Positions 1-61,998 of a stretch of 61,998 nt of DNA are shown one piece after another (the first letter of the stretch is position 1; each line of letters begins with the position of its first letter). The translations under genes and the position numbers were made by a program. The notes beneath the pieces are model-generated. The model had not been told where the DNA came from. It was given only the letters and a program-made list of their open reading frames with translations, and ran no database searches. Location of the stretch: positions 1 to 61,998 of the IMG/VR virus record IMGVR_UViG_3300033233_000039; one strand, written 5' to 3'. This stretch comes from a virus.

Positions 1-344
1 AAGAGCTATTCAAAGAACAACAAGATGAGAAAATTATATTAATTAAAGAGAATTTCGACACAGAAGTATCTAAGGGAGTTAAAGTTACTATTGATGGTGT
101 TATCTATCATATGGACTGTGATATCAAGGATTGTCTGTCTCTTAAGCAAGGAATAGAAATATCTGAGTCCTATAATGATACTGCAATACAATTAACCGAT
201 TATAACAATATAGTAACTGAAGTATCTATCGATAATGCGAAAACTATAAATCAAGAACAATATAAATACTTCATGGCACTAAGAAATAATAAATGCTTAT
301 TGGTATCACAAACCATTCAAGAAGAATTACAGGAGTTAGTATAA
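1..344 (+). CDS. C-terminal part of an unrecognised protein upstream of the fibre genes (5' truncated)
   Basis: The frame is open from base 3 to a TAA at 342-344, so the start lies outside the window. An internal ATG at 111 has no Shine-Dalgarno (SD) sequence, and coding clearly continues upstream of it (ELFKEQQDEKIILIKENF...). The visible 113 residues are acidic, with no membrane segment. The end has a pattern (INQEQYKYFMALRNNKCLLV) loosely like DUF4376-type accessory domains of tail-fibre operons. It sits one base before the collar-domain fibre gene, so a fibre-associated role is likely, but that is inference from position. Confidence 0.6.
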   Translation, partial: ELFKEQQDEKIILIKENFDTEVSKGVKVTIDGVIYHMDCDIKDCLSLKQGIEISESYNDTAIQLTDYNNIVTEVSIDNAKTINQEQYKYFMALRNNKCLLVSQTIQEELQELV

Positions 345-345
345 C

Positions 346-1410
346 ATGGGAAATCCAATTAAACTGATGGGGGCTAGTACCCTAACAAATGATTTATCAG
401 CTACTCCTGATCCATCAACATTTTCGGTTGATAAGATTTCAACAGATTTTATTAACAATAATGATATTGCCTTTGCTCAGAATGGTATGGATTTTCATGT
501 ATATAAAGTTGTTACCTATGGAACAAATGTACCTGAAAGTTTACCTTTAGTGATAAAGCCAAATGATGAGGGTATTGGATATAAACGATGGTCATTAATG
601 AATTTATATACCAATGGCATGGCAACAAATTCATTGTCTGGTATTGATGGTTCTATTGATATTGTTGATGATGTGATGTTGTCTGCTACACTATCAGCTA
701 CATATATTGATACACCAACAGCTACTATAGATTCGTTAACATCTACAACGATAGCATCCAATACAGTAAACGCATCTAATGCAACTATTACAACACTTGG
801 TTCTACTACTGCCACATTAACAAATGCAAATATTACTACATTCACTAATAAGCCAAGTGGTATTACACCAACTTCTGATGCTCATATAGCTACTAAAAAA
901 TATATAGATGATCAAATTGCTGCATTATCTGCTAGTCGTGGTGTTCCTATTGGTTGTGAAATGTTCTGGCCAGCTGGTACTACACCACCAGATGGTTGGA
1001 AGGAAGAGAATGGCGATCTATTAAGTACAACCACATATGCAACATTGTTTGCTCTTATTGGTTATACATATGGTGGTTCTGGTCCTTCATTCAAGTTGCC
1101 AGACCCAAGAGGTAAATATATCAGTGTTTGGGATCACGGTGCTGGTATTGATCCAGACCGGGGAACCCGAACAAAACCAGTCGGTGGGTCCGGTGCTATT
1201 GGTGACTATGTTGGTAATGAACAAGCAAGCCAGAATAAGAGTCACACACACCCTCATAATATAAACTCCGATAGCGTTGGGGGTGTTCAATACTCGTTAT
1301 ATGGTCCGGTTGATAATGTATCAAATCCACTAAATCTCATAGGTTATGAGGGTGGAACAAACGCAAGACCATTAAATACATCAAGAATGATGATTATCAA
1401 AGTTCTATAA
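346..1410 (+). CDS. Tail fibre protein with Phage_Collar domain
   Basis: This is a structural tail-fibre or tip protein of 354 aa. Residues 1-100 are an unassigned N-terminal domain. Residues about 110-195 are Thr/Ser/Ala-rich beta-repeat sequence ending in SDAHIATKKYIDDQI, a phrase typical of trimeric phage fibre shafts. Residues about 199-262 are a phage tail-collar domain (VPIGCEMFWPAGTTPPDGW ... FKLPDPRGKYI). A His-rich SHTHPH follows, as in many collar-domain fibres where such residues bind metal. The gene starts one base after the preceding stop and is followed closely by two larger fibre genes. It probably helps in host recognition. Confidence 0.85.
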   Translation: MGNPIKLMGASTLTNDLSATPDPSTFSVDKISTDFINNNDIAFAQNGMDFHVYKVVTYGTNVPESLPLVIKPNDEGIGYKRWSLMNLYTNGMATNSLSGIDGSIDIVDDVMLSATLSATYIDTPTATIDSLTSTTIASNTVNASNATITTLGSTTATLTNANITTFTNKPSGITPTSDAHIATKKYIDDQIAALSASRGVPIGCEMFWPAGTTPPDGWKEENGDLLSTTTYATLFALIGYTYGGSGPSFKLPDPRGKYISVWDHGAGIDPDRGTRTKPVGGSGAIGDYVGNEQASQNKSHTHPHNINSDSVGGVQYSLYGPVDNVSNPLNLIGYEGGTNARPLNTSRMMIIKVL

Positions 1411-1425
1411 TATAAGGAATATACG

Positions 1426-4400
1426 ATGGCACGTAATCACGTATGGCAATATCTCATTAATGAGCAAGGTCAACCAATACAAGGGGCTACAATACAGGTC
1501 TATAAGGCAGGTACTGAAACTGTGGCTAATATATTCCACAGTGAACGTGGTGGTTCTGCTGATACTGTTGGTCAAGTAACCACACTATCAAATGGTTTCT
1601 TTGAGTTCTGGATTGCTGATAGCTCCGAAGTTGGAGGTCATATATCAACTCAGAAGTTTAAGATTGCTTGGGATAAGGCTGGTGTTATCAAAGGATACAT
1701 TGACTATGTTGATGTATTCGGCTTTACATCATCTTACTATCCTGTTGAATTGGGAAATACTGATAATGTATTTGATAAGTCTATATCAAATCTATTAGGA
1801 ACTACATGGAATCAACACGTAGAATCAACACACTCTGAAAGTCCTCATGGAATTCAATCAGTAAATATTACTGATAATGATACCACTATGAATAAGTTGG
1901 TATCTAATAATCAGATGCTAACGATCTACGATGCTATCGGCGGTATTATAGGTGGAACAACAGAGAATTTTACTGTTGATAACCTAACAGTAAATCAAAG
2001 TGCATTCTTTACTAATGCCCCATCTGGCGGTGAGCCAGTTTTAAATAACCAATATGCAACAAAGAATTATGTTGATAATTATCAATCTACATCAAGTGTG
2101 TATAACATTAAAGTTGGGTATCATGCCCTTTTTGATAATACAACCGGAGATTATGATGTTGCTATAGGGTATGGAGCACTAAAATCAAATACAGAAGGTC
2201 AATATAATACCGCCATAGGTGCATATGCATTATATGACAATACAACTGGTTATGATAATGCTGCAATAGGTTATGAGGCACTTATACATAATACCTTTGG
2301 GTTTGGTAATACAAGTGTTGGTTATCGTTCATTACACTCCAACCTAACAGGAAATTATAACATTGCTGTTGGTTACAACACATTGTATGGAAATCAAGAT
2401 GGTAATGATAACATAGCATTGGGTTTTCAAGCACAACAATCAAGAACATCAGGAAATGATAATATTGCAATTGGTGCTGCTGCTCTTACTTCTAATATTA
2501 ACGGTGGAAAAAACACTGCGATAGGTGTTGGTGCTTCTGGTTTAAATACTGGCTCTGGTAATGTTTCTGTTGGTTATAAGGCCGGTAGAAGCGATGCCTC
2601 AAGCAATCATTTATGGATTGGAAATGATGATAATGGTGGCGGGACATATCTCAACACTTGGTTGTATGGTGATGAGTCATATAATATCACCATTCCTAAC
2701 GGTAGTTTTACTGCGGGTGATGCATACATTACCACATTAACATCAACAAATGTCGATGCATTGTCTGGCTCATTTGATTATCAATCCATTACCACGGCTG
2801 ATATTCTTACACTAAATAGCACATATACTAATGTGTTAAGTGGCTCTTATAGTCACCTTATCGCAACTGATGCTCATATATCTACATTATCTATTCCTGT
2901 TAGTGGTCAGACACCAACACTTGCAGCACACCTAACAACTAAAGCATATGTTGATTCAGCCGATAATCTCAAATTAAACCTGTTGACTGCAACAGAAAAC
3001 AATGTCCCTACAGGATTCGTTGATCAAACAACAAGCACTTTGTCATTAGCTGAGAACTTTGGTGCTGTAAATGATACATTCAAAGTTACTATTACAGGAA
3101 CTAACTTCCCTGTATACATCAATGGTATACGCCACCTAAAGAATACTGAATCAGTAACTCAGGTAGCTGCTACATCAAAGAGATACTTCATTTACTATGA
3201 CTCAATAACTAAATTGCTAACTGTATCTGGAACGGTCTGGAACATTGAATCGGAAAATTACGATGGTATGGCGTTTGTCTGTACTGTTCTTTGGGATGCT
3301 GTAAATCATCAAGGCATTCTTGAAGAAGAAAGACATCACTCTTGGAGAGATATTCATTGGCATCATTGGGCGCATCATTCAGTTGGGCCTCAATACAGCA
3401 CAATTCATCACGCAGATGCATTCGCCTTAACGAATCCCGGTGCTAATCAGTATGCTACATTCTCTATAGCAGCTGGTAACGTATATGATGAAGATATCAG
3501 CAACGATATGTCTAGTGCTGCAACCACATGTAATCTATTCATGCATCATACCGATGGTACAATGAAATGGGTCAAAGGTTCAGTTGCCCCTTATTATGCT
3601 CCTGCTGGTATACCTCAGTATGACACTGTAACTGGTCCTGCTCCTATCACTGGTAACAACACCAATGGATATTTTGTGTCTTGGGTGTATGGAACTAATG
3701 GTACTGGAGCAAATACAAATAGCAAGATTGCTATAGTTGTTGGTCAGAATACGACAACTACTATGACACTGACTCAAGCTCAGAATGTATCGTTCCCAAC
3801 ACTACCTGTTGGATTCATCATTGAGTGGAAGTTACTCTACAAGATGATATTCAGATATGGCACAGGCAGTGTTCTAACCTGGATAAGTAACCAAGATTAT
3901 AGACTATCTGGTTCTATTCCAAATGGACAGACACCTATATCAAATGTATCAGCTGCTTCTGTTTCTAATACCCCTTATGATGGTATCACCGCAGTAGATG
4001 TTCAAACGGCGATTAATCAGATTGCAGACAAATTAACAACCGTAAACTATAATGTTGCATCGATAATGACAGCCCAATCTTATACAGGGACCGCCGCCGA
4101 TTTACAGATTTTAGGTGGAACCGATCTAGTTGTTACCGAAAATGCTGGGGCGTATAATGATGGCACTTCCGAGCCATTAAGAGTAACTTTGACATTTGAT
4201 TCGGTTGTATCTTTTAATAAAGTCCATTTACATTATCGTTACTATAGAGTTTCAAGCTCTACAACACATACCGTCAATTTAGAAATCTGGAACAAAACAA
4301 CTACGCTCTGGGATAGTATTTTGTCACCTATCTCTAATAATACCTCCTCACTTCAAAATGTTACTTGGAACACTGAAGACAGTGTAAATTATATAGACAC

Positions 4401-5094
4401 ATCGAATAGCAATAGAGTAAAGATACGATTTAATCATACATCAACAGGTAATACGTCAGATAGATTAGAAATCGACCACGCTATTCTAGTTCATGGATTA
4501 TCTGGTGGAGAAGTTGTTACAAGTCATCAAGGACTTTCTGATAGGGATTTAGCGAATCAGCATCCAGCAACTTCAATCACCAATACTCCAGCCGGTTTAA
4601 TTTCATCTACCGATGTGCAGACCGCATTAAACGAACTTGATACAGAAAAGGTTGCTCTTGCTGGTATACCAGGTGGTCAGACTATCAATGGTGGTACAGC
4701 AGCAAGTGAGAACCTAACTCTATCAAGTACTGCACACGGCACTAAGGGTATAATCACTCTTAACTCATTAACAACCATTGTTGGTCAATACGACACAAGA
4801 GTTACATTTACTCCATTAGTAACTGGTGCTATCAGTCTTAATTACGCTACTGGAAACGGTAAATATATTGATGCATCTGGTATCTCAGCAGGTCAGACAT
4901 TAACTGTTACAACTACAGGATGGCCAGATGGATTCTGTATGTTGACTCTTGTTATTGATACAGGAGCTAACATACCAACAGTTACCGTTGATGGTCAAAC
5001 AGTAAGCCTGAATGCTTCAAAAGAACATTGGTTGACACTATGCAGGAAGTCTAGTGGTGCAACTACAAGAATCTCTCCTGCATTGGTGTATTAA
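1426..5094 (+). CDS. Large tail fibre/adhesin with YadA-head-like repeats
   Basis: This 1222-aa virion adhesin starts at ATG 1426 after an AAGGAA-like site. The N-terminal 100 residues look like a phage attachment domain (EQGQPIQGATIQVYKAG, a carboxypeptidase-regulatory-like beta fold). Residues about 225-400 contain about nine 17-residue repeats of the type NTAIGxxALxxNTTGxx, the pattern of the trimeric left-handed beta-roll of YadA heads. The middle has a His-rich loop near residue 645 (HWHHWAHH). Two copies of an A/STDVQTALNELDTEK-like coil unit occur near residues 860 and 1065. It is likely trimeric. The exact receptor cannot be read from the sequence. Confidence 0.8.
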   Translation: MARNHVWQYLINEQGQPIQGATIQVYKAGTETVANIFHSERGGSADTVGQVTTLSNGFFEFWIADSSEVGGHISTQKFKIAWDKAGVIKGYIDYVDVFGFTSSYYPVELGNTDNVFDKSISNLLGTTWNQHVESTHSESPHGIQSVNITDNDTTMNKLVSNNQMLTIYDAIGGIIGGTTENFTVDNLTVNQSAFFTNAPSGGEPVLNNQYATKNYVDNYQSTSSVYNIKVGYHALFDNTTGDYDVAIGYGALKSNTEGQYNTAIGAYALYDNTTGYDNAAIGYEALIHNTFGFGNTSVGYRSLHSNLTGNYNIAVGYNTLYGNQDGNDNIALGFQAQQSRTSGNDNIAIGAAALTSNINGGKNTAIGVGASGLNTGSGNVSVGYKAGRSDASSNHLWIGNDDNGGGTYLNTWLYGDESYNITIPNGSFTAGDAYITTLTSTNVDALSGSFDYQSITTADILTLNSTYTNVLSGSYSHLIATDAHISTLSIPVSGQTPTLAAHLTTKAYVDSADNLKLNLLTATENNVPTGFVDQTTSTLSLAENFGAVNDTFKVTITGTNFPVYINGIRHLKNTESVTQVAATSKRYFIYYDSITKLLTVSGTVWNIESENYDGMAFVCTVLWDAVNHQGILEEERHHSWRDIHWHHWAHHSVGPQYSTIHHADAFALTNPGANQYATFSIAAGNVYDEDISNDMSSAATTCNLFMHHTDGTMKWVKGSVAPYYAPAGIPQYDTVTGPAPITGNNTNGYFVSWVYGTNGTGANTNSKIAIVVGQNTTTTMTLTQAQNVSFPTLPVGFIIEWKLLYKMIFRYGTGSVLTWISNQDYRLSGSIPNGQTPISNVSAASVSNTPYDGITAVDVQTAINQIADKLTTVNYNVASIMTAQSYTGTAADLQILGGTDLVVTENAGAYNDGTSEPLRVTLTFDSVVSFNKVHLHYRYYRVSSSTTHTVNLEIWNKTTTLWDSILSPISNNTSSLQNVTWNTEDSVNYIDTSNSNRVKIRFNHTSTGNTSDRLEIDHAILVHGLSGGEVVTSHQGLSDRDLANQHPATSITNTPAGLISSTDVQTALNELDTEKVALAGIPGGQTINGGTAASENLTLSSTAHGTKGIITLNSLTTIVGQYDTRVTFTPLVTGAISLNYATGNGKYIDASGISAGQTLTVTTTGWPDGFCMLTLVIDTGANIPTVTVDGQTVSLNASKEHWLTLCRKSSGATTRISPALVY

Positions 5095-5096
5095 TT

Positions 5097-8000
5097 ATGA
5101 TGACTCCTGGTTTACTCAGAAACAACAATAGCACATTCTGGCCTTCTGATTACAACTTGAATCAGAGAGCGGGTACTAATCCTATTTTGTTTACTAGAGC
5201 TTCAAGGTATTTTGGACTTGACGGGTTTGGTAAACTAATTGAAACTTCTTCTGGAAGTTCTGCATATCCGGGGATGAGAGCAGTTACCAACCTATGCACA
5301 AATTCCAATCCTTCATATACTGCTGGAGGATCGACTCCCCCAACAGTGACTAATGGTGTTGTCTATCTAGGGAAGGTATGCACCAAGATAGATTTTCCAA
5401 GTGGTTCTGGTGGGTACAGTATTTCGAGAGCTAATAGTTCATATATATGGACAGGAATATTAGGTAGATCATACAGACATTCTTTGAGTATTGTAATGGG
5501 CAGAGCGTTGACTTCTGGTGAAGCAATGGTATCATATCATACTGGAGCAAATGGTCTATTTCAAATATTTGAGACATTTACAAACCATTCTACTTCATGG
5601 AGAAGACGTTCTTATCCAACAGCTGATATATGTGTTGTTTCAGGACCAAACTTCTCTAGTATATGTATATCTAACTTGAATGCACCATTAACTGTATATG
5701 TTTGTGAGATACAGGTTCAAGATGTTACTGGGATAGATGACGGAGTGCCTAGCGAATACGTTGCAACTACTTCAGAATCAGTAACTCAATTCTTTCCCTA
5801 TGCCAATCCGATGTCACTAAATTCTTACACTGCCACAGATTCTGGTGTTAGAACAATGCTTGCTGGAAACAATGGTTTTATATCTGAACCTTCAGCAACT
5901 AATCTATGTACTTGCTATAGTACTCCTGGTGCTGATCAATTGGGAACGGAATTAGTTACCAATGGAACTTTCTCATCTGATACTGGTTGGACGCACAATA
6001 GTGGTTGGACTTTGGGTGGAACGGTTGCCGCTGTCAATGTCGCAACTAACACACCCTTATACCAAGGATTAGCTACAACTATTGGTAAAGTTTACCGAAT
6101 AACCTATACAATATCAGGATATTCATCTGGTTCAGCAATACCTTTTATTGGTGGTACTCAGACAGGAACTACTAGATCAGGTAATGGAACATATACCGAG
6201 GATATAGTTTCTAATACTGCTTCTAGCACTTGTGGAATTACAACACCCGTAAGCACTACCTCTGTATTCTCAATTGATGATTTTTCAATCAAAGAAGTAG
6301 GTGGAACTAACTCTGTTACAGGTGCTTTCGTTTCTGGATTAGGTACTGGTTGCAAAGCTGTTACTGGAAATCTTGTTATTCCGGGTATTAATGTAATATC
6401 AGGAGATGCAGCCGCTTTCTTGACTATCGTAGCAGACTTAACGGCAGTAACTACGATGGGTGACAATAGTATAATGCCATCAGGTAAGGTTTATAAATTT
6501 GATAACAGTGCAGGTTCTACCGTTGCTTATTTTGATCTAACTGGAGTAATAAATACAACCAATGCAGGTATAGTCTCTCTTGTTGCAAGAGCGTCTGCTG
6601 GTTCTGGTTATTTCAAAACTGATTATGACGGTGGAAATACTGCCATATCTAGCTCGGCATACTCAAGATTATCAAGAGTTCCGTCTTTGACAAATACTCA
6701 GTCAAGAGTAAGAATGGTAGCTAATGCAAATTCAGTGATTTATTTCTATATGCCTCAGTTTGAGGATTTAGCGATGACTGTTCCAACATCTTATATACCA
6801 ACAAATGGAGCAACTGCAAGTAGAAGTGCAACTAAGTATTACACACCAACATTAAGAAATCTAGCTTATGCCGGTTATAGAGTTATTGATTTAAATTGGA
6901 CTCCTTTGGCAGTAGTTGTAGGTACTGAAGTGTGTTTATGGTCAAGTTACACTGATGCAAGCAACTACATCAAAATATCCAACAATGGTGTTATTACTTT
7001 TTTTGAGAAGAGAGTTGCTGGAGTTTCTGAATTCGTTACAATTGATCACGTTCCTGTAAGTGGAACAACTGCGTTAGTAACTGGCATCATATATCCTAAC
7101 AACACTTTGGGATTATTTGTTAATGGGGTTAGTGCTAATGCTGGATTAGGAAGTGAGTTGATTACAGTTGCTGCTGATAGAGACTTTAGTTCTGATACTG
7201 GATACTGGACAAAATCAACTGGAACAACTATAACTGCTGGCGTGTGCAGACTAACTTCTGTTGCCACCTCTTTATCTGCTATATCAAAAACAACTTTAAA
7301 GACAGTTAACCTCTGTTATCAGAGTTCTGCTATAATTTCAGGATATGTTGCTGGATCAATTTATATGTGTAATGGAACATACCCATTTTCCGCAAATGGA
7401 ACATACACGAGGTCTAATATTACAACAGTCTCAACAGAGAATTATAGCACAAGTGGTACGACAACACTAGATATTGATGATGTATCACTTAAACAAATCT
7501 TCAACAACTCCACCACAACTCCCGTAGTTCTTGGATCAACCATTGAGATAGGAAGTTTTAACGCTGGTAATGTTACTTATGGACAATTCAAGAACATCAG
7601 AATGACTTCTGATACCTTTGGAAGAAACAATTGGCCTCTTGGTTACTCAGGAGTTTCATCAACTGGCGCACCTACACCTGTTTATACAAGAAACAGTTTA
7701 TATTTTGGATTGGATGAGAATAGCAAAATGGGTGTTACATCATCTAATAGTCCAAGTTATGATGGGATGAGAAGTGTTACAAATAAATGCACATCCTTTG
7801 AAGGATTAAATTGGACTGCTGCCGGTTCAACACCACCAACTGTTGATAGCAACTCTATCTCATATTTAGGAAAGAACTCTGTTAAAGTTACTTTTCCAAC
7901 TAATTCTGGAGGTTGGGCGATATCACGAATTTCATTGCCAACACCAATAGCAACTGCCATAGTTGGTAGAACTTATAGATTAACAAAATCGTTGGTATTC

Positions 8001-9911
8001 AGTAGAAACTTAACAGGATCAGAATCATTAGATATATTTTGTTCATCATCAGGTGGAGGAGCAGCGTTTATATTAGGATCGGTTACTTCTTCAACTGATA
8101 TAACAACATGGAAAAGAGTGTCACCAGCTATTGTTAGTGCTTTTCCTTTTGCTGGAAATGTTTCATTTGGTGTATCCGTAGGCGGTGCTTTACTATCTCC
8201 AATAACCATTTATATGAGTGAAGAGCAATGGGAAGATGTAACAGGTATAACAAATCAGAATCCAAGTGAGTATGTAACTTTTAACACAACTCAATATTTT
8301 CCATATCAGAATCCAATGTCTGTAGATGGAAACGGTGTTGTAACTGACTCTGGTGTTAGAACTATGTTAACTGCTGGTAAAGGGCAAGTATCTGAATCTT
8401 CAGGTATCAATGTTTGTACTTGTTATAGTACTCCAGGCGCAGATCAGTTGGGTACACTAATCAATTCTGGTAGCACAGTTGTTGGTAAGGTATACAAGAT
8501 AGCAAGTAGAACTTCAGTTGATTTCACTCTTGCTGGTGCAGCAAACAATAATGTTGGAACGCAGTACACCTGTACGCTTGCTCAAACGATGACTGCCAAC
8601 GATACCGTTAATGAAGTAGGTGGAACTAACTCTATTACGGGTGCATTCGTTTCTGGTTTAGGTACTGGTGCTAAATCCAACAATGTAACAGGGTTAGTTG
8701 TACCTGGATTTGTGTTATTCTCAAATAATGTCACTCTAACGGTTGTTGATGATACTGCTGCTTTAGCTAGTTCCCCACTTTCAGGATTTTCAGGAACAAA
8801 ATGCTATGAAGCTACTTCAGTTGGCGGTGATGGAGGAGTTCTTATACCTGGGGTATTTGCTACAGGTGTTGGCTCTATTTCAATATATGCTAGAGCCGTT
8901 TCAGGACCATCTACATCAGGGTTGACTTTAAGTAATGGAGCCGGTTCAAAGATTATAACATCAAGCTCATATGCAAGAATTAGTTCTGAAAATTTAACGA
9001 CCACTGCTGGTCAAACATCTGAACTATGGGTAACGAGTGGGTCAACTATTAGATTCTGTTGTCCACAAACTGAACAATCAGCTACATCTACTTCAATAAT
9101 GCCAACAAATGGAGCAACAGGAAGCAGAAGTGCAACTAAATCAGTCTTGACAACTGCTGCTGTAATGCCAACATCTGGTAATAGAGTTATCTCTGTTAAA
9201 GTTACACCTAAGTTTGTAAATAGTACAGTAATGCAAAATTGGTTTGGATCATATAGTGATTCCAACAACTACGTTTGTGGCTGGTATAATAACCAAGGAG
9301 TGTATGTTCAAAAAACTGTAGCAGGTGTTAATGAGTTTGCTTGTTGGTATGGAACATTAGTTGTTGGAACAACATATACATTTACTGCTGTTATTCTTCC
9401 AGATAATACTGTGATGGTTATGGTTGATAGTGTTGGTGGTTTGACAGGAATAGGCTCCAATGTTGCCGTTGATCCCGGTTTTGATAGTGATCCAAGTTGG
9501 TTGAAAGATGATGGTACTTGGGTAGTTGGTTCTAGTGTTGGTACAGGAACTTTATCATCCACTTCACTTTATCAAACCAATGGATCAATTACAACCGGCA
9601 AGGTATATCAATTAGATATTGATGTATTAACTAGAACAGCGGGTACACTACTATTAACAATAGGTGGAACTTCTTGCATTTCCGCATCTAGTACTACTGG
9701 TCATAAGACTGGTTCTAATATCGCGGCAATAAATCAAAATATGAACGTGATAGGGGCGGGTTTCTCAGGAACTGTTGATAACTTCACTTGTTGTTTAGTT
9801 AACAATAACACAACAACACTAGCTCCTGTGTTTGGAACAACAATAGAAATAGGTAGTATGAACTCAACAAACGTAGCAAATGCAAATATTAAACTCTTGG
9901 AGATTGGATAA
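5097..9911 (+). CDS. Giant tail protein with an internal duplication (putative receptor-binding protein)
   Basis: This 1604-aa beta-rich protein (Gly, Ser, Thr and Val rich) has no membrane segment. It consists of two homologous halves, residues about 1-845 and 846-1604. Both begin FTRASRYFGLD / YTRNSLYFGLD followed by PGMRAVTNLCT / DGMRSVTNKCT. Both contain NLCTCYSTPGADQLGT, EVGGTNSVTGAFVSGLGTG, and IPTNGATASRSATK. The last phrase and the YFGLD box resemble large phage tail proteins that carry carbohydrate-binding or LamG-like modules. It starts 3 nt after the previous stop in the fibre operon. The surface role is inferred. The antisense strand is unusually open because of base composition and is not coding. 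Confidence 0.75.
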   Translation: MMTPGLLRNNNSTFWPSDYNLNQRAGTNPILFTRASRYFGLDGFGKLIETSSGSSAYPGMRAVTNLCTNSNPSYTAGGSTPPTVTNGVVYLGKVCTKIDFPSGSGGYSISRANSSYIWTGILGRSYRHSLSIVMGRALTSGEAMVSYHTGANGLFQIFETFTNHSTSWRRRSYPTADICVVSGPNFSSICISNLNAPLTVYVCEIQVQDVTGIDDGVPSEYVATTSESVTQFFPYANPMSLNSYTATDSGVRTMLAGNNGFISEPSATNLCTCYSTPGADQLGTELVTNGTFSSDTGWTHNSGWTLGGTVAAVNVATNTPLYQGLATTIGKVYRITYTISGYSSGSAIPFIGGTQTGTTRSGNGTYTEDIVSNTASSTCGITTPVSTTSVFSIDDFSIKEVGGTNSVTGAFVSGLGTGCKAVTGNLVIPGINVISGDAAAFLTIVADLTAVTTMGDNSIMPSGKVYKFDNSAGSTVAYFDLTGVINTTNAGIVSLVARASAGSGYFKTDYDGGNTAISSSAYSRLSRVPSLTNTQSRVRMVANANSVIYFYMPQFEDLAMTVPTSYIPTNGATASRSATKYYTPTLRNLAYAGYRVIDLNWTPLAVVVGTEVCLWSSYTDASNYIKISNNGVITFFEKRVAGVSEFVTIDHVPVSGTTALVTGIIYPNNTLGLFVNGVSANAGLGSELITVAADRDFSSDTGYWTKSTGTTITAGVCRLTSVATSLSAISKTTLKTVNLCYQSSAIISGYVAGSIYMCNGTYPFSANGTYTRSNITTVSTENYSTSGTTTLDIDDVSLKQIFNNSTTTPVVLGSTIEIGSFNAGNVTYGQFKNIRMTSDTFGRNNWPLGYSGVSSTGAPTPVYTRNSLYFGLDENSKMGVTSSNSPSYDGMRSVTNKCTSFEGLNWTAAGSTPPTVDSNSISYLGKNSVKVTFPTNSGGWAISRISLPTPIATAIVGRTYRLTKSLVFSRNLTGSESLDIFCSSSGGGAAFILGSVTSSTDITTWKRVSPAIVSAFPFAGNVSFGVSVGGALLSPITIYMSEEQWEDVTGITNQNPSEYVTFNTTQYFPYQNPMSVDGNGVVTDSGVRTMLTAGKGQVSESSGINVCTCYSTPGADQLGTLINSGSTVVGKVYKIASRTSVDFTLAGAANNNVGTQYTCTLAQTMTANDTVNEVGGTNSITGAFVSGLGTGAKSNNVTGLVVPGFVLFSNNVTLTVVDDTAALASSPLSGFSGTKCYEATSVGGDGGVLIPGVFATGVGSISIYARAVSGPSTSGLTLSNGAGSKIITSSSYARISSENLTTTAGQTSELWVTSGSTIRFCCPQTEQSATSTSIMPTNGATGSRSATKSVLTTAAVMPTSGNRVISVKVTPKFVNSTVMQNWFGSYSDSNNYVCGWYNNQGVYVQKTVAGVNEFACWYGTLVVGTTYTFTAVILPDNTVMVMVDSVGGLTGIGSNVAVDPGFDSDPSWLKDDGTWVVGSSVGTGTLSSTSLYQTNGSITTGKVYQLDIDVLTRTAGTLLLTIGGTSCISASSTTGHKTGSNIAAINQNMNVIGAGFSGTVDNFTCCLVNNNTTTLAPVFGTTIEIGSMNSTNVANANIKLLEIG

Positions 9912-9913
9912 TT

Positions 9914-10258
9914 ATGAAACTACACGCAAAGCTTAAAACACCGGTAATAGACAACGATTGGTCAGTTCCTCTTAGAAATGCTGCATTGGAACTACAAGTT
10001 CTTAACACTTATTCCGGTGGGAACTCAGAACTTGATGTTAATGGGAATCCAAAATTCCCAAGACCAATTACATGTAACCCTGATTCAACTGATATTAATG
10101 GGTTTATTGGTGAGATGAATGGACTACCAGATGCTGATGGTTATGTTGAGGTCGTTGTTGGTAACTATGAATACATTGATCTTGACTTCTTACCAGCACA
10201 ACCAACTACTTTCTCATTGGTACTTGGTTATCATCCAACTGCTGGAAAGATTATATGA
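9914..10258 (+). CDS. Small protein of the fibre operon, unknown
   Basis: I do not recognise this 114-aa protein. It starts 3 nt after the giant tail protein and overlaps the next start by 4 nt (ATGA), so it is co-translated with the fibre genes. The sequence is beta-rich and soluble, with conserved-looking NGFIGEMNGLPDADGYVEV and a C-terminal LVLGYHPTAGKII. Position suggests a fibre cap, tip or chaperone-like accessory protein. That is inference only. Confidence 0.6.
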   Translation: MKLHAKLKTPVIDNDWSVPLRNAALELQVLNTYSGGNSELDVNGNPKFPRPITCNPDSTDINGFIGEMNGLPDADGYVEVVVGNYEYIDLDFLPAQPTTFSLVLGYHPTAGKII

Positions 10259-10551
10259 TTGTCAGGATTTGTGTACTTTTATCACTTTTGATAATGTTAG
10301 CTACAAATTCTCTCGCTTTTGCCCTAGATAAGAACAAACATATAATTGCAGGAGCTATTATAGGAGTATCATTTACTTCTTTTTCTAATCCAAAAGTAGG
10401 ATCATTGGCTTCATGCTCTGCTGGTTTGGGTAAAGAAATTTATGACGCCACAGGAAGAGGTACACCTGATGTTAATGACTTTGCATTCACTTGTGCTTCT
10501 GGTGTGTTATCATCATATATACTTTATTACATAAAAGAGAAAATAAAATGA
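10255..10551 (+). CDS. Small exported protein, YfiM/DUF2279-like
   Basis: The 98-aa product has a clear N-terminal signal or membrane segment (IVRICVLLSLLIMLATNSLA). After it comes DKNKHIIAGAIIGV, and a second hydrophobic stretch lies near the C-terminus. The DKxxHxxAGxxxG start of the mature region and GKEIYDATGRGTPDxxDF resemble the YfiM/DUF2279 group of small periplasmic or lipoprotein-like phage and bacterial proteins. No lipobox is obvious. It overlaps both neighbours by 4 nt. It is probably periplasmic or inner-membrane and may belong with lysis or superinfection functions. Confidence 0.6.
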   Translation: MIVRICVLLSLLIMLATNSLAFALDKNKHIIAGAIIGVSFTSFSNPKVGSLASCSAGLGKEIYDATGRGTPDVNDFAFTCASGVLSSYILYYIKEKIK

Positions 10552-10928
10552 AGACAATAATATTTTTATTTGTTATACTAATATCAACCACCTGTTTAGC
10601 TGCTGATGGGTTTGTGTCATTTGAGTTTAGGGATGGTAATAGTTCATCATATCCAAATGGTGGTATAGCTAAATGGAGAACAGAAATTGAGGTTGGGCAG
10701 ACTTTCGATAGTGGATTTAGACCTTGGACAAGTGTTAGTACATTAATGGATAGATATGGTTCTGGTACTTTTCATCCAAGTAGTGTTGATTATAGAATTG
10801 GCCTCGACTATAAATACAAGTATATTTTAATATCTGGAAAGCATGTCTGCTGGCATCCGATAGATGAATCTGGTGATACTCAGGTTTGGAATGGTTTGGA
10901 ATTTAAATATCTTTTCTCTGATAAATAA
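10548..10928 (+). CDS. Secreted protein with signal peptide, unknown
   Basis: The start was chosen at ATG 10548, which overlaps the previous TGA (ATGA) and gives a good Sec signal peptide (MKTIIFLFVILISTTCLAA, cleavage after CLAA). A longer in-frame start at 10491 would bury the signal. The mature 107 residues are beta-rich with aromatic alternation (FVSFEFRDG, WRTEIEVGQTF, VDYRIGLDYKYKYILISG), compatible with a small beta-barrel or beta-sandwich. It is probably periplasmic or outer-membrane associated. No family was recognised. Confidence 0.6.
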   Translation: MKTIIFLFVILISTTCLAADGFVSFEFRDGNSSSYPNGGIAKWRTEIEVGQTFDSGFRPWTSVSTLMDRYGSGTFHPSSVDYRIGLDYKYKYILISGKHVCWHPIDESGDTQVWNGLEFKYLFSDK

Positions 10929-10941
10929 TAAGGATGATACT

Positions 10942-11196
10942 ATGAACTTTAGCAGTTGGTTAAAGAAAAGTGGTGATAGAGATGAAGTTTCACATGCATC
11001 TACCAAGCAATTCAGGAAAGCTCTTGATGATCTTGATAAAGCATTGAGATTGATTTATAGAGAGTTTCCTGGTGTTGATAGAGAGCTTAGAGAAATGCAG
11101 TTTATTGATTATGCTAAAGACACTCCACAACGAATTATAGATCAACTATATAGAATACCTGAGTATGTTGATAAAATGAATTGGGAAGAACAATGA
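10942..11196 (+). CDS. Small helical protein, unknown
   Basis: Start at ATG 10942 preceded by AAGGA at 10930-10934. This removes 26 codons of upstream overlap with the previous gene. The 84-aa protein is helical and charged (FRKALDDLDKALRLIYREF). Its beginning, MNFSSWLKKSG, is a weak relative of the MKFxxFLxE starts seen later in the window but lacks the cleavage-like Glu. It overlaps the next short gene by 4 nt. Function unknown. Confidence 0.55.
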   Translation: MNFSSWLKKSGDRDEVSHASTKQFRKALDDLDKALRLIYREFPGVDRELREMQFIDYAKDTPQRIIDQLYRIPEYVDKMNWEEQ

Positions 11197-11351
11197 AAAA
11201 ATTATTTAAGCAGTTTTTACAAGATGATGCTGTTATATCAACGGGTATAGCTACCAATACAGCTGGGACCAGTGGAGAAACTTCGCAAGGCAAAATTCCA
11301 AAGACTTTAAAATTTGACAAGTGGATCAACGACAACAAAAATGACAAATAG
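11193..11351 (+). CDS. 52-aa protein, unknown, with capsid-targeting-like start
   Basis: ATG at 11193 overlaps the preceding TGA (ATGA). The translation begins MKKLFKQFLQDDAVISTGIA and ends KFDKWINDNKNDK at TAG 11349-11351. The first ten residues fit the Phe/Leu amphipathic start shared by many genes here (KQFLQDD), with Asp where others have Glu. The middle (NTAGTSGETSQGKIPKT) is low-complexity. It is the last gene before a terminator. It could be a small head or scaffold-associated peptide, but this is a guess from the N-terminus. Confidence 0.45.
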   Translation: MKKLFKQFLQDDAVISTGIATNTAGTSGETSQGKIPKTLKFDKWINDNKNDK

Positions 11352-11379
11352 ATGATGTCAAAATGACAAAGTTTTATTT

Positions 11380-11428
11380 AATGCCCTAACTAAGTGGTTG
11401 ATTCTACTTTATTAGGGCATTTCTTTTG
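11380..11428 (+). terminator. Intrinsic terminator after the fibre operon
   Basis: The arms AATGCCCTAA (11380-11389) and TTAGGGCATT (11412-11421) pair perfectly over 10 bp. A short inner pairing AAGT/ACTT lies in the loop, and TCTTTTG follows. It lies 28 nt past the last stop of the operon. Confidence 0.75.
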
Positions 11429-11435
11429 TAATGGC

Positions 11436-11456
11436 ATTGTATATGCATTATACAAT
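11436..11456. promoter_or_regulatory. Perfect 21-nt palindrome upstream of a small membrane gene
   Basis: ATTGTATA (11436-11443) and TATACAAT (11449-11456) are perfect inverted repeats around TGCAT, 24 nt before the next start codon. TATACAAT could also act as a -10 element on the plus strand. It may be an operator or a dimer-protein site overlapping a promoter. Confidence 0.4.
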
Positions 11457-11479
11457 ATCAAATTACAAAGGAGAATAAA

Positions 11480-11668
11480 ATGATTGATACCAAAACTAAA
11501 ACCAACACAACAACCAATGCATCAGAAACCGTTTCTAAGGTGTCTATCACAGTAATGGGGATTATATCAGCAACTATTGGCATTTGGGCTGTAGCCTGTC
11601 TAGTAGGTGCTGTAGTGTCTAATGGACCATTAAATGTGATAAAAGGATTTGCCTCTAGCTTATTTTAA
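11480..11668 (+). CDS. Small single-span membrane protein
   Basis: The gene has a strong SD (AAAGGAG, 11468-11474) and ATG at 11480. The 62-aa product has a polar Thr/Lys/Asn-rich N-terminus and one hydrophobic helix (residues about 22-48, VSITVMGIISATIGIWAVA). It lies between a terminator and a late promoter as a single-gene unit. The layout is compatible with a small holin- or antiholin-like or superinfection protein, but nothing specific identifies it. Confidence 0.55.
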   Translation: MIDTKTKTNTTTNASETVSKVSITVMGIISATIGIWAVACLVGAVVSNGPLNVIKGFASSLF

Positions 11669-11681
11669 TGGTATGTTATCC

Positions 11682-11689
11682 TATAAATA
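11682..11689 (+). promoter_or_regulatory. T4-type late promoter (TATAAATA)
   Basis: An exact late-promoter octamer lies intergenically, 20 nt before the start codon at 11710, with an SD (TATAGGAGA) in between. T4 late promoters are read by the gp55 sigma factor with gp33 and the gp45 clamp. Confidence 0.75.
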
Positions 11690-11709
11690 GAACTTATAGG
11701 AGATTACAT

Positions 11710-12030
11710 ATGGACATCATAAACAAGTTAGAACTTTTTATAAATGAATCACCACTACATGACAATGTAATATATCGTCAAGTAGTGGTTCATCAGAGTT
11801 ATGATTGGAAGAATCATAAATGGTTCGATATGGAATCAATATTCTTTGGGTATAATTCTGGTGTTAATCTAGCTCAGTTGCTTAAGAGTGGGATAGTAAA
11901 GAAAACCCTTGAGCATAACAAAGATGTTGAAGTTAAGGGCGATCTTGTTAGATTGACTCATAATGCATATGAAAGAGAAAGAAAGGCTACTAGTGGTTAT
12001 AAACTAACTGCCAGAGATTTAGGAACTTGA
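11710..12030 (+). CDS. Capsid-targeting-like protein, unknown
   Basis: Start at ATG 11710, directly after the late promoter and a TAGGAG SD; longer in-frame starts precede the promoter. The 106-aa product begins MDIINKLELFINESP, which fits the amphipathic start plus I-x-E cleavage-like site discussed for the late genes. The body (VVVHQSYDWKNHKWFDMESIFFGY) is basic and aromatic, with a GVNLAQLLKSGIVKKTLEHN segment. It is transcribed alone and late, convergent with the minus-strand 3D-domain gene. Plausibly head-packaged; function unknown. Confidence 0.6.
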   Translation: MDIINKLELFINESPLHDNVIYRQVVVHQSYDWKNHKWFDMESIFFGYNSGVNLAQLLKSGIVKKTLEHNKDVEVKGDLVRLTHNAYERERKATSGYKLTARDLGT

Positions 12031-12540
12031 TAATACATTGAAGGAGGCTTTCTTAATAACAAAGCCTCCTTTTTGTTTTCCGAAATCAATAGCATCATGT
12101 TTATTCTTCATGTATATATCTACTCGTTTACTCCATCTATGATCGATTCTATCTTGATATTCGTATGGTCCTCTAATAACATTATTTAGAACTAGATATA
12201 TCATATCGCCAAATTTTAAGTTGTATTGATTCTCTATATCTCTTGATACCGCAATCATACCCTTCTTAGTTTTCTTCAATGATGCAGTTTCAAATGGATT
12301 CCCATCTGTCTCACTTCTACTTGATGTATATGCTGTAACAGTTACAGGAACCATCATAGATTTAATGATACCATCAACATGACTATTTTTTGCTGAGATA
12401 TCGGTTATGTATGCTTTTTGTGTTTGAATGGTATTGTGTAATGAATCGTTCTGACTTCTAAGAATGGAGTTATTAACAAAACAGTTGATGATGATTATTG
12501 CAAACACTGTATGCAAAATACTATGAATTAATGTTTTCAT
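12019..12540 (-). CDS. 3D-domain (double-psi beta-barrel) cell-wall protein with membrane anchor
   Basis: This 173-aa protein has an uncleaved-looking N-terminal membrane helix (residues 5-24, IHSILHTVFAIIIINCFVNN) and a short coiled segment. Its C-terminal domain (residues about 62-165) begins VTVTAYTSS and contains KKGMIAVSRDI, LKFGDMIYL and DIYMKNKHDAIDFGK. The T-A-Y-T, GDxIYL and three-Asp pattern is that of 3D/MltA-RlpA-like double-psi barrels found in peptidoglycan lytic enzymes. It probably acts on murein in the periplasm during lysis or entry. The start is preceded by AAAGAGG. Confidence 0.75.
   Translation of the reverse strand: MKTLIHSILHTVFAIIIINCFVNNSILRSQNDSLHNTIQTQKAYITDISAKNSHVDGIIKSMMVPVTVTAYTSSRSETDGNPFETASLKKTKKGMIAVSRDIENQYNLKFGDMIYLVLNNVIRGPYEYQDRIDHRWSKRVDIYMKNKHDAIDFGKQKGGFVIKKASFNVLSSS
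12041..12075. terminator. Terminator between convergent genes, inside a coding end
   Basis: AAGGAGGCTTT (12041-12051) pairs with AAAGCCTCCTT (12061-12071) around a 9-nt loop, followed by TTTGTTTTC. It terminates plus-strand transcripts. The same bases encode the last residues (KGGFVIKKASF) of the minus-strand 3D-domain gene. Confidence 0.75.
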
Positions 12541-12550
12541 GATACCTCTT

Positions 12551-12558
12551 TATTTATA
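12551..12558 (-). promoter_or_regulatory. Possible late promoter for the 3D-domain gene
   Basis: On the minus strand this reads TATAAATA, immediately upstream of the SD (AAAGAGG) of the 12540 start. The spacing would leave almost no leader, so it may be chance in AT-rich DNA. Confidence 0.35.
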
Positions 12559-12573
12559 TGTCAACTTATCTCC

Positions 12574-13458
12574 TTAAAACCAAACATCCATGTTTTTTGA
12601 CATAGTGAGAATACTTTCTCTGTTTTGTGGCTCTAATAACATAGATACCTTACCAACAAAAAACTTTTCGGTTTGTTTATGGTAGTCGTGTTGAATGCCT
12701 TCTTTGGTAAATTCTTCAGGCCACTCATAGAATCCTATGTTGTTGACTCCAAATCTATTTCTCTTAACATATATAAGCTTTAGCTTTTCGCCTTCTTTGA
12801 TATGCTCATACTTGTTATAGATACCAAATTCTCTCAATAGGTATTCATAATTAAAAGCTCCTTTGACATTATATGGAGTTCCTTTTACACAAGTATTATT
12901 AACAATATACTTGGTTAGGTTTCTAACACCGATATTAACGCTCAAATCTTCGATATTAGCGTGTTTCTGACTCTCTTTATAGTCTTCCACCACTTTCTTA
13001 ATATCTTCGTCTGAAGAGCCTTTTAGGATCATTTCAAGTACATGTGTTAATGCTGGTTTAAAAATGGTTGGTGTCTCTGATCGAATCATTTCTAAACCAG
13101 TAACATCAATCTTATCCTCTTTCTTTCCTTCCTTATTAACTAAATGATATCCGTACTTCTTCTTAGCAACAAACAACGCAGTCTTACAAACAATCTCTTG
13201 TTTGAAGTTAATAGAGAAATCAGTAACTGTTGAGTTATATGTTCCTAATTGAGTTATGGTTAAAGCATTGCTATCAACATGGTTCTCTAAACACTTGGAT
13301 ATTCTTAATACTATATCCACTTGTTTGTCTAAAGGCAAGCTTAACCATTTATCCTTTGGGATACCATGTGCTAAAATAAAGTCCTCTACATTGACGAACA
13401 AGCTATCAGTGTCAACTCCTTCAAATGTAGGTGATATGGTCAATATAACCATCATCAC
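12574..13458 (-). CDS. 43: DNA polymerase (gp43-like), C-terminal fragment with motif C, thumb and clamp-binding tail
   Basis: The 294-aa product carries family B polymerase motif C (GVDTDSLFVNV, residues about 14-24). The palm and thumb regions follow (GLEMIRSETPTIFKP, KGTPYNVKGAFNYEYLL, KLKLIYVKRNRFGVNNIGFYEW), and the gene ends NMDVWF, a likely clamp-binding tail like that of T4 gp43. The N-terminal half is a separate gene at 18064-19809. The first residues here (MMMVILTISPTF) do not look like polymerase. A +1 frame change at ATT TGA (13422-13427) would join this frame to an SD-preceded ATG at 13483, giving GYIDHITYIEGVDTDSLF, a far better motif C strand. The true start is therefore uncertain. 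The two parts presumably assemble non-covalently. Confidence 0.85.
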   Translation of the reverse strand: MMMVILTISPTFEGVDTDSLFVNVEDFILAHGIPKDKWLSLPLDKQVDIVLRISKCLENHVDSNALTITQLGTYNSTVTDFSINFKQEIVCKTALFVAKKKYGYHLVNKEGKKEDKIDVTGLEMIRSETPTIFKPALTHVLEMILKGSSDEDIKKVVEDYKESQKHANIEDLSVNIGVRNLTKYIVNNTCVKGTPYNVKGAFNYEYLLREFGIYNKYEHIKEGEKLKLIYVKRNRFGVNNIGFYEWPEEFTKEGIQHDYHKQTEKFFVGKVSMLLEPQNRESILTMSKNMDVWF

Positions 13459-13475
13459 CTACACCTATGTCTCCC

Positions 13476-13652
13476 CTATTCATAAATTTTCTCCATTATT
13501 TTATTAAACATCTCTTCTTTGTTGCTTTTGTATTCTTTACTCCATATGGTTATATACTTATATCCTAATTCTACCATTATCTTTTCTTTTTGTAAATCTA
13601 TTTCGTGAACTTTGGCATGTGACATGTGCTCATCTGCTGTAAAGAAATACAT
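13476..13652 (-). CDS. Fragment of a Vsr/DUF559-like homing endonuclease at the polymerase break
   Basis: The 58-aa product contains ADEHMSHAKVHEIDLQKEKI followed by ELGYKYITIWSKEY. The K-x2-x-L-x-x-x-GY-x-x-I-x-IW-x-x-EY pattern is the C-terminal core of Vsr/DUF559-type nucleases, a family of free-standing homing endonucleases. The catalytic N-terminal half is missing, so it is a remnant or short derivative. Its ATG overlaps the stop of the upstream gene (TAATG), and its TAG overlaps the possible ATG of the polymerase C-fragment. It therefore sits exactly at the edge of the split polymerase. Confidence 0.55.
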   Translation of the reverse strand: MYFFTADEHMSHAKVHEIDLQKEKIMVELGYKYITIWSKEYKSNKEEMFNKIMEKIYE

Positions 13653-13873
13653 TATGCTTTAATCCTTGATATTAAATCAGCTTTGGCTTTTTCAAATGCT
13701 TCTTGTTTAATAGTGTCATAATCTGCCTTTGATATACTAATATCGCCACATAAATATGCCAACACTTCTGCAAATTCTGCTATTGCTTGAGGTTTTGTAA
13801 TTTTGTGATATGTATAGCAACCAAATTCATCTAGCATTCTTTGCTTAAATGTGTCATCTCCGAATGTGCTCAT
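13652..13873 (-). CDS. Small helical protein, unknown
   Basis: This 73-aa hypothetical protein starts MSTFGDDTFKQRMLDEFGCY and has a helical C-terminus (DYDTIKQEAFEKAKADLISR). There is no known motif. An SD-like AAAGGATG precedes ATG 13873. It lies inside the 4.6-kb block between the two polymerase fragments and overlaps the start of the nuclease remnant by one base. Confidence 0.55.
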   Translation of the reverse strand: MSTFGDDTFKQRMLDEFGCYTYHKITKPQAIAEFAEVLAYLCGDISISKADYDTIKQEAFEKAKADLISRIKA

Positions 13874-13933
13874 TATTTCATCCTTTTGTTTTCTTAATTA
13901 GTTCTGTCATTAGAATAGCTGTATCAGTGCAGA

Positions 13934-14131
13934 CTAAACATCCACCCCATATTTCTTGATCATATTTTCACAGTGAGAAGGTGTTGGTTTGTTAATATAG
14001 AAGTTCTGAGTAAGAACACCAAACCCCTTTTCAGTGCAGAAATTCCAACCACCATCGCCCATCTTAGAAAGTTCAAGTTTCTTTCCATTGTATTCGACAA
14101 TGCTTCGATTACCAAGTGATAAGATTTCCAT
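13934..14131 (-). CDS. 65-aa protein, unknown
   Basis: The product begins MEILSLGNRSIVEYNGKKLE and ends MIKKYGVDV. It is predicted beta-rich in the first half, with no known motif. The SD AAGGAGAAC precedes ATG 14131. It belongs to the minus-strand block between polymerase fragments. Confidence 0.5.
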   Translation of the reverse strand: MEILSLGNRSIVEYNGKKLELSKMGDGGWNFCTEKGFGVLTQNFYINKPTPSHCENMIKKYGVDV

Positions 14132-14132
14132 T

Positions 14133-14213
14133 TTAGTTCTCCTTAATGTATTTCTGAATCAACTCTGCTTTACTATCATCAGTCATCTTACCAAAAATAT
14201 CATCTAGCGTCAA
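14133..14213 (-). CDS. Possible 26-aa peptide or gene fragment
   Basis: From a TTG at 14213 the frame reads MTLDDIFGKMTDDSKAELIQ followed by KYIKEN and TAA at 14133-14135, overlapping the SD of the next gene. The composition looks protein-like. The start codon is weak and no SD is clear, so it may be the tail of a decayed gene. Confidence 0.25.
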   Translation of the reverse strand: MTLDDIFGKMTDDSKAELIQKYIKEN

Positions 14214-14254
14214 CAATTATTCATCTTCTGGGAATTATTCTAAGTTGCTATAAT

Positions 14255-14268
14255 TATTTATATAAATA
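14255..14268. promoter_or_regulatory. Palindromic double late promoter (TATTTATATAAATA)
   Basis: The 14-bp perfect palindrome contains TATAAATA on the plus strand (14261-14268) and on the minus strand (14262-14255). It could fire towards the HNH gene at 14293 (24 nt away) and towards the minus-strand small genes. Confidence 0.65.
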
Positions 14269-14292
14269 GTAGTAACTAAATAAGGGGATTAT

Positions 14293-15249
14293 ATGAACCA
14301 ATATCATCAAACTATAATAGACTATGGATATAATAAGTATGTTAAGTGGTATTTGTCAATATGTAAACGCTCTCAATTGAAATTTACTACAAGAAAAGAG
14401 GCTGTCTTATATTATGGATACACGGAGGAACACCATATTTTACCAAAAAGCTTGTGCTCTGATGATATACAAAAGAACGATAAGAGCAATAGAGTATATC
14501 TTTCCGCAAGAGAACACTTTATATGTCACTGGCTTCTCACTAAGATAACACATAGTCAATCAATGTTTAGGGCTTTTTGGGGTTTAACATCACAGCACTC
14601 ATCAAATCATAAAAGATATAAAGTTTGCTCTAAGGTGTATGAACTATCAAAGAAGGCATATTCAAAATCAATTTCTGGTGATAATCATTGGATGAAATCT
14701 GAAAAATCTCGCAAAAATGCTTCTATTGCTGCCAAAAAGAGAATATTAAACATGACAGAAGAGCAAAAAAAGAACAAACGTATTGCACTGTCTATGTCAA
14801 TTAAAGGACGAATTTTATCTCCAGAACACAAAGATAGAATTGGGAAGGCAAATAAAAATAAAAAAAGGTCTTCGGAGATGAACATGCGACAAAGCATGCG
14901 ACAAAAAGAGTATGTCATTACTCATGGTTGGAAATCACCCACTCTAGGTGTTGTCAGAGATAAGCAACCATGCCATATATGCGGAACTCTTGTTGATGTC
15001 GCTAATATGAATAAATGGCATGGAGATAAATGCAGATTTATTCATATTAGCGAAGATATATTAAAAATTATATTTAAGAGTCCGTTAAAAAATTCTCCGA
15101 TGGTTAATAACAAGAATCGTCTTACTCCATTCGGAAACATGATACGTGATATCACAGGATACTCAGAAATTGATGATATTAAAAAAATAGTTATAATACA
15201 TCAAGATTACATTCGTCTTGTAGATAGTCAGTTGCTAGATTACCAATGA
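14293..15249 (+). CDS. HNH homing endonuclease with NUMOD3 repeats
   Basis: This is a 318-aa free-standing homing endonuclease. The HNH core is near residues 48-85 (EEHHILPKSL ... NRVYLSAREHFICHWLL). DNA-binding NUMOD3-like repeats follow (GDNHWMKSEKSRKNASIAA; GRILSPEHKDRIGKANKNK). Near residue 230 there is a zinc-like pair CHICG ... C. It has its own late promoter and the SD AAGGGG, opposite in strand to its neighbours. Its 3' end overlaps the end of the RNA ligase gene by 59 nt on the other strand. It lies between the two polymerase fragments and is likely a selfish element; the target site is unknown. Confidence 0.85.
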   Translation: MNQYHQTIIDYGYNKYVKWYLSICKRSQLKFTTRKEAVLYYGYTEEHHILPKSLCSDDIQKNDKSNRVYLSAREHFICHWLLTKITHSQSMFRAFWGLTSQHSSNHKRYKVCSKVYELSKKAYSKSISGDNHWMKSEKSRKNASIAAKKRILNMTEEQKKNKRIALSMSIKGRILSPEHKDRIGKANKNKKRSSEMNMRQSMRQKEYVITHGWKSPTLGVVRDKQPCHICGTLVDVANMNKWHGDKCRFIHISEDILKIIFKSPLKNSPMVNNKNRLTPFGNMIRDITGYSEIDDIKKIVIIHQDYIRLVDSQLLDYQ

Positions 15250-16306
15250 ATTCCATATCATCTATTTCGTTGATTGCATCTACAATATCGATATGCTTTT
15301 TCCTAGCATTAAAGAGAACACCAGAGAACTTGTGCTTAATTGCTTTTAGCGCGAAGTCTTTTTGATTATCCAAATTTTTAATATCATTATATGTTGATTC
15401 AATATCTCTTTTTAGAGAGTTAATAGCAGCAACATATTTATTAAAAATTTCGGCATATTCAGGGAAATACAATAAAAATTCTTCATGATCATTACCCATC
15501 ACCAACCTAACAACTCTCTTTGGTGTAACAGTTCCATTATCCCTCAAGTGAGCAATAGCAAGATAAGCAGGATTCTTGATCTTAATACGCCAGTTACTCT
15601 TTCGGATATAGCAAACATAACCTTCATCCATTGCAGGTAAATCCTTAAATGATGTATGGATATCATCGATATACTCAAACTTATAAACTTCAGGATACTT
15701 CCAATTAACTACTGGAAAATTAACATATGCTGCATGAATATCTTCATGCTGACCAGTAACTTTATTTCGAATACCAGTAAGATATATAGCATCTTCTGTG
15801 TATGCTTTTACTACCCTGTTGAACTTAGAACACATTTCAAAGATGTAGCAGTCCTCCTTATTGAAGTTACGAAAGTGATTATTAACAGTATCACCAAGGC
15901 ACAATTCAAACACTTCAGCAAAGGTCTTACCTGAAGGAGTCTCACCCTCACCATAAGCCATAGAACGAGAACATACATTCCACTTATCACCATCATGATA
16001 AACAGTCATCAGACTACCATCAAGCTTCTCAAAGACAGTAGCCTGAGTGATATTGAAGTTTTCTGTATTTGGGTCTTCACCTAAGTTATAGAATCGATCA
16101 AACGAGCGAGACATAACAGAGTAATCCTTCTTGCTTAGAATGAGATTACGACATTCCATGACAATTGGATTAAATCGATGGTTGCTTGAATCGATCTGGC
16201 AGTAGTTTAGTACTATACGATCTGGATAGTCCTTCACCTTGATACCAAATTCTTCAGTAAGCTTCTCAAGGCTATTTTTCTGTAGATACTCCTGAGCCTG
16301 CATCAT
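15191..16306 (-). CDS. rnlA: RNA ligase 1 (T4 Rnl1-like)
   Basis: At 371 aa it is close to T4 Rnl1 (374). It has the nucleotidyltransferase motif I KLDGS with nucleophile Lys94, the upstream ECRNLILS element, motif IIIa-like CYIFEMCS, motif IV DEGYVCY, and motif V WRIKIKNPAYL. The helical C-terminal domain typical of Rnl1 follows. It joins 5'-phosphate and 3'-OH RNA ends; with polynucleotide kinase (32032) it repairs tRNA cut by host anticodon nucleases. ATG 16306 follows AAAGGA. The 3' end overlaps the convergent HNH gene. Confidence 0.92.
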   Translation of the reverse strand: MMQAQEYLQKNSLEKLTEEFGIKVKDYPDRIVLNYCQIDSSNHRFNPIVMECRNLILSKKDYSVMSRSFDRFYNLGEDPNTENFNITQATVFEKLDGSLMTVYHDGDKWNVCSRSMAYGEGETPSGKTFAEVFELCLGDTVNNHFRNFNKEDCYIFEMCSKFNRVVKAYTEDAIYLTGIRNKVTGQHEDIHAAYVNFPVVNWKYPEVYKFEYIDDIHTSFKDLPAMDEGYVCYIRKSNWRIKIKNPAYLAIAHLRDNGTVTPKRVVRLVMGNDHEEFLLYFPEYAEIFNKYVAAINSLKRDIESTYNDIKNLDNQKDFALKAIKHKFSGVLFNARKKHIDIVDAINEIDDMEFIGNLATDYLQDECNLDVL

Positions 16307-16370
16307 TGTTGAGTCCTTTAGTGTTTTGTTTAAAATAAATCCTAGAAAAACATACTACTTTTCCTATATT

Positions 16371-16571
16371 TTACTTCCCCTGCATATTGTGATATTTTGA
16401 GAGAGTTAGTTCTACTCGCACTTTATCTAATGAGGCAAGAGCACTAAGAAAGTGTTGTTGTGCTATAGGAGAAAGAACATCTCCATCTACTTCTTCCTCG
16501 CCAACCAACAAACCCATCTTAATATCAGAAATCATATTAATGGCTTCATCGAATGATTTTATAACTAACAT
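16371..16571 (-). CDS. Small acidic helical protein, unknown
   Basis: A 66-aa protein (MLVIKSFDEAINMISDIKMG ... IAQQHFLSALASLDKVRVEL), helical and acidic, with no known motif. It has a strong SD (AAAGGAG) and an early-type promoter 50 nt upstream. It heads the transcription unit that continues into RNA ligase 1. Confidence 0.6.
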   Translation of the reverse strand: MLVIKSFDEAINMISDIKMGLLVGEEEVDGDVLSPIAQQHFLSALASLDKVRVELTLSKYHNMQGK

Positions 16572-16596
16572 ATTCTTCTCCTTTATCTCAATTGGT

Positions 16597-16645
16597 TGTC
16601 ACTCACTGACAGACACAGGATAGCCCATTAAAAATCATAAATCAA
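16597..16645 (-). promoter_or_regulatory. Early-type promoter with leader stem-loop
   Basis: On the minus strand: TTGATT (16645-16640), 17 nt, TATCCT (16622-16617), then a stem-loop TGTCA-GTGAG-TGACA (16611-16597) in the leader of the 16571 gene. The whole 60-bp block is nearly identical to the one at 20395-20443. Confidence 0.8.
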
Positions 16646-16727
16646 GATTTATTTTTCCAATCATTCAAATAGTTATTGTTAATATGCTAATTAATAACAT
16701 GTCTTTTTGAGGATGTCAATAATTTTC

Positions 16728-16735
16728 TATAAATA
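16728..16735 (+). promoter_or_regulatory. T4-type late promoter before the HNH gene
   Basis: Exact TATAAATA in intergenic DNA, 84 nt before the HNH start at 16820. It is separated from that start by a strong hairpin. Confidence 0.7.
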
Positions 16736-16751
16736 GTACTAGAAATAAACA

Positions 16752-16784
16752 AACCCAATTACCATTTGCCGTGGTAATTGGGTT
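16752..16784 (+). promoter_or_regulatory. 13-bp perfect hairpin in the leader of the HNH gene
   Basis: AACCCAATTACCA (16752-16764) pairs with TGGTAATTGGGTT (16772-16784) around TTTGCCG. No T-run follows on the plus strand, so it is unlikely to be a terminator in that direction. It lies between the late promoter and the SD and may set mRNA stability or translation. Confidence 0.6.
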
Positions 16785-16819
16785 CTAACCTAAACATTTA
16801 CTTTGAAGGAGTAAACATC

Positions 16820-18067
16820 ATGGCTGATCCTATTTATACCAAAAAATGCTCTAAATGCAATGAAATTAAACCTATTGGAGATTTTAAACAACGAAGCGAT
16901 AGAGTCGGAAAATATACACCACAGTGCATAACATGTATCAACAAGGAAAATAGGGAAAAATATAAAAATAGTATAAAAATAAGAGAGAAGTTACAAATAG
17001 CATCAAAAGAGTATTATACTCATAATAGAGAAAAATGTAAGATAGATCGACAATTATATAGAAAATCAACACCATCATACTTAACATATTCGCGTCAGCT
17101 AACTATTGATGAAGATTCAAGATTATCTGATGATGGTATATCACTGGAAGTCAAATGCAAATATTGCCGGGAGTACTTTAGTCCTACTAATAGCCAGGTA
17201 AATAATAGAATTCTTAGCATAAATGGTAAATCTGGCGGTGAGAATAATGTATATTGTTCTGTTGATTGTAAGAAAAGTTGCGAAACATACAGACAGCGAA
17301 AGAATATTAAGAAATCAAAAGAAAATACATCTCCACCAATATCGTTTACCGAAAAAAAATGTAGTAAGTGTGGAGAGATTAAGCCTATTAGTGACTTTAG
17401 AAAGAGAAAAGAACGAAGACTTGGATATCAATCACACTGTAATGAATGTGTTAAACAAAGACAAAAATCAAGGTATCCAATCGTTAAAGATAAACTAAAT
17501 GAAGATAGAAGACAATATAGAATTAACAATCCCACATATACAAAATTAAAGAATGAAAAAATTATAAAAGCTTTTGCTATATATGATACATATAAAAATC
17601 AACTAACCATAGAGGAAGAACCTACATTATCAGCAGATAGTGTATTCCTAGAATGTAGATGTAAATATTGTGGTGATTATTTTATCCCTACTAGTAGAAG
17701 TGTTATAAGACGAGTGCAGTCTATTAAGGGCATTAAGGAAGGTGATAACAATCTATATTGCTCTGATAATTGTAAAAAATCGTGCGGAACATATAATCAG
17801 AAATTTTTTCCTAAAAATTTCAAAGTAAATACCTCAAGAGAGGTACAACCTCAACTAAGAAAGATGGTTCTAGCCTTAGACAACTACACTTGTCAGATAT
17901 GTGGCAATACAAAAGAAGATGCCCAATTGCATTGCCATCATACTGAAGGTGTTGAGATTAACCCTATAGAATCTGCTGATATTGATAAGTGTATTACATT
18001 ATGTAAAAAGTGTCATAATAAAACTCATAAAAACTGCGATATGAAAAGAAAGAAGTGTAAAGTTTAA
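16820..18067 (+). CDS. HNH homing endonuclease with duplicated zinc modules
   Basis: Start at ATG 16820 after GAAGGAG, giving 415 aa. A two-part unit occurs twice, near residues 5-130 and 175-330. Each unit has KKCSKCxEIKPIxDFKxR...C..C followed by CKYC...Y-C-S-x-x-C-K-K-S-C, which are likely zinc-bound DNA-recognition modules. The C-terminal HNH domain (residues about 350-405) reads CQICGNTKEDAQLHCHHTEG ... CITLCKKCHNKTH, the classical CxxC-HNH-CxxC form. The gene runs opposite to the polymerase, and its last 4 nt overlap the end of the polymerase N-fragment, so it sits exactly at the break. Confidence 0.85.
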   Translation: MADPIYTKKCSKCNEIKPIGDFKQRSDRVGKYTPQCITCINKENREKYKNSIKIREKLQIASKEYYTHNREKCKIDRQLYRKSTPSYLTYSRQLTIDEDSRLSDDGISLEVKCKYCREYFSPTNSQVNNRILSINGKSGGENNVYCSVDCKKSCETYRQRKNIKKSKENTSPPISFTEKKCSKCGEIKPISDFRKRKERRLGYQSHCNECVKQRQKSRYPIVKDKLNEDRRQYRINNPTYTKLKNEKIIKAFAIYDTYKNQLTIEEEPTLSADSVFLECRCKYCGDYFIPTSRSVIRRVQSIKGIKEGDNNLYCSDNCKKSCGTYNQKFFPKNFKVNTSREVQPQLRKMVLALDNYTCQICGNTKEDAQLHCHHTEGVEINPIESADIDKCITLCKKCHNKTHKNCDMKRKKCKV

Positions 18068-19809
18068 TATTCTATTATTTCCCGTAGTATATTTAGTAAT
18101 TCATCGCTAGGGTTGTTTAGAAGCTCATTCGCGTACCTTTGTCCATCAAGGATGGTCTGTCTTCCGGTACTAGTTATAGCTTCTGCTGCATGTTTATTGA
18201 AGTATCTTGAGTATGGTACGCCCATGACACCGTACACAGAATTTAATAATATCTTCAATGCCCACTGCAAATCATGTTTTTGTTTAGCCTTTTCAAGCAG
18301 GTCTTTCTTTTCTTTACCCTTTAACTTATCAGCTTCTTTATATAGTCTTTTCTTCTCACCATTTTGAAACTTTCTTTTTTCAAATACTAACTTCTCAACA
18401 ATAGCGATAACACCTTTAGGTGAATTCTTAAACATGCTACCACAAGGAGCAACACAAAACAACTTCTTTTTCAAACTTTGGTTAATTGCATCTAACTGAG
18501 CACCTTCAATAAAAACAATGGTTCTTAGATCATCGTTCTTCATGAAATAGAATGGTGGGAATTCCTTGGTTTGCATATATTCAACGATGATCTTATAGAA
18601 CGGTCTATCATCATTATCCTTATCATGAACCCCTTTTTCGGTCCTATAATCAGTTATATGCTTCTCACTGAATCCAATGATCCTCCCAAAGTATGTCTCT
18701 GGAGATATGTTAAGTGTTATAATAGCAGTGGGGTATGAGCTTGTTATATCAATATCTATTACCCAATTATACAATCCTTTCTTTGGCTCTTTAACGAATG
18801 CAGCAGGATACCACTCCTGACTACCACCAACCAATCTTGGAGCACATAAATTATTTCTTCTGTAATATGTCAACATCAAGCCTTCAATAAGAGCTGTTGT
18901 TGAGTTATACATTGCCATAGGTACTTTACAAAGTAATGCAAGTGATTGAATTAGCGCAAAATAACCACATTTTTTGTCGATATTTTGAACTAATTGAGCG
19001 TCACGGAAATTATATTCACAATATAGTTGCCAATTTTGCTTATATAGGTTTCGTAGATTTCCATATTCGCCATAGTCAATCTTACCACCAAGACCCTCTA
19101 ACTGAGCAACGTAATCAAGCTTGCCACTTTCAAGGTTATTAGTTGAATACCATTTGTATATTGCTTTATAGTCAAGAATGGTTACTCCTGCTATATAGAT
19201 TTGTTGAATGCCATCCTTAGTGAACCAAGTACTTGCTTGTTTACTAGGTGAAAGTAATTTCCATAATTTAGTATCATCACCAAATAGCTTCTTAGTTCTG
19301 TTGATGATATATGGTAAGTCGAACCCACCTCTTGTGTTAGATTTCTTATCGTCACAGTAAAACCATCCTGTTGATATATCACATGGATTCTTATGCTTCC
19401 AATTGAAATATTGGGTAAGTAAATCTCTTTCATTATCACAATGATGATATGTGAGATTCTTTATTCCAGTATCATTAGTATAAGCATGTAATCCAAAAGA
19501 CTGAATTCCTTTGTTATGTGCTATGGTGATAATAGTAATTGGATGATCTGCTTTATCTGGACTCGGAAAGACCTCCGAATATACTTCAATATCGTCAAAA
19601 TGACATTCCAACTTAGGAACAGACATTTCTTCATCTGGTATTTGGTGGTATCTTTCAGTTAGAAATTGAACAGTTGGAAGAACTTCATTTTCCAGACAAT
19701 CTTTATTCTTATCAAGAAAGGTTCTATATTGTTGATAATTTTCAAACTCTCTCCTACCAACATAATCACCATAAATTGATTTTGTTTTGGTTGGTGTTGG
19801 TGATTTCAT
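18064..19809 (-). CDS. 43: DNA polymerase (gp43-like), N-terminal fragment with exonuclease, motif A and motif B
   Basis: The 581-aa product contains the 3'-5' exonuclease (Exo I FDDIEV with Asp73/Glu75; Exo II GFDLPYIINR; Exo III FRDAQL), palm motif A (DIDITSSYPTAI), and fingers motif B (ALKILLNSVYGVMG). It stops at ILREIIEY, just before the strand leading to motif C, which is in the separate gene at 12574-13458. The reading frame stays polymerase-like upstream of ATG 19809, back to about 19917 (EITLWETIKGERF...NWVPYVYM). There the only SD (GGAGGAG, 19930-19924) and a good promoter lie, but no ATG, GTG or TTG. Initiation at a non-standard codon (ATC at 19917) is suspected. The HNH gene converges on the 3' end. 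Confidence 0.9.
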   Translation of the reverse strand: MKSPTPTKTKSIYGDYVGRREFENYQQYRTFLDKNKDCLENEVLPTVQFLTERYHQIPDEEMSVPKLECHFDDIEVYSEVFPSPDKADHPITIITIAHNKGIQSFGLHAYTNDTGIKNLTYHHCDNERDLLTQYFNWKHKNPCDISTGWFYCDDKKSNTRGGFDLPYIINRTKKLFGDDTKLWKLLSPSKQASTWFTKDGIQQIYIAGVTILDYKAIYKWYSTNNLESGKLDYVAQLEGLGGKIDYGEYGNLRNLYKQNWQLYCEYNFRDAQLVQNIDKKCGYFALIQSLALLCKVPMAMYNSTTALIEGLMLTYYRRNNLCAPRLVGGSQEWYPAAFVKEPKKGLYNWVIDIDITSSYPTAIITLNISPETYFGRIIGFSEKHITDYRTEKGVHDKDNDDRPFYKIIVEYMQTKEFPPFYFMKNDDLRTIVFIEGAQLDAINQSLKKKLFCVAPCGSMFKNSPKGVIAIVEKLVFEKRKFQNGEKKRLYKEADKLKGKEKKDLLEKAKQKHDLQWALKILLNSVYGVMGVPYSRYFNKHAAEAITSTGRQTILDGQRYANELLNNPSDELLNILREIIEY

Positions 19810-19943
19810 GTAAACATAAGGAACCCAATTAAAAGTTGAACAAAATCGTTCTCCTTTAATTGTCTCCCATAGTGTTATTTCTGAGCTTGTTTGATTATAT
19901 GCTATATTGGTATAGATATGCTTCTCCTCCAGTTATTTTGGTA

Positions 19944-19972
19944 ATTATATCATATATAATTTGGATTGTAAA
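19944..19972 (-). promoter_or_regulatory. Promoter for the DNA polymerase N-fragment
   Basis: TTTACA (19972-19967), 17 nt, TATAAT (19949-19944) on the minus strand: a near-consensus sigma70 promoter. The SD GGAGGAG follows 14 nt later at 19930-19924, so the leader is very short and translation should begin near 19917. Confidence 0.75.
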
Positions 19973-19976
19973 TAAG

Positions 19977-20012
19977 AAAGGGATAATAACACTTTCGCAT
20001 TATTATCCCTTT
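19977..20012 (-). terminator. Terminator between the DUF2958 gene and polymerase
   Basis: AAAGGGATAATAA (19977-19989) pairs over 13 bp with TTATTATCCCTTT (20000-20012). On the minus strand it is followed by CTTATTT and lies 21 nt after the DUF2958 stop. T-rich flanks on both sides could make it bidirectional. Confidence 0.75.
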
Positions 20013-20033
20013 TCGAAGATGTATGTTCAGATA

Positions 20034-20366
20034 CTAATTTCGACCATTGTTGTAATCGGCAATCGTACCAGTATAGTAAACATCCCTTTCAATTCGATGC
20101 TGCTTACGGTTGTAGGGGTCGGGAATTGATTCCAACTCACTCAACATCCAATATCCGTATTCTTTCTCATGACCATCAACCAAACCAAAGAATCTGAAAT
20201 CGCCATCTTCAGTTCTCTCGCCTTCCAATGCAAGCCAACTCCACTTGCCGTAAGGGTCGAAATACTTAACAGCAATCTTCTTCTCATTGAGAGTAACATT
20301 CTCAGTAGAGTAAAGAGCAGGGATTGATTTTTCAATTTCCTTGGTCAACAGTTTGTGCTTTTTCAT
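20034..20366 (-). CDS. DUF2958 family protein
   Basis: The 110-aa product matches the DUF2958 pattern: KLLTKEIEKSIPALYSTENV at the start, then AVKYFDPYGKWSWLALEGE, DFRFFGLVDGHEKEYGYW and MLSELESI. Members occur on plasmids and phages; no biochemical role is established. It forms a single-gene unit between its own early promoter (20415-20443) and a terminator. Confidence 0.85.
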   Translation of the reverse strand: MKKHKLLTKEIEKSIPALYSTENVTLNEKKIAVKYFDPYGKWSWLALEGERTEDGDFRFFGLVDGHEKEYGYWMLSELESIPDPYNRKQHRIERDVYYTGTIADYNNGRN

Positions 20367-20394
20367 GATCGTTACCTTTAAATGGGTTAGTTGT

Positions 20395-20443
20395 TGTCAC
20401 TCACTGACAGACACAGGATAACCCATTCAAAATATTAAATCAA
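20395..20443 (-). promoter_or_regulatory. Early-type promoter with leader stem-loop
   Basis: Minus strand TTGATT (20443-20438), 17 nt, TATCCT (20420-20415), then a stem-loop TGTCA-GTGAG-TGACA (20409-20395). It overlaps the last codons of the helicase gene and drives the DUF2958 gene. It is near-identical to the 16597-16645 element. Confidence 0.8.
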
Positions 20444-21792
20444 GATTTATTTTTCTTTGAGTAAAGATTTCTTTCATCGCCGGTTATATTTGCATCGGAT
20501 ATCCATAATTTGCTTTCTGTCTCACAGTATAGTTTCAATGATCGATCATCAACGTACCATTTACCAATTACACCCGGACGACCCAATCGGTTCTTGACTA
20601 ATTTGTACGATAATTCAGATTGATACACCATACTTTCTTCATCCCCGCCTACGATTGCCAACAAATCTGCGGTTGCTGCCACTCCAAAACTTTCTGCTAT
20701 ACTATTCATATCCAACTCACCAAATGATAAGAAAGTACCTGCACGATTTATCTGGGATACCGATACAATCGGGATGCCGAACTCTAGTCCCAATGCTCTA
20801 AGCTCTTCGGCAATTTTTTTAACATCTGCGTATAGCGATCCAGTATTTTTGTATTCTGGCCTCATTAAGTTAATATAGTCGCAATAGAGAATATCAGGGT
20901 TATTTCCTCGCATGGATAATTCTCTAATCCACATTCTGAAATCTGCTACACTTGCATTACCTGTCGGAAAATTTTTAATAAATAAATTTCCTCTATTCGG
21001 TGTCTTCTTTATCTCATGTAATTTTGTTACTAATATCTTTTTCATATCGGTATTGACATACATTCTATTGATATCCAATAGAGAGTATATCGAATCGAAT
21101 CTCTGAGAAAACATTTTTTCGGACATTTCGAGAGAACAAAGACCAACATTATGGCCATTAAGTACTTGTCTGGCTATCATATTAGCCATAATGTTACTTT
21201 TCCCGCCATGAACTTTAGCGCAAAGAATTGACAGCGTAAAGGGAGGAAAACCACCACTTATATAATCATCGAACATTGGATAATATGTTGGTATCTTCTT
21301 CTCAGACGCATTGAATACTTCAGTCAATCTTCTATTAAGATCGTTCCAATAATCAAGTCCTATATCAATTTTCAGGTCTTTACACAATGCATCTTCGATA
21401 AGCTTTCTGATTCCCTGAATATTATCACCACTATCAATGATATCAACAGAAGCCATAACAGCTTGCTTAATTGCTTTATCTTTAAGATAGTTGTTTGTCT
21501 CAGTGAATAGCCAATCATAGTTCTTGGCTATATCATATTCAAAGGTATCCAACTCATTAAGAAAGTACTCTACACTTTCTTTAATATCAGCAGGAACAGA
21601 ATTGATAATGATTTCCTTTGAAGGAATATTCTTATATTCAGCAAAGTGCTTCTTCATGTACTTGTATATTTCTGATATATGAGCATCAACAAAGTACTCT
21701 GGATCAAAAACAGACGTAATTATAATAAGATACGACTTATCTTGCAATGCAGTCTTAAACATACAACTAATTAAGTAATTTGGATCAATCAT
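20440..21792 (-). CDS. 41: Replicative DNA helicase (gp41/DnaB type)
   Basis: The 450-aa product is close to T4 gp41 (475). Residues 1-110 are the N-terminal helical domain. The RecA-like core begins near residue 165 with the Walker A variant AKVHGGKSN (192-200). It continues with GLCSLEMSEKMFSQRF (H1a region), PDILYCDYINLM (Walker B), and IPIVSVSQINRAG (sensor/H3). The C-terminus is basic. It unwinds the lagging-strand template 5'-3' and binds primase gp61 (55972). The gene is co-directional with the HD and membrane genes upstream. Confidence 0.9.
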   Translation of the reverse strand: MIDPNYLISCMFKTALQDKSYLIIITSVFDPEYFVDAHISEIYKYMKKHFAEYKNIPSKEIIINSVPADIKESVEYFLNELDTFEYDIAKNYDWLFTETNNYLKDKAIKQAVMASVDIIDSGDNIQGIRKLIEDALCKDLKIDIGLDYWNDLNRRLTEVFNASEKKIPTYYPMFDDYISGGFPPFTLSILCAKVHGGKSNIMANMIARQVLNGHNVGLCSLEMSEKMFSQRFDSIYSLLDINRMYVNTDMKKILVTKLHEIKKTPNRGNLFIKNFPTGNASVADFRMWIRELSMRGNNPDILYCDYINLMRPEYKNTGSLYADVKKIAEELRALGLEFGIPIVSVSQINRAGTFLSFGELDMNSIAESFGVAATADLLAIVGGDEESMVYQSELSYKLVKNRLGRPGVIGKWYVDDRSLKLYCETESKLWISDANITGDERNLYSKKNKS

Positions 21793-21805
21793 ATAACTCC
21801 TTGGG

Positions 21806-22249
21806 TTAAGATATGCTATTTATCATTTCTAAAGCTTTGGTGTATTTCTTAGTTAACCTCTTTTTTTCCTTTTTGTCAAGTAGAGCTAATCTATCTTCTC
21901 TGAGGTTATGCTTGATGTCATATTTCTTAACTTTAATAGCTGATTTATTTCCAGTATCAATGATTTCTTGAATCCAATCAGGATATGTTAGAAAGTTGTC
22001 TTTGGTTACTATTCTAACGATGTCGAGTATCTTTCGATTATAGCCTTTCTGAGCAAGTTCATTTTCGGTTATATCCAAATCTTCGACAACATCATGAAGC
22101 AACATTGCGTGTCTCTCATCATCTGTTGCATCATTTCCCATCGATACCATTGCCTCATATGGATGAAGCCAATAGTCATTGCCAGCCTTATCTTTTACGT
22201 CTTCAAACAAATATTTTATATAAGCCACCGATTCTTCGATTGTTTTCAT
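21806..22249 (-). CDS. HD-domain phosphohydrolase (SpoT/MESH1-like)
   Basis: The 147-aa product has an HD signature LLHDVVEDL (His52-Asp53) preceded by HPYEAMVSMGNDATDDERH and followed by VKKYDIKHNL. The H...HD...D arrangement resembles the (p)ppGpp hydrolase (SpoT/MESH1) and related nucleotide phosphohydrolases. If so, it would cut an alarmone or nucleotide; the substrate cannot be fixed from sequence. It lies 14 nt upstream of gp41 and overlaps the membrane gene by 4 nt. Confidence 0.7.
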   Translation of the reverse strand: MKTIEESVAYIKYLFEDVKDKAGNDYWLHPYEAMVSMGNDATDDERHAMLLHDVVEDLDITENELAQKGYNRKILDIVRIVTKDNFLTYPDWIQEIIDTGNKSAIKVKKYDIKHNLREDRLALLDKKEKKRLTKKYTKALEMINSIS

Positions 22250-22449
22250 TTTTTCTTTCCTATATTGTTGATTTGCTTAACAGTAACTACAATGAATGGA
22301 ATAAAAGGAACTAACCACCAGACAAACTGTTTCTTGGTGTTAAACTCTTCAAAATAAAGACAAACAATAGTATATACTATCTGACAAAAGTATATAGCAC
22401 AAAGAACTACAATACAATAGTTCAAATCCGCTAATATTTCCGCCACCAC
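22246..22449 (-). CDS. Small two-span membrane protein
   Basis: A GTG start gives 67 aa with two hydrophobic stretches (CIVVLCAIYFCQIVYTIVC; FVWWLVPFIPFIVVTV) and a basic end, overlapping the HD gene by 4 nt. No SD precedes the GTG. A strong SD (AAGGAGG, 22508-22502) instead serves an overlapping frame starting at ATG 22483 (MPMPRFMPMSISGGG, 44 aa, stop 22349). Which frame is used, or whether a frameshift joins them, is unresolved. Confidence 0.45.
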   Translation of the reverse strand: MVAEILADLNYCIVVLCAIYFCQIVYTIVCLYFEEFNTKKQFVWWLVPFIPFIVVTVKQINNIGKKK

Positions 22450-22525
22450 TAATACTCATAGGCATAAATCTAGGCATAGGCATAGGTATTATGTTAAGTT
22501 TCCTCCTTGGTTAAATTATCTTATA

Positions 22526-22554
22526 ATATTAAACTAGTTTCAAAAGCAAGTCAA
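22526..22554 (-). promoter_or_regulatory. Early-type promoter, minus strand (divergent pair)
   Basis: TTGACT (22554-22549), 17 nt, TAATAT (22531-22526). It points towards the membrane-protein, HD and gp41 genes. Confidence 0.7.
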
Positions 22555-22568
22555 CACCAAAATACCGA

Positions 22569-22597
22569 TTGACTAACCGAAGAATATCAGATACAAT
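22569..22597 (+). promoter_or_regulatory. Early-type promoter, plus strand (divergent pair)
   Basis: TTGACT (22569-22574), 17 nt, TACAAT (22592-22597). It drives the HU, clamp-loader and clamp operon starting at 22631. Confidence 0.75.
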
Positions 22598-22630
22598 ACA
22601 CGGAACATTACCAATACTGAAGGGAGCCAT

Positions 22631-22801
22631 ATGGAAATCGGAAAAGTTAGCTTAATAGTTGAATTGGATGGTCAAGTGTGTGCTGTTGTCCTTCCACAAG
22701 AAAGAATGAGAATGCTTGTCGAACTGGCATCGAGCCTAAGTGATACTGGAAAGCTTACTATTAAGAAGATGAGCAAAGATTATAAATTTGTGACAATATA
22801 A
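22631..22801 (+). CDS. 56-aa protein, unknown, first gene of the clamp-loader operon
   Basis: ATG 22631 follows the SD AGGGAG. The product starts MEIGKVSLIVELDGQVCAVV and contains LPQERMRMLVELASSLSD and a Lys-rich end. It looks like a small alpha/beta protein with no known motif. Its TAA is followed immediately by the ATG of the HU-like gene, so the two are translationally linked. Confidence 0.6.
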   Translation: MEIGKVSLIVELDGQVCAVVLPQERMRMLVELASSLSDTGKLTIKKMSKDYKFVTI

Positions 22802-23086
22802 ATGAATAAACTAGATTTGATCAAAAAAATCAGCGACAACCTGATCATGGAAGAAAAAGATGTCACTGATGTTTTGAATGAGCTAATATTAATAATGAAT
22901 GAGTCTTTTGTCAACCATGAGAAAATTGTGTTGACAGGTCTTGGATCATTTAATATAGTTGAAAGAGCATCTAGGGTAGCTATGAATCCACAAACAAGGG
23001 AACCCATAGCCATACCCAATAAACTAGTTGTTAAATTTATACCTAGCACCAGCATTATCATAAAACTTAATAAGGAGAGTAAATGA
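22802..23086 (+). CDS. HU/IHF-family DNA-binding protein
   Basis: The 94-aa product is the usual HU size. It has an N-terminal dimerisation helix pair (KLDLIKKISDNL ... VTDVLNELI), then the characteristic GLGSFNIVERASRVAMNPQT and the beta-arm region ending AIPNKLVVKFIPS. The PQTREPI segment is the DNA-clasping arm. It bends or compacts phage DNA, possibly at the replication origin or during head filling. Its stop overlaps the clamp-loader ATG by 4 nt. Confidence 0.9.
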   Translation: MNKLDLIKKISDNLIMEEKDVTDVLNELILIMNESFVNHEKIVLTGLGSFNIVERASRVAMNPQTREPIAIPNKLVVKFIPSTSIIIKLNKESK

Positions 23087-23682
23087 GTACGACAAAAATG
23101 GAATTCGTTCATCAACCAAAAACCATCGATGAAATGGTATTACATACTGATGTTAAAGTTAGGCTAGTAAAAGCTTTGGAAGACATTCCTAATATTATGT
23201 TGATAGGTTCTCCTGGTGTTGGTAAGGGTACTTGGGTTGATATTCTTAGGAAAACATATCCTGATTCCGCTTGTATGAAGCTTAATGGGTCTGATGAACG
23301 AGGTATTGATATCTTCCGCAATCGAATCAAACCCTTCTGTTCAACACCGTCATTGGATGGTTCACTCAACATCATGTATATCAATGAGTGTTTGGAAGAA
23401 CATGAGGAAATTAGATTGAGCAATGGAGAATTTATTAAGTTGTGTGATATTGATGGTGAAGTCTCTATTTTAAGCTTTAATATGGAAACAAGCGAAATTG
23501 AGAAGGATACTGCTGTTGTTATAAAAAAATCAATTGATGATGTATATGAAGTCGAATTGGATGATGGAAGAAAGATCAAGTGCAATGATAATCATCCTTT
23601 TTTAGTACGAGAGGCTAATGGTATCATCATAGAGAGAAAATTAAAAGACCTTGCGGTTGGGGATGATATAGTGACTATCTAA
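23083..23682 (+). CDS. 44: Clamp loader large subunit (gp44) N-extein plus N-half of a split intein
   Basis: Residues 1-102 are the N-terminal AAA+ part of gp44 with Walker A GSPGVGKGT (42-50), running to the Walker B strand (LNIMYINE). At Cys103 (nt 23389) an intein begins: block A CLEEHEEIRLSNG, then VYEVELDDGRKIKCNDNHPF (block B, T/N-x-x-H type), ending KDLAVGDDIVTI and TAA. The matching C-half is in the gene at 23941. Trans-splicing of the two products would give a 304-aa gp44, near T4's 319. Walker B reads INECD where T4 has IDEFD, so the metal-binding Asp position is Asn. Confidence 0.9.
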   Translation: MSTTKMEFVHQPKTIDEMVLHTDVKVRLVKALEDIPNIMLIGSPGVGKGTWVDILRKTYPDSACMKLNGSDERGIDIFRNRIKPFCSTPSLDGSLNIMYINECLEEHEEIRLSNGEFIKLCDIDGEVSILSFNMETSEIEKDTAVVIKKSIDDVYEVELDDGRKIKCNDNHPFLVREANGIIIERKLKDLAVGDDIVTI

Positions 23683-23709
23683 CAAAAATATATCAATATC
23701 TTCTAAGGA

Positions 23710-23901
23710 ATGTACTTAAATAAATTAGGAATCGACCTCATTGAATATTATAAGAAATACCTTCCTGATTATATATCGACATGTAAGCAATGCGGTGATA
23801 CAATTGCAATATCGAAAGATTTGATAGTAAAGTCAACCAAGAAGTTTTGTGATTTAGATTGTTATATGAAATATAAAAAGTTTTACTGGATGGGACAATA
23901 A
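23710..23901 (+). CDS. 63-aa zinc-module protein between the split-intein halves (endonuclease remnant)
   Basis: The product starts MYLNKLGIDLIEYYKKYLPD and carries CKQCGDTIAISKDL ... KKFCDLDCYMKYKK, a C-x2-C/C-x3-C module like the ones repeated in the HNH endonuclease at 16820. No nuclease core is present. It occupies the place held by free-standing homing endonucleases in known fractured genes, so it is probably a remnant of the mobile part. It is in the same frame as both flanking genes, separated by TAA codons. Confidence 0.5.
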   Translation: MYLNKLGIDLIEYYKKYLPDYISTCKQCGDTIAISKDLIVKSTKKFCDLDCYMKYKKFYWMGQ

Positions 23902-23940
23902 TTGGAAAGAATCTTTTATAAAAGGAATTAAGGTAAGGAA

Positions 23941-24654
23941 ATGAAAATATCTAAGATTGAATATGTAGGGAAGGCGGCTGTTATTAATTTAACTGTTAAA
24001 AAAAATCACACTTTCATAACTAGAAATGGAATACCTACTCATAATTGCGATTCTGTAACTCCTGATACTCAATTGGCTATTCGAGACTTCATGGAGTCAG
24101 TTAAGGATATCACACGTTTTGTGTTTTGTGCCAACTATGGGTACAAACTTATCCCAGAACTGAAATCAAGATGTCGTGTTATTGAGATGGTTAATCCTCC
24201 TGCTAAAGATATATACTTTTGCCTTAAAACCATTCTTAAAAAAGAAGGGGTTAAACATAAGGATGCTTCTATAATCGAGATAGTTAAGAAATGCTATCCT
24301 GATATCAGACAGTCTATCATTTCTCTTCAGGAGAATATTAATGATGGGGTATTGGCTGAGAATGTCATCGTTACCACCAATGATGATATCAACAAGCTAG
24401 TATTTGATGCTATGTTGACTCAAGACCCTGATAATGTTAGAAAGGTGCTTAGAAGTCATCCTATCGATTATACGTCACTGTACAAATATTTGTACACATT
24501 AATCATGGATGCTGCGGGTAATGATGTATTCAAGAAAGATGCTAGTGCTATTATGCTTATAGGTGAGCATTTACATCGAAATGTGACTTCAGGCATACCA
24601 GAAATCAATTTCCTACACTTCTATGTAACACTTCTTATAAAGGATGTCATTTAA
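23941..24654 (+). CDS. 44: C-half of split intein plus clamp loader (gp44) C-extein
   Basis: Residues 1-35 are a C-intein (MKISKIEYVGKAAVINLTV, block F region, then NHTFITRNGIPTHN, block G ending His-Asn). Cys36 (nt 24046) is the +1 nucleophile. The C-extein follows: CDSVTPDTQLAIRDFMESV, FCANYGYKLIPELKSRCRVI (sensor 1 and Arg finger SRC), PDIRQSIISLQ (sensor 2 like T4 NFPDFRKTI), then the helical collar domain. With the N-half it forms the ATPase that opens gp45 clamps. The SD AAGGTAAGGAA precedes the ATG. Confidence 0.9.
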   Translation: MKISKIEYVGKAAVINLTVKKNHTFITRNGIPTHNCDSVTPDTQLAIRDFMESVKDITRFVFCANYGYKLIPELKSRCRVIEMVNPPAKDIYFCLKTILKKEGVKHKDASIIEIVKKCYPDIRQSIISLQENINDGVLAENVIVTTNDDINKLVFDAMLTQDPDNVRKVLRSHPIDYTSLYKYLYTLIMDAAGNDVFKKDASAIMLIGEHLHRNVTSGIPEINFLHFYVTLLIKDVI

Positions 24655-24655
24655 C

Positions 24656-24685
24656 TTTGCATTTCTTTCTTCTATGGTAATATAT
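24656..24685 (+). promoter_or_regulatory. Possible early-type promoter after gp44
   Basis: TTTGCA (24656-24661) with TAATAT (24678-24683) at 16 nt, or TTGCAT with ATATAT at 17 nt. It lies directly after the gp44 stop and before the 24705 gene. Confidence 0.5.
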
Positions 24686-24704
24686 TAAAAATTAGAGGGG
24701 TGGT

Positions 24705-24932
24705 ATGGGAAAAGACTTAGAACAAAAATATGAGGAATTTATTGTCGCCAGATGTAAAGAAGTGATTACATCTTGTACTAATTCCGGGCAACTTGCAGTT
24801 GCCCTTTCATATTGCTATATGTTCAAGAATCAATGCATATTCTTTGATCGTATCAAAGGGGCTATTGATTTTATGTACCTAATTAAGTGCAATGAGTTTA
24901 ATTCAGTAGGAGATGAAGATGTCACTGGTTGA
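24705..24932 (+). CDS. Small protein between gp44 and gp62, unknown
   Basis: A 75-aa soluble helical protein (MGKDLEQKYEEFIVARCKEV ... LAVALSYCYMFKNQ). It has an SD AGAGGGG and overlaps the gp62-like start. There is no known motif. Its position inside the clamp-loader operon suggests a replication-linked role. Confidence 0.6.
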   Translation: MGKDLEQKYEEFIVARCKEVITSCTNSGQLAVALSYCYMFKNQCIFFDRIKGAIDFMYLIKCNEFNSVGDEDVTG

Positions 24933-25242
24933 TCAACTTAAAGCTGTCACAGAAAAAGAACCATATAGCTATAACAAAAAAGATTGTAGTGGGTATCTTT
25001 TGACTCTGTGGATGTCTCATGATCCTCAGTTAATTGATAAGTGTGCTGATATCAATCCATACATCTATGATCTTCCTGATGAACTGATATTCAGGTATTT
25101 TGTTAAATGTGTTCCTATCAAGAAAAGATACTTGAAGTGGACAAAGAAATCAGAACAAAGTGTTAAGAAAGAAGACCAAATCAAAGAGTTGATGGAAGAA
25201 TATGGTTTATCACTAAGAGAAGCTAAACTATCTGCGAGGTAA
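24919..25242 (+). CDS. 62: Clamp loader small subunit (gp62-like)
   Basis: Start chosen at ATG 24919 because the SD AGGAG (24908-24912) directly abuts the in-frame ATG at 24913. The product is 107 aa, shorter than T4 gp62 (187). The central INPYIYDLPDELIFRYFVKC and VPIKKRYLKWTKK match the short core of gp62-like proteins (LPxxxxxxYxxxxVPKxxRxxKW), where it contacts gp44 and DNA. The C-terminus is a charged helix. Gene order 44-62-45 matches T4-like phages, which strengthens the call. Confidence 0.75.
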   Translation: MSLVDQLKAVTEKEPYSYNKKDCSGYLLTLWMSHDPQLIDKCADINPYIYDLPDELIFRYFVKCVPIKKRYLKWTKKSEQSVKKEDQIKELMEEYGLSLREAKLSAR

Positions 25243-25243
25243 T

Positions 25244-26065
25244 ATGGAAAAGATTATATGGGTGGTAGAGAAAGGGTATGATGAATCTGGGCATAATCTT
25301 ATCGAAGAACTTAACACTCTTGATAATGTAGAGGTTATAGAATATAAGAAATATCCATTTAAGGTCGTTGACTTCTCTGATATAGACTTAACAAAGAATC
25401 CTGTGATGGCCTATGGAACGATAAAATTCATTCAAGACTTTCAAAGAACAAAAACATACGCTTATCCAGGTAGTTATGCTACATTTCAAAATTACTTCTG
25501 TACCAGATACTATCACCATTATTGTGATGATATCCTTAATGCTGATCATGTTATGCTAACTGCTGGTAATATTATCAGAAATAAAGTATATATGATGAAT
25601 GATAGGGAAAATGTGTTTATTAGACCAGATAGACCAGATAAGCCTTTTACTGGTGAAGTTGTTAGTGGAGGATATCTTTATAAGACGATCAAGAAATATG
25701 TTGACATGGGAACAACAAACGAATATGATATTGTGCTTCTATCCAAAGCTCAGAAAATTAAATGCGAAGCTAGAATTGTTGTTGCTGATGGTGTTGTCAT
25801 CGATGGTAGTATGTATGGTAAGAATAAGAAAACCAAGTCAAGGGATAAGCTTGCAGCATTCATCAAATATGTTGAGAAGCTAGACAAGACGTATCTTCCA
25901 GATAGGGTTTTCACATTTGATGTTGTTGAGTTAGAAGATGGACGTATTAAGATAGCTGAACTAAGTGCATTCAGCTGTATAGGGTTTTATGATCTAAACT
26001 TAAAAAAGGTTGTAAAAGCTGTAAATGATGTTATAATCAAAGATTGGATTGAATATAATTCGTAA
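25244..26065 (+). CDS. ATP-grasp domain protein (R2K-like)
   Basis: The 273-aa product has the ATP-grasp ligase core: VFIRPDRPDKPFTGEVVSGG (phosphate-binding loop region), then KCEARIVVADGVVIDGSMY, and FTFDVVELEDGRIKIAELS. The last contains the D...E-L metal-binding acids. This layout fits the ATP-grasp R2K clade, implicated in peptide or small-molecule amide-bond formation in phages and conflict systems. Finding it inside the clamp-loader/clamp operon is unusual. The substrate is unknown. Confidence 0.75.
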   Translation: MEKIIWVVEKGYDESGHNLIEELNTLDNVEVIEYKKYPFKVVDFSDIDLTKNPVMAYGTIKFIQDFQRTKTYAYPGSYATFQNYFCTRYYHHYCDDILNADHVMLTAGNIIRNKVYMMNDRENVFIRPDRPDKPFTGEVVSGGYLYKTIKKYVDMGTTNEYDIVLLSKAQKIKCEARIVVADGVVIDGSMYGKNKKTKSRDKLAAFIKYVEKLDKTYLPDRVFTFDVVELEDGRIKIAELSAFSCIGFYDLNLKKVVKAVNDVIIKDWIEYNS

Positions 26066-26077
26066 GGAGATAAGCAA

Positions 26078-26818
26078 TTGAAAATCAATATTGAGAATTT
26101 CAAAGAACTGTTAGATAAGGCAACACTTCATTACACTGCTCCATATGTTGGTGTATCCACCAGCAAGGATAAAGTTCATGTTGGTCTTAAAGGGGATAAC
26201 TTTATTGTTATTGTCGATAAGCCTAATGATATCTTTACCGATGTTGCTGATGACTTTGAGATGTTTTTTGAAGAACCCAATCAGCAACTTAAGCCTTATC
26301 TTGACCTAATGAATGGAATTGATAATGTTAAGGTTACTGTTCATGGATCAACTAGAATGATTCTGGAAGCAGAAGGACAAAAATCAATTATCCATTTCTG
26401 TGCTAAGAATCGTATTCCTTATTTTGCTGGTGATGGGCCAAAGGCGAAAGGAAGTGTTATCTATGATGTTAAAGTAGATGATGATTTGATTTATAAGTTT
26501 GACAAGATTAAAAGTGTGGGTAGTAGATTTAAGAAGGTTTATATTACTGTTCAAAGTAAAAAGGTTAGTATTGAAGCTACAGACAAAACTAATCAATACT
26601 CTAATGGCTTGGTTTTGTCTCTATGTGATACTGATCAAGACAACTGTGAGCTTTGCTTTGAGTCTAAAACATTGTATAGTGTATTCAAATTGGTTGAGGC
26701 TGAGTATTCTGAATTTAAAATGGCTGTTCAGTTTGACTATGAAAGGAAGTCCGGGTTGATTTCCTTCATTAAATCTGACAACAGTGAAAAGTATTATATA
26801 ATCTCTTCTGCTGAGTAA
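26078..26818 (+). CDS. 45: Sliding clamp (gp45-like)
   Basis: Start is TTG at 26078 after AAGGAG. The 246-aa product (T4 gp45 is 228) has the acidic, beta-alpha-beta repeat pattern of phage processivity clamps: MKINIENFKELLDKATLHYT, a central KAKGSVIYDVKVDDDLIYKF, and KVSIEATDKTNQYSNGL. It follows gp44/gp62. It tethers polymerase and also activates T4-type late promoters such as the TATAAATA sites in this window. Confidence 0.85.
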   Translation: MKINIENFKELLDKATLHYTAPYVGVSTSKDKVHVGLKGDNFIVIVDKPNDIFTDVADDFEMFFEEPNQQLKPYLDLMNGIDNVKVTVHGSTRMILEAEGQKSIIHFCAKNRIPYFAGDGPKAKGSVIYDVKVDDDLIYKFDKIKSVGSRFKKVYITVQSKKVSIEATDKTNQYSNGLVLSLCDTDQDNCELCFESKTLYSVFKLVEAEYSEFKMAVQFDYERKSGLISFIKSDNSEKYYIISSAE

Positions 26819-26824
26819 TTAATA

Positions 26825-27022
26825 ATGGGATTAGATAAAGACTATTTAGGCGAACCACTATATGTAGGTGATAAGGTAATATTTGTCGAGTTGAGATATC
26901 GCAACTTTCATAAAGGAGTTATCTCAAAGATAACTGATAAGATGGTTATCATTGATCATGAGAGGACTAATGCATATACCGATCAAACCAGACAGCTACA
27001 TTCCCAAGTAATTAAATATTAA
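26825..27022 (+). CDS. Small SH3-like protein, unknown
   Basis: The 65-aa product begins MGLDKDYLGEPLYVGDKVIF and continues YRNFHKGVISKITDKMVIID, a short beta-barrel (SH3/KOW-like) pattern. It lies 7 nt after the clamp gene and is the last gene before a new promoter. Function unknown. Confidence 0.6.
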   Translation: MGLDKDYLGEPLYVGDKVIFVELRYRNFHKGVISKITDKMVIIDHERTNAYTDQTRQLHSQVIKY

Positions 27023-27028
27023 AATCTC

Positions 27029-27057
27029 TTGACTTTGGTTATGGTTAATTGTATTAT
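27029..27057 (+). promoter_or_regulatory. Early-type promoter (TTGACT-N17-TATTAT)
   Basis: TTGACT (27029-27034), 17 nt, TATTAT (27052-27057), then AAAGGAG and the start at 27087. One of the best sigma70-like matches in the window. Confidence 0.8.
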
Positions 27058-27086
27058 AACCATGTAACCAATTCAAAGGAGATGAT

Positions 27087-27209
27087 ATGCTTACTAGCAT
27101 GGGGAATAACAACTACATCTTATTTACTAAAGAAGATGCTATAAATGCAGCTAATCAGTTAACGATGGATGATCCTGAGCATTGGTTGTTTACCAATGAT
27201 TATTGGTAA
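27087..27209 (+). CDS. 40-aa protein, unknown
   Basis: ATG 27087 follows the SD AAAGGAG. The product (MLTSMGNNNYILFTKEDAIN ... HWLFTNDYW) ends at TAA 27207-27209. An alternative ATG at 27082 gives only 20 residues. The composition is protein-like. It sits directly behind a strong promoter, as small early host-takeover genes often do. Confidence 0.5.
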   Translation: MLTSMGNNNYILFTKEDAINAANQLTMDDPEHWLFTNDYW

Positions 27210-27291
27210 GATTAATAATCCAGAATTATTTGCTATGAAATCTATTATGGAGGATATTAGCACTGTAAAAAATGGATTAACTACTAAATAA
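27196..27291 (+). CDS. 31-aa peptide, unknown
   Basis: ATG 27196 overlaps the previous gene by 14 nt. It reads MIIGKINNPELFAMKSIMED with end GLTTK and stops at 27291, inside the left arm of the terminator. It could be a real small gene or the tail of a decayed one. Confidence 0.35.
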   Translation: MIIGKINNPELFAMKSIMEDISTVKNGLTTK

Positions 27292-27319
27292 AAGGACAAG
27301 GGGTGGGGGTTGTCCTTTT
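27290..27319 (+). terminator. First of two tandem terminators
   Basis: AAAAGGACAA (27290-27299) pairs with TTGTCCTTTT (27310-27319) around the G-rich loop GGGGTGGGGG. Confidence 0.75.
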
Positions 27320-27324
27320 CACTG

Positions 27325-27366
27325 AAGGTAGTAATGGCTATAATGCTATTACTACCTTTTCTTTTA
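27325..27366 (+). terminator. Second tandem terminator
   Basis: AAGGTAGTAAT (27325-27335) pairs with ATTACTACCTT (27348-27358) around GGCTATAATGCT, followed by TTCTTTT. It isolates the early clamp operon from the late region that follows. Confidence 0.85.
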
Positions 27367-27374
27367 TCAATTCA

Positions 27375-27382
27375 TATAAATA
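27375..27382 (+). promoter_or_regulatory. T4-type late promoter before the lysis-like cassette
   Basis: Exact TATAAATA, intergenic, right after the terminators and 28 nt before the start at 27411 (SD GGAGGT). Confidence 0.8.
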
Positions 27383-27410
27383 ACAGGAGATATTACTTGG
27401 AGGTAATAAT

Positions 27411-27701
27411 ATGTCGCCTGTTGAATTCATTGAAGAGAAAATGACAAATAAAGAGTATTGGTCTGAAGTGTTTGAAAAGGTTATTGACAACCTCATTTCA
27501 GCTAAGATGTGGATCATCTATTTAGTACTAACAGTCACTACCATATTAGTATGGCATGGAAAAATTAGTGGTGGGGATTTTACCACAATAAATACAACTC
27601 TAATAACTGTGGTTGCTGCCATGCGAGAAGTATTTAAAATTGAGCAAGTGAAAGCAATGGCTGTTGTTGAAGATGGCAAGCTAAAGGATATCTCAATCTA
27701 A
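27411..27701 (+). CDS. Holin-like small membrane protein
   Basis: The 96-aa product is short and late-expressed. It has a charged N-terminus, a hydrophobic helix (MWIIYLVLTVTTILVWHG, residues about 43-60), a second weakly hydrophobic segment (TTLITVVAAMREVF), and an acidic tail. The layout fits a small phage holin or membrane-anchored accessory protein. It is the first gene of a four-gene membrane cassette (two TMD or lipoprotein products follow). No family was recognised. Confidence 0.5.
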   Translation: MSPVEFIEEKMTNKEYWSEVFEKVIDNLISAKMWIIYLVLTVTTILVWHGKISGGDFTTINTTLITVVAAMREVFKIEQVKAMAVVEDGKLKDISI

Positions 27702-28051
27702 TGGCTACTACTAGTTTCGGGGGCGCAGGATTAATTGGTGGAGGAATACTAGCGATAGCTATTTTTATATTTACTTGGTTTAAATCAAGGAAAGGTGCTG
27801 ATGCTATTGCTGATCTATCTAAACTAAAGGATTCAATTCAAGGAAAGTCTGAACAGAAGATTGATTCTATTGTTCATGATCAATCGAAGATCGAAGTTAA
27901 AATAGCTGCTGATAGTCTGTTAGCCATTGAGAAACAAAAAGCTATCAAGAATATTGCTGATAATGCAGCTGTTGAGGTTGATAAGATCATGAAGGAAAAA
28001 GACTTATCCAAATTGACTTCCCAATATAACAAAGATTTGCAGGATTTATGA
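27701..28051 (+). CDS. Membrane protein with coiled coil (i-spanin-like)
   Basis: The 116-aa product has one N-terminal transmembrane segment (GLIGGGILAIAIFIFTWF, residues 10-27) and a long charged helical rest (SKLKDSIQGKSEQKIDSIVH ...). This is the layout of an inner-membrane spanin (Rz) with periplasmic coiled coil. It overlaps its neighbours by 1 and 4 nt. Assignment is by topology only. Confidence 0.5.
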   Translation: MATTSFGGAGLIGGGILAIAIFIFTWFKSRKGADAIADLSKLKDSIQGKSEQKIDSIVHDQSKIEVKIAADSLLAIEKQKAIKNIADNAAVEVDKIMKEKDLSKLTSQYNKDLQDL

Positions 28052-28566
28052 AAAAACTATCATGTCTTTTAATACTACTATTATGTGTTAGTTGTGCATC
28101 AAAGTTCAATCCATATACTCCACCTGATATAAAGTTTGAGAAGACTGCTTATTTCAGTAATGATGTTGAGATGGAGAGAATTAAGGGTTTAGGAAGTATT
28201 GCTCTCAATCCTATATATGTCGATGCTAACAACAAACCAATATCTCCTGATAAGGCTGTTGGTGTTATTCTATCAAGCGATAATTATAAAGATGTTGGTG
28301 TAATGATTGAAAAAATGAAGTCATATAAACAATTAGCTGAAGAAGAAGAGACCATTACTAACCTATACATTGATATCAATAACTCTAAAAATGAGTATAT
28401 ATCGTTAGAGAGACAAAAGGCTATCGAGTATAGGGAACTTTGGGTTAATGCAAAGACAGACTTGGTAGAAGAGAAAGATAGTCACGATCGTGATAATCTA
28501 TTAAATAAGATTAGCCACTATCTTATTATAATAGGTGGTATTGTCCTTGGAGTAAATGCTTTATGA
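28048..28566 (+). CDS. Lipoprotein with C-terminal membrane helix (u-spanin-like)
   Basis: The 172-aa product starts with a lipoprotein signal (MKKLSCLLILLLCVSCAS; lipobox LCVSC). It has a long helical middle (YKQLAEEEETITNLYIDINN ...). A hydrophobic C-terminal helix follows (YLIIIGGIVLGVNAL). An outer-membrane lipid anchor plus a C-terminal inner-membrane helix in one chain is the architecture of unimolecular spanins. Such proteins fuse the membranes in the last step of lysis. It overlaps both neighbours by 4 nt. Confidence 0.6.
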   Translation: MKKLSCLLILLLCVSCASKFNPYTPPDIKFEKTAYFSNDVEMERIKGLGSIALNPIYVDANNKPISPDKAVGVILSSDNYKDVGVMIEKMKSYKQLAEEEETITNLYIDINNSKNEYISLERQKAIEYRELWVNAKTDLVEEKDSHDRDNLLNKISHYLIIIGGIVLGVNAL

Positions 28567-29093
28567 TGAGTAATGAATGTTCAGGATGTTGTATGTTTGG
28601 TCATTTCGGTGACAACAAGATACCACTATGTTTTGAATGTTCTGATTTTAGTTCTTCTGTATTCGCCCATAGAGTCATAGATGCTTTTAATAATGAAGAC
28701 TTTGAAGTTGATGAAAACCTCTTAGCTGATTTTGATAGATTTGTTAATAAGACATTTGTACCCACAATAAAGAGACAAGCAAATACTAGAATGGATAGAG
28801 TTGCTTTATTCCTTGTATCAAAGCTAGGAACAATGTGGTTCTTTTGGTTATGTTTCTTTTTGGTTACATTACCTTTAATTATTCCAAAGACAATGACTGT
28901 TATTCAATATGTAAGCTCTGGATATCTACAACTGTTATTTTTGCCTCTTATTATGATAGCAGGAAACCTACAACAGAAACGAGCAGAATTGAGAGAAGAA
29001 TCATCATACAAGATATCTGTCAAACAAGATATACAGATTGAATGGCTAAACTATAAGATTGATCAACTAAAGAAACAAATGGATGAATTATGA
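28563..29093 (+). CDS. DUF1003-like membrane protein with zinc-like N-terminus
   Basis: The 176-aa product has a Cys-rich N-terminus (CSGCCMFGHFGDNKIPLCFEC), then RMDRVALFLVSKLGTMWFF. Two TM helices follow, and a cytoplasmic helix (YKISVKQDIQIEWLNYKID). The middle to end matches DUF1003 (LGxxWFF, then a Q-rich loop and long charged helix). It ends in the ATG of the next gene. The role in the cassette is unknown. Confidence 0.65.
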   Translation: MMSNECSGCCMFGHFGDNKIPLCFECSDFSSSVFAHRVIDAFNNEDFEVDENLLADFDRFVNKTFVPTIKRQANTRMDRVALFLVSKLGTMWFFWLCFFLVTLPLIIPKTMTVIQYVSSGYLQLLFLPLIMIAGNLQQKRAELREESSYKISVKQDIQIEWLNYKIDQLKKQMDEL

Positions 29094-29587
29094 AATTTAA
29101 CCAATTTCTAATTGAGATTATCGATTTAGATAAATCAATGAAAGGTATAGATCATCCCAATGCTGCGAATTGGATGTTTGATGTTGATGGTAAAAAGTTT
29201 AAGGTTGGTGTTGTTAGGATGACAACATTGGTTGGGGAAACATGGTATGATGGATTTGAAATAGTTCTTTTTATATGGGAAAATAGTAATTGGACATCAT
29301 CACATATAAAATCAAATATTAATGCTGGTATTGTTGGTGGTAAATTGATATCTATTATATATAATTTCATATCACAAACACATCCTAAAGTATTCACTAT
29401 GAGAGCATATAACACCAATTTACAAAGACTATATGATACAATTTGGTTGAAATATGGTAAGACCTCTCCTTTTAGCGTATATCAGAGATATAGAAAAGAT
29501 GTTGATGGGATATCAACATATTCTTTTGCAACCGGAATGAACATGGTTGAAGACAACTACATGGCGGAAAATTATAATGAAATTTAA
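29090..29587 (+). CDS. Capsid-targeting-like protein, family A (GNAT-like core)
   Basis: The 165-aa product begins MKFNQFLIEIIDLDKSMKG, an exact fit to the MKFxxFLxE start. The body has a beta-rich half with a Trp-containing strand (WYDGFEIVLFIWENSNW). A helix-turn motif follows (KVFTMRAYNTNLQRLYDTIW ... YQRYRKDVDGISTYSF), shared with the proteins at 34982, 41730 and 45803. That C-terminal pattern resembles the acetyl-CoA-binding end of GNAT folds, but the A-loop is not obvious. Probably packaged in the head; biochemical role unknown. Confidence 0.65.
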   Translation: MKFNQFLIEIIDLDKSMKGIDHPNAANWMFDVDGKKFKVGVVRMTTLVGETWYDGFEIVLFIWENSNWTSSHIKSNINAGIVGGKLISIIYNFISQTHPKVFTMRAYNTNLQRLYDTIWLKYGKTSPFSVYQRYRKDVDGISTYSFATGMNMVEDNYMAENYNEI

Positions 29588-30041
29588 ACGATTTTTAATA
29601 GATGAAGCAGTTAGGATTGTTGGGAGGGTTGAATTACAAGGTATGTCTCCTACATATACCTCATTTGCTAAGAAGCTTGGTGAAATCACTCAAAGGGATT
29701 TAGACAACCTAGAAATAATTCTTGATAGGACATTTAAAGCTCTTGGATTTGAGATAGAATTCTCAAGACACTTCCTTGATAGGGTTACGGATGAGCGAAA
29801 TAAGAAAGCTATCACATTCGATGAGCTTCAATCTCTATTCAATAAAACTTATAAGAAGCATGGTCAGGAGTTTCAAAAGCTTAAGCCAGACACTGAGGGC
29901 GTTATTGATGATCTTCAGACAGATATCAATGTTCCTTTTGTTGTTAAATGGGATTCAAAGACAAAGATGCTGGAACTTTTATCGAAAACTGTTTTAAGAA
30001 AGAAAAATTTTATGACATCAACCAAAACATATAAGGTGTAA
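29577..30041 (+). CDS. Capsid-targeting-like protein with BECR/RelE-like nuclease-type domain
   Basis: Start chosen at ATG 29577, overlapping the previous gene by 11 nt, because it gives MKFKRFLIDEAVRIV, the shared start. The 154-aa body has ALGFEIEFSRHFLDRVTDER, then AITFDELQSLFNKTYKKHG. NVPFVVKWDSKTKMLELLSK follows, then TVLRKKNFMTS. The order His/Arg helix, then two beta strands and a terminal KKNF is reminiscent of barnase-EndoU-ColicinE5/D-RelE-like nuclease toxins and is common in phages. A head-injected RNase is an attractive but unproven reading. Confidence 0.65.
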   Translation: MKFKRFLIDEAVRIVGRVELQGMSPTYTSFAKKLGEITQRDLDNLEIILDRTFKALGFEIEFSRHFLDRVTDERNKKAITFDELQSLFNKTYKKHGQEFQKLKPDTEGVIDDLQTDINVPFVVKWDSKTKMLELLSKTVLRKKNFMTSTKTYKV

Positions 30042-30042
30042 T

Positions 30043-30999
30043 ATGAAAGTACTTCGTGAATACAATTACATAAGAGAAGAGAAGAACAAACAAACTAAAA
30101 AGGTTGTTATATTAACCATGAGAGATTATGAATCTCCAGGCAACCTATCATCTACAGTTGCTGTAGTTGCCAAGGAGCTAAAGAAACGAAGCATTGATCA
30201 TTATATTCTCTTCGTTGAGAATGCTTTGGTGGAGGTAGATAATGGCACTATTAAGTGTTATAACGTTGATGATCATAAAGGATATGAAATCAACAAGAAT
30301 GATACCGTTGTATTGAATCGTATTACTACCAGTGAGACACTAGGTGGTATTGGTATTGTTTCTCAACTAGAGAAAAATGGATTCAATGTTGTCAACAGTC
30401 GAGATTGTGTTGAGACATGTGCTGATAAATATAGAACTGTTTTGAGACTTGCTGAAAATGGTATAACTGTTCCTAAGACTATTCTTATTCAAGATGAAGA
30501 TGTTCTTGATAGGGTTATTGGTGGTCTTAGCTTTCCTATCGTTGTTAAAACACTCACTGGCTCAGAGGGTGTTGGTGTGTTCATATCTGAGTCAAAGATG
30601 AATCTCAAGAGCGTTCTACAGGCTGTTTGGAAGCTCAGAGAAGGCACTGAGGTCATTCTTCAGAACTTCATTGAAACTGATGGTGATATCAGAGCATTCT
30701 TCATTGATGGTGAATATACAGCTTCTATGAAGAGAATCAAAATCAAAGATGACTTTAGAAGTAACTTCTCACTTGGTGGGGATACCGAAAAATATACTTT
30801 AACACCCGAACAGATTCAGATTTGTAAAAAATGTTGTAAAATAGTTGGTGGAAGCATTTTAGGTATTGACATGATGATCGCAAAAGACGACACTGTATTT
30901 GTTATCGAGGTTAATAGCTCTCCAGGTACTACTGGTATTATGAAAACCAGTGGTGTTAATGTTGCTGGTAAAATGATTGACTACCTTATGACTCTATAA
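30043..30999 (+). CDS. RimK-like ATP-grasp ligase
   Basis: The 318-aa product has an N-terminal pre-ATP-grasp domain (VVILTMRDYESPGNLSSTVA). The ATP-grasp domain follows with NSRDCVETCADKYRTVLRLA, FPIVVKTLTGSEGVGVFISE (Gly-rich loop), VILQNFIETDGDIRAFFIDG and GIDMMIAKDDTVFVIEVNSS (metal-binding D..E..N). It closely follows the RimK family, which adds glutamate to the ribosomal protein S6 tail or makes other peptide-like bonds. Its first residues (MKVLREYNYIREEK) are a looser version of the packaging start. Confidence 0.88.
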   Translation: MKVLREYNYIREEKNKQTKKVVILTMRDYESPGNLSSTVAVVAKELKKRSIDHYILFVENALVEVDNGTIKCYNVDDHKGYEINKNDTVVLNRITTSETLGGIGIVSQLEKNGFNVVNSRDCVETCADKYRTVLRLAENGITVPKTILIQDEDVLDRVIGGLSFPIVVKTLTGSEGVGVFISESKMNLKSVLQAVWKLREGTEVILQNFIETDGDIRAFFIDGEYTASMKRIKIKDDFRSNFSLGGDTEKYTLTPEQIQICKKCCKIVGGSILGIDMMIAKDDTVFVIEVNSSPGTTGIMKTSGVNVAGKMIDYLMTL

Positions 31000-31014
31000 T
31001 TTATGAGGATAAAA

Positions 31015-31056
31015 ATGAAGAAATGTGTAATGTTGGTGGGTTGTCCAGGCTCGGGT
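31015..31056 (+). pseudogene. Remnant of the 5' end of the polynucleotide kinase gene
   Basis: After an SD (GAGGA) the frame reads MKKCVMLVGCPGSG, the start of a P-loop kinase like the intact MKKVILTIGICGSGKS at 32032. The K-S that completes the Walker A loop is lost. The frame runs into the late promoter and leader of the homing endonuclease at 31091. It is the displaced original start of the kinase gene. Confidence 0.75.
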
Positions 31057-31064
31057 ATTTTTTG

Positions 31065-31072
31065 TATAAATA
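31065..31072 (+). promoter_or_regulatory. T4-type late promoter before the homing endonuclease
   Basis: Exact TATAAATA, 18 nt before ATG 31091, with AAAGGAG as SD. It lies inside the disrupted kinase start and was probably brought in by the endonuclease. Confidence 0.75.
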
Positions 31073-31090
31073 GATATAAAGGAGATATCT

Positions 31091-32035
31091 ATGAATATAA
31101 ACAATACCAAAATATTAGTAACATGCGAGGAATGCGGAAAAGAAAGAGAATTGAGATACACTAAACATCCTTCCAAATTATGCAAAAAATGTAGTAATAC
31201 ATCAGTTCATAAAAATAAAATAGTTACTCCAGAAACCAGATTAAAACTATCAATATCACATACTGGTAAAGTTGCCTCAATAGAAACCAGATTAAAACTG
31301 TCGGAGCAACGACAAGGAGATAAAAACGGGTTTTATGGTAGAAAACACACAGAATCAGCTAAAAATAAAATATCAAAGCATAGTGCTCTATTATCGGAGT
31401 CTGGATATTTTCAATCTCAAGACTTTAGACATAAGGTATCTATAGGCACTATTAAGGGATTTGATAGAAAAGAAAGAGATACCGGAATTAGACAGAAATC
31501 AGTATATGATATATGGGTAGATAAATATGGGGCTGATATAGCAAACGATAAAGATGCTGATAGAAAAGCTAAATGGAGAAAATCATCTGCTGGTGAAAAT
31601 AATCCAATGTATGGTAAAATAGCACCAATAGGCTCTGGTAATGGTTGGTCTGGTTGGTATAGAGGAATATATTTTAGAAGCTTGTTGGAATTGAGTTACT
31701 TGATTTATATGATGGATCATGATATATTATTTGAAAGTGGAGAGTGTGTTCAACATAGAATAAAGTATGATGATAATAAGAACTATTATTGTGACTACTA
31801 TCTAGTGTTGCAGGAACAATATATTGAAATAAAACCATCTGCTTTACTATATACCGAGTCGAACTTAAAGAAGTTTAAAAGTGCTAAAGATAAGTTTGGC
31901 GATAAATTTGTTGTTTTGACCGAAAAAGAAATTGACAAAATATCAAACGATAGGATATTAGAAGAGTATAAATGCTGTAATATCATTTTTATTGATAGAT
32001 GGGATAAAAAATATAGAGAGAGGTATTTGAAGTGA
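31091..32035 (+). CDS. Homing endonuclease with NUMOD3 repeats and PD-(D/E)XK-like core
   Basis: The 314-aa product has an N-terminal zinc module (CEECGKERELRYTKHPSKLC with KKCS). NUMOD3 repeats follow (GDKNGFYGRKHTESAKNKIS; GENNPMYGK). The C-terminal domain has FRSLLELSYLIYMMDHDILF, then the Tyr-rich YYCDYYLVLQEQYIEIKPS. That E...(C)D-x-n-E-x-K arrangement is typical of PD-(D/E)XK homing endonucleases, with VLTEKEI as later strand. It sits inside the kinase gene, and its own last codons overlap the new kinase start (GTG 32032). Confidence 0.8.
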   Translation: MNINNTKILVTCEECGKERELRYTKHPSKLCKKCSNTSVHKNKIVTPETRLKLSISHTGKVASIETRLKLSEQRQGDKNGFYGRKHTESAKNKISKHSALLSESGYFQSQDFRHKVSIGTIKGFDRKERDTGIRQKSVYDIWVDKYGADIANDKDADRKAKWRKSSAGENNPMYGKIAPIGSGNGWSGWYRGIYFRSLLELSYLIYMMDHDILFESGECVQHRIKYDDNKNYYCDYYLVLQEQYIEIKPSALLYTESNLKKFKSAKDKFGDKFVVLTEKEIDKISNDRILEEYKCCNIIFIDRWDKKYRERYLK

Positions 32036-32502
32036 AGAAAGTAATCCTAACGATAGGAATTTGCGGCTCTGGTAAAAGTTTTTATATCGATGAGCATTAC
32101 AAGGGATGTAAAGTAATATCTAATGATCATATTGTAGAAGAGTATGCTGCCGAGTATGGTATTAACTACTCTCAAGCATTCCATAGATTGGATAGAAAAA
32201 CTGTTGTTGATGAAGTTAACAAGAGACTTGACTATGCTATCAAAACTGAAGATGTTGTGATTATTGACAACACTCATATGAGTAAGAAGGTCAGGAATAA
32301 ATACCTTTGTAAGTTCAATAAAGAGTGGGAAAAGATTGCTGTCGTCTTTAAAGTAGCTGATGATGTACTTAAATCTAGGCTATCTAAGAGAGAAGCGGAA
32401 ACTGGTAAGCACATTCCTGAGAATGTTTTGTCTGATATGCTCAGAAGCTACCAAGAACCAGATGAAGATGAGTTTGATCAAGTAATTTATGTCACTGCTT
32501 AG
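32032..32502 (+). CDS. pnk: Polynucleotide 5'-kinase (kinase domain only)
   Basis: GTG start at 32032, overlapping the endonuclease stop by 4 nt. The 156-aa product has the P-loop GICGSGKS, FYIDEHYKGCKVISNDHIV, and DVVIIDNTHMSKKVRNKYL (the D-N-T-H motif that positions the acceptor). The lid region KSRLSKREAETGKHIPENVL follows. It matches the kinase half of T4 Pnk; the C-terminal 3'-phosphatase domain is absent. It phosphorylates 5'-OH ends and partners with RNA ligase 1 (15191) in tRNA repair. Confidence 0.85.
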   Translation: MKKVILTIGICGSGKSFYIDEHYKGCKVISNDHIVEEYAAEYGINYSQAFHRLDRKTVVDEVNKRLDYAIKTEDVVIIDNTHMSKKVRNKYLCKFNKEWEKIAVVFKVADDVLKSRLSKREAETGKHIPENVLSDMLRSYQEPDEDEFDQVIYVTA

Positions 32503-32638
32503 AAAACTAAAACAATACATACACAATATAACAAAACCACCCGAAAAAGAGATATTAGAAGCTCATGCTTGCTTTCTTAACTCCGATGTAAATGGTAAAT
32601 GTTTTATATGTGGATTCCAGAGAGAATATAAACAATGA
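32489..32638 (+). CDS. 49-aa zinc-knuckle-like protein
   Basis: ATG 32489 overlaps the end of pnk by 14 nt. The product begins MSLLRKLKQYIHNITKPPEK and ends in GKCFICGFQREYKQ with a CxxC; a further Cys (HACF) lies upstream. Its TGA overlaps the next start (ATGA). Coupling on both sides supports it as real. Function unknown. Confidence 0.5.
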   Translation: MSLLRKLKQYIHNITKPPEKEILEAHACFLNSDVNGKCFICGFQREYKQ

Positions 32639-33393
32639 AGTTTTGTGCTTATCTATTAAATGAATCGACGAATGATCTTCACCTAGTCAAGAAGTACTAT
32701 GATAAGTACAATACTTTGTACTTTGAGGGCAAACTTCCTAAGAACCTTCCTATAGCTGAAAGAAGTCTGAAGAACGCAGTTGCTCAAGTAGAAGCAACTG
32801 TATTAGCATCGACATATGATAGAAAGTTTTCCAACAAAATAGAGCCTGATAAAATAGATATCAAACAGTTAACCATTAGTAGTTCCTTTCTATTAAGTGA
32901 AGAGCAATTGCAAGGAATACTGCTACATGAGATGGTTCATATTAAGCTATTTACAGAGGGAATATTTCAAACTCATGGGTCTAATAAATCACATGGATTA
33001 GAATTCTTGGTGATGAGAAGAGAGTTACAGCAAAGAAGTGGTATTCATATTCCTACCACAGAAACCAGTATTGATCTAATTAGAGTTGGTAAAGGTAAAG
33101 AGAAGTATGGATTGATGTATAAGAGGATTAATGGTCCATATGGTGTTATGATGTTTAGTAGCAAACTATGGAGCACTAATAAAGATGGTGTTATGAGCTA
33201 CTTCTACGACTACTATCATGATTACATCTTAAAGCAATACGAAGAGATTTTCTTTTTCAAAACAACTGATCCAGCATTCGACGGATATCCTTCCTCAATC
33301 AAAATAAAGCCATATGGCATGAAATTCTATCTCGTTAAGAATGTAGATAGAGATAAAATAAAAGACTCAGATATTATAAGAATATTAAAATAA
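32635..33393 (+). CDS. SprT-like zinc metalloprotease with capsid-targeting-like start
   Basis: The 252-aa product begins MKFCAYLLNESTND (shared start with L-N-E). The SprT-type domain follows: YYDKYNTLYFEGKLPKNLPI, then LSEEQLQGILLHEMVHIKLF with HExxH at His98/Glu99/His102, and a later H-G-x-E-F region (SHGLEFLVM) that likely supplies the third ligand. SprT/Spartan proteins cut DNA-bound or DNA-protein-crosslinked proteins. Here an injected protease against host DNA-binding or defence proteins is a reasonable inference. The C-terminal third is unassigned. Confidence 0.8.
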   Translation: MKFCAYLLNESTNDLHLVKKYYDKYNTLYFEGKLPKNLPIAERSLKNAVAQVEATVLASTYDRKFSNKIEPDKIDIKQLTISSSFLLSEEQLQGILLHEMVHIKLFTEGIFQTHGSNKSHGLEFLVMRRELQQRSGIHIPTTETSIDLIRVGKGKEKYGLMYKRINGPYGVMMFSSKLWSTNKDGVMSYFYDYYHDYILKQYEEIFFFKTTDPAFDGYPSSIKIKPYGMKFYLVKNVDRDKIKDSDIIRILK

Positions 33394-33397
33394 ACTC

Positions 33398-33444
33398 TTG
33401 CTTTATACTCTGAAAGTGGTATTCTGTATTTGTCATCAAGACAA
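33398..33444 (+). promoter_or_regulatory. Early-type promoter with leader stem-loop
   Basis: TTGCTT (33398-33403), 16 nt, TATTCT (33420-33425), then TTGTC-ATCAA-GACAA (33430-33444). It drives the 33469 and 33693 genes inside an otherwise late region. Confidence 0.75.
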
Positions 33445-33468
33445 AACAACCACTAAGGAGATACTACA

Positions 33469-33696
33469 ATGCTTATTCAGAACTTCCCCATCAAGTCAAT
33501 GTCTCTTTCCAATGGAAAAACTTTCACTTACTCTGTAGTTAGTTACACCAAAGGTAAGAATGCTCTTCTCAAAGCGGGCTATGAATTGTGCGCCAATAAG
33601 AATTATCTGAAGAAAGATAAGGTTCTTTGTCACTACAACACCATCATGATGGTATGGAAGATTAATGATTCCTTCGATGGAAACAAGAATGTATGA
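33469..33696 (+). CDS. 75-aa early-type protein, unknown
   Basis: ATG 33469 follows AAGGAG. The product starts MLIQNFPIKSMSLSNGKTFT and contains KGKNALLKAGYELCANKNYL; basic, mixed alpha/beta. No motif known. It forms a two-gene unit with the next gene (4-nt overlap) behind its own early-type promoter, so it is likely expressed before its packaged neighbours. Confidence 0.6.
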   Translation: MLIQNFPIKSMSLSNGKTFTYSVVSYTKGKNALLKAGYELCANKNYLKKDKVLCHYNTIMMVWKINDSFDGNKNV

Positions 33697-33875
33697 ACTA
33701 CTTCATTCCTAATCCCCTTGGTTGTTTACAGATCATGAAGTGCTCCAACATTGAACATGCTAAACAAGTTGCTAGATTTTTAAATCCTATGCATTCATGG
33801 GAAGCTGAGAAGCAAGTAGAACCAGCACCAAACCGAAAAGTCACTGCCAAAACCCCTTCTGATATTAATTGGTAA
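33693..33875 (+). CDS. 60-aa early-type protein, unknown
   Basis: It overlaps the previous stop by 4 nt. The product reads MNYFIPNPLGCLQIMKCSNI, then EHAKQVARFLNPMHSWEAEK and a Pro/Lys tail. No known motif. The last codons sit just before a late promoter. Confidence 0.5.
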   Translation: MNYFIPNPLGCLQIMKCSNIEHAKQVARFLNPMHSWEAEKQVEPAPNRKVTAKTPSDINW

Positions 33876-33877
33876 TC

Positions 33878-33885
33878 TATAAATA
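33878..33885 (+). promoter_or_regulatory. T4-type late promoter before the J-domain gene
   Basis: Exact TATAAATA, intergenic, 29 nt before ATG 33915. Confidence 0.75.
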
Positions 33886-33914
33886 GTGTTAACACACCAT
33901 CATAAAGTAATATC

Positions 33915-34979
33915 ATGAAATTCAAAAACTACTTAGTTGAAGCTGTTATGAGTGTTGAGCAAGCACTTAAAATATTTGGTCTTAATTCAGCCGATATTGG
34001 AAAGGATGCTAACATACTAAAGCAGAAGTATAAGCAACTCAGCTTGATTAACCATCCTGATCGTGGTGGTTCTAATGATAAGATGGCTGAATTGAATAAT
34101 GCATATGAACTACTTGGTAAAGCTAAGTTTAGTTCTACTGGCCATTCTGGAGTTAAAGGATTCGATCGGGAAGAAAGCTATAGACGATATAGAGAAGTTG
34201 GTGCTGCTGTAAAGCTTCAGATACTTGCTAAGTTTAAGCCAGAAGCATTCATAAAACACTTTGAATCACTTGATCCAGCAGGACGTAAATATCACTTCAC
34301 ACTGAAGGATTCCTTTCCTAAAGAAAAAGATAGAAGTCCTTATAGTGCTGGATTCTCTGGAGAGTTCTCCACACAAGATAGAGATACCATTTTTGAATTT
34401 AATGTATCTGCCAATCTAACCAATGTTATTCATGGAAATGATGGAAAACTTGGATATGGTGATATTAGTTACACTCTCTATGTGACAGCATATGGTGTTC
34501 ATGGATCAAAGAGACAAAAACTAGCTCAACAGGACTACAAATCCACAAAAGATCATGCATCGCTTTACAAACCTGAAATGTCTTATCCCAAAGCAAAGTT
34601 AGATAAAATCTTCTCTGGTTCCACGAATGATCGTAAGTTCTCTAAAAGAGATATGCTTGCTGTTTTAAAGAGTAAGCTTCATGCTGATGTTATAGACAGC
34701 AAAGAAGCAAATATTCCATTGAAGGATGATTATAAATTGTCCATCTATCGTATTACATTCATGGGTACTGCAATGTGGGGTATGCATGGATTGTATAAGA
34801 AATATAAAAAGATCAACGGTGGTCCTGTTATGTCTCTTCCAGAAACCGAAGAGATTGTTAAGTGGTTGGAGCACCTAACTAAGTTAATGAAAGCTGCTAA
34901 AGACGAAGACGAGATGAGTGATATACTAACCAAAGAGTGCGAACACAAGAATAAAGAAATTCGTTCATCTAGGGGTTAG
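33915..34979 (+). CDS. J-domain (DnaJ-like) protein with capsid-targeting-like start
   Basis: The 354-aa product begins MKFKNYLVEAVMSVEQALKI, the shared start. A J domain follows at residues about 13-75, with the diagnostic loop NHPDRGGSNDKM (HPD at 47-49) after QKYKQLSLI. The rest (about 280 aa) is unassigned and basic, with a beta-rich middle. J domains recruit and stimulate Hsp70 (DnaK). A late-made, packaged J protein could redirect host DnaK at the moment of injection; that is inference. It has its own late promoter. Confidence 0.8.
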   Translation: MKFKNYLVEAVMSVEQALKIFGLNSADIGKDANILKQKYKQLSLINHPDRGGSNDKMAELNNAYELLGKAKFSSTGHSGVKGFDREESYRRYREVGAAVKLQILAKFKPEAFIKHFESLDPAGRKYHFTLKDSFPKEKDRSPYSAGFSGEFSTQDRDTIFEFNVSANLTNVIHGNDGKLGYGDISYTLYVTAYGVHGSKRQKLAQQDYKSTKDHASLYKPEMSYPKAKLDKIFSGSTNDRKFSKRDMLAVLKSKLHADVIDSKEANIPLKDDYKLSIYRITFMGTAMWGMHGLYKKYKKINGGPVMSLPETEEIVKWLEHLTKLMKAAKDEDEMSDILTKECEHKNKEIRSSRG

Positions 34980-34981
34980 AA

Positions 34982-35449
34982 ATGAGATTAAAACAATTTA
35001 TGGATGAAGTTTCGGCACAGTTTCAACTGAGGGGAATAATTAATGAAATTGGAAACACTGCTGAGTTTACACCAGTAGTTTCCAAAACAACTCATTATGC
35101 TGCTGAATATGCTCTCAAATATACAATTAAAGATATTGTTTATATATTCTCCGCTAAGAATTATAATGGTGATTGGTCTATTGCGTGGGAAAGAGAAGAT
35201 CATCCCGGAAAGTTTGAACCAATTAATACCAATGAATACTCTGGTGAAGCATTAACAGGATTATTAAAATGCATTACTGTACTAATTCATGAAAAAAATA
35301 TAAAAAGTTTTGTTTTTAATAGCTATGATCAACGACTAAAGAGATTTTATAGTAAGTTTATTCAGTATTTCGAAAGAGAAACGGGATTCAAATTGCAAAA
35401 TATATTAGACCTTCCACATGGTGGTGTATCATGGAGATATGTTAAATGA
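34982..35449 (+). CDS. Capsid-targeting-like protein, family A
   Basis: The 155-aa product begins MRLKQFMDEVSAQFQLRG (M-D-E site). Then come AEYALKYTIKDIVYIFSAKN, YNGDWSIAWEREDHPGKF, and the family-specific end IKSFVFNSYDQRLKRFYSKF with FERETGFKLQNI. This end matches 45803 (IDAFVFNTDKQALIRIYDRM ... TEARTGFTF) and more weakly 29090 and 41730. It is a member of a diverged paralogous group, perhaps GNAT-like. It starts 3 nt after the J-domain gene. Confidence 0.65.
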   Translation: MRLKQFMDEVSAQFQLRGIINEIGNTAEFTPVVSKTTHYAAEYALKYTIKDIVYIFSAKNYNGDWSIAWEREDHPGKFEPINTNEYSGEALTGLLKCITVLIHEKNIKSFVFNSYDQRLKRFYSKFIQYFERETGFKLQNILDLPHGGVSWRYVK

Positions 35450-36264
35450 AATTCCTATCATACCTAAGAGAATCATCTGATATCAAAAAGCTAACTGATT
35501 CGTTGCTGAATTGGAAGGATGATGATGAGCATATGGAACAGCTTGAAAAGTTCCTTGCTCTTTTTTCATTTTCAGGCAAAGCACCTAGAGGATTCGTCAA
35601 AGAGTTTAATGATCTAAAGATGCTAAAAAGCAAAGTTGCTATATGGTATGAGTATGGTGCTGGTGTTGGAATACCTCAACCAATTGGAGCCACTCTGTCA
35701 TATTGGAATCAAGCAACCATTGATAGAATTATAGATGGATTTCTCACCAAGGATAAGAAGGTTGAAGAGATATCATATGGTAATATAACATTCAAGAATC
35801 AATCTAGCATGGCTGAGAGTAGGTTCATTGAGTCCTCAAAATCAATAGATTCATTACTCAAAAGATTTCATGGAGAATATGCTAAAGCACTAAAAGGAAC
35901 TGTTACTATTATCTTCAAAGCAGCTAAAGATATGAAATCCAAAGCTGTCTATAAAAGTCAGTTAGATCAAATATGGGTTAAAGAATCTCCCAATATTGCT
36001 AAGGATGTTCACAATGAAAAATATGCTTACCTGTCATACATCATTGTACACGAATTACTACATCGATATGAAAGGTTTTATGGAAGACCATCGGGATATA
36101 ACAGTCGAGAATTCTTTACAACTGATTATTCACGAAAAGATACAATGTCTGGAGGTGAAGATTTTGCTGAAATTGGTGCATTATCTTTCTTTGGTCCTAG
36201 TGTACATCCTGACTACAATAAATGGCTTGTAGCTATAAATAGATTCAAAAGCATATTCAAGTAA
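35446..36264 (+). CDS. HExxH metallopeptidase-like protein with capsid-targeting-like start
   Basis: The 272-aa product begins MKFLSYLRESSDIKKLTDSL. The zinc-protease signature YIIVHELLHRYERF (His202, Glu203, His206) lies near the C-terminus. It is followed about 40 residues later by GGEDFAEIGALSFF, whose Glu could be the third ligand (gluzincin style). It differs in sequence from the SprT-like protein at 32635, so two unrelated metalloproteases share the packaging start. It overlaps the previous gene by 4 nt. The target is unknown. Confidence 0.7.
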   Translation: MKFLSYLRESSDIKKLTDSLLNWKDDDEHMEQLEKFLALFSFSGKAPRGFVKEFNDLKMLKSKVAIWYEYGAGVGIPQPIGATLSYWNQATIDRIIDGFLTKDKKVEEISYGNITFKNQSSMAESRFIESSKSIDSLLKRFHGEYAKALKGTVTIIFKAAKDMKSKAVYKSQLDQIWVKESPNIAKDVHNEKYAYLSYIIVHELLHRYERFYGRPSGYNSREFFTTDYSRKDTMSGGEDFAEIGALSFFGPSVHPDYNKWLVAINRFKSIFK

Positions 36265-36286
36265 CTAAAGGATATCACTATGGTGG

Positions 36287-36568
36287 ATGACTATGGGACT
36301 TTGCAAACTTTTATCAAAAATTCTAACAAATTATTTCAGCTTTAAATGGAAAAATAAAGATAAAGCTTCAGAAGAGGCATTATCAATATATAAACATCAC
36401 AAAACACTAGATACTGCTTGTCAGGCAATAGCTAACGATGGAGAAAAAAAGAAGTACTTCTCTGGAGAAATGACCTGGAAAGAAATGGAGCCTTGGATGA
36501 AAGAGCTTCGAGATGAGATAAAGAAAACGTCATCTGATCCTGTTAGAGTATTTGGAATTAACCCATAG
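36287..36568 (+). CDS. Small charged protein, unknown
   Basis: The 93-aa frame starts MTMGLCKLLSKILTNYFSFK; ATG 36287 or 36293 may be used. The SD AAAGGAT (36267-36273) is closer to an out-of-frame ATG at 36280. The C-terminal part is highly charged (GEMTWKEMEPWMKELRDEIK). No motif known. A TATAAATA (36234-36241) lies inside the end of the previous gene. Confidence 0.5.
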   Translation: MTMGLCKLLSKILTNYFSFKWKNKDKASEEALSIYKHHKTLDTACQAIANDGEKKKYFSGEMTWKEMEPWMKELRDEIKKTSSDPVRVFGINP

Positions 36569-36575
36569 GTAATAT

Positions 36576-37022
36576 ATGAGAGAGATTAATCAGTTAGGTA
36601 TAGATTTAATAGAGAAGTTTGAGGGGTTTTACCCAAAACCATATTTATGTCCAGCCGGAGTGCCTACTATTGGTATAGGAAGCACATTTTACGAAGATGG
36701 CACAAAGGTAACTCTTAATGATCCTGAGATTACAAAAGAAAGAGCATATCAATTAGTATCACATGAATTATCCAAAATTGGTATCGCTATAGATAAACTA
36801 GTAGCTTTTGATATTAATGATAACCAATATTCATCTTTATTGTCTTTCTGCTATAACGTAGGTATAGGCAACTTCAAGTCATCTACACTATTAAAGCTTC
36901 TTAACTCTGGTGATTGCATTGGAGCATCAGAACAATTCATTAGATGGAATAAAGCTAATGGAAAACCATTAAATGGGTTAACCAAAAGACGTATTGCTGA
37001 AAAGGAACTGTTCTTGAAATGA
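36576..37022 (+). CDS. Endolysin, GH24 lysozyme
   Basis: The 148-aa product has the GH24 catalytic layout E-8-C-5-T: EKFEGFYPKPYLCPAG with Glu16, Cys25 and Thr31 (PTIGIGS). Many phage lysozymes have Asp or Cys at the middle position. Later DNQYSSLLSFCYNVGIGNFK and FIRWNKANGKPLNGLTKRR match the helical lobe. It cuts the murein glycan. There is no signal or SAR helix, so it needs a holin; candidates are the small membrane genes at 27411 and 11480. It overlaps the next fibre-like gene by 4 nt. Confidence 0.9.
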   Translation: MREINQLGIDLIEKFEGFYPKPYLCPAGVPTIGIGSTFYEDGTKVTLNDPEITKERAYQLVSHELSKIGIAIDKLVAFDINDNQYSSLLSFCYNVGIGNFKSSTLLKLLNSGDCIGASEQFIRWNKANGKPLNGLTKRRIAEKELFLK

Positions 37023-37263
37023 GCTTCATAACAAAAACAGATGATAACTTTTGGACTAATCATGCAGATAATCCCGAAGTTGGATATAATGGCCTTGGAT
37101 GGATATTTACCTATCCAGTTGATGTGTTATGGACCACTAAACATAATACTAATTATTTCACCAGTAATCCTGCATCACCAAGCACCATATATAGTTCTGG
37201 TGTATGGAAGAACAGTTATCCTGCTGGTTGCGATTGGTCAACAAAATTTGATAATTCGTTTTG
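37019..37263 (+). repeat. Direct repeat, copy 1 (fibre paralogue 5' ends)
   Basis: About 245 nt at the start of the 37019 gene are about 85-90% identical by eye to the copy at 38205-38449, including an uninterrupted identical stretch through the ATATATAGTTCTGGTGTATG region. A likely substrate for recombination. Confidence 0.8.
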
Positions 37264-37993
37264 GACTAATCACCCTAGTCATACTAACACATCATTTGAT
37301 TCAGGATATACACCTGTTGGTAATCCAATTGTAGGTATGAACTTTGACGGTGCTAATGGAGGTACTACCTTTACTGATACTTATGGACATACAATTACAA
37401 ATACTGGTTCTGTTACGACTAGCACAACTCAGAGTAAGTTTGGATCATCTAGTGTGTATTTCAATGGTTCTAACTATCTAACAATACCTGTCAGCCTTGG
37501 TTCGGGGGATTGGACTATTGAATTTTGGTATTACATGACAAACAGAGACACAAATGCATACAACACAGTTTTGTTGGACATCGGTAATAGTTACATGGGA
37601 ACATCTGGATTTATTGTTAGATATTATCCTTGGTTTGCGAGTAACGGAATAACTATTACTAATAATTCAGGAGGTGGTGTTAATCCAACTGCAACAGCAG
37701 TTAATGATATAAACTTTTGGAATCATATTGCTATTGTTAAGTCGATAAATGGTGTTAGGTTGTGTGTAAATGGAAATAGTTGGTCTGGATATTTATCAAA
37801 TCCAGTATCATTTGAATCACGTAATTCAATAAAACTAGGATATGGTTCTAGTTATTATCCATACCAACGACCATTCTACATGGATGATCTATTGATAACA
37901 CCAGGAACAGCAAAATATACAGGTAATTTCACACCACCAACTAGATCAATAACAAGTGGTGTTGTACAAGCTAATTGGAAGAACAGAAATTAA
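37019..37993 (+). CDS. Fibre-like protein with LamG/ConA-like domain
   Basis: Residues 1-85 are a repeat-built head (FWTNH..., VLWTTKHNTNYFTSNP, WSTKFDNSFWTNHPS) shared with the next paralogue. Residues about 105-315 are a LamG/concanavalin-like jelly roll: KFGSSSVYFNGSNYLTIPVS, WTIEFWYYMTN, FWNHIAIVKSINGVRLCVNG, PFYMDDLLITPGTAKYTGNF. Such modules bind sugars. It is a likely adhesin or head/tail decoration protein, far from the main fibre cluster. It starts in the lysozyme stop. Confidence 0.75.
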   Translation: MSFITKTDDNFWTNHADNPEVGYNGLGWIFTYPVDVLWTTKHNTNYFTSNPASPSTIYSSGVWKNSYPAGCDWSTKFDNSFWTNHPSHTNTSFDSGYTPVGNPIVGMNFDGANGGTTFTDTYGHTITNTGSVTTSTTQSKFGSSSVYFNGSNYLTIPVSLGSGDWTIEFWYYMTNRDTNAYNTVLLDIGNSYMGTSGFIVRYYPWFASNGITITNNSGGGVNPTATAVNDINFWNHIAIVKSINGVRLCVNGNSWSGYLSNPVSFESRNSIKLGYGSSYYPYQRPFYMDDLLITPGTAKYTGNFTPPTRSITSGVVQANWKNRN

Positions 37994-38201
37994 CGACTCT
38001 AACCCACTAACATATCCAGTATATGCTGATGGTAATGGTATAATCACTCGGGCTACACCGACATATTACGTACAACAACCATTCTCAGGGATTTATCGAA
38101 CAGTCACTTCATCCTTTCCTAGTATATTTCAAGTAGAGATTGATTATTACTGGTATTGGGAATTGGACAGGCATTACAGCCATGCTATAAGGAACTGCTA
38201 A
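37956..38201 (+). pseudogene. Possible remnant or shifted C-terminal piece between fibre paralogues
   Basis: An open frame of up to 81 codons overlaps the end of the 37019 gene and fills the gap to the next paralogue. It reads NPLTYPVYADGNGIITRATP ... FQVEIDYYWYWELDRHYSHA. There is no SD at ATG 37956. It may be the leftover of a deleted fibre module or be reached by a frameshift. Confidence 0.3.
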
Positions 38202-38204
38202 TAA

Positions 38205-38449
38205 ATGAGCTTCATAACAAAGACAGATGATAACTTTTGGACTAATCATGTTGATCAACCTGAGACTGTATATAATGGACTAGGTTGGATATTTACATAT
38301 CCAGTTGATGTCTTATGGACTACTAAACATAATACTATCTATTTCACCAGTAATCCTGCATCACCAAGCACCATATATAGTTCTGGTGTATGGAAGAACA
38401 GTTATCCTGCTGGTTGTGATTGGTCTACTAAGTTTAATAACACGTTTTG
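38205..38449 (+). repeat. Direct repeat, copy 2 (fibre paralogue 5' ends)
   Basis: Counterpart of 37019-37263; both encode MSFITKTDDNFWTNH at the start. Confidence 0.8.
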
Positions 38450-39911
38450 GGCATCAAAACCATCTTCTAATACTTTATGGACTCCGTATTCAGAAAGTAA
38501 GTTATCACTATTCTCTGATCCTTGCAATGTAGGAACGGCATTCATTGGCAGAGTTTATGGTAACAGTTGCAATGGAACTATAACACCAGTTTCCGGTGCA
38601 GATAATTATCTAGCAGTTACGACTAATGTTGGATATGTTGAAAGTCCTTTGGAATATCAATCTTATGAGCTATTCAAAGCTGTTACTATACCGGATATAG
38701 TAGAAGTCACTGTTAAGTTTTCTGTTAATGGAATCCAACAATATTTTGATGAACAATATATACAAGTGTTCTTCACACCAACCTTATCGTTCTATGTATT
38801 TGGTGGTCGAAATGTATATCTGAAGTCTTACACAGATGTTCCTGTGGATATTGGAAATGGTTCTGTCGCAGTTCTTGGGCAGTTATCGCCAAGAACATAT
38901 AAATTTGTTATCAATAAGAACACAATGTTGTTTGACACTTATCTTGAAGGTGTTTTGATAGCAACTGGAACTGCTTGGGGTAAAGTTACTGTCGGAGCAA
39001 CACCTGGAATTGCGTTGGGTAGAAGTACAAACTACTGGAGAAGCGCACAGACGGCATATTGGTATGATGTTAAGATTGAAGACCCTGTTAACGTTTTGGT
39101 GACAAATACGAATTGGTCAAAGGGGTATAGATTGCTTTGTTGTGATAGTGGTGGAAATATATCTAAACAGTCTGGACTTAATGACACTGGATCACTCACA
39201 TGGTATGCAAAACCTAACAGTAGGTCTGACGGTGGATTATGTGTGTTGTCAGATGGTAGCATATTCATTGGTAGTGGAAGTGGTCAAGTTTTGAAGCAGA
39301 CTGCTGGGAGTGGTGGTTGGGTAAGTTTTGGTTTTGGTGGATATTTCGACATAAAGAGAGATGCAAGTAATAATGTCTATTTTCTATATAACACCATTTA
39401 TACACAGCCTTCAACAATATACAAACTATCGGGTGGTGTACTACCATTTGATTCGGGCTTCTCATCACCATCAAGCAATGCTGGTTGTATTGAGGTCACA
39501 TCTAATAACAACTTTTATATAGGAACTGGAAGACTAAAACCCAACACCAGTGGCGGTTATATATACAAACAAACTAATATGACTGGATCGTTTGTTCAAC
39601 AAGGGTCCACCGTTGCTAATTGGTTTAGCATATCAGAAAATCCACTAAATGGTGATGTATATGCTATTGGTAGAGGGTATGCAACTGGATATGTGAGTGC
39701 AGAAGGTTATATCTATAAACAAACAGGTGGTGTTGGTGCGTTTGTAAATATAGGATGGTCTTTGAGAAAATGGAGCGGAATCATTGTCGCACCAACAGGA
39801 GATTTATTCGCGTGTGATGAAACTTCAACGGTTTATAGATCAATTAGATGTGCTTCTGATCCGGCTGTGTTTCAAAATTATAACTGTACAACTTTTGCAA
39901 TATCTGAGTAA
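38205..39911 (+). CDS. Fibre-like protein with beta-propeller-like C-terminus
   Basis: The 568-aa product has an N-terminal 85 residues nearly the same as the previous gene. A ConA-like middle (residues about 105-290, including TYKFVINKNTMLFDTYLEGV) is followed by repeat units (residues about 300-568) such as GGLCVLSDGSIFIGSGSGQV, and NAGCIEVTSNNNFYIGTGRL. The unit GGYIYKQT appears twice. The repeat style is that of a beta-propeller. A swap of the tip module on a common base is suggested by comparison with the 37019 gene. ATG follows AAGGAAC. Confidence 0.75.
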   Translation: MSFITKTDDNFWTNHVDQPETVYNGLGWIFTYPVDVLWTTKHNTIYFTSNPASPSTIYSSGVWKNSYPAGCDWSTKFNNTFWASKPSSNTLWTPYSESKLSLFSDPCNVGTAFIGRVYGNSCNGTITPVSGADNYLAVTTNVGYVESPLEYQSYELFKAVTIPDIVEVTVKFSVNGIQQYFDEQYIQVFFTPTLSFYVFGGRNVYLKSYTDVPVDIGNGSVAVLGQLSPRTYKFVINKNTMLFDTYLEGVLIATGTAWGKVTVGATPGIALGRSTNYWRSAQTAYWYDVKIEDPVNVLVTNTNWSKGYRLLCCDSGGNISKQSGLNDTGSLTWYAKPNSRSDGGLCVLSDGSIFIGSGSGQVLKQTAGSGGWVSFGFGGYFDIKRDASNNVYFLYNTIYTQPSTIYKLSGGVLPFDSGFSSPSSNAGCIEVTSNNNFYIGTGRLKPNTSGGYIYKQTNMTGSFVQQGSTVANWFSISENPLNGDVYAIGRGYATGYVSAEGYIYKQTGGVGAFVNIGWSLRKWSGIIVAPTGDLFACDETSTVYRSIRCASDPAVFQNYNCTTFAISE

Positions 39912-39922
39912 GGAAATATAAC

Positions 39923-40705
39923 ATGAAACTACAACAATATATATTAACAGAACAACAAATACTAGATAGAATCGATTATCAATTCTACTGCTTTATGTTA
40001 GAGAGTTGCCTTGGAGAATCCCCTATGCTTAATGAGGGAATATCAGACTTCTTCAAAGACCTCAAAGATAAAGCTGTTGGTATTGTTAAGAATATTATTA
40101 CAGACTTTGGTAATGAGATTAAGAAGCTATCAGAAGAGCTTAAATTAGACGCTAGATTGCTCTTAGACGCATTCAAGAACAAAGATGTATTCAATATGCT
40201 TAAAGCATTTGGATTTAATCTAAAGAACATTCTGAAAGCTATAAATACACTTAGTGTCTTTGTTAGACAAGGATTATTTCATGTCTTCAAAGAGCTTCAT
40301 AATAGTAAGATCATTCAACAACTTCATAAGGGAACAATGAAGATAGATGAAGTGTTGGATAAGTATCCTATATTGAAGAAGGTTGGTGGAATTGCTGTTG
40401 CTGGATTATTGTTTTATATTTGGAGTCAAATGACTTTCATTGGTAATGTTGACTTCGACTTTGATATATCACATATAGTTGCAGCTTTGCATGGTAATTA
40501 TTCTCTGGCTGATTTATTTTCTAGTCCACAGGGAATTATGATGTTGTCTTTATTTGCAACTGGTAGTATAGTAAGTGTTCCTTGGTTGGGTAGCACTGCT
40601 ATGAACTTAATTATGGTAGCTGTTTACCATGCATACAAGAAAGTCAAAAATAGTAAAGTTGACTTGAATTTGATTAAAAAACACTTTGAGCTTGCGAGGG
40701 CATAA
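39923..40705 (+). CDS. Capsid-targeting-like protein with hydrophobic helices
   Basis: The 260-aa product begins MKLQQYILTEQQILDRIDYQ, with a second cleavage-like MLNEGISDF at about residue 40. The body has amphipathic helices (FGNEIKKLSEELKLDARLLL). Two hydrophobic segments follow, VGGIAVAGLLFYIWSQMTF and MMLSLFATGSIVSVPWLGST, so it can probably sit in a membrane. A packaged membrane-active protein could help DNA entry or act as an inner-membrane effector. It ends in the ATG of the next gene (1-nt overlap). Confidence 0.6.
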   Translation: MKLQQYILTEQQILDRIDYQFYCFMLESCLGESPMLNEGISDFFKDLKDKAVGIVKNIITDFGNEIKKLSEELKLDARLLLDAFKNKDVFNMLKAFGFNLKNILKAINTLSVFVRQGLFHVFKELHNSKIIQQLHKGTMKIDEVLDKYPILKKVGGIAVAGLLFYIWSQMTFIGNVDFDFDISHIVAALHGNYSLADLFSSPQGIMMLSLFATGSIVSVPWLGSTAMNLIMVAVYHAYKKVKNSKVDLNLIKKHFELARA

Positions 40706-41139
40706 TGAAAGATTTAATGGAAAAATACTTGGTATGTGAATCTGATCCATTTGTTGAAAAGATTTATCATACTCCCGAAGGCAGAAGAATCGGTAGAGTT
40801 ATATTCTCTTGGGATAAGAATGCTCTCAAGGAATATGTTCTTGAATTGAAAGATGGTTGGTTTCGAAGACCAAAGAATGTTGGGCCAGCTGCGGGGCATG
40901 GTATCATGTTTAAAAGCGTCAAACTATTGACTCCTAGTAGACCAGAGGTTAAGAACTTCACTGTTAGAAAGATTTCTTTCACCTATCTCCCAACTGCTTC
41001 TTGGGATCAAGCTGAAGATGTTCCAGCTAGTTATGAGAAAGAAACTGGTTGGCTTTGGGTATCTGATGAACCAGGAATGCCTTCAATTGAAGAAGTTGTT
41101 GTATGGATGAACAAACAAGCTAAACGATGGACTCCTTAA
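40705..41139 (+). CDS. Capsid-targeting-like protein, family B
   Basis: The 144-aa product begins MKDLMEKYLVCESDP. The C-terminal half ETGWLWVSDEPGMPSIEEVV and preceding RKISFTYLPTAS match the next gene (TGTGWLWVSNEPGMPSVDGF; KVSYTYLPN). These are tandem diverged duplicates (family B). A strand-rich middle contains DGWFRRPKNVG, matched by DGWFKKDNGAN. No known fold was recognised. Confidence 0.65.
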   Translation: MKDLMEKYLVCESDPFVEKIYHTPEGRRIGRVIFSWDKNALKEYVLELKDGWFRRPKNVGPAAGHGIMFKSVKLLTPSRPEVKNFTVRKISFTYLPTASWDQAEDVPASYEKETGWLWVSDEPGMPSIEEVVVWMNKQAKRWTP

Positions 41140-41140
41140 T

Positions 41141-41548
41141 ATGAAATTTAGTAAATTCTTAACAGAATCCGCATCCTTTCTATATCTCAACAAAATCTTT
41201 TTGACAAAGTTGGGAAATAGAGATGAGAGAGTTATGTTCTCCACCAAGAGAAGTCTTGATGAAACATGGTCACTAAGACATGATGGGTGGTTTAAGAAAG
41301 ACAATGGTGCTAATGAGGAATCCAAACTAAAGTTCCGAAAGATTAAACTTACAACTATGGAACGAGGATTGAATAGTACATTCAATACCTATAAGGTTTC
41401 ATATACTTATCTTCCTAATGATCAAGAGGATGAGAAAGGTAATTATAAAACAGGTACTGGTTGGCTTTGGGTATCAAACGAACCAGGAATGCCTTCTGTC
41501 GATGGTTTTGCAGCATGGATGAATAATCAAGTTAAGGAATATATATGA
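41141..41548 (+). CDS. Capsid-targeting-like protein, family B
   Basis: The 135-aa product begins MKFSKFLTESASFLYLNKIF, a textbook form of the shared start. It is a paralogue of the preceding gene, with the GWLWVSNEPGMPS block and a terminal AAWMNNQVK / VVWMNKQAK helix. One base separates it from the preceding stop, and it overlaps the next start by 4 nt. Confidence 0.65.
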   Translation: MKFSKFLTESASFLYLNKIFLTKLGNRDERVMFSTKRSLDETWSLRHDGWFKKDNGANEESKLKFRKIKLTTMERGLNSTFNTYKVSYTYLPNDQEDEKGNYKTGTGWLWVSNEPGMPSVDGFAAWMNNQVKEYI

Positions 41549-41733
41549 AGATTTTATGTTGGATATTTGGTCATAGATTTTTTCCATCTAGCTTTGCTGA
41601 TTGGAAGGAAAAAGGGGCAGTATTCACTTGTAAGAGATGTAAGCATATGATCCAAAGTGAAGTATCTAAAGGCGTAGTTAAACCTGTCAAGAATACAGAC
41701 TTAGAGAAGTTACATAGGGGAAGATGGGTATGA
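41545..41733 (+). CDS. Small zinc-binding protein, DUF1660-like
   Basis: The 62-aa product starts MKILCWIFGHRFFPSSFADW and continues FTCKRCKHMIQS. The L-C-x3-F-G-H ... C-x2-C pattern fits the DUF1660 type of small phage zinc proteins. It lies inside the packaged-protein cluster but lacks the packaging start. Function unknown. Confidence 0.65.
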   Translation: MKILCWIFGHRFFPSSFADWKEKGAVFTCKRCKHMIQSEVSKGVVKPVKNTDLEKLHRGRWV

Positions 41734-42245
41734 AATTAAAGCAATATATAGACACACATACAGAATATGATGATAGCTTAGAATGTTATGCACTATTAAT
41801 AGAAATAAAATTAGATTTTTCTAACTTCGATGATATAAAATTTATTCCCCAATATACTGGTTATATTTTCACTATCAATAATGAAACAACAATGCTAAAG
41901 GGATATCATGTAAGTGGTAAAGAGTGGATTGTTAAATTTGGCCCTTATAATGGTAGGGGTGATTTGCTTAACGTTGATATGAAAAATCAAAACGATATCA
42001 AAACGACACTACAAATGGTTGAGATGGTATCAAAAAGCATGTTTTTGTTTATGAAACAATATAAACCAGATAATGTTAGGTTTTCTGCTGATAGACCTAG
42101 CAGACAAAAATTATATTCCAGAGTTATAATGAAATTAATTCATCAATCAGAGTTCTCTAGTTATAGTCTGAAAACCATAGAATCCGATACAGATAATACA
42201 ATAACTTACGACATATATAAAAAAGGAACTAATCATATAGATTAG
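41730..42245 (+). CDS. Family A-like protein with capsid-targeting-like start
   Basis: Start taken at ATG 41730 (ATGA overlap with the previous stop), giving MKLKQYIDTHTEYDDSLECY; a start at 41724 would add two residues. The cleavage-like site is weaker here. The body has SGKEWIVKFGPYNGRGDLLN. The end has DNVRFSADRPSRQKLYSRVI, the same helix-turn pattern as 34982 and 45803. About 171 aa. Confidence 0.6.
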   Translation: MKLKQYIDTHTEYDDSLECYALLIEIKLDFSNFDDIKFIPQYTGYIFTINNETTMLKGYHVSGKEWIVKFGPYNGRGDLLNVDMKNQNDIKTTLQMVEMVSKSMFLFMKQYKPDNVRFSADRPSRQKLYSRVIMKLIHQSEFSSYSLKTIESDTDNTITYDIYKKGTNHID

Positions 42246-42255
42246 TATTTTAATT

Positions 42256-42453
42256 ATGAAATTTAAACAATACTTACAAAATGAAGATATAACAATACCT
42301 ATCAATGTGGGTGATACTATCCTTGGTGGTAGATTTAAAAACAAGCGAATCACTGTAAAAGAGATTGCTTATAATGAGAAGGGTGATATAACCATTAATG
42401 GTAAGCCTTTACTCAAGTACCGATTAATCAAAAATATTCCTCCTGAAGAGTAA
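42256..42453 (+). CDS. Small capsid-targeting-like protein with SH3-like body
   Basis: The 65-aa product begins MKFKQYLQNEDITIPINVGD and continues DTILGGRFKNKRITVKEIAY, then TINGKPLLKYRLIK. The short beta-rich body (VGD-T-I-x-x-G-x-F-K-N) looks like a small barrel. This gene form appears conserved among phages to my recollection, but no function is assigned. It is the last gene before an early-type promoter. Confidence 0.6.
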   Translation: MKFKQYLQNEDITIPINVGDTILGGRFKNKRITVKEIAYNEKGDITINGKPLLKYRLIKNIPPEE

Positions 42454-42461
42454 AATAACTC

Positions 42462-42490
42462 TTTACATTCTCTTTTTAATGCTCTATAGT
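42462..42490 (+). promoter_or_regulatory. Early-type promoter (TTTACA-N17-TATAGT)
   Basis: TTTACA (42462-42467) and TATAGT (42485-42490), upstream of the esterase-like gene with SD AAGGAG. The -35 region AACTCTTTACATTCTCTTTT is repeated at 43622-43641. Confidence 0.75.
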
Positions 42491-42519
42491 TAGTTGTAAT
42501 CAGAGATAAGGAGATAAAA

Positions 42520-43074
42520 ATGAAAATGATTTACATTCATGGTTTAAATAGCTCTTCTAAATGTGAGAATGCTATAATTCTCAAGAAGAGATATGGTGCT
42601 GATTGTCATGCACCAAATCTCCCAAATAATCCTGTATTGTGGGGAAGATACCTTAATAGTTATCTATCTGGTTTATCCAACACTGATGTTGTTTTAATTG
42701 GTAGCTCTACTGGTGGTTTGTTTGCCAATTATTTTGCCAACAAGTATGGATTGAATGTTGTTTTGATTAACCCCGTTGTTGATCATAAAGACTTTGTTGG
42801 ATGTATTGGTATTAACAAAAACTATCACACTTCTGAGGAATGGATATTAACCAAAGAGGATGTTGATAGCCTAGAAATGTATGAAGTCGATAAATCTAAT
42901 GTTCCTACCTATGTTTTATTAGGGACGAATGATGAAGTTCTTGATTATAGGAAAGCAGAAAGCAAGTTAACAAATGCAAAGATTATAAAGAAGGAAACGG
43001 ATCATCGATATAGATTAGAAGAAAGCGATTTGAAGGTAATTGATATGGCAAGAGAAGTCACTTGCGTTTATTAG
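42520..43074 (+). CDS. Alpha/beta hydrolase (YqiA/YcfP-type esterase)
   Basis: The 184-aa product starts MKMIYIHGLNSSSKCENAII (oxyanion HG), with nucleophile elbow GSSTGG (Ser63), then VVLINPVVD, and later LGTNDEVLD (Asp) and TDHRY (His). This is the short alpha/beta hydrolase fold of YqiA/YcfP-like esterases. The substrate is unknown. Promoter and SD indicate early-type expression, unlike its packaged neighbours. Confidence 0.8.
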   Translation: MKMIYIHGLNSSSKCENAIILKKRYGADCHAPNLPNNPVLWGRYLNSYLSGLSNTDVVLIGSSTGGLFANYFANKYGLNVVLINPVVDHKDFVGCIGINKNYHTSEEWILTKEDVDSLEMYEVDKSNVPTYVLLGTNDEVLDYRKAESKLTNAKIIKKETDHRYRLEESDLKVIDMAREVTCVY

Positions 43075-43083
43075 GATATGTAA

Positions 43084-43623
43084 ATGGATATAGATGAAAT
43101 TATAGACAAGCATTTAAATGAGGGATTTGTAAACTTATTCAGTAAAGATACTGATAAGATGAACAAGTATAAGGATGTTGTGTTTTCGTTACTACAATCA
43201 GCATATGAGCCTATTGGGGGTATTAAAGGGTCAGGGTTTGGCTCTCCTGAAGATATGGTTAGTAGAATACCATTTTGGAAGATGTCGTTTATTGATGGTA
43301 AATTAACAGCTGTCGTAATGTACAAATTCTTTGATGGACATAGAAAGTTTGTAGCGATGGCGACAAATAAATCTTCGGAAGGAACAAGGAAGCTCAAAGA
43401 AATTGTATCTGTTGAGCTAACTAGATCATATGGAGAAGTGAGTGGTCCTTTGTTAAAATGGATGTTAAAAGTAGTTCCTGATATTATCGAAAAATATAAA
43501 GTCCCTTCTAAGGATGTATCCGCTATCCTCAAAAAACCTGTATATATTATCGATGAGTATCATTATAAAAGAAAGATTGGTGATGATGTGTTCGATAAAA
43601 TTCTTTTGGGAACGGCTAAATAA
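43084..43623 (+). CDS. Capsid-targeting-like protein, family C
   Basis: The 179-aa product begins MDIDEIIDKHLNEGFVNLFS; HLNE-G fits an L-x-E cleavage site. The body has AYEPIGGIKGSGFGSPEDMV. KMSFIDGKLTAVVMYKFFDG and FVAMATNKSSEGTRKLKEIV follow. I associate this IGGIKGSGF...KL..V.MYK pattern with a conserved phage-protein family of unknown function with a GNAT-like strand order; this is from memory. Possibly head-packaged. Confidence 0.55.
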   Translation: MDIDEIIDKHLNEGFVNLFSKDTDKMNKYKDVVFSLLQSAYEPIGGIKGSGFGSPEDMVSRIPFWKMSFIDGKLTAVVMYKFFDGHRKFVAMATNKSSEGTRKLKEIVSVELTRSYGEVSGPLLKWMLKVVPDIIEKYKVPSKDVSAILKKPVYIIDEYHYKRKIGDDVFDKILLGTAK

Positions 43624-43626
43624 CTC

Positions 43627-43655
43627 TTTACATTCTCTTTTGAATTGGTTATTCT
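43627..43655 (+). promoter_or_regulatory. Early-type promoter (TTTACA-N17-TATTCT)
   Basis: TTTACA (43627-43632) and TATTCT (43650-43655), followed by a leader with AAAAGGAG and the start at 43686. Its -35 side is almost the same as that of the 42462 promoter. Confidence 0.8.
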
Positions 43656-43685
43656 GTCTATGTAATCAAAACAAAAGGAGATAAC

Positions 43686-45068
43686 ATGTTAAATAAGATT
43701 CAAAGTAACCCCATGCTTCTTGCTGGGGTTTCTGTATTGAAGAAGCTTAATGATGCTAATCACACTGCCTTAATGGTTGGTGGTTGTGTACGCGACCTAG
43801 TATTGGGTCAAGATGTACATGATTGTGATATCTGTACTTCTGCTGAACCTCATGAAGTTGAAGAGGTATTTGGTAGGGTTTATGATATTGGAGCATCGAA
43901 GGATTTCGGAATTGTTACCATCAATGAAGATGGATTCAGTTTTGAGATTGCTACCTTCAGAACAGAAACAGGAAGTATCAATAATAGAAAGCCAGAAGAA
44001 GTTACTTTGGTAAAGGATTTCAAAGAAGATGCAGCTAGAAGAGATTTTACAATTAATTCTCTTGGTCTTGATGCCAATGGTAATATTATTGATCATTTCA
44101 ATGGTGTTGCTCACATCAATGAAGAAGTTATCAAGGCTGTTGGGAATCCTAGTGAAAGGTTTGAAGAGGATGCGTTAAGGATTTTGCGGTGTGTGCGTTT
44201 TGCTGCTAAGTTAGGTTTTGATATTGATCCTAAGACAAGAGATGCTGCTATCAGGAATAGACATCTGATCAATAATCTATCTGCTGAACGTATTCAACAA
44301 GAGTTGGTTAAGATGTCTTCTCTGAGTGGAACTAAGTTTGCCAATGCTATCTTAATCATGAAGGATTTGAAGATTCTTGGAATTGTCCTTCCTGAAGTTG
44401 CTCACTTGAATCAGTTTCCCCATTCGCCACAGCATCATCCAGAAGGAAATGTGCAAAAACACGTACTTAGTGCATTGTGTCAGAATAAGATAGCTGATCC
44501 ACTAATTAATCTTAGCATTCTCTTTCATGATGTTGGTAAGAATTCATCTACTTATAAGTTAAGGGATGGAAAGCATACTTACTATGGTCATGACAATGCT
44601 GCAATTCCTTTGATCAATGGTATCTGTGATAGGTTGAAGTTCTCCAATGACGAAAGGGATTGCTTCTTGTTCAGCGCAATTAATCATATGAAAATGCATC
44701 GAGCAACTGAAATCAAACCAAGTAAGATTGCTGCTATTATGAATCATAAGTTCTTCGATGTTCTAAAGCATGTATCCTTTTGTGATGATGCAAGTAGGCT
44801 TCACTTGTTTGATGAGGAAAGATTCAATGCCAATATGGCAAAGATAGAAGCTATTAATATAAAGTTTGGTAAGAGTTCTCCCACTAGCATTACCAAAATG
44901 ATTAATGGAAAGAGAATAATAGAATTAACGAGTATGACACCTTCAAAGAAGTTTTCTGAGATTATCAAGATCGTTAGTGAGATTGTTATAAATAGTGATA
45001 TAACTGATCAATCGGAAATTGATAATCTTATCGTTAAGACTGTAAACAAAATCAACCATAATGAGTAA
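43686..45068 (+). CDS. cca: tRNA nucleotidyltransferase / poly(A) polymerase family (CCA-adding) with HD-like domain
   Basis: The 460-aa product has the class II nucleotidyltransferase head: MVGGCVRDLVL (GGxVRD, 32-37), then HDCDIC (catalytic D-x-D, 46-48). RRDFTINSLGLD follows, and ERFEEDALRILRCVRFAAKL. The C-terminal half carries LSILFHDVGKNSS and YYGHDN (HD domain). The enzyme adds CCA to tRNA 3' ends, or As to RNA. No tRNA gene lies in this window. Together with PNK and RNA ligase 1 it suggests an RNA/tRNA repair set. Confidence 0.88.
   Translation: MLNKIQSNPMLLAGVSVLKKLNDANHTALMVGGCVRDLVLGQDVHDCDICTSAEPHEVEEVFGRVYDIGASKDFGIVTINEDGFSFEIATFRTETGSINNRKPEEVTLVKDFKEDAARRDFTINSLGLDANGNIIDHFNGVAHINEEVIKAVGNPSERFEEDALRILRCVRFAAKLGFDIDPKTRDAAIRNRHLINNLSAERIQQELVKMSSLSGTKFANAILIMKDLKILGIVLPEVAHLNQFPHSPQHHPEGNVQKHVLSALCQNKIADPLINLSILFHDVGKNSSTYKLRDGKHTYYGHDNAAIPLINGICDRLKFSNDERDCFLFSAINHMKMHRATEIKPSKIAAIMNHKFFDVLKHVSFCDDASRLHLFDEERFNANMAKIEAINIKFGKSSPTSITKMINGKRIIELTSMTPSKKFSEIIKIVSEIVINSDITDQSEIDNLIVKTVNKINHNE
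44997..45004 (+). promoter_or_regulatory. Possible late promoter inside the end of the CCA gene
   Basis: TATAAATA 68 nt before ATG 45073. It is intragenic, so it may be chance, but it precedes a run of packaged-type genes. Confidence 0.4.
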
Positions 45069-45072
45069 TATA

Positions 45073-45420
45073 ATGAAAATTGAAACACATATCAATAAGT
45101 ACCTAAAGGGTGAATCTGTCAATGAAATGAAATTAGGTAGCAAAGAGTCTCTTAGCTTTAGTAAGCAGGTAGATCAAAACAAGATTGCTAAGGATGGTAA
45201 AGGTGTAAAGATGACATCTGAGCTATATGACCTTATTGATAATAAGTTCTTCACTACCGGAAACATCACAAGCAAACAAGTTTCTATGGAGAAAGGAGAA
45301 GTTGCTATTCACACTAAGAAGAATAGTTTGATGATTAAACCGTTTGGTGAATATCTCTTAGTTCGTAAAGAAGACGATAGAAACCATGTAGAAACTGTCT
45401 ACTACAAAATCAATAAGTAA
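45073..45420 (+). CDS. Capsid-targeting-like protein, unknown
   Basis: ATG 45073 gives MKIETHINKYLKGESVNEMK; an alternative ATG at 45061 overlaps the previous gene. The 115-aa body is basic and beta-rich (KQVSMEKGEVAIHTKKNSLM, KPFGEYLLVRKEDD). L-K-G-E fits an L-x-x-E cleavage site. Function unknown. Confidence 0.5.
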   Translation: MKIETHINKYLKGESVNEMKLGSKESLSFSKQVDQNKIAKDGKGVKMTSELYDLIDNKFFTTGNITSKQVSMEKGEVAIHTKKNSLMIKPFGEYLLVRKEDDRNHVETVYYKINK

Positions 45421-45429
45421 GGGATAGAT

Positions 45430-45801
45430 ATGAACATAAATGATAAGATTGATGCATACTTGGGAAAGACAGTAAATGAAGAGATATTAGTAGCAGAATC
45501 AATAGTTAGCACTTCAAAAGACATCCAAGATATGATTAAATCTAACAACTACCTAATAGGTAGGATTGAGAGTAATATAAGACTAATGAATAGATCCCTT
45601 TCTGATTTGGGCGGAGATAGAAAAGCACTAGAAAGTAGAAAGCTTAATACAACAGATGTGACTAATCGTATCAAAGATTTATATGATACTATCAATTATG
45701 GAATTGCTCAGATTAAACGACTTGAAACATCTAATGACGATTTGAAGAATGATTTATCATTTACTACTCGTATGGAATCAAAATTTAAAAGTAATAAATA
45801 A
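45430..45801 (+). CDS. Capsid-targeting-like coiled-coil protein
   Basis: The 123-aa product begins MNINDKIDAYLGKTVNEEIL, related to the preceding gene's start (INKYLKGESVNEM). The rest is almost fully helical with heptads (IGRIESNIRLMNRSLSDLGG; TINYGIAQIKRLETSNDDL). It probably oligomerises. SD AAGGGAT. Function unknown. Confidence 0.55.
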   Translation: MNINDKIDAYLGKTVNEEILVAESIVSTSKDIQDMIKSNNYLIGRIESNIRLMNRSLSDLGGDRKALESRKLNTTDVTNRIKDLYDTINYGIAQIKRLETSNDDLKNDLSFTTRMESKFKSNK

Positions 45802-45802
45802 T

Positions 45803-46312
45803 ATGAAATTCTATCAGTATTTAGATGATAGTAGAATAGTAAAGAAATTTATTAGCGAGAGTAATCCTGTTATGTATGATCGTTTAAGGATCATAGACGA
45901 ACTTTCAGAGGCATTTGATACTGATGTTGATGTTAGAGAGGTAAATTCACAGTTTTTTGATTTTGAAACTATATTTACAATTGCGGATATAGAATATTCT
46001 TTTAAATCAAAGAAATATCCCGATAATAAATGGTCTGTTGGGTTCGAAGCTGATGATGGTAAAGGACTATACGATCTTCTAAAATCAGGAAAGTTTGTCG
46101 GTAATGTATTCTCTGGTGTGTTTAAATCGATAAATATGCTATTGAAAAAACATGATATTGATGCTTTTGTGTTCAACACCGATAAACAAGCATTAATAAG
46201 AATATATGATAGAATGAAAAGCTACACTGAAGCAAGAACGGGGTTTACTTTTGTTGATAGCAATACTCATAATGGCGTTAAGTCGTATACCTATAAAAGA
46301 AAAGGAAAGTAA
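45803..46312 (+). CDS. Capsid-targeting-like protein, family A
   Basis: Start at ATG 45803 gives MKFYQYLDDSRIVKKFISES (two cleavage-like sites, LDD and ISE). The 169-aa body has NKWSVGFEADDGKGLYDLLK. IDAFVFNTDKQALIRIYDRM follows, then a TEARTGFTF end. It is clearly homologous to 34982-35449. Acetyltransferase-like in outline; no activity can be claimed. Confidence 0.65.
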   Translation: MKFYQYLDDSRIVKKFISESNPVMYDRLRIIDELSEAFDTDVDVREVNSQFFDFETIFTIADIEYSFKSKKYPDNKWSVGFEADDGKGLYDLLKSGKFVGNVFSGVFKSINMLLKKHDIDAFVFNTDKQALIRIYDRMKSYTEARTGFTFVDSNTHNGVKSYTYKRKGK

Positions 46313-46627
46313 ATGGGAGCATTATCAAAGTTAGGATTCATATTGGATGAAGTGAGTAAGCATGATAGGATCATATCTGAAGCTACAATATCACCATTGA
46401 TCAAAAAGACTATCAATGACATCATCAATAAGAAGAAGTCAGATACCTTTACGATTGGCAAAATGGAAGTATTGGTGAAAGCTGGCTCTCATGATATTAC
46501 ATTCACATATACAGGGACTGAAGCTGATACACTAACATATACTTTAACTGATATAGCTGATGCTAGAGGTCTGGATTCGAACTATAAGAAGAATGGGAAT
46601 GATAAAATCTTTAAGATGATTATGTAG
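46313..46627 (+). CDS. Small capsid-targeting-like protein, unknown
   Basis: The 104-aa product begins MGALSKLGFILDEVSKHDRI with ILDE as a cleavage-like site and a second LxxE downstream. The body is beta-rich (TIGKMEVLVKAGSHDITFTY). It is adjacent to the previous stop. This is the last plus-strand gene before the convergent UvsW/UvsY block; no terminator is visible at the junction. Confidence 0.5.
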   Translation: MGALSKLGFILDEVSKHDRIISEATISPLIKKTINDIINKKKSDTFTIGKMEVLVKAGSHDITFTYTGTEADTLTYTLTDIADARGLDSNYKKNGNDKIFKMIM

Positions 46628-46885
46628 TTACTTCTTCCATAGTGGTTGTTGATCATGCCATTCTTTGTTTACTAAGCTTGAAAGGCGATAATATTTCTTT
46701 TCAAGCTTTTCTATTTTTACACACAGTGCTCTTGATTCATCATTAAAAGGAAGTCTGACATCACAGCCTCTCGATTTCTTGAACCTCATATCATTAAGTT
46801 GATCCTCAAGGACACTGATTGATAAATCAATATATACCATTTCCATTGTTTGAATGAAGTCTATAACACCAATGCGAGTATTCAT
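46628..46885 (-). CDS. Small helical protein, unknown
   Basis: Start chosen at ATG 46885 with SD GGAG, giving 85 aa (MNTRIGVIDFIQTMEMVYID ...). Upstream in-frame starts lack an SD. Helical pattern LSISVLEDQLNDMRFKKSRG. It ends exactly where the plus-strand gene ends (convergent). Function unknown. Confidence 0.5.
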   Translation of the reverse strand: MNTRIGVIDFIQTMEMVYIDLSISVLEDQLNDMRFKKSRGCDVRLPFNDESRALCVKIEKLEKKYYRLSSLVNKEWHDQQPLWKK

Positions 46886-46886
46886 A

Positions 46887-47096
46887 TTATTTCTCCATAG
46901 CTCTTTTATCACCATACTGAATAACACCTTCTTGCCAATGACCACAGTTTAACCTAAAGTCAAACCATTGTCCACCTTTAAAATCTTTGGTAAGTAAAAA
47001 TTGAGCACTAATATCAGAAACAACTTTACCATTACACCAAGCTTCTCTTCTCCAGGTAGAGGGATTGTCATAGACACATATATATGATGTATTCAA
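46887..47096 (-). CDS. 69-aa protein, unknown
   Basis: TTG start at 47096, overlapping the stop of the upstream gene (TTGA). The product contains STWRREAWCNGKVVSDISAQ and KGGQWFDFRLNCGHWQEGVI; Trp-rich and beta-like. No motif known. Part of the minus-strand run of small genes after uvsW. Confidence 0.5.
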   Translation of the reverse strand: MNTSYICVYDNPSTWRREAWCNGKVVSDISAQFLLTKDFKGGQWFDFRLNCGHWQEGVIQYGDKRAMEK

Positions 47097-47230
47097 TTAC
47101 CATTCCCCACTTTAACAAATTTTCTCCAAGGAAAAACTCTAACACATTTGTATTCAATTCCACAAATACAACGATAAGTTTCACCAACCTTCAATTTCTT
47201 CTCTGGTTTTCTGCAAACATGTCCAAACAT
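47093..47230 (-). CDS. 45-aa zinc-ribbon-like protein
   Basis: ATG 47230 overlaps the previous stop (TAATG). The product is MFGHVCRKPEKKLKVGETYR then CICGIEYKCVRVFPW, with a CxC...C arrangement and basic ends. Overlaps at both ends argue that it is real. Confidence 0.5.
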   Translation of the reverse strand: MFGHVCRKPEKKLKVGETYRCICGIEYKCVRVFPWRKFVKVGNGN

Positions 47231-47292
47231 TACCTTACCTCTTTAAAATGGTCAACTAATTTAAAATATTCTTCGAGAAGCTCATTTGACAT
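47230..47292 (-). CDS. 20-aa peptide
   Basis: ATG 47292 follows the SD AAAGGA. It reads MSNELLEEYFKLVDHFKEVR and stops at 47230-47232, overlapping the next ATG (TAATG). Short but with SD and coupling. Confidence 0.35.
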   Translation of the reverse strand: MSNELLEEYFKLVDHFKEVR

Positions 47293-47452
47293 CCTTTCTG
47301 TTAGAAAATTTAGTGTCCTTATAGAATACCCAAGTATAGTCAGCAAAGTCACAATTAATACAAGCGTATTCAATTCTGATATATAAATCAGTATCAAACC
47401 TTGAGAGTTCCCTTAATGGAAACTTACATTCGGGGCATTTCTTAATATCCAT
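47282..47452 (-). CDS. Small zinc-ribbon protein
   Basis: Start taken at ATG 47452 (MDIKKCPECKFPLRELSRFD); a longer start at 47518 is inside the next gene. The 56-aa product has CPEC ... YACINCDF, a C-x2-C/C-x2-C zinc ribbon. It overlaps both neighbours. Function unknown. Confidence 0.55.
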   Translation of the reverse strand: MDIKKCPECKFPLRELSRFDTDLYIRIEYACINCDFADYTWVFYKDTKFSNRKDVK

Positions 47453-47675
47453 AAACAACCTTAATGTTTCTGGCGATATCCTTTCCTTCCTGACCAAAAG
47501 TGGGAGATTCAAGAACATCTATAACAACATCACTATCGACATCAGCACTGAGAAGAATGTTAGCACAATAAGCCAGAAAGGACTCAGTATCAAGTTCGCC
47601 GGATTTAAATTCTGATAGAAAATTACTCATATCTGAATGCACAGAATTCTTAATAGCTAATAATGTCTTTTTCAT
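47442..47675 (-). CDS. 77-aa helical protein, unknown
   Basis: The product starts MKKTLLAIKNSVHSDMSNFL and has GELDTESFLAYCANILLSAD and DVVIDVLESPTFG. It overlaps the uvsW end by 26 nt, with SD AAGGAGA upstream of ATG 47675. Helical and acidic, no motif recognised. Confidence 0.5.
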   Translation of the reverse strand: MKKTLLAIKNSVHSDMSNFLSEFKSGELDTESFLAYCANILLSADVDSDVVIDVLESPTFGQEGKDIARNIKVVYGY

Positions 47676-49152
47676 CTATCTTCTCCTTAAAGTCATATGT
47701 CCCACTATTCTCGAATACATCATACTCGTTTATAGTATGTCTTTCGAATGTGTAATGTCGGTGTCTAATATCACCATGTTTTTTAAGATACTTAACATTA
47801 TCAACCAAATCCCATATAATAGCACCAGTTTCTTCCTTATCAACATGCTTTCTTAAAGCTCTACCTATGGTTTGAATGATTCTAATGTAACTCTTTGAAG
47901 CACTAGCTAGTAATACTGTCTTTAGGCTAGGTATATTAACTCCTGCTGCAATAACTTGACTAGTTGCTATCAAGATAAGGTCTTTGACATCATTAGCTAT
48001 TAAACGCCATTTCTCACGCTCTTCAGCACTATCCTTTCCTGATATAAAAACAACTTGTCTTTCGGGAAATCTTTCTCTAAGTTCTAGCTCTAATATTTCC
48101 CCTTCTTTTATCTTATCTATTGTTATAATCATGGTATGATCTGTCATTTCACATATATGTTTAATCAAACCAATTCTATATTGTTTGATGAACACTTCTT
48201 CTCTAACAGCAACATATTCAAGCTTTGATGGTAGCTTATGTGAATAGTTGATATCCATCATATTAATGGTGCATTTAGAGATATACCCATCATCAGACAA
48301 GTCTTTGGATGTATATGTTTTTAGTACAGGCCCAATGTATGACCTGACAAGCAATTCATCTAATCTGCATTTTGGTAATGTTCCTGTAAATCCAAATCTC
48401 CACGATGAATTCGGTAGATGTTTTAAAGTATCATGAAGGACTGAGGCACTTGCACTATGACACTCATCAATTATAACACAATCAAATTGTTTTAATTCAC
48501 TTGCATGTGGGTTTGGTTTTCCTTTAGGTGTTTTAAGAGATTGCCAAGTAGATATAACTATCTGCTTATCAAACTCCTTCTTCTTCCCACCTACTTGACC
48601 TAATAGTTCTTCATATATACCATAATCAAGTAGGTCAGTATAGAATTGTGTTACCAATCCAATTGTTGGTACGATGATCAAAGACTTCTCTACATCAATC
48701 TTCATTAGCTCCTTAATGATATAAGCTATTGATAAGCTTTTACCAGAAGCTGTTGCTGATACGATAAGTCCCTTTCGATGCTTAATAGCAACTCTAACAA
48801 TATCTTCTTGATAGTCTCTAGGGTAGTATTTAAGATTCCATGTAAAGTCAGGATCATCAATCCCCTTAAACAATGCTATAACATCAAGATCAATGTTAAA
48901 AGGAACATCAGGATGTTTCTCTCTGGTAAACCTTATTAAATCAAAGAGCAATCCATATGGAAGCTTTCTTGAAGTAGTGCTGAAAATACACTTATCTCCT
49001 GACCATTTTCCCGATTTAAACAAGTGGCTAAACATATAACCATCGACCTTCTCAGTGAAGAACTTCTTCACACCATCAAGGTATTCGTAGTTAACAGTAT
49101 CAATTCTTATATTCAGTTCGTCATTTATAACAACATTAACATCTTTATTCAT
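47650..49152 (-). CDS. uvsW: UvsW-like RNA-DNA/branch-migration helicase
   Basis: The 500-aa product is close to T4 UvsW (503). It has the N-terminal small domain, then SF2 motifs: YPRDYQEDIV (Q-like), SATASGKSLS (I), IIVPTIGLVTQF (Ia), IIDECHSA (II, DECH), GFTGTLP (III), IATSQVIAAGVNIP (V), and IQTIGRALRKH (VI). UvsW unwinds R-loops and branched DNA and switches replication initiation to the recombination mode late in infection. In T4 it is a late gene; here a TATAAATA (49249-49242) lies 90 nt upstream within the preceding gene. Confidence 0.92.
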   Translation of the reverse strand: MNKDVNVVINDELNIRIDTVNYEYLDGVKKFFTEKVDGYMFSHLFKSGKWSGDKCIFSTTSRKLPYGLLFDLIRFTREKHPDVPFNIDLDVIALFKGIDDPDFTWNLKYYPRDYQEDIVRVAIKHRKGLIVSATASGKSLSIAYIIKELMKIDVEKSLIIVPTIGLVTQFYTDLLDYGIYEELLGQVGGKKKEFDKQIVISTWQSLKTPKGKPNPHASELKQFDCVIIDECHSASASVLHDTLKHLPNSSWRFGFTGTLPKCRLDELLVRSYIGPVLKTYTSKDLSDDGYISKCTINMMDINYSHKLPSKLEYVAVREEVFIKQYRIGLIKHICEMTDHTMIITIDKIKEGEILELELRERFPERQVVFISGKDSAEEREKWRLIANDVKDLILIATSQVIAAGVNIPSLKTVLLASASKSYIRIIQTIGRALRKHVDKEETGAIIWDLVDNVKYLKKHGDIRHRHYTFERHTINEYDVFENSGTYDFKEKIDEKDIISY

Positions 49153-49491
49153 TTATCTCCTTGTGTTTGATACAGTAGACCTTTGCATTGGAGCCTCATC
49201 ATAATCTCTGTCTTTATAGACTTCTACATATTGGTCAAAAGTATTTATAACACATCTATATGTCGGAAACTTCATATGATCGGGAACAACATCAAAATCC
49301 TTACAATAACAATACAACGAAAATAGGTCAGTATGAAAATCATATGTAATATCTACGGGAATAACATGACTATACAAAAGCTTCAATGTGCTTTCATATT
49401 CCTCAATGTTCTTGAACATGATACTTGCGACATATATAATTCCCTTTCTACCTTTCAACGATGACGATTTAATAAGACTCCCATTGTTCAT
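49153..49491 (-). CDS. Protein between uvsY and uvsW, unknown
   Basis: The 112-aa product (MNNGSLIKSSSLKGRKGIIY ... ) has a beta-rich core (IYVASIMFKNIEEYESTLKL, VDITYDFHTDLFSLYCYCKD) and a Lys/Arg-rich end. It overlaps the uvsY stop by 4 nt and precedes uvsW directly. T4 has small uvsY.-1/-2 genes in this place, but I see no sequence likeness to claim. Confidence 0.6.
   Translation of the reverse strand: MNNGSLIKSSSLKGRKGIIYVASIMFKNIEEYESTLKLLYSHVIPVDITYDFHTDLFSLYCYCKDFDVVPDHMKFPTYRCVINTFDQYVEVYKDRDYDEAPMQRSTVSNTRR
49242..49249 (-). promoter_or_regulatory. Late promoter candidate for uvsW
   Basis: Minus-strand TATAAATA, 90 nt before the uvsW start at 49152 and inside the upstream gene. T4 uvsW is transcribed late, so the position makes sense. 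Confidence 0.5.
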
Positions 49492-49928
49492 TCCAACATC
49501 CTCAGTACGTTTTTAAAACTCCATGCTTGCTTCTCAAGCGCATCTTTGATTGATTCGAAGAATTCTAGTCTTATCTCTCTAAGAAGAATTCTCTTCTTAT
49601 ATTTAATCACTTCGGGGTCTTTTGGGATATAGTATTTCTCAATCTCTGCTTTTGTAAGTGAAACATCAGACTTGTTTTTCAATGTATCATACAGGTTGCC
49701 AATATGTTCATCTCTTTCAATCTCAAGGACTTTCTTCAAACCCATCTCTTTGAGAGCAAGCAACCTAAAGTTTTGGATATGAAAAGGATTCCTTTGAATT
49801 TGTTCTTTGAGTTTGTATTCACTGGTTTCTACAAGACCATCAATACCATACTCTTCCCACATTTTCTTTTGAATATCATCCTTACATATATCATCAATGA
49901 TACGAGTATCTAGCTCTGATCTACTCAT
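49488..49928 (-). CDS. uvsY: UvsY-like recombination mediator
   Basis: The 146-aa product (T4 UvsY 137) is helical and basic at the C-terminus. The central EIERDEHIGNLYDTLKNKSD and PEVIKYKKRILLREIRLEFF correspond in order to T4 KARLDYYSGR... and DKDVLKVETSLQYW. The end SIKDALEKQAWSFKNVLRML matches GALDAIKSRGFAIKHIQDM. UvsY loads UvsX recombinase onto gp32-covered ssDNA. Proximity to uvsW as in T4 supports the call. Confidence 0.72.
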   Translation of the reverse strand: MSRSELDTRIIDDICKDDIQKKMWEEYGIDGLVETSEYKLKEQIQRNPFHIQNFRLLALKEMGLKKVLEIERDEHIGNLYDTLKNKSDVSLTKAEIEKYYIPKDPEVIKYKKRILLREIRLEFFESIKDALEKQAWSFKNVLRMLE

Positions 49929-50073
49929 TAATCATTACCTCTTTCTCTCTCTTAAAATATAAGAAACCATTTCTATCAACAGTCACCAACTCCCATCCAT
50001 CATTACCTACATCACTTAATGTATCTGTTCTGATAGGATTAAGTATCATATATTCAAACTTCTTCCTCTTCAT
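49921..50073 (-). CDS. DUF4177-like small protein
   Basis: ATG 50073 gives 50 aa: MKRKKFEYMILNPIRTDTLS, then DVGNDGWELVTVDRNGFLYF and KRE. The F-E-Y...L...G-x-x-G-WELV-x-V pattern is that of DUF4177-type proteins. Its ends overlap both neighbours (20 nt with 50054, 8 nt with uvsY). Function unknown. Confidence 0.6.
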   Translation of the reverse strand: MKRKKFEYMILNPIRTDTLSDVGNDGWELVTVDRNGFLYFKREKEVMINE

Positions 50074-50293
50074 CTATATCCTCCCATTTATAAGTACCAT
50101 TTTTAGATTCTTCTTTAAAAGTTTTCCACATGGAAGTATAGCACTCATCGGAGCAAATTACAACTAAAAAAGTTGGGTCTATCCAAGGTGTTGCTTCATT
50201 ACATATGAGACAACAACTATCCTCTTTGGATTGGAACATACCTCCCATCTTCCACTCTTCATCAACCTTATTATATTTCTCTGAATATTTCAC
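50054..50293 (-). CDS. Small zinc-finger protein, unknown
   Basis: GTG start at 50293 with the strong SD AGGAGG; a longer start at 50326 would precede the SD. The 79-aa product has SCCLICNEATPW ... VVICSDECYTSMW (C-x2-C/C-x3-C) and an acidic tail (EDIDEEEEV). It is the first gene of the UvsY/UvsW unit behind its own promoter. Confidence 0.6.
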   Translation of the reverse strand: MKYSEKYNKVDEEWKMGGMFQSKEDSCCLICNEATPWIDPTFLVVICSDECYTSMWKTFKEESKNGTYKWEDIDEEEEV

Positions 50294-50316
50294 TTGATAT
50301 CCTCCTAGTTTTCGAT

Positions 50317-50345
50317 ATAATACCAACTGTTGTCTGTTTTGTCAG
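50317..50345 (-). promoter_or_regulatory. Promoter of the UvsY/UvsW unit
   Basis: Minus strand CTGACA (50345-50340), 17 nt, TATTAT (50322-50317). It diverges from the plus-strand promoter at 50382. Confidence 0.7.
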
Positions 50346-50381
50346 CCAATAAAATAAATTAAAAATAACTCAATAAAAAGC

Positions 50382-50430
50382 TTGTAATGTGGGTTTCAAT
50401 AGTTTATTCTGTATTTGTCATTGAGACAAA
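50382..50430 (+). promoter_or_regulatory. Early-type promoter with leader stem-loop
   Basis: TTGTAA (50382-50387), 17 nt, TATTCT (50405-50410), then TTTGTC-ATTGA-GACAAA (50414-50430) near the transcript start. It matches the 33398 element including the loop position. Confidence 0.78.
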
Positions 50431-50461
50431 ACAAATAAAAACTTCTTCAAAGGTGTACAAC

Positions 50462-50674
50462 ATGAAACACATTATTCGGAACGAACAAGCTGTAATGGGT
50501 GTAGCTGCTCTTGCTTTTGCTCAGAAGTCTATTGTTGCTATTTGTGGTGAGAGGGTGTCTACCAAGAGTGTTACCCTTGATCTTGAAGATGACTGTTGCC
50601 CTAACTGTACTCTTCAGGCTGTATCCGAAATAGAGGAAGGTTCTGAAGATATCTTTGATAATCGATCATTATAA
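50462..50674 (+). CDS. Small protein with CxxC pair, unknown
   Basis: Start at ATG 50462 after AAAGG, as the upstream 25 codons lie in the promoter. The 70-aa product: MKHIIRNEQAVMGVAALAFA ... DDCCPNCTLQAVSEIEEG. A small early protein with one CxxC and an acidic end. Function unknown. Confidence 0.55.
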   Translation: MKHIIRNEQAVMGVAALAFAQKSIVAICGERVSTKSVTLDLEDDCCPNCTLQAVSEIEEGSEDIFDNRSL

Positions 50675-50685
50675 GGAGAATTGAA

Positions 50686-50826
50686 ATGAATGTACTTATG
50701 CGCGGAATTGTAAACGTATTGGCACTTGTTGTTGGTTGTATTGTTCTAGGAATGGCTTTGGGTACTAATATAGGTATTGGAATTTTTCTTGTGGGTTGGG
50801 CTATTCTTCCAGTGGCTAAAAAATAG
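50686..50826 (+). CDS. 46-aa two-span membrane protein
   Basis: ATG 50686 with SD AAGGAG. The product MNVLMRGIVNVLALVVGCIV continues GMALGTNIGIGIFLVGWAIL; nearly all hydrophobic, with basic ends. A small membrane protein of the early-type cluster, function unknown. Confidence 0.55.
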   Translation: MNVLMRGIVNVLALVVGCIVLGMALGTNIGIGIFLVGWAILPVAKK

Positions 50827-50880
50827 TGAAAGCCTCAATACAACCATCAAATACTACTGGAGTGAAATGGGTGGAGTTTA

Positions 50881-51213
50881 ATGGAAGACTATAAAAAATA
50901 TCGAGGTAAGTGCAAAGAATATGTTCATATGGCTCTTCTATCAGATTCTACCTTAACAGCTGTTAGAGGGCATTATGAATGCCCTCTATGGGGTCTTCAA
51001 GCTCATTGGTGGTGTGTTCGTCAAGATGGTACAATTTATGATCCTACTAAAGATCAATTTCCCTCAAAAGGTCTTGGTGAATACATTCCTTTCGATGGTT
51101 GGTGTGAATGCTCTGAATGTCATAAGAAAGTGTTGGAAAAGGATGTTCATAGCTTTGAGTCTAATTATTGCTTCTGTTCAATGAAATGCCATATGGCTTT
51201 CGTTGGTCTATAA
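50881..51213 (+). CDS. Cys/His-rich protein, unknown
   Basis: The 110-aa product has GHYECPLWGLQAHWWCVRQD, GWCECSECHKKV and YCFCSMKCHMAF. The last two form a likely zinc site (CxC-x2-C, CxC-x3-C). The first half, with Trp and DPTKDQF, is unassigned. SD GGAG precedes ATG 50881. It resembles other small early zinc proteins nearby. Confidence 0.6.
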   Translation: MEDYKKYRGKCKEYVHMALLSDSTLTAVRGHYECPLWGLQAHWWCVRQDGTIYDPTKDQFPSKGLGEYIPFDGWCECSECHKKVLEKDVHSFESNYCFCSMKCHMAFVGL

Positions 51214-51233
51214 TCAAACATAAGGAGTTTAAC

Positions 51234-51449
51234 ATGAGTGCTAAGAATTTTTGTGATCTGTGTGGACGAGAAATGAATGAGAAGTTTTATGAGCATATCG
51301 AAGTTACGGAGACTTGCAAGACAGGTAAGTTTCGTATTAGCATCGATATCTCAGCACCTAAAGGAACACACTTCTGTCGTAAGTGTATAACCAAACAACT
51401 TATGATCATTCGTAAAAGTGGGGCTGATACTCCAAGTAATGTTATTTGA
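51234..51449 (+). CDS. Small zinc-finger protein, unknown
   Basis: Start at ATG 51234 with SD AAGGAG. The 71-aa product has FCDLCGREMNEKF ... THFCRKCITKQL (CxxC/CxxC zinc pair) around a beta hairpin. The upstream in-frame start lies in the previous gene. Function unknown. Confidence 0.6.
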   Translation: MSAKNFCDLCGREMNEKFYEHIEVTETCKTGKFRISIDISAPKGTHFCRKCITKQLMIIRKSGADTPSNVI

Positions 51450-51458
51450 AAATAATCC

Positions 51459-51486
51459 CTGCATTCTGCTTTCAATGTGTTAATCT
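51459..51486 (+). promoter_or_regulatory. Weak early-type promoter
   Basis: CTGCAT (51459-51464), 16 nt, TAATCT (51481-51486), before the structured leader of the 51635 gene. Confidence 0.45.
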
Positions 51487-51552
51487 GTATTCTACTGAAG
51501 TGAATTGAAGTTAACTTATTTAATCGATTGATAATGGAGGAAGTTATGGCGA

Positions 51553-51599
51553 TCTAGGATAACCACCTAGCTTCAGGGAATTAAACTAGAGTTTCCTGA
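51553..51599 (+). ncRNA. Structured 5' leader (two adjacent hairpins)
   Basis: CTAGG (51554-51558) pairs with CCTAG (51566-51570). TCAGGGAA (51573-51580) pairs with TTTCCTGA (51592-51599; one G-U). The roughly 150-nt leader before ATG 51635 has no protein-coding signal. It could be a regulatory RNA element; no known riboswitch was recognised. Confidence 0.35.
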
Positions 51600-51634
51600 T
51601 GCGAGTTGAGTAACCTAATTTTAAGGAGAACATC

Positions 51635-51877
51635 ATGAGCACTAGAGACACTGAGATTCAAGGCGATTGGGAAATAAAGTATAATCATATGCATTTTGGG
51701 ATTGAGAACGTCAAGGCTATTGGATGGGATTTTGCTAATAACCACTATGCCTACAAGGGCTGTGGTAATAACTTAATCATTGTTACCATCGAAGGTAATT
51801 GCACTTGGGGTGAGAAGGAACCCATCAAGCTTTATATTCCAGATTTTCATATTGAGATTAATAAAATAGTTAGTTGA
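51635..51877 (+). CDS. 80-aa protein, unknown
   Basis: ATG 51635 follows AAGGAG. The product is MSTRDTEIQGDWEIKYNHMH ... GNNLIIVTIEGNCTWGEKEP, a mixed beta protein without known motif. It is the only gene behind the structured leader. Confidence 0.55.
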   Translation: MSTRDTEIQGDWEIKYNHMHFGIENVKAIGWDFANNHYAYKGCGNNLIIVTIEGNCTWGEKEPIKLYIPDFHIEINKIVS

Positions 51878-51902
51878 CTGAAGTGCTTTTCTGTGGTATT
51901 TT
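51874..51902 (+). promoter_or_regulatory. Early-type promoter (TTGACT-N17-TATTTT)
   Basis: TTGACT (51874-51879) overlaps the stop of the 51635 gene; TATTTT is at 51897-51902. Confidence 0.65.
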
Positions 51903-51971
51903 TAGCTTTACTGGCTGAAAGAAATAATATTATTAGCTATTATAATATAAGAAAAAGTTTAGGAGGTTAAC

Positions 51972-52064
51972 ATGAACATCAACAACAAAAATGATCGAAT
52001 GGTTAGAGTAACTCATCATCCTTACTGTTCCTTTCTTACTATTGGTATTTTGGGTTTGCTTTGA
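51972..52064 (+). CDS. 30-aa peptide with strong SD; overlaps an interrupted membrane-protein frame
   Basis: AGGAGG (51961-51966) precedes ATG 51972, giving MNINNKNDRMVRVTHHPYCS with a hydrophobic end. In another frame, 51991-52101 reads MIEWLE, TAA, then LIILTVPFLLLVFWVCFESG and a short tail, which looks much more like a real small membrane protein split by one stop codon. One of these is the biological product. Confidence 0.35.
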   Translation: MNINNKNDRMVRVTHHPYCSFLTIGILGLL

Positions 52065-52104
52065 AAGTGGATGGGTTTTTGCTAATCATTTTAGGGGATA
52101 ATAT

Positions 52105-52272
52105 ATGTCAGAAACAAAAACAGTTACTGTTGGGGACAAAAATAGTGTTGGAAAAGAAGAAGTGTGGTGTGTTTGGTATAATTGTCCAAACTGCTATTGC
52201 ACCAATATAAGGAATGGTTATGGTTTTTGTCCTGATTGTGGGATTGAAGTAGTTTGGTTGAAAGGAGAGTAA
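52105..52272 (+). CDS. Small zinc-ribbon protein
   Basis: ATG 52105, 55 aa, with VWYNCPNCYCTNIRNGYGFC and PDCG: a CxxC/CxxC ribbon. Its TAA is followed directly by the next ATG. The SD is weak (AGGGGA). A small early-type protein of unknown role. Confidence 0.6.
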   Translation: MSETKTVTVGDKNSVGKEEVWCVWYNCPNCYCTNIRNGYGFCPDCGIEVVWLKGE

Positions 52273-52494
52273 ATGGTTAACAAAACAGATTATGATGAAA
52301 ACATTGCAAATGATGTTAAGAATTTTGCTAGAGAGATACAAGGTAGGAAGAAAGTAGAGTTTCATACCGGGGAATATGATACATGGAAGATGAATATTAT
52401 CAATAATAAGAGAAGGGCCGGAATCATACTCACACAAGAAGAGCGAGATTTCCTTGCTGCTATTGAAGAAATACCACCTGACCTAATGAGCTAA
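52273..52494 (+). CDS. 73-aa protein, unknown
   Basis: It starts right after the preceding stop. The product MVNKTDYDENIANDVKNFAR ... RRAGIILTQEERDFLAAIEE is charged and helical. SD AAAGGAG lies in the end of the previous gene. No motif known. Confidence 0.55.
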   Translation: MVNKTDYDENIANDVKNFAREIQGRKKVEFHTGEYDTWKMNIINNKRRAGIILTQEERDFLAAIEEIPPDLMS

Positions 52495-52496
52495 TA

Positions 52497-52613
52497 ATGA
52501 TTAATACAAATTTAGATGCGCTAATTAGAGAACTGGACTTTTGTGTTGCACTGCATGGAATGTTGATAGCTGTTGGTGTTGTTGGTGTGGATAGTGAAAT
52601 GAACTGCGAATAA
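52497..52613 (+). CDS. 38-aa peptide, unknown
   Basis: ATG 52497 lies 2 nt after a stop (TAATAATG). The product MINTNLDALIRELDFCVALH continues with a hydrophobic MLIAVGVVGVD. No SD of note. Possibly a coupled small membrane peptide. Confidence 0.4.
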   Translation: MINTNLDALIRELDFCVALHGMLIAVGVVGVDSEMNCE

Positions 52614-52668
52614 GTTATACAGACTGCAAAGAAGTATTTATCAGAGAAAGGACTATTAGGTACTATAA

Positions 52669-53034
52669 GTGATTAAGCATGGAAACCCACCATACCTTGA
52701 ATGTTCTTCAAAGGGATTCAAACCCTTCTCAGCATTCTATGCTAAGTTGAATGGAAAGAGCATTGAAGAGATATATCAAGCATTCAAGATATTCGATGAT
52801 GGATCAACTAACCTATCTTGGAGAGAAGCCAAGGGTAGGAAAGCCGTTAATCAAGAAGCCTGTGATGAACTTTATTCTGCATTATGGATAGAATATATAT
52901 TGCAAAATCCAGATTTACTTGATATACTAAAACAACAAACCGGATTATCTGATATGTTTGGTCAGAAAGGTCATTGCTGTCAAGCAACTGAATTGTGGTT
53001 CATTAAGAAGAATTTTAGTATGGAGGATTTTTAG
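52669..53034 (+). CDS. Conserved-type phage protein, unknown
   Basis: GTG start at 52669. The 121-aa product contains NPPYLECSSKGFKPFSAFYA, NGKSIEEIYQAFKIF, LSWREAKGRKAVNQEACDEL and GLSDMFGQKGHCCQATELWF. I recall similar short proteins with this S-A-F-Y-A / WREAKGR / D-x-FGQ-x-G order in other phages, but I know no function. No clear SD. Confidence 0.6.
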   Translation: MIKHGNPPYLECSSKGFKPFSAFYAKLNGKSIEEIYQAFKIFDDGSTNLSWREAKGRKAVNQEACDELYSALWIEYILQNPDLLDILKQQTGLSDMFGQKGHCCQATELWFIKKNFSMEDF

Positions 53035-53035
53035 T

Positions 53036-53548
53036 ATGAGTTTAAGTATTAATGTAGATCATAAGACAATTAGAGCGTTGATGTATGGCGATCCTGAATT
53101 TGAGGTAAAGGTTAAGGATGCTATTCTTCGTACTGCATTGAAGGAAAATGCCTCTTCAGTCGTTAGAGGATTAAATAAGGATTATATTAATAGAGCTTTA
53201 AGGGATGCATTAAAAGAGGAAGTTGGCCAAAGTAGCCTTGATAGGAATGGTCATGCTATGTTTGAGCTTACCAGACAGATGAAGGAGGCTATTGATGATC
53301 ATATCAGTTGTCAGATAACTTCTCTGATACGAACTCAGTTTGAGAAAGCCACTTCAGAAGCTAATGATAAGATTGATATATATGTCAACGATTTTAAAAA
53401 TCGTATAGATAGAGTTCTTGATGATAAATTCAATAAGGGATTGGCTGAGTATGTTTTAAAAGAGCTTACATTAAGATTCACAACACTAGCAGAGAAGCTT
53501 AAACCATTGATGCCTTGGACTAATGATAATCAAAAGGAGACAAAATGA
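53036..53548 (+). CDS. Helical/coiled-coil protein, unknown
   Basis: Start at ATG 53036 after TGGAGG. The 170-aa product (MSLSINVDHKTIRALMYGDP ...) is strongly helical, with heptad-like stretches (FEKATSEANDKIDIYVNDFK; RIDRVLDDKFNKGLAEYVL). No motif known. It overlaps the next gene by 4 nt. Confidence 0.6.
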   Translation: MSLSINVDHKTIRALMYGDPEFEVKVKDAILRTALKENASSVVRGLNKDYINRALRDALKEEVGQSSLDRNGHAMFELTRQMKEAIDDHISCQITSLIRTQFEKATSEANDKIDIYVNDFKNRIDRVLDDKFNKGLAEYVLKELTLRFTTLAEKLKPLMPWTNDNQKETK

Positions 53549-54129
53549 ACAGATACTACTTTAAAGACTCCAATGGTGGTGCATACATCATCACTATGGA
53601 TAGACCTGTAACAACAGACACATATAGGGAATCATTATTGATTAGGGAATCATTATTGATTATTGATCTTACTACTGGTAAGATTCTTAAACAACGATAT
53701 ATATGCCCACAAGACCTTTCAGAAGAGGCTCTACTAACATTGGCTGATACTATTAAAGAAAAAGATGACATCATCAACCGACAGGCACAGAAAATTCATG
53801 GTCTTGAAGCAGTCAATGCTTCTCTTAAAGAAAAAAATGATCATCTTCATGTAGAGATTCGTAAAGTTGGTTGTGATCTTCTGTCATATAAAGAACTAAC
53901 AGAGATGCGTAGCAAAGCCCTTGCTGCTAGTATTGAAAAGAGTAAATATCAAACAGAATTAATCAATAAGCTATATTCTACTGTTAGAGTTAATGATACA
54001 ATATCTGATAGTGATCGAGAGTTTGAAGATTATTGGGAAAGACGTAATCAAACAGGAATCTACTCCTTCTCTGATAAAGCAGTTGCAAGAAAATCATGGA
54101 TGGAATGTATTAATGATGAACTATCGTGA
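53545..54129 (+). CDS. Coiled-coil protein with 18-bp tandem repeat, unknown
   Basis: The 194-aa product has a beta-rich start (MNRYYFKDSNGGAYIITMDR), then a duplicated RESLLI-RESLLI, and a central coiled coil (TIKEKDDIINRQAQKIHGLE). The C-terminal SDREFEDYWERR...SFSDKAVARKSWMECI resembles the end of small phage proteins that follow a coiled coil, unassigned. SD AAGGAG. Confidence 0.6.
   Translation: MNRYYFKDSNGGAYIITMDRPVTTDTYRESLLIRESLLIIDLTTGKILKQRYICPQDLSEEALLTLADTIKEKDDIINRQAQKIHGLEAVNASLKEKNDHLHVEIRKVGCDLLSYKELTEMRSKALAASIEKSKYQTELINKLYSTVRVNDTISDSDREFEDYWERRNQTGIYSFSDKAVARKSWMECINDELS
53626..53661 (+). repeat. 18-bp perfect tandem repeat inside a coding region
   Basis: AGGGAATCATTATTGATT occurs twice back to back (53626-53643, 53644-53661), adding RESLLI in frame. 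A likely recent slippage event or length-variable site. Confidence 0.9.
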
Positions 54130-54301
54130 GATAATTAAATATATCAACGATAATGAAGAATGTGATATTAATTACACTATATCATTACTAAAGGTTGCTC
54201 TATCATATGGGAATCACAAACATCAATGTACATATAACTATGGACATGATTGTTCCTGTGGATTTGATGAACTTAAAAAAATTGCTGGTATGCGATCATG
54301 A
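54113..54301 (+). CDS. Small Cys/His-containing protein, unknown
   Basis: ATG 54113 or 54116 in the end of the previous gene gives 62 or 61 aa: MNYREIIKYINDNEECDINY ... HKHQCTYNYGHDCSCGFDEL, a possible metal site. It overlaps the next start by 4 nt. Function unknown. Confidence 0.5.
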   Translation: MMNYREIIKYINDNEECDINYTISLLKVALSYGNHKHQCTYNYGHDCSCGFDELKKIAGMRS

Positions 54302-54747
54302 AGATTAATAAAAATACATATCCATTCTATGGCTGGGATTATAGTGAATTCTGTAATGCATGGAATCTTCCTTATGAAGTAGGCGATCCTAGATATTACA
54401 ACATGGTTTCTAGGAATACTGATAATCCATTTGATTTTGATAAGATTGGTCCTGTTGCTGAAGAATGTCCTGACTACTTTAATAATGGCCGTGTATTGAA
54501 GATTTATCTTGAGAAAGTTTTAGAAGTGTATTATAATAATGAATATCATAAGTGGATAAAAAACAAACGTAATGATAGAGTTCTATCGAAGGTAGCTAAT
54601 GATATAAGACTTTTTCTGTCTATGTTGGGGAATCCAAAAACAGCAAATGGGTATCTGCATCCAATGTGGTTGGGTATGTCTAAGATTGAACTTGACGAAG
54701 AGCTTGTTAGCCTTACAATCCAATTGATAGAAAAAATGTGGGATTAA
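54298..54747 (+). CDS. 149-aa protein, unknown
   Basis: The product starts MKINKNTYPFYGWDYSEFCN and has FDFDKIGPVAEECPDYFNNG, then a helical half (VLKIYLEKVLEVYYNNEYHK). Soluble, with no recognised domain. It overlaps the previous stop. Confidence 0.55.
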   Translation: MKINKNTYPFYGWDYSEFCNAWNLPYEVGDPRYYNMVSRNTDNPFDFDKIGPVAEECPDYFNNGRVLKIYLEKVLEVYYNNEYHKWIKNKRNDRVLSKVANDIRLFLSMLGNPKTANGYLHPMWLGMSKIELDEELVSLTIQLIEKMWD

Positions 54748-54768
54748 TAAATTACATAAAGGGGATTT

Positions 54769-55050
54769 ATGGGAAGACCAATGAATGGGAATGAGGTTGC
54801 GGAGCACTTGGGGGTTTCTCGACAATTCGTGTCGATGTGTACCAGAAATGGCATTTATAAAATATATAAAGAAGTGTTGAGGCAAGGAATAAGCAATACT
54901 CCAGCAGAAGCGGTTTGTGCTATGATGGTGGGGTTGGGTATTCATAAAGCAACTGAGATAGAGGTATATGAGTTTATTAACCTCTTTCCTAAAGACATTA
55001 TTACCAAAGTAAAAAAAGAACTAAAGGAGAAGAAGTATGTCGAAATCTAG
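54769..55050 (+). CDS. HTH DNA-binding protein
   Basis: The 93-aa product begins MGRPMNGNEVAEHLGVSRQF, where NEVAEHLGVSRQFVSMCTRN forms a clear helix-turn-helix (MerR/excisionase or sigma-region-4 like). The rest is helical (INLFPKDIITKVKKELKEKK). It is probably a small transcription regulator. The SD AAGGGG precedes it; it is co-transcribed with the next two genes. Confidence 0.7.
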   Translation: MGRPMNGNEVAEHLGVSRQFVSMCTRNGIYKIYKEVLRQGISNTPAEAVCAMMVGLGIHKATEIEVYEFINLFPKDIITKVKKELKEKKYVEI

Positions 55051-55204
55051 TAAAGTAACCTGTTATACCTGTACCGCATTTGTTATTGATGTTGATAAAG
55101 CGTATTGCGAAGAAAATTGGTTTGAAAATGAACCATTGTCTAAGGCAAAGACATTCGAACCAAAAATGTTCGAATGTGTTAACTACGAAAAAGAACCAGC
55201 ATAA
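55037..55204 (+). CDS. 55-aa protein with cysteine pairs
   Basis: ATG 55037 with SD AAAGGAG inside the previous gene. The product has KVTCYTCTAFVIDVDKAYC and MFECVNYEKEP; four Cys in a zinc-finger-like spacing. Function unknown. Confidence 0.55.
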   Translation: MSKSSKVTCYTCTAFVIDVDKAYCEENWFENEPLSKAKTFEPKMFECVNYEKEPA

Positions 55205-55216
55205 GGAGAAACAAAA

Positions 55217-55969
55217 ATGACCAACAAGTATCTAAGCGACTATTACCTAATGATGTATGATAACCTTAAAACAATGACAGAAATGTATATTGATGAAAAG
55301 GTTGGCATTGTTAATGAGGACGAGTTTAATCGTATCATTGATAATACGACTCTTTTCGAGTTGGCAAATGTTCTATATAAAAAATCCAATTACTATCTAA
55401 ACAATTGTGAGGATAAAAACCCCGAAGAAGATATCATCAAGGGTGAGAAGAATGAAAGTCTACATAAACATTTTGATCTATTGCAATTGATATTGGATTT
55501 CTCACACGACTTTGGTAAGAGTGACGTTTCCCTAGATGAATTAATTAATACGGTTTCTCTAAGTGACCTTGTTTGGTGGTCACAGGGTAAATCAGAAGAA
55601 GACTCGAAAATGAATGAATCTGAACAGGATGATAGTTGTGATTGTGATGATTGTGCTGAACCCTGTAAGGAATGCCCTAGATCATGTTTAAATTGCTCTG
55701 GTAGTCATTGCTTTAGGAATGAAGGAACCGACACAGATGTTGATATGTTAAAGATTACTCAACTATGTGAAAAGATTGAAAATCTGTATAATGACCACTG
55801 TGCTTGCTATAGCTGTCGATGTAACGATTGTCCAAATGGGGAATGTACCATGTGTACTGTTGATTCACGATGTAGTCTTTTAGATGAGGAATGTGATGAT
55901 TGTAAGTGTCAAGAATGTTTGAATGGTTGTAATATCGATGTAATGTCTCCATGTGCAAATAGCAAATAA
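55217..55969 (+). CDS. Cysteine-rich protein with helical N-terminus
   Basis: The 250-aa product has residues 1-125 helical and Cys-poor, with acidic patches. Residues 135-245 hold more than 20 Cys in dense C-x2-C and C-x1-C steps (DSCDCDDCAEPCKECPRSCL; CYSCRCNDCPNGECTMC; CDDCKCQECLNGC). This looks like a metal-cluster or metallothionein-like zone, unlike any family I know. SD AAGGAG. It sits directly before primase, with 2 nt between. Confidence 0.65.
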   Translation: MTNKYLSDYYLMMYDNLKTMTEMYIDEKVGIVNEDEFNRIIDNTTLFELANVLYKKSNYYLNNCEDKNPEEDIIKGEKNESLHKHFDLLQLILDFSHDFGKSDVSLDELINTVSLSDLVWWSQGKSEEDSKMNESEQDDSCDCDDCAEPCKECPRSCLNCSGSHCFRNEGTDTDVDMLKITQLCEKIENLYNDHCACYSCRCNDCPNGECTMCTVDSRCSLLDEECDDCKCQECLNGCNIDVMSPCANSK

Positions 55970-55971
55970 CA

Positions 55972-57003
55972 ATGAGTATTGACTTTAACAAGATACATAA
56001 CTTTCTCTCAGAGTATTGTGAGAGAGTTAAAGTCAAGTCAAGTGGTAGAGGATTTCTTGGTAGATGCCCTGTTTGCGGCGACTCCAAGAAATCCTCTAAT
56101 ACCATGAGGCTTCATGTCGATTACTATTCTCAATATGATGATTATATTGCATACTGTTGGAATGGCGGGTGTGAAGTCAAAGGAACAACCATTACATCAT
56201 TGATGTCAATGGTTAAGGGTATCTCATATACTCAAGCAAAGAAAGAACTTAATGAAGAGGTCTTTGATCCTAAGAAGATTAAGGATAGACTTAATAACAA
56301 GAAGAATATAATCGAAGAAGAGAAAGTTACTAAGATACTTGATCTTGATATAGAAAAGGATTGTCTATCTATATCATCTACACCAGAATCAACAATAAAC
56401 AAGAGATTTCATAAAGCATTGGTTGATTTCGTTAGGGATAGAAAGATACCTATTGATTGTTATGTTGCTGTCTCTGGACGATATAAAGGAAGAGTGATCA
56501 TTCCTATTACTATTAACAATGAATTGGTGTATTTCCAAGGAAGAGCTATATCGGATGAAATGACTCCCAAATACCTGAATCCTGACGTAGAGAAAAGTAA
56601 TATCATTCTCAATATTGATAAGTTTGATCCTGATAAGTCTATCATTGTTACTGAAGGCCCGATTGATAGCTACATGATAGAAAACAACCAAGGAACCAAT
56701 GCATTAGGATCAAACATATCTGATGATCTTCTTGAGGTGTTATTTGATAGCACAGAGAGGGATATAGTTCTAGCGTATGATAATCCTAATATAGATGAAG
56801 CAGGTAAGAAGTGTATTATGAAGATGATTGAGAAAGGCAAGTATGGAAAACGTGTGAAGTACTTCCTGATGCCTTATAACGACATTAAAGATTTGAATGA
56901 GTTGGTAGTAAAGAAGAACATCGATAATGTATATGATTTTGTTCTTAAGCATTCTCACTCGTATCTATATGTAACTACCAAATTTAAATTAGGCTTAAAA
57001 TGA
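55972..57003 (+). CDS. 61: DNA primase (gp61-like)
   Basis: The 343-aa product is close to T4 gp61 (342). Zinc-binding domain at residues 28-72: GRCPVCGDSKKSS ... CWNGGCEVKG. The TOPRIM/RNAP core follows: VSGRYKGRVIIPITINNELV (DnaG motif), IVTEGPIDSYMIE (Glu of TOPRIM) and IVLAYDNPNIDEAG (D-x-D-like). It makes RNA primers and binds the gp41 helicase (20440). It is the only core replication gene in this region, lying among small accessory genes. Confidence 0.9.
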   Translation: MSIDFNKIHNFLSEYCERVKVKSSGRGFLGRCPVCGDSKKSSNTMRLHVDYYSQYDDYIAYCWNGGCEVKGTTITSLMSMVKGISYTQAKKELNEEVFDPKKIKDRLNNKKNIIEEEKVTKILDLDIEKDCLSISSTPESTINKRFHKALVDFVRDRKIPIDCYVAVSGRYKGRVIIPITINNELVYFQGRAISDEMTPKYLNPDVEKSNIILNIDKFDPDKSIIVTEGPIDSYMIENNQGTNALGSNISDDLLEVLFDSTERDIVLAYDNPNIDEAGKKCIMKMIEKGKYGKRVKYFLMPYNDIKDLNELVVKKNIDNVYDFVLKHSHSYLYVTTKFKLGLK

Positions 57004-57012
57004 TTAAACTCC

Positions 57013-57020
57013 TATAAATA
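57013..57020 (+). promoter_or_regulatory. T4-type late promoter
   Basis: Exact TATAAATA, 26 nt before ATG 57047, intergenic, with TAGGAG SD. Confidence 0.75.
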
Positions 57021-57046
57021 ACACTGATTTAACATAGGAGTTAATT

Positions 57047-57511
57047 ATGAAGATAACAAAAGTAGGTCAAGATATTATCAGTGTGAATGATAGCGATGTT
57101 GATAATATTGCGACACCAAATAAGATACATTTAGTTCATATTAAATTCTCAGAGCCAACCATTTCAAAAATGGATTGGTTACTAAAGACCTTCAAGTTCA
57201 CCAATCGCTTTATTGTTTCTGATAGCATTTCATTCTATAATAACTACTTCAAGAATACCAGACATAAATATTATGTATTGAATACTGTCGATGACAGTAT
57301 CATTTCTTTCTATAAGCGTAACAACAAAGTTACTCTAAATACAACATTACTAAAAGATATTGATAAATTATTCATCTTTACCAATATCGATGATGTGTTA
57401 AAAAACACTGAAGTAGTAATAGCTTATAGGTCAGATTATGTAAACAACCTAGACTCATTTATGAGATGGGATGGAAATCTTATTATCATCGAAGAGGGTT
57501 GTGAATATTAA
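57047..57511 (+). CDS. Protein of the late sugar-type operon, unknown
   Basis: The 154-aa product starts MKITKVGQDIISVNDSDVDN and has an alpha/beta pattern (KIHLVHIKFSEPTISKMDWL; VIAYRSDYVNNLDSFMRW). No family was recognised. It ends in the ATG of the GT-B-like gene (1-nt overlap), so they likely act together. Confidence 0.55.
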   Translation: MKITKVGQDIISVNDSDVDNIATPNKIHLVHIKFSEPTISKMDWLLKTFKFTNRFIVSDSISFYNNYFKNTRHKYYVLNTVDDSIISFYKRNNKVTLNTTLLKDIDKLFIFTNIDDVLKNTEVVIAYRSDYVNNLDSFMRWDGNLIIIEEGCEY

Positions 57512-58329
57512 TGACAACAACATTAGTCGGACCATATATAGGATCATTCGAGCATGAACTGATATCCAATATTCCATATGCTAGATATCTATCAGATATT
57601 TTTGATGGCGAAGTTTATGTAAGTGGGTACTCCAATAGAATGTTTATGTATGATTGGTTGATTGATGATAGAAAAATACCTGTTAATGAAATGTGGGCTA
57701 GAAATGATGAAGGACAAGTTGGTTATATAAACTCTGATGTTTCTCTACTTCAGTATCAGCAAGAGTCAAAGAGAATCAAACAACATGTGTTAGATAAGAC
57801 AAGACTTCAACCGAAAGATATAGATACATATAGTCTTACCTACCAACGTGGAAATCAATCATATTCAATCAATCAAAGAACGTATCAGAAAATAAACAAT
57901 ATTCGACTTATACCAAAGCTAAAAGAAAGTGTTATATTCATCCCCGATAATTCACTATCAGAAGAAGATAGTTTGAATATCTATAATTCACTAATACCTT
58001 ACTACAACGTATTAGTGATTGGAGATTGTAAAACTAGGTTAAATGATACGAATATATTAATGCATAGGCTTGACTATGTTGACAAGGTATATGAAATGAT
58101 ATATTCATATATAGAGTCAGTTAAGTTTGTTGTGACTCCTTGTTCCTATTGGACCATTCTATGCAACATGCAACAAGTTCCTGTTGTTAGCTGGGGAAAG
58201 AACATAGGCATCTATAAATCAAATGGTATATTTGGTTTTGATAATAAAAACCTGATTATATCTAGTCCTAAAACTATAAATAGTGATGTACTATTGAAGT
58301 CGATAGAATACTTTCAATCTAAACTGTGA
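57511..58329 (+). CDS. GT-B-like (glycosyltransferase-type) protein
   Basis: The 272-aa product has an N-terminal Rossmann-like half (TLVGPYIGSFEHELISNIPY). The C-terminal half has the order VIFIPDNSLSEEDSLNIYNS, YNVLVIGDCKTRLN, VKFVVTPCSYWTILCNMQQV and PVVSWGKNIG. The last block resembles the nucleotide-sugar or heptose-transferase end (safe-site T/S, loop, PVxxxWG) of GT-B/GT9-like folds. Acceptor unknown; only the fold is suggested. It is co-transcribed with the unknown gene before it. Confidence 0.5.
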   Translation: MTTTLVGPYIGSFEHELISNIPYARYLSDIFDGEVYVSGYSNRMFMYDWLIDDRKIPVNEMWARNDEGQVGYINSDVSLLQYQQESKRIKQHVLDKTRLQPKDIDTYSLTYQRGNQSYSINQRTYQKINNIRLIPKLKESVIFIPDNSLSEEDSLNIYNSLIPYYNVLVIGDCKTRLNDTNILMHRLDYVDKVYEMIYSYIESVKFVVTPCSYWTILCNMQQVPVVSWGKNIGIYKSNGIFGFDNKNLIISSPKTINSDVLLKSIEYFQSKL

Positions 58330-58336
58330 GGATAAA

Positions 58337-58531
58337 ATGCCCCTATATGAGTATCAATGCTCAGTGTGTAATTGTATTAAAGAAGAGTTTACAAATGACA
58401 GAGAACAGAAAACAAGTATCTGTGAAGAATGTGGACACGTATCAATAAAGATTATGAGCACCTTCGGGTGGGATATTAAAGGTGGTGGAGCATATAGAAC
58501 TGGCCCACCTGCTCCTATTAAGGAAAAATGA
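58337..58531 (+). CDS. FmdB-like zinc-ribbon protein
   Basis: The 64-aa product starts MPLYEYQCSVCNCIKEEF and has ICEECGHVSIKIMSTFG, the FmdB-type CxxC/CxxC ribbon with PLYEYxC at the N-terminus. A TATAAATA (58275-58282) lies in the previous gene. A putative nucleic-acid or protein-binding regulator of unknown target. Confidence 0.75.
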   Translation: MPLYEYQCSVCNCIKEEFTNDREQKTSICEECGHVSIKIMSTFGWDIKGGGAYRTGPPAPIKEK

Positions 58532-58532
58532 A

Positions 58533-58682
58533 ATGATTACATTATACTCTATTATTTGTATATTAATGTTAATATACTTTGTTGGTAATGACTTTAATAT
58601 ATCAATTAATAGATATTTAATGGCTCATCTACTAGCGTTCACCGTATTATACACAATAGCTGTAAAACTATTTAATGGTTGA
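58533..58682 (+). CDS. Small membrane protein
   Basis: Start at ATG 58533 (the upstream frame is in the previous gene). 49 aa with two hydrophobic helices (MITLYSIICILMLIYFVGND; AHLLAFTVLYTIAVKLF). Function unknown. Confidence 0.5.
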   Translation: MITLYSIICILMLIYFVGNDFNISINRYLMAHLLAFTVLYTIAVKLFNG

Positions 58683-58684
58683 TT

Positions 58685-58828
58685 ATGTTGAAAACAAACT
58701 GTAAGTATTTTGACAATGGGAATTGTAGCATTAAACCAAAATTCTTTTTTGGCCTTTTTAAAGAATCCTGTTGTCATCCTGATTATAATGGAATACAATG
58801 TCATTTACAGTCGAGAAAAAGAAAATGA
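58685..58828 (+). CDS. 47-aa Cys-rich protein
   Basis: ATG 58685 two bases after the previous stop. The product MLKTNCKYFDNGNCSIKPKF has CCHPDYNGIQCHLQSRKRK at the C-terminus; five Cys, likely zinc. Its TGA overlaps the next ATG (ATGA). Confidence 0.5.
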   Translation: MLKTNCKYFDNGNCSIKPKFFFGLFKESCCHPDYNGIQCHLQSRKRK

Positions 58829-59334
58829 ATAAATTTAGTGATTATATAAAGGAGGCGACAATTGCTGGTGGTACTCCTGGTGGTTATTATGCCATTCAAA
58901 GTGATGATGACTTACCTGTGGGTAATATCATAACAGGTGAAAAATATACTAGAGAGATGGTTAAGAATCGTCTTACTGGTGAATATCCTAACTATCGGGT
59001 AGATAGTAGTGATTGGAGTTGGGATGATTTTAAAGACTCCAAGGGTATGCATTCACATAAAAGATACTCACAAACTCTTGATTCTTTAATGGGGAAAAAT
59101 TCTCCTATTAAAAGACCTGACTTTGATTTATGGAAGCATATTAAAAAACGCCCTGCTAGTCATGACCTTGAGACAAGTAAAGAAAAACTAATGCGACCAG
59201 AGCAAGATGCGCTTACTGGTAATGATAAAGTTGTTGTTCCTGATAACCCTAAAACTGGACAGGATGATGGTGATGGTGTTCTAAAAACTGTTAATAAACA
59301 TATTATAAAATCTGTTGAAAAATCTAGGAGATAA
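58825..59334 (+). CDS. Capsid-targeting-like protein, unknown
   Basis: Start at ATG 58825 gives MNKFSDYIKEATIAGGTPGG (169 aa): amphipathic start with I-K-E and small residues after it, an excellent cleavage-like site. The body is polar and basic, with low complexity (SHKRYSQTLDSLMGKN; KTGQDDGDGVLKTVNK). It may be an internal head protein. SD AAAAAGAAA is weak; coupling by ATGA is likely. Confidence 0.6.
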   Translation: MNKFSDYIKEATIAGGTPGGYYAIQSDDDLPVGNIITGEKYTREMVKNRLTGEYPNYRVDSSDWSWDDFKDSKGMHSHKRYSQTLDSLMGKNSPIKRPDFDLWKHIKKRPASHDLETSKEKLMRPEQDALTGNDKVVVPDNPKTGQDDGDGVLKTVNKHIIKSVEKSRR

Positions 59335-59337
59335 ATT

Positions 59338-59610
59338 TTGCCAATTTTCGATCTTTTGTGTAAAGCATGTGAACATGAAGAAATTGATGTAATTAAGAAA
59401 GCTGATGAGGAAGTTCTTTGTCCTCGGTGTGGTGATCCAATGGTTCATATATGTAATAAGATGACATTCAAATTAAGTTATAATAACCAAACCGACTCAT
59501 GTGGCTGGAGTAATGATGGATATGCCTCTAGCCAATACTGGAATGACTATAAGAAACAAAAGTCAGAAGGAAAGAATGTTAGGATTCCTAGCTTAGACGG
59601 CGATAAGTAG
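59338..59610 (+). CDS. Zinc-ribbon protein, FmdB-like
   Basis: TTG start at 59338 after GGAG. The 90-aa product starts MPIFDLLCKACEHEEIDVIK and has LCPRCGDPMVHICNKM; FmdB-like ribbon at the N-terminus, polar tail (SSQYWNDYKKQKSEGKN). It is a distant relative of the gene at 58337. Confidence 0.65.
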   Translation: MPIFDLLCKACEHEEIDVIKKADEEVLCPRCGDPMVHICNKMTFKLSYNNQTDSCGWSNDGYASSQYWNDYKKQKSEGKNVRIPSLDGDK

Positions 59611-59617
59611 TAATATC

Positions 59618-59674
59618 CCTTTATGCGACAAATAGAGTGTTTTAGTGGCGCAATAGTCCTTTATGCGACAAATA
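59618..59674 (+). repeat. Two 17-bp direct repeats, 40 bp apart, before the epimerase gene
   Basis: CCTTTATGCGACAAATA occurs at 59618-59634 and 59658-59674. The second copy is 15 nt before ATG 59690, with GAGG between. They may be operator sites or a duplicated promoter segment. Confidence 0.7.
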
Positions 59675-59689
59675 AACTGTGAGGTAAAG

Positions 59690-61998
59690 ATGTCAGGTAA
59701 AAATATATTAGTAATTGGACATGCTGGTTATATTGGTAATGCCCTAACTCAAAAATTATTAATGTCTGGATATAGCGTATCTGGTGTTGATAACTTCTCA
59801 TGTGAACAATATCTCTCTGATATAAATTCAATATCAGCACTTCCCGAACTTAATCGATATAACAAACTCAAAAGATTTAATATGTTGGGGCGGTTCAAAG
59901 AATATGATATTGATGTGGTGTATAACTACTCCGATATCTATTATCTATTAAGGCATCAAAAATTTGATACCATTGTTAATCTAGGTCATATCCCATCTGC
60001 GCCTTACTCTATGCAGAATGTAATGAAATCCAATGAAGTACTTACAAACAATGTAATCGGAACCAATATATTGTTGTGGGGTATTAAGGATATTTGTCCT
60101 AATACTCACTATCTCACTGTTGGCTCAACTGGCGAGTATTCCCATAACCTGAATGTAGATATAGAAGAGGGTAATTTTACATTCGAGCATAAAGGTAGGA
60201 CATCAACAGAGTGTTTGTTTCCAAGAAAGGCTAATTCTATTTATCATGCATCTAAAATTTCATCAACTTATATGATCGATTATCTGTCTAAGATGTGGAA
60301 CCTCAAATGTAGTGATTTGATGCAAGCAGTTGTCTTTGGATCATATACAGATGAACTTGATGAAACAGAAATATATTCCAGACTCTCTAGCGATGAATGC
60401 TTTATTGGGAGGACTGATGTAATGACACCAAGTGGATATAAACAAATTAGAGATATAACAAAAGGGGATTTGGTTTATACTCATTTGGGGAATATAAAAA
60501 CGGTTAATAAAACGATGAAACGCCAATATAGAGGAATTGGATATAAAATATCACTCCCGTATGGGATAGAGTTCACATCAACAGAAAATCATCCATTCTA
60601 TGTGTATATCAGACAAAACTATAAAAATAATAAATTAGATAACATTAATTGGGTATCTGCTAATGACATATATGAAACAAGTGTACTGCCAAAATATCCA
60701 GATAATAAAGATACATTTGATGCGTATGATACTGTAATATCCAAACATAAAGAAGGAATACCATATTATATTATATCAAAAGAAACTGGAGTATCATATA
60801 ATTGTGTTAGAAGATGGTCTAACGGAGCAAAACCAAGAAAAATAATAAGAACAAATACTACCACCAATAATGATATTTTTTTTACGATCCCGCGATTGAA
60901 ATATATTACTAATGATTTGGTAATTAATGTGTATAGTGAAATTGATTACGGTATCATTAAAAATAATAAAGTATATTGCTGTAATTCTATGAGTGATAAC
61001 CATATACACGATGGATCGAAGGGAATTCCAAATATCATATCCGTGGATGGGGATTTTTGTAGATTGGCTGGATATTATCTTGCAGAGGGGAGTATATCAG
61101 AATATCAAATTAATTTTGCCTTCGATAAAAACGAAACAGTATTTATTGAGGATGTTCGACGCATTTTACTGGAAAAATTTAATGTCATAACAACAGTATA
61201 TGAGAGTAAAGGCAGTGATGGTGTGAACATACTAGGTAGTTCTAAAATATTATGTATGTTATTTATTAAGTTATTTGGAAAAGGATGTCGAGAAAAATTT
61301 ATCAGGGAAGATTTTATGAATCTTCCAGATAATACGATAAACGAACTCATTAACGGGTATTGGAGGGGGGATGGATGCGGAAGAACAGAAAGAAATATAT
61401 GCAATATTTCTTCAGTATCTAGTAGTATTTTAAAACAGATACAGTATCTATTATTAAGACAAGGAATTATATCTGCTGTTAGATTTAGAGAAAGAACACA
61501 AACCATGTCTTTCAAAGGAAGAGAAAAATATAGTCTCGATACAAATACATTTGATTTGTATGTTACTGGCGAAGCATGTAGACGTTTTTTTGAAAAAGTT
61601 TGTGGATTAGAACCCAATAATAAAAAACATAAAAGTGATAGAATATATTCAAATGATGAATATATTTTCATTCCCTTGAAAAAAATAGAGAAGGTTAATA
61701 TTGATGAATATGTTTATAATATGGAAATAGAAGATGATGAGTCGTATCTAGTACCAATATCGGCACATAATTGTTACGGAACTGCGATCAATAGATTCAT
61801 CGTTCAGGCTTGTATTGGCGAACCACTAACCATTTATGGTGATGGAAAACATCAAAGAGGTTTCATATCTCTTAATGACTCCATCCAAGCGTTGATGTTA
61901 GCTATTGAAAATCCTGCCGAAGAAGGTATTGTTCAAACTTGGAATCAACTATCTGAATGGCATAGCATTAACGATATTGCCAAGATGGTTGTTGATGT
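59690..61998 (+). CDS. SQD1-like NAD-dependent epimerase/UDP-sulfoquinovose synthase with intein (3' truncated)
   Basis: The reading frame is open to the window end. N-extein residues 1-236: Rossmann GHAGYIGNAL, FDTIVNLGHIPSAPYSMQN, VGSTGEY, and YHASKISSTYM (the YxxxK of extended SDRs). After the intein: CYGTAINRFIVQACIGEPLT, DGKHQRGFISLNDSIQALML and TWNQLSEWHSINDIA. This block matches the FGTxxNRFCVQAxxGxPLT ... FNQFTEQFSVxELA pattern of SQD1-type UDP-sulfoquinovose synthases more than plain GalE. A phage sulfosugar enzyme would modify a cell-surface or virion glycan; the exact substrate needs testing. The intein splits the conserved Cys region. Confidence 0.8.
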   Translation, partial: MSGKNILVIGHAGYIGNALTQKLLMSGYSVSGVDNFSCEQYLSDINSISALPELNRYNKLKRFNMLGRFKEYDIDVVYNYSDIYYLLRHQKFDTIVNLGHIPSAPYSMQNVMKSNEVLTNNVIGTNILLWGIKDICPNTHYLTVGSTGEYSHNLNVDIEEGNFTFEHKGRTSTECLFPRKANSIYHASKISSTYMIDYLSKMWNLKCSDLMQAVVFGSYTDELDETEIYSRLSSDECFIGRTDVMTPSGYKQIRDITKGDLVYTHLGNIKTVNKTMKRQYRGIGYKISLPYGIEFTSTENHPFYVYIRQNYKNNKLDNINWVSANDIYETSVLPKYPDNKDTFDAYDTVISKHKEGIPYYIISKETGVSYNCVRRWSNGAKPRKIIRTNTTTNNDIFFTIPRLKYITNDLVINVYSEIDYGIIKNNKVYCCNSMSDNHIHDGSKGIPNIISVDGDFCRLAGYYLAEGSISEYQINFAFDKNETVFIEDVRRILLEKFNVITTVYESKGSDGVNILGSSKILCMLFIKLFGKGCREKFIREDFMNLPDNTINELINGYWRGDGCGRTERNICNISSVSSSILKQIQYLLLRQGIISAVRFRERTQTMSFKGREKYSLDTNTFDLYVTGEACRRFFEKVCGLEPNNKKHKSDRIYSNDEYIFIPLKKIEKVNIDEYVYNMEIEDDESYLVPISAHNCYGTAINRFIVQACIGEPLTIYGDGKHQRGFISLNDSIQALMLAIENPAEEGIVQTWNQLSEWHSINDIAKMVVD
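60398..61771 (+). mobile_element. LAGLIDADG intein in the SQD1-like gene
   Basis: 458 in-frame codons. The N-terminus is Cys (CFIGRTDVMTPSGYKQI, block A) with FTSTENHPFYVY (block B). In the middle is a two-motif LAGLIDADG endonuclease (RLAGYYLAEGS and LINGYWRGDG). The C-terminal block is VYNMEIEDDESYLVPISAHN, ending His-Asn before Cys +1 (CYGTA). All splice residues and both endonuclease motifs are present, so it should be active for splicing and homing. Confidence 0.9.

What the first reader, a model, noticed from the sequence alone, without database searches (positions are those of the whole stretch)
23083..24654. Clamp loader gp44 is a split-intein gene broken at Walker B
N-intein (97 aa, starting Cys103) and C-intein (35 aa, ending His-Asn before Cys) flank a 258-nt gap with a zinc-module ORF. 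The exteins join to a complete 304-aa gp44 at the catalytic Walker B loop (INE/CD). Fractured genes with split inteins and a nearby homing endonuclease are known from metagenomes for gp41 and other genes; a gp44 case appears new to me. All three ORFs share one frame, separated by TAA codons, suggesting a recent origin from one continuous intein.
Basis: partly seen in the sequence, partly recalled or inferred. Interest (0 to 1): 0.9.

Follow-up and report, generated by a model that had tools for sequence, protein, structure and literature searches.

The report
Split-intein gp44 with endonuclease remnant
A phage's gene for the motor that loads its DNA-replication clamp is broken in two, and each half carries half of a self-splicing protein tag that should stitch the product back together; relatives show the same break filled by a DNA-cutting mobile gene, of which only a scrap is left here.

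Summary
gp44 (clamp-loader ATPase) is in two ORFs: a 102-aa extein plus 97-aa N-intein (23083-23682) and a 35-aa C-intein plus 202-aa extein (23941-24654). Splice residues are intact and the exteins are complementary halves of one clamp loader. No other gp44 is in the record.

It is not a one-off. I found about 20 distinct contigs with the same intein family at or just after the Walker B motif of phage AAA+ ATPases (gp44, and a CobS/MoxR-like ATPase). The site occurs empty, with contiguous mini-inteins, split with nothing between, and split around large endonuclease genes. The window's 63-aa 'zinc ORF' is a remnant of such an endonuclease (49% identical to one zinc module; 54.7 bits against at most 26.2 for shuffles), so there is no working endonuclease here.

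Most likely the halves are made separately and trans-spliced into a 304-aa gp44. Splicing itself is untested. This is a new member of the known fractured-gene class; I could not check whether Dassa et al. 2009 already list gp44.

The parts
23072..23077 (+). AAGGAG ribosome-binding-site-like sequence before the N half
   Evidence: sequence
23083..23388 (+). gp44 N-extein (102 aa): P-loop GSPGVGKGT to Walker B strand ending INE
   Evidence: phrog_168 positions 14-116, E=9.6e-19
23389..23682 (+). N-intein (97 aa, Cys1; NDNH block-B-like) and TAA stop
   Evidence: PF14890 E=3.7e-11; 49% identical to L002 N-intein
23710..23901 (+). 63-aa ORF: remnant of a homing-endonuclease zinc module; nuclease domain absent
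   Evidence: 49% identity over 51 aa to the L038 endonuclease, 54.7 bits, best of 2000 shuffles 26.2; hhalign 1.3e-7 to endonuclease profile
23930..23939 (+). AAGGTAAGGA ribosome-binding-site-like sequence before the C half
   Evidence: sequence
23941..24045 (+). C-intein (35 aa) ending NGIPTHN
   Evidence: 63% identical to L002 C-intein; PF14890 positions 122-155 weak
24046..24654 (+). gp44 C-extein (202 aa, Cys+1; SRC motif, lid and C-terminal domains) and TAA stop
   Evidence: phrog_168 positions 109-307, E=1.5e-25; Gp44_lid PF21328
24913..25242 (+). gp62 clamp-loader small subunit, neighbour
   Evidence: PF16790 E=5.2e-7; phrog_225 1e-13
26078..26818 (+). sliding clamp (gp45-like), neighbour
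   Evidence: phrog_223 E=4.4e-5

Best explanation
gp44 is a 'fractured' gene. The two halves are translated separately, each from its own start codon and ribosome-binding-like sequence. The N-intein and C-intein halves associate into one HINT fold and trans-splice by the standard class-1 route (Cys1 acyl shift, transfer to Cys+1, Asn cyclisation), leaving a 304-aa gp44 with a Cys right after the Walker B Glu. The 258-nt gap held a zinc-module plus PD-(D/E)XK-type homing endonuclease, which spread the element and is now reduced to a 63-aa scrap. Shown: anatomy, intact splice residues, complementary exteins, the same locus with intact endonuclease in relatives, and the remnant's homology. Inferred: that splicing happens, that spliced gp44 is the working form, and that the ancestral endonuclease was active.
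For: Complementary family matches. Only one gp44 in this record, and only the split pair in the 204-, 158-, 154- and 129-kb relatives G001-G004 apart from weak other-ATPase matches. L002 has the same split at 59% identity with Cys1, NHPF, THN and Cys+1 conserved. Contiguous mini-inteins occur at the same site in L008, L032, L033, L035 and L040; the L040 model matches T4 gp44 and mini-inteins such as NpuDnaB in the PDB (TM-score 0.84 on the target). Intein-free relatives L043 (LNE|SD) and L045 (LDE|FD) show the empty site, against L021 (LDE|CD). Differences between window and L002 fall mostly in third codon positions, and least often in second positions except in the short C-intein. Endonucleases fill the gap in L006, L009, L023, L024, L028, L029, L047, and the window ORF is homologous to their zinc modules.
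Against: No splicing experiment. The C-intein alone is below Pfam's cut-off. The record is a fragment, so a second gp44 elsewhere cannot be excluded. Walker B is NE rather than DE (also in intein-free L043, so not caused by the intein), and the ATPase activity of this lineage is unproven.
Confidence: 0.9

Rival explanations
1. The two halves work as a non-covalent two-chain gp44; the intein pieces are leftovers and do not splice (genes-in-pieces, as for nrdA of phage Aeh1).
For: Genes-in-pieces without splicing are described in phages (PMC10448857), and the DNA polymerase in this same record is in two pieces with no intein.
Against: Cys1, the block-B His, the HN end and Cys+1 are all kept in the window and its relatives; leftovers would be expected to lose them. 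The same intein exists contiguous in relatives, where it must splice to restore Walker B. The break lies in the core beta-sheet at Walker B.
Confidence: 0.06
2. The locus is a decaying pseudogene.
For: The endonuclease is nearly gone; Walker B is NE.
Against: Both halves are full length with no frameshift, no other copy was found, differences sit mostly in third codon positions, and the NE variant also occurs in an intact intein-free relative.
Confidence: 0.02
3. Assembly chimera or sequencing artefact.
For: Metagenomic record, single contig.
Against: The same architecture occurs in about 20 independent contigs from different metagenomes plus the public record LR756500.1.
Confidence: 0.01
4. 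The halves are joined at RNA level or by stop-codon read-through (all ORFs share a frame).
For: All in-frame stops are TAA and the frame is shared.
Against: Four in-frame TAA codons in the gap, TAA is the commonest stop in the record, Rfam finds no intron, and in most split relatives the halves are in different frames.
Confidence: 0.01

Closest known systems
Fractured genes with split inteins and free-standing endonucleases (Dassa et al. 2009, doi 10.1093/nar/gkp095; not readable here, known from citations and memory)
   Same: A phage DNA-metabolism gene broken by a split intein at the usual endonuclease position, with an endonuclease gene between the halves in relatives.
   Different: In the window the endonuclease is reduced to a 63-aa remnant. 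The relatives' enzymes match TnsA-like nucleases in Pfam, not an EDxHD/Vsr family by sequence. The host gene is gp44 (whether listed in 2009: not checked).
Metagenomic split inteins gp41-1, gp41-8, NrdJ-1, IMPDH-1
   Same: Same HINT fold and roughly 100+35 aa split; the window intein aligns with gp41-1 and NrdJ-1 structures.
   Different: Different host protein and insertion site; low sequence identity.
Archaeal RFC inteins (sites a, b, c; PMC2814812)
   Same: Inteins in a clamp-loader ATPase, a homologue of gp44.
   Different: Those sites are K51/T52 (P-loop), A76/S77 and S138/C139, not Walker B.
TerL1-e intein of mycobacteriophages (PMC5050341)
   Same: Phage intein inserted at a Walker B motif of an ATPase.
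   Different: Contiguous intein in the terminase of mycobacteriophages.
Fractured gp44 of uncultured huge phage LR756500.1 (L047 here)
   Same: gp44 split at the same place by the same intein family.
   Different: Carries an apparently intact 447-aa endonuclease; the record has no annotation.

Membership tests
Class-1 split intein | Cys (or Ser) at intein position 1 | tested here: met
   Cys103 of the N ORF; conserved in all relatives
Class-1 split intein | Block B His | tested here: met
   NDNHPF in the window; His and Pro conserved
Class-1 split intein | C-terminal His-Asn followed by Cys/Ser/Thr | tested here: met
   THN|C
Class-1 split intein | N and C pieces together make one HINT domain | tested here: met
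   Joined sequence matches solved inteins over both parts; model of the contiguous relative L040 matches mini-inteins
Class-1 split intein | Trans-splicing activity | not testable with these tools
   needs co-expression
Fractured gene (Dassa 2009 arrangement) | Enzyme gene broken in two by a split intein | tested here: met
Fractured gene (Dassa 2009 arrangement) | Free-standing endonuclease gene between the halves | tested here: not met
   Window gap holds only a 63-aa zinc-module remnant; met in L006, L009, L023, L024, L028, L029, L047
Vsr-like / EDxHD homing endonuclease | EDxHD signature (as recalled) | tested here: not met
   Absent from all gap proteins of relatives; Pfam gives TnsA-like. 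The fold search was weak: TnsA prob 0.96, I-Bth0305I prob 0.66
T4 gp44 clamp-loader large subunit | Family match over the whole joined protein, SRC motif, gp62/gp45 next door | tested here: met
T4 gp44 clamp-loader large subunit | Walker B hhhhDE | tested here: not met
   INE in the window; also NE in L002, L006 and intein-free L043

The most novel reading that the evidence does not exclude
The Walker B intein of phage AAA+ ATPases is a repeatedly used docking site. Different cargo genes (PD-(D/E)XK endonucleases with variable zinc arrays, a GIY-YIG-like ORF in L010, an antisense HNH-like ORF in L022, an ADP-ribosyltransferase-like ORF in L018/L026) have separately entered the same point of the HINT domain, splitting it each time. 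Some copies later lost the cargo, either staying split (window, L007, L021, L027) or re-fusing into a contiguous mini-intein (possibly CobS-like L039, nested among split relatives). Splitting would then be reversible and recurrent, not a single ancient event.
Probability: 0.3. Interest if true: 0.65.

Novelty: new member of a known kind. Interest (0 to 1): 0.5.

Why it matters
Split inteins are major protein-engineering tools, and how they arise is debated. This site gives, within one intein family and one host protein, empty, contiguous, split-with-endonuclease, split-with-broken-endonuclease, split-with-remnant and split-with-nothing alleles, so the order of events becomes testable. It also puts a new set of natural split inteins, with very conserved C-intein ends and Glu|Cys junctions, in an essential replication ATPase that should be inactive until spliced.

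Tried and rejected
A single-sequence scan with the C half found no relatives; the alignment and a motif pattern were needed. The genome collection gave no pattern match, so this looks metagenomic-phage only at that sensitivity. The zinc ORF gave only weak Pfam/PHROG matches and a poor pairwise match to the first relative until better relatives were in hand. Rfam and tRNA scans of the window were empty, against an RNA intron. The idea that NE in Walker B was caused by the intein was rejected, because intein-free L043 also has it. Placing the gap endonucleases in the Vsr/EDxHD family was not supported by sequence; the fold search was too weak to decide. The GIY-YIG (L010), HNH (L022) and ADP-ribosyltransferase (L018/L026) readings rest on motifs by eye plus weak or no family hits. 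Intein and extein trees: splits and cis forms are intermixed (at least 5 changes on each tree), but intein-tree support is low, so the direction of change is not settled. Dassa 2009 and Carvajal-Vallejos 2012 were not held.

Full report
WHAT IS THERE. The N ORF (23083-23682) is 102 aa of a clamp-loader ATPase followed by a 97-aa N-intein. The C ORF (23941-24654) is a 35-aa C-intein followed by 202 aa of clamp loader. The two exteins match complementary parts of PHROG clamp-loader family 168 (14-116 and 109-307 of 314), and joined they match RFC and T4 gp44 across the junction. The intein halves match complementary ends of the Pfam intein splicing domain and, read together, solved inteins including gp41-1, DnaE and NrdJ-1. 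gp62 and a gp45-like clamp gene follow. N- and C-half ORFs have their own AAGGAG- and AAGGTAAGGA-type sequences ahead of the ATG. No other gp44 is in the record, which is the whole IMG/VR contig and may be a fragment.

RELATIVES. L002 (a 204-kb contig) has the same split at 59% identity, with a gap of about 1 kb holding an endonuclease broken by a 10-nt tandem repeat. A DNA pattern for the C-intein end found 27 stretches in IMG/VR and none in the genome collection. With the alignment search they resolve to one intein family at Walker B of gp44 in most cases, a few residues downstream in L010 and L025, and at Walker B of a CobS/MoxR-like ATPase in L028, L030, L034, L036, L039 and (shifted) L022. 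LR756500.1, a 462-kb uncultured phage, also carries it. Among 50,697 phage records this was the only close hit, so isolates seem almost free of it.

STATES AT ONE SITE. Empty: L043, L045, L011, L044, KVP40 and others. Contiguous mini-intein of 140-160 aa: L008, L032, L033, L035, L040, L039. Split with nothing or almost nothing between: L007 (ORFs overlap), L021, L027. Split around a zinc-module plus E..VDF..E.KP nuclease, matching TnsA-like nucleases in Pfam and PHROG 15427 'endonuclease' in the members tested: L006, L009, L023, L024, L025, L028, L029, L030, L034, L036, L047. Split around a frame-broken endonuclease: L002, L038. Split around other cargo: L010, L022, L018/L026. The L045/L021 pair shows the empty site DE|FDGASDQFYKALRG beside the filled site DE|CDGASDQFYKALRG.

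THE ZINC ORF. The 63-aa ORF aligns with the zinc module just ahead of the nuclease domain in the L038 endonuclease (49% over 51 aa, 54.7 bits; best of 2000 shuffles 26.2) and with L023 (38%, 38.9 bits); profile comparison with other endonucleases gives 1.3e-7. The rest of the endonuclease, including the nuclease domain, is gone. It is a remnant.

ORIGIN OF THE SPLIT. In split relatives the halves share a frame in 7 of 20 loci, near the one third expected by chance, and not in L002, the nearest one. The split is shared with L002 and so probably predates this genome. On the gp44 tree window+L002 form a supported pair, and L006 and the intein-free L043 are next; cis and split forms are intermixed on both trees. 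Contiguous L008 is a close relative of split L009, and contiguous L039 of split L028/L036, with matching sequence up to both sides of the break. Either direction remains possible.

MECHANISM. Separate translation, assembly of the HINT fold and trans-splicing leave Cys in place of the variable residue after the Walker B Glu. Shown: motifs, complementarity, relatives. Inferred: the reaction itself. A two-chain gp44 without splicing is the main rival and is disfavoured by the conserved splice residues and by the contiguous relatives, which must splice to restore Walker B.

NOVELTY. The arrangement class is known (Dassa 2009). Walker B insertion is known in TerL (PMC5050341). Archaeal RFC inteins use other sites (PMC2814812). 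Library searches for gp44 or clamp loader with intein gave no report of a gp44 intein, but most subscription papers are missing. I therefore rate it a new member of a known kind, with above-average value because one site shows the whole life cycle.

Noticed in passing
window 18064-19809 (-) and 12574-13458 (-): The family-B DNA polymerase is also in two pieces (family positions 55-564 and 577-835 of 856), 4.6 kb apart, the second starting just before the GVDTDS motif, with an RNA ligase and two endonuclease genes between them and no visible intein ends.
   Followed up: partly
L026 2602-3465 (same in L018; L031 cut): The gap of this split gp44 carries, instead of an endonuclease, an intact 288-aa ORF resembling ADP-ribosyltransferases (PF03496 E=0.01; weak Alt-like PHROG 802), an unusual cargo for an intein gap.
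   Followed up: partly
L025, ORF at 3356-4231 (-): This gp44 has a second intein end right after the Walker A Lys position (HHN|TTAAFAL) as well as the Walker-B-region split intein, so it may be in three pieces.
   Followed up: no
window 23083-24654, L002, L006, L043: This gp44 lineage has Walker B NE instead of DE and a GKGT P-loop, with or without the intein; whether it hydrolyses ATP normally is open.
   Followed up: partly
L002 about 5090-5116; L038: The gap endonucleases of L002 (10-nt tandem repeat) and L038 are frame-broken, early stages of the decay seen in the window.
   Followed up: partly
L039 against L028 and L036: The contiguous CobS intein L039 keeps a QQQKIKS stretch that forms the start of the separate C halves in L028/L036 and nests among them on the intein tree, hinting at re-fusion of a split intein.
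   Followed up: partly
L022 gap: A CobS-like gene is split around a zinc/HNH-like ORF that runs on the opposite strand; weak family hits only.
   Followed up: partly
Salmonella phages S16, STP4-a (hits H44-H51); PHROG 16259: UvsW-type helicase genes of isolated phages show a weak match to this N-intein, possibly another fractured gene in laboratory-available phages.
   Followed up: no
window 31091-32035 (+): A free-standing PD-(D/E)XK-type endonuclease with a core faintly similar to the gap endonucleases (hhalign E=8e-4, probability 25%).
   Followed up: partly

Follow-up and report, generated by a model that had tools for sequence, protein, structure and literature searches.

A complete LAGLIDADG intein of 458 amino acids, recognised by its junctions, motifs and predicted fold, interrupts an SQD1-like gene at 60398..61771 (+) of the window, the 61,998-nucleotide stretch of viral DNA analysed here. 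For this intein, exact insertion, intact catalytic motifs, a predicted fold and empty alleles were established directly. We consider it very probable that it is an intact class-1 element that splices out and homes, in a nucleotide-sugar enzyme that makes something other than UDP-sulfoquinovose. The intein would be translated within the precursor of this SQD1-like SDR enzyme and would fold as a Hint domain with an inserted homing endonuclease. An N-S shift at Cys1, transfer to Cys+1 and cyclisation of Asn458 would join the exteins, DE to CYGT, and restore the enzyme. In a mixed infection the freed intein could then cut intein-free alleles of co-infecting phages, and repair of a cut allele would copy the intein in, completing homing.

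Position, motifs and predicted fold of the intein

The host ORF extends over 59663-61996 (+) as one frame of 778 codons that is open to the contig end. Its likeliest start is the ATG at 59690, which is preceded by TGAGGTAAAG; a direct repeat, CCTTTATGCGACAAATA, is present in two copies 40 bases apart at 59617-59680, at and just upstream of the gene start. The N-extein (59690..60397, +) was assigned as the Rossmann part of an SQD1-like SDR enzyme by its matches to NF041015 and to SQD1 in the PDB, and the C-extein (61772..61996, +) begins with CYGTAINRF, the first residue of which is the +1 Cys, and reaches 75 amino acids before it is cut by the contig end. Residues 246-703 of the ORF form the intein, 458 codons in frame; at this base composition, the chance of a stop-free frame of that length is ~4e-20. 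The sequence-only reading had proposed these coordinates and an insertion inside the NRF region, and it proved exact to the base, with the intein sitting just before CYGTAINRF. When the extein was aligned with Arabidopsis SQD1 (PDB 1i24; E 2.5e-50), both sides of the intein were matched and no residue was lost, query residues 245 and 704 pairing with chain residues 244 and 245. An assembly artefact, in which an intein of another gene was misjoined to the SQD1-like ORF, might be suspected from the location of the gene at the contig end and from the single such allele known, but the two junctions share a single codon boundary whose closure gives a perfect allele, the +1 Cys matches and the frame is continuous. 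We regard this explanation as extremely improbable.

All motifs that had been claimed for a complete LAGLIDADG intein were found. Cys1 opens the N-terminal CFIGRTDVMT, block B is TENH (residues 62-65), and the two LAGLIDADG motifs are LAGYYLAEG (223-231) and LINGYWRGDG (317-326), both of which keep their acidic residue (E230 and D325). Residues 439-452 read VYNMEIEDDESYLV, and the intein ends in SAHN (455-458, with His457-Asn458) followed by Cys+1. With the exact junctions, Cys1 and Cys+1 occupy the two positions at which class-1 inteins carry Cys, Ser or Thr, and TENH and SAHN correspond to the TxxH of block B and the C-terminal (His-)Asn of that class. The N-terminal part of the Hint splicing domain covers 60398..60697 (+; TENH at 60581-60592), as judged by motifs, model and structure matches, and motifs and model place its C-terminal part, with blocks F and G and SAHN, at 61652..61771 (+). 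The homing endonuclease domain lies at 61034..61612 (+; motifs at 61064-61090 and 61346-61375) and was delimited by its matches to LAGLIDADG_3 and I-DmoI. A linker stretch at 60773..60826 (+; ISKETGVSYNCVRRWSNG) is tentatively HTH-like, with a Pfam HTH_23 match below cut-off (E 0.036) and low model confidence.

The Pfam profile LAGLIDADG_3 (PF14528) matched the intein above its cut-off (1.3e-16). The splicing profiles remained under theirs (Intein_splicing at 27.8 bits, with a cut-off of 35.8, and TIGR01445 at 21.1 bits); the identity of the element is nonetheless settled because of the fold comparison and the empty sites. The base composition of the intein is only slightly lower than that of the host gene, and as a check for foreign origin its GC and GC3 are low, yet near the spread of the window.

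An AlphaFold2 model was built from a 12-sequence alignment of the intein and eleven viral relatives. Its mean pLDDT was 76. Values were mostly 77-97 for residues 1-100, apart from a single weak block at 71-80, and about 84-97 for most of the C-terminal Hint part; the linker at ~116-182 was mostly of low confidence. The top PDB matches of the model in Foldseek were the TliVMA, PI-PkoII and PI-SceI inteins (E 1e-18 to 4e-16). Alignment with VIA-align gave a Z of 29.4 over 326 residues for the TliVMA intein, a Z of about 18 at 2.2 A rmsd for the endonuclease domain against I-DmoI, and Z values of 16.5-17.5 for the splicing part against mini-inteins and Hedgehog/Hint domains. The model thus predicts the Hint fold of class-1 inteins, and the endonuclease combines two acidic motifs with a matching LAGLIDADG fold. 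The archaeal and yeast VMA and archaeal polymerase inteins (TliVMA, PI-SceI and PI-PkoII) share with the window intein a Hint domain into which a two-motif LAGLIDADG endonuclease is inserted, and a common fold over 326-340 residues. They differ from it in sequence (only 13-19% identity), in host gene and in its phage origin, and the long low-confidence linker (~116-182) is a feature of the window intein only. Taken as a protein-splicing element, it very likely splices.

Intein-free alleles and the prospects for homing

Searches with the intein or the N-extein as single sequences returned almost no relatives because such patterns reach close relatives only; alignments recovered them. The extein aligned with plasmid-borne homologues found 196 relatives among viral contigs, and an alignment of the phage clade found 176; the best 80 of the 196 and the best 80 of the 176 were kept. 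All 35 phage loci examined base by base (L090-L124, 38-57% identical) are uninterrupted at the junction; these include near-identical contigs, and the independent alleles number fewer than 35. The intein-free allele that the sequence-only reading had wanted sought in relatives therefore exists. Against uninterrupted alleles of the phage clade the N-extein is 44-53% identical, and the C-extein is 66-77% identical to L010-L012. Where the window reads SDE-intein-CYGTAINRF, L107 reads SDE-CFGTVLNRF, L095 reads TDQ-CFGTVLNRF and L101 reads FDE-AGGTVLNRF. The cellular homologues (best 80 loci) likewise cover the site in one piece. Only one intein-bearing allele is known, and no second intein was found among the SQD1-family alleles examined. 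INPHARED phages contained no close SQD1 relative, their matches being weak general epimerases.

The genomic surroundings are also shared. A DNA primase gene (55972..57003, +; phrog_47, 2.5e-42) marks the left end of a conserved order and precedes the SQD1-like gene in relatives as well. It is followed over 57047..59610 (+), in the same order in intein-free phages, by conserved neighbours: two genes without a family match (57047-57511 and 57511-58329, +) and zinc-ribbon genes (58337-58531 and 59338-59610, +). The succession of primase, 57047 gene, 57511 gene, zinc ribbon and SQD1-like gene is common to many phage relatives. From the uninterrupted alleles and this conserved order it follows that the SQD1-like gene is a standing phage gene and the intein an insertion.

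A tree places the window sequence within a phage clade that has good support. It diverges there earlier than L095, L107 and 16 members that form a subclade with Ala at +1. In the deeper branches the +1 residue is mostly Cys (L111, L113 and L114, with Thr in L115). Ala is confined to one derived subclade, in whose alleles we saw nothing suggestive of a remnant of an intein once present and then lost. Given this distribution, Cys+1 is probably ancestral in the phage clade and was not brought in with the intein. In two related phage loci (L013/L111 and L014/L115), the SQD1-like gene contains 5 and 7 in-frame TGA codons, several aligned to Trp; reading TGA as Trp suggests that these are recoded phages.

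The clean empty alleles, with Cys or Ala at +1, make homing testable. Cleavage of an empty allele by the window intein appears rather probable. A different reading holds that the intein splices but that its endonuclease is dead or lacks targets, so that the element would be an inherited passenger and not mobile. The single intein-bearing allele, the closest intein relatives at just 30-33% identity and the Ala+1 of most clade members, which may no longer fit the element, are in keeping with a passenger, whereas the acidic E230 and D325 retained in both LAGLIDADG motifs and the match of the endonuclease domain to I-DmoI at 2.2 A rmsd speak for an active enzyme. We judge a passenger possible but somewhat unlikely, and favour a mobile intein.

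Identity of the host enzyme

The assignment of the extein as SQD1-like was borne out, since NF041015 (UDP-sulfoquinovose synthase) was by far the best SDR family for the spliced fragment, at 287 bits against 46 for the next. The curated cut-off of 575 bits applies to full-length proteins, and the window gene is shortened by the contig end; homologues of other organisms, shortened to the same extent, likewise miss it (308-419 bits), so that a reduced score is compatible with membership. Arabidopsis SQD1, Sulfolobus Agl3 and bacterial SqdB belong to this best-scoring family, align continuously with the extein and have the Y-x-x-x-K, GEY and GT..NRF motifs in common with it. Unlike these enzymes, the extein is interrupted by an intein, belongs to a separate, well-supported phage clade and has replacements at H95, R101 and M145.

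These replacements go against the further claim that the enzyme functions like a UDP-sulfoquinovose synthase. Alanine at H95, R101, M145, Y182 or K186 abolishes the activity of Agl3 (PMC4388408), and the printed Agl3 primers place H95, R101 and M145 in AIVHFAE, AEQRSAP and MGTMGEY (PMC4388408). Their counterparts in the window enzyme are N, P and T (IVNLGHIPSAP and VGSTGEY). In the phage clade, N stands at position 95 in every one of 25 rows (some contigs contribute two), while position 101 varies between P, A and N and position 145 between T and A. Of 80 cellular relatives, 75 retain H95 and all 80 retain M145, but 59 have P at position 101. The SDR catalytic pair, Y182 and K186, is kept (SIYHASK).

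A true UDP-sulfoquinovose synthase would agree with the choice of family, with a score close to that of the equally truncated S. meliloti pSymB homologue (315 bits), with the strength of the PDB match to SQD1, with the retention of Y182, H183, K186, E147 and Y148 and with the two sulfotransferase genes near the L110 homologue. It would have to accommodate H95N, R101P and M145T, each at a position where alanine inactivates Agl3 (PMC4388408), and changes at all three positions throughout the phage clade, and we consider it improbable. Because three residues essential in Agl3 are replaced across the clade, synthesis of UDP-sulfoquinovose by these phages is unlikely; judged from its residues, the clade probably retains the SDR machinery and not this activity. 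A related nucleotide-sugar reaction for decoration of phage or host-surface glycans is likelier, a role to which the neighbouring genes in related phages point (glycosyltransferases, sulfotransferases, a methyltransferase and a GDP-mannose dehydratase-like gene). In the large phage SQD1-like clade the name that automatic annotation would likely give, UDP-sulfoquinovose synthase, is therefore probably wrong, and this doubt bears on claims about viral sulfur-metabolism genes (e.g., PMC7785012). In L110, a 223-kb phage contig, sulfotransferase genes at 6212-7021 and 9742-10401 flank the SQD1-like gene, and glycosyltransferases, a methyltransferase and a papain-like protease are also encoded in its flanks.

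Relatives of the intein and other elements in the window

The best full-length relatives of the intein are about 25-33% identical and all lie in other phage genes. Their hosts are ribonucleotide reductase (PTm1 and L261), DNA methylase (L260 and L256), terminase (L272), a portal-protein ORF (L248) and, in L252, a gene of glycosyltransferase-like type. The family to which the window intein belongs is old and wide. The inteins in the RNR-alpha genes of Tenacibaculum phage PTm1 and Enterococcus phage vB_Efa29212_3e and those of the IMG/VR loci L243, L252 and L256 have the same block order, an aligned identity of 27-31% to the window intein and a LAGLIDADG-type endonuclease in common with it; their host genes differ from that of the window. 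In PTm1 the RNR-alpha parts are annotated as separate ORFs, and the C-terminal part of the intein is absent from the first. The L252 gene appears to hold two inteins, and its joined flanks match Glycos_transf_1 at 2e-4, below the curated cut-off. The host of the L243 intein has a glycosyltransferase-like DxD stretch, but its identity was not confirmed by family or PDB search. Close downstream of the intein-free SQD1-like gene of L101, a different LAGLIDADG intein lies in a radical-SAM gene (L101:10209-12380). A shared origin with this element was considered and found unsupported, as the window intein had no match in the L101 locus at E 1e-3.

Among the papers on inteins examined, none describes one in an SQD1-family gene. 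The window intein is a known type of element in an apparently new host gene and at an apparently new site, with no new mechanism, and through it a nucleotide-sugar enzyme joins the few intein hosts that act outside nucleic-acid metabolism. An intein may also reside in the UDP-glucose dehydrogenase of Methanocaldococcus jannaschii. More than 60% of intein proteins act in replication, recombination or repair (PMC5784728), which upholds the view of a sugar enzyme as an unusual host, although inteins also occur in fungal chitin synthases (PMC5784728) and in the glycosyltransferase-like gene of L252; such hosts are uncommon but not unique. A broader and rather doubtful proposal has two parts that would both have to hold: the phage clade would be an SQD1-derived subfamily with a rebuilt active site for a different, perhaps undescribed, nucleotide sugar used in glycans, and a loose phage intein lineage would repeatedly home into carbohydrate-enzyme genes of this kind, the change from Cys to Ala at +1 closing the site in one subclade.

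Campylobacter phage IBB_35, another distant relative of T4, carries several inteins in other genes (PMC3322345). In the window, too, the intein is accompanied by other self-splicing or homing elements, as had been claimed: a split intein in gp44 and a polymerase gene whose broken parts are separated by endonuclease genes. The B-family DNA polymerase is encoded in two pieces, 18064-19809 (-) and 12574-13458 (-), which match profile positions 55-564 and 577-835 of 856. The pieces are separated by a gene for an RNA ligase and by two for endonucleases (14293-15249 and 16778-18067), and no intein sequence was evident at the broken ends. The clamp-loader gene gp44 is likewise in two pieces, at 23083-23682 and 23941-24654 (+), with a small ORF between them. 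A Hint-N part (CLEEHEEIRL...GDDIVTI) closes its N half and a Hint-C part (MKISKIEYV...GIPTHN, then CDSVT) opens its C half; from these sequences the break looks like a split intein.
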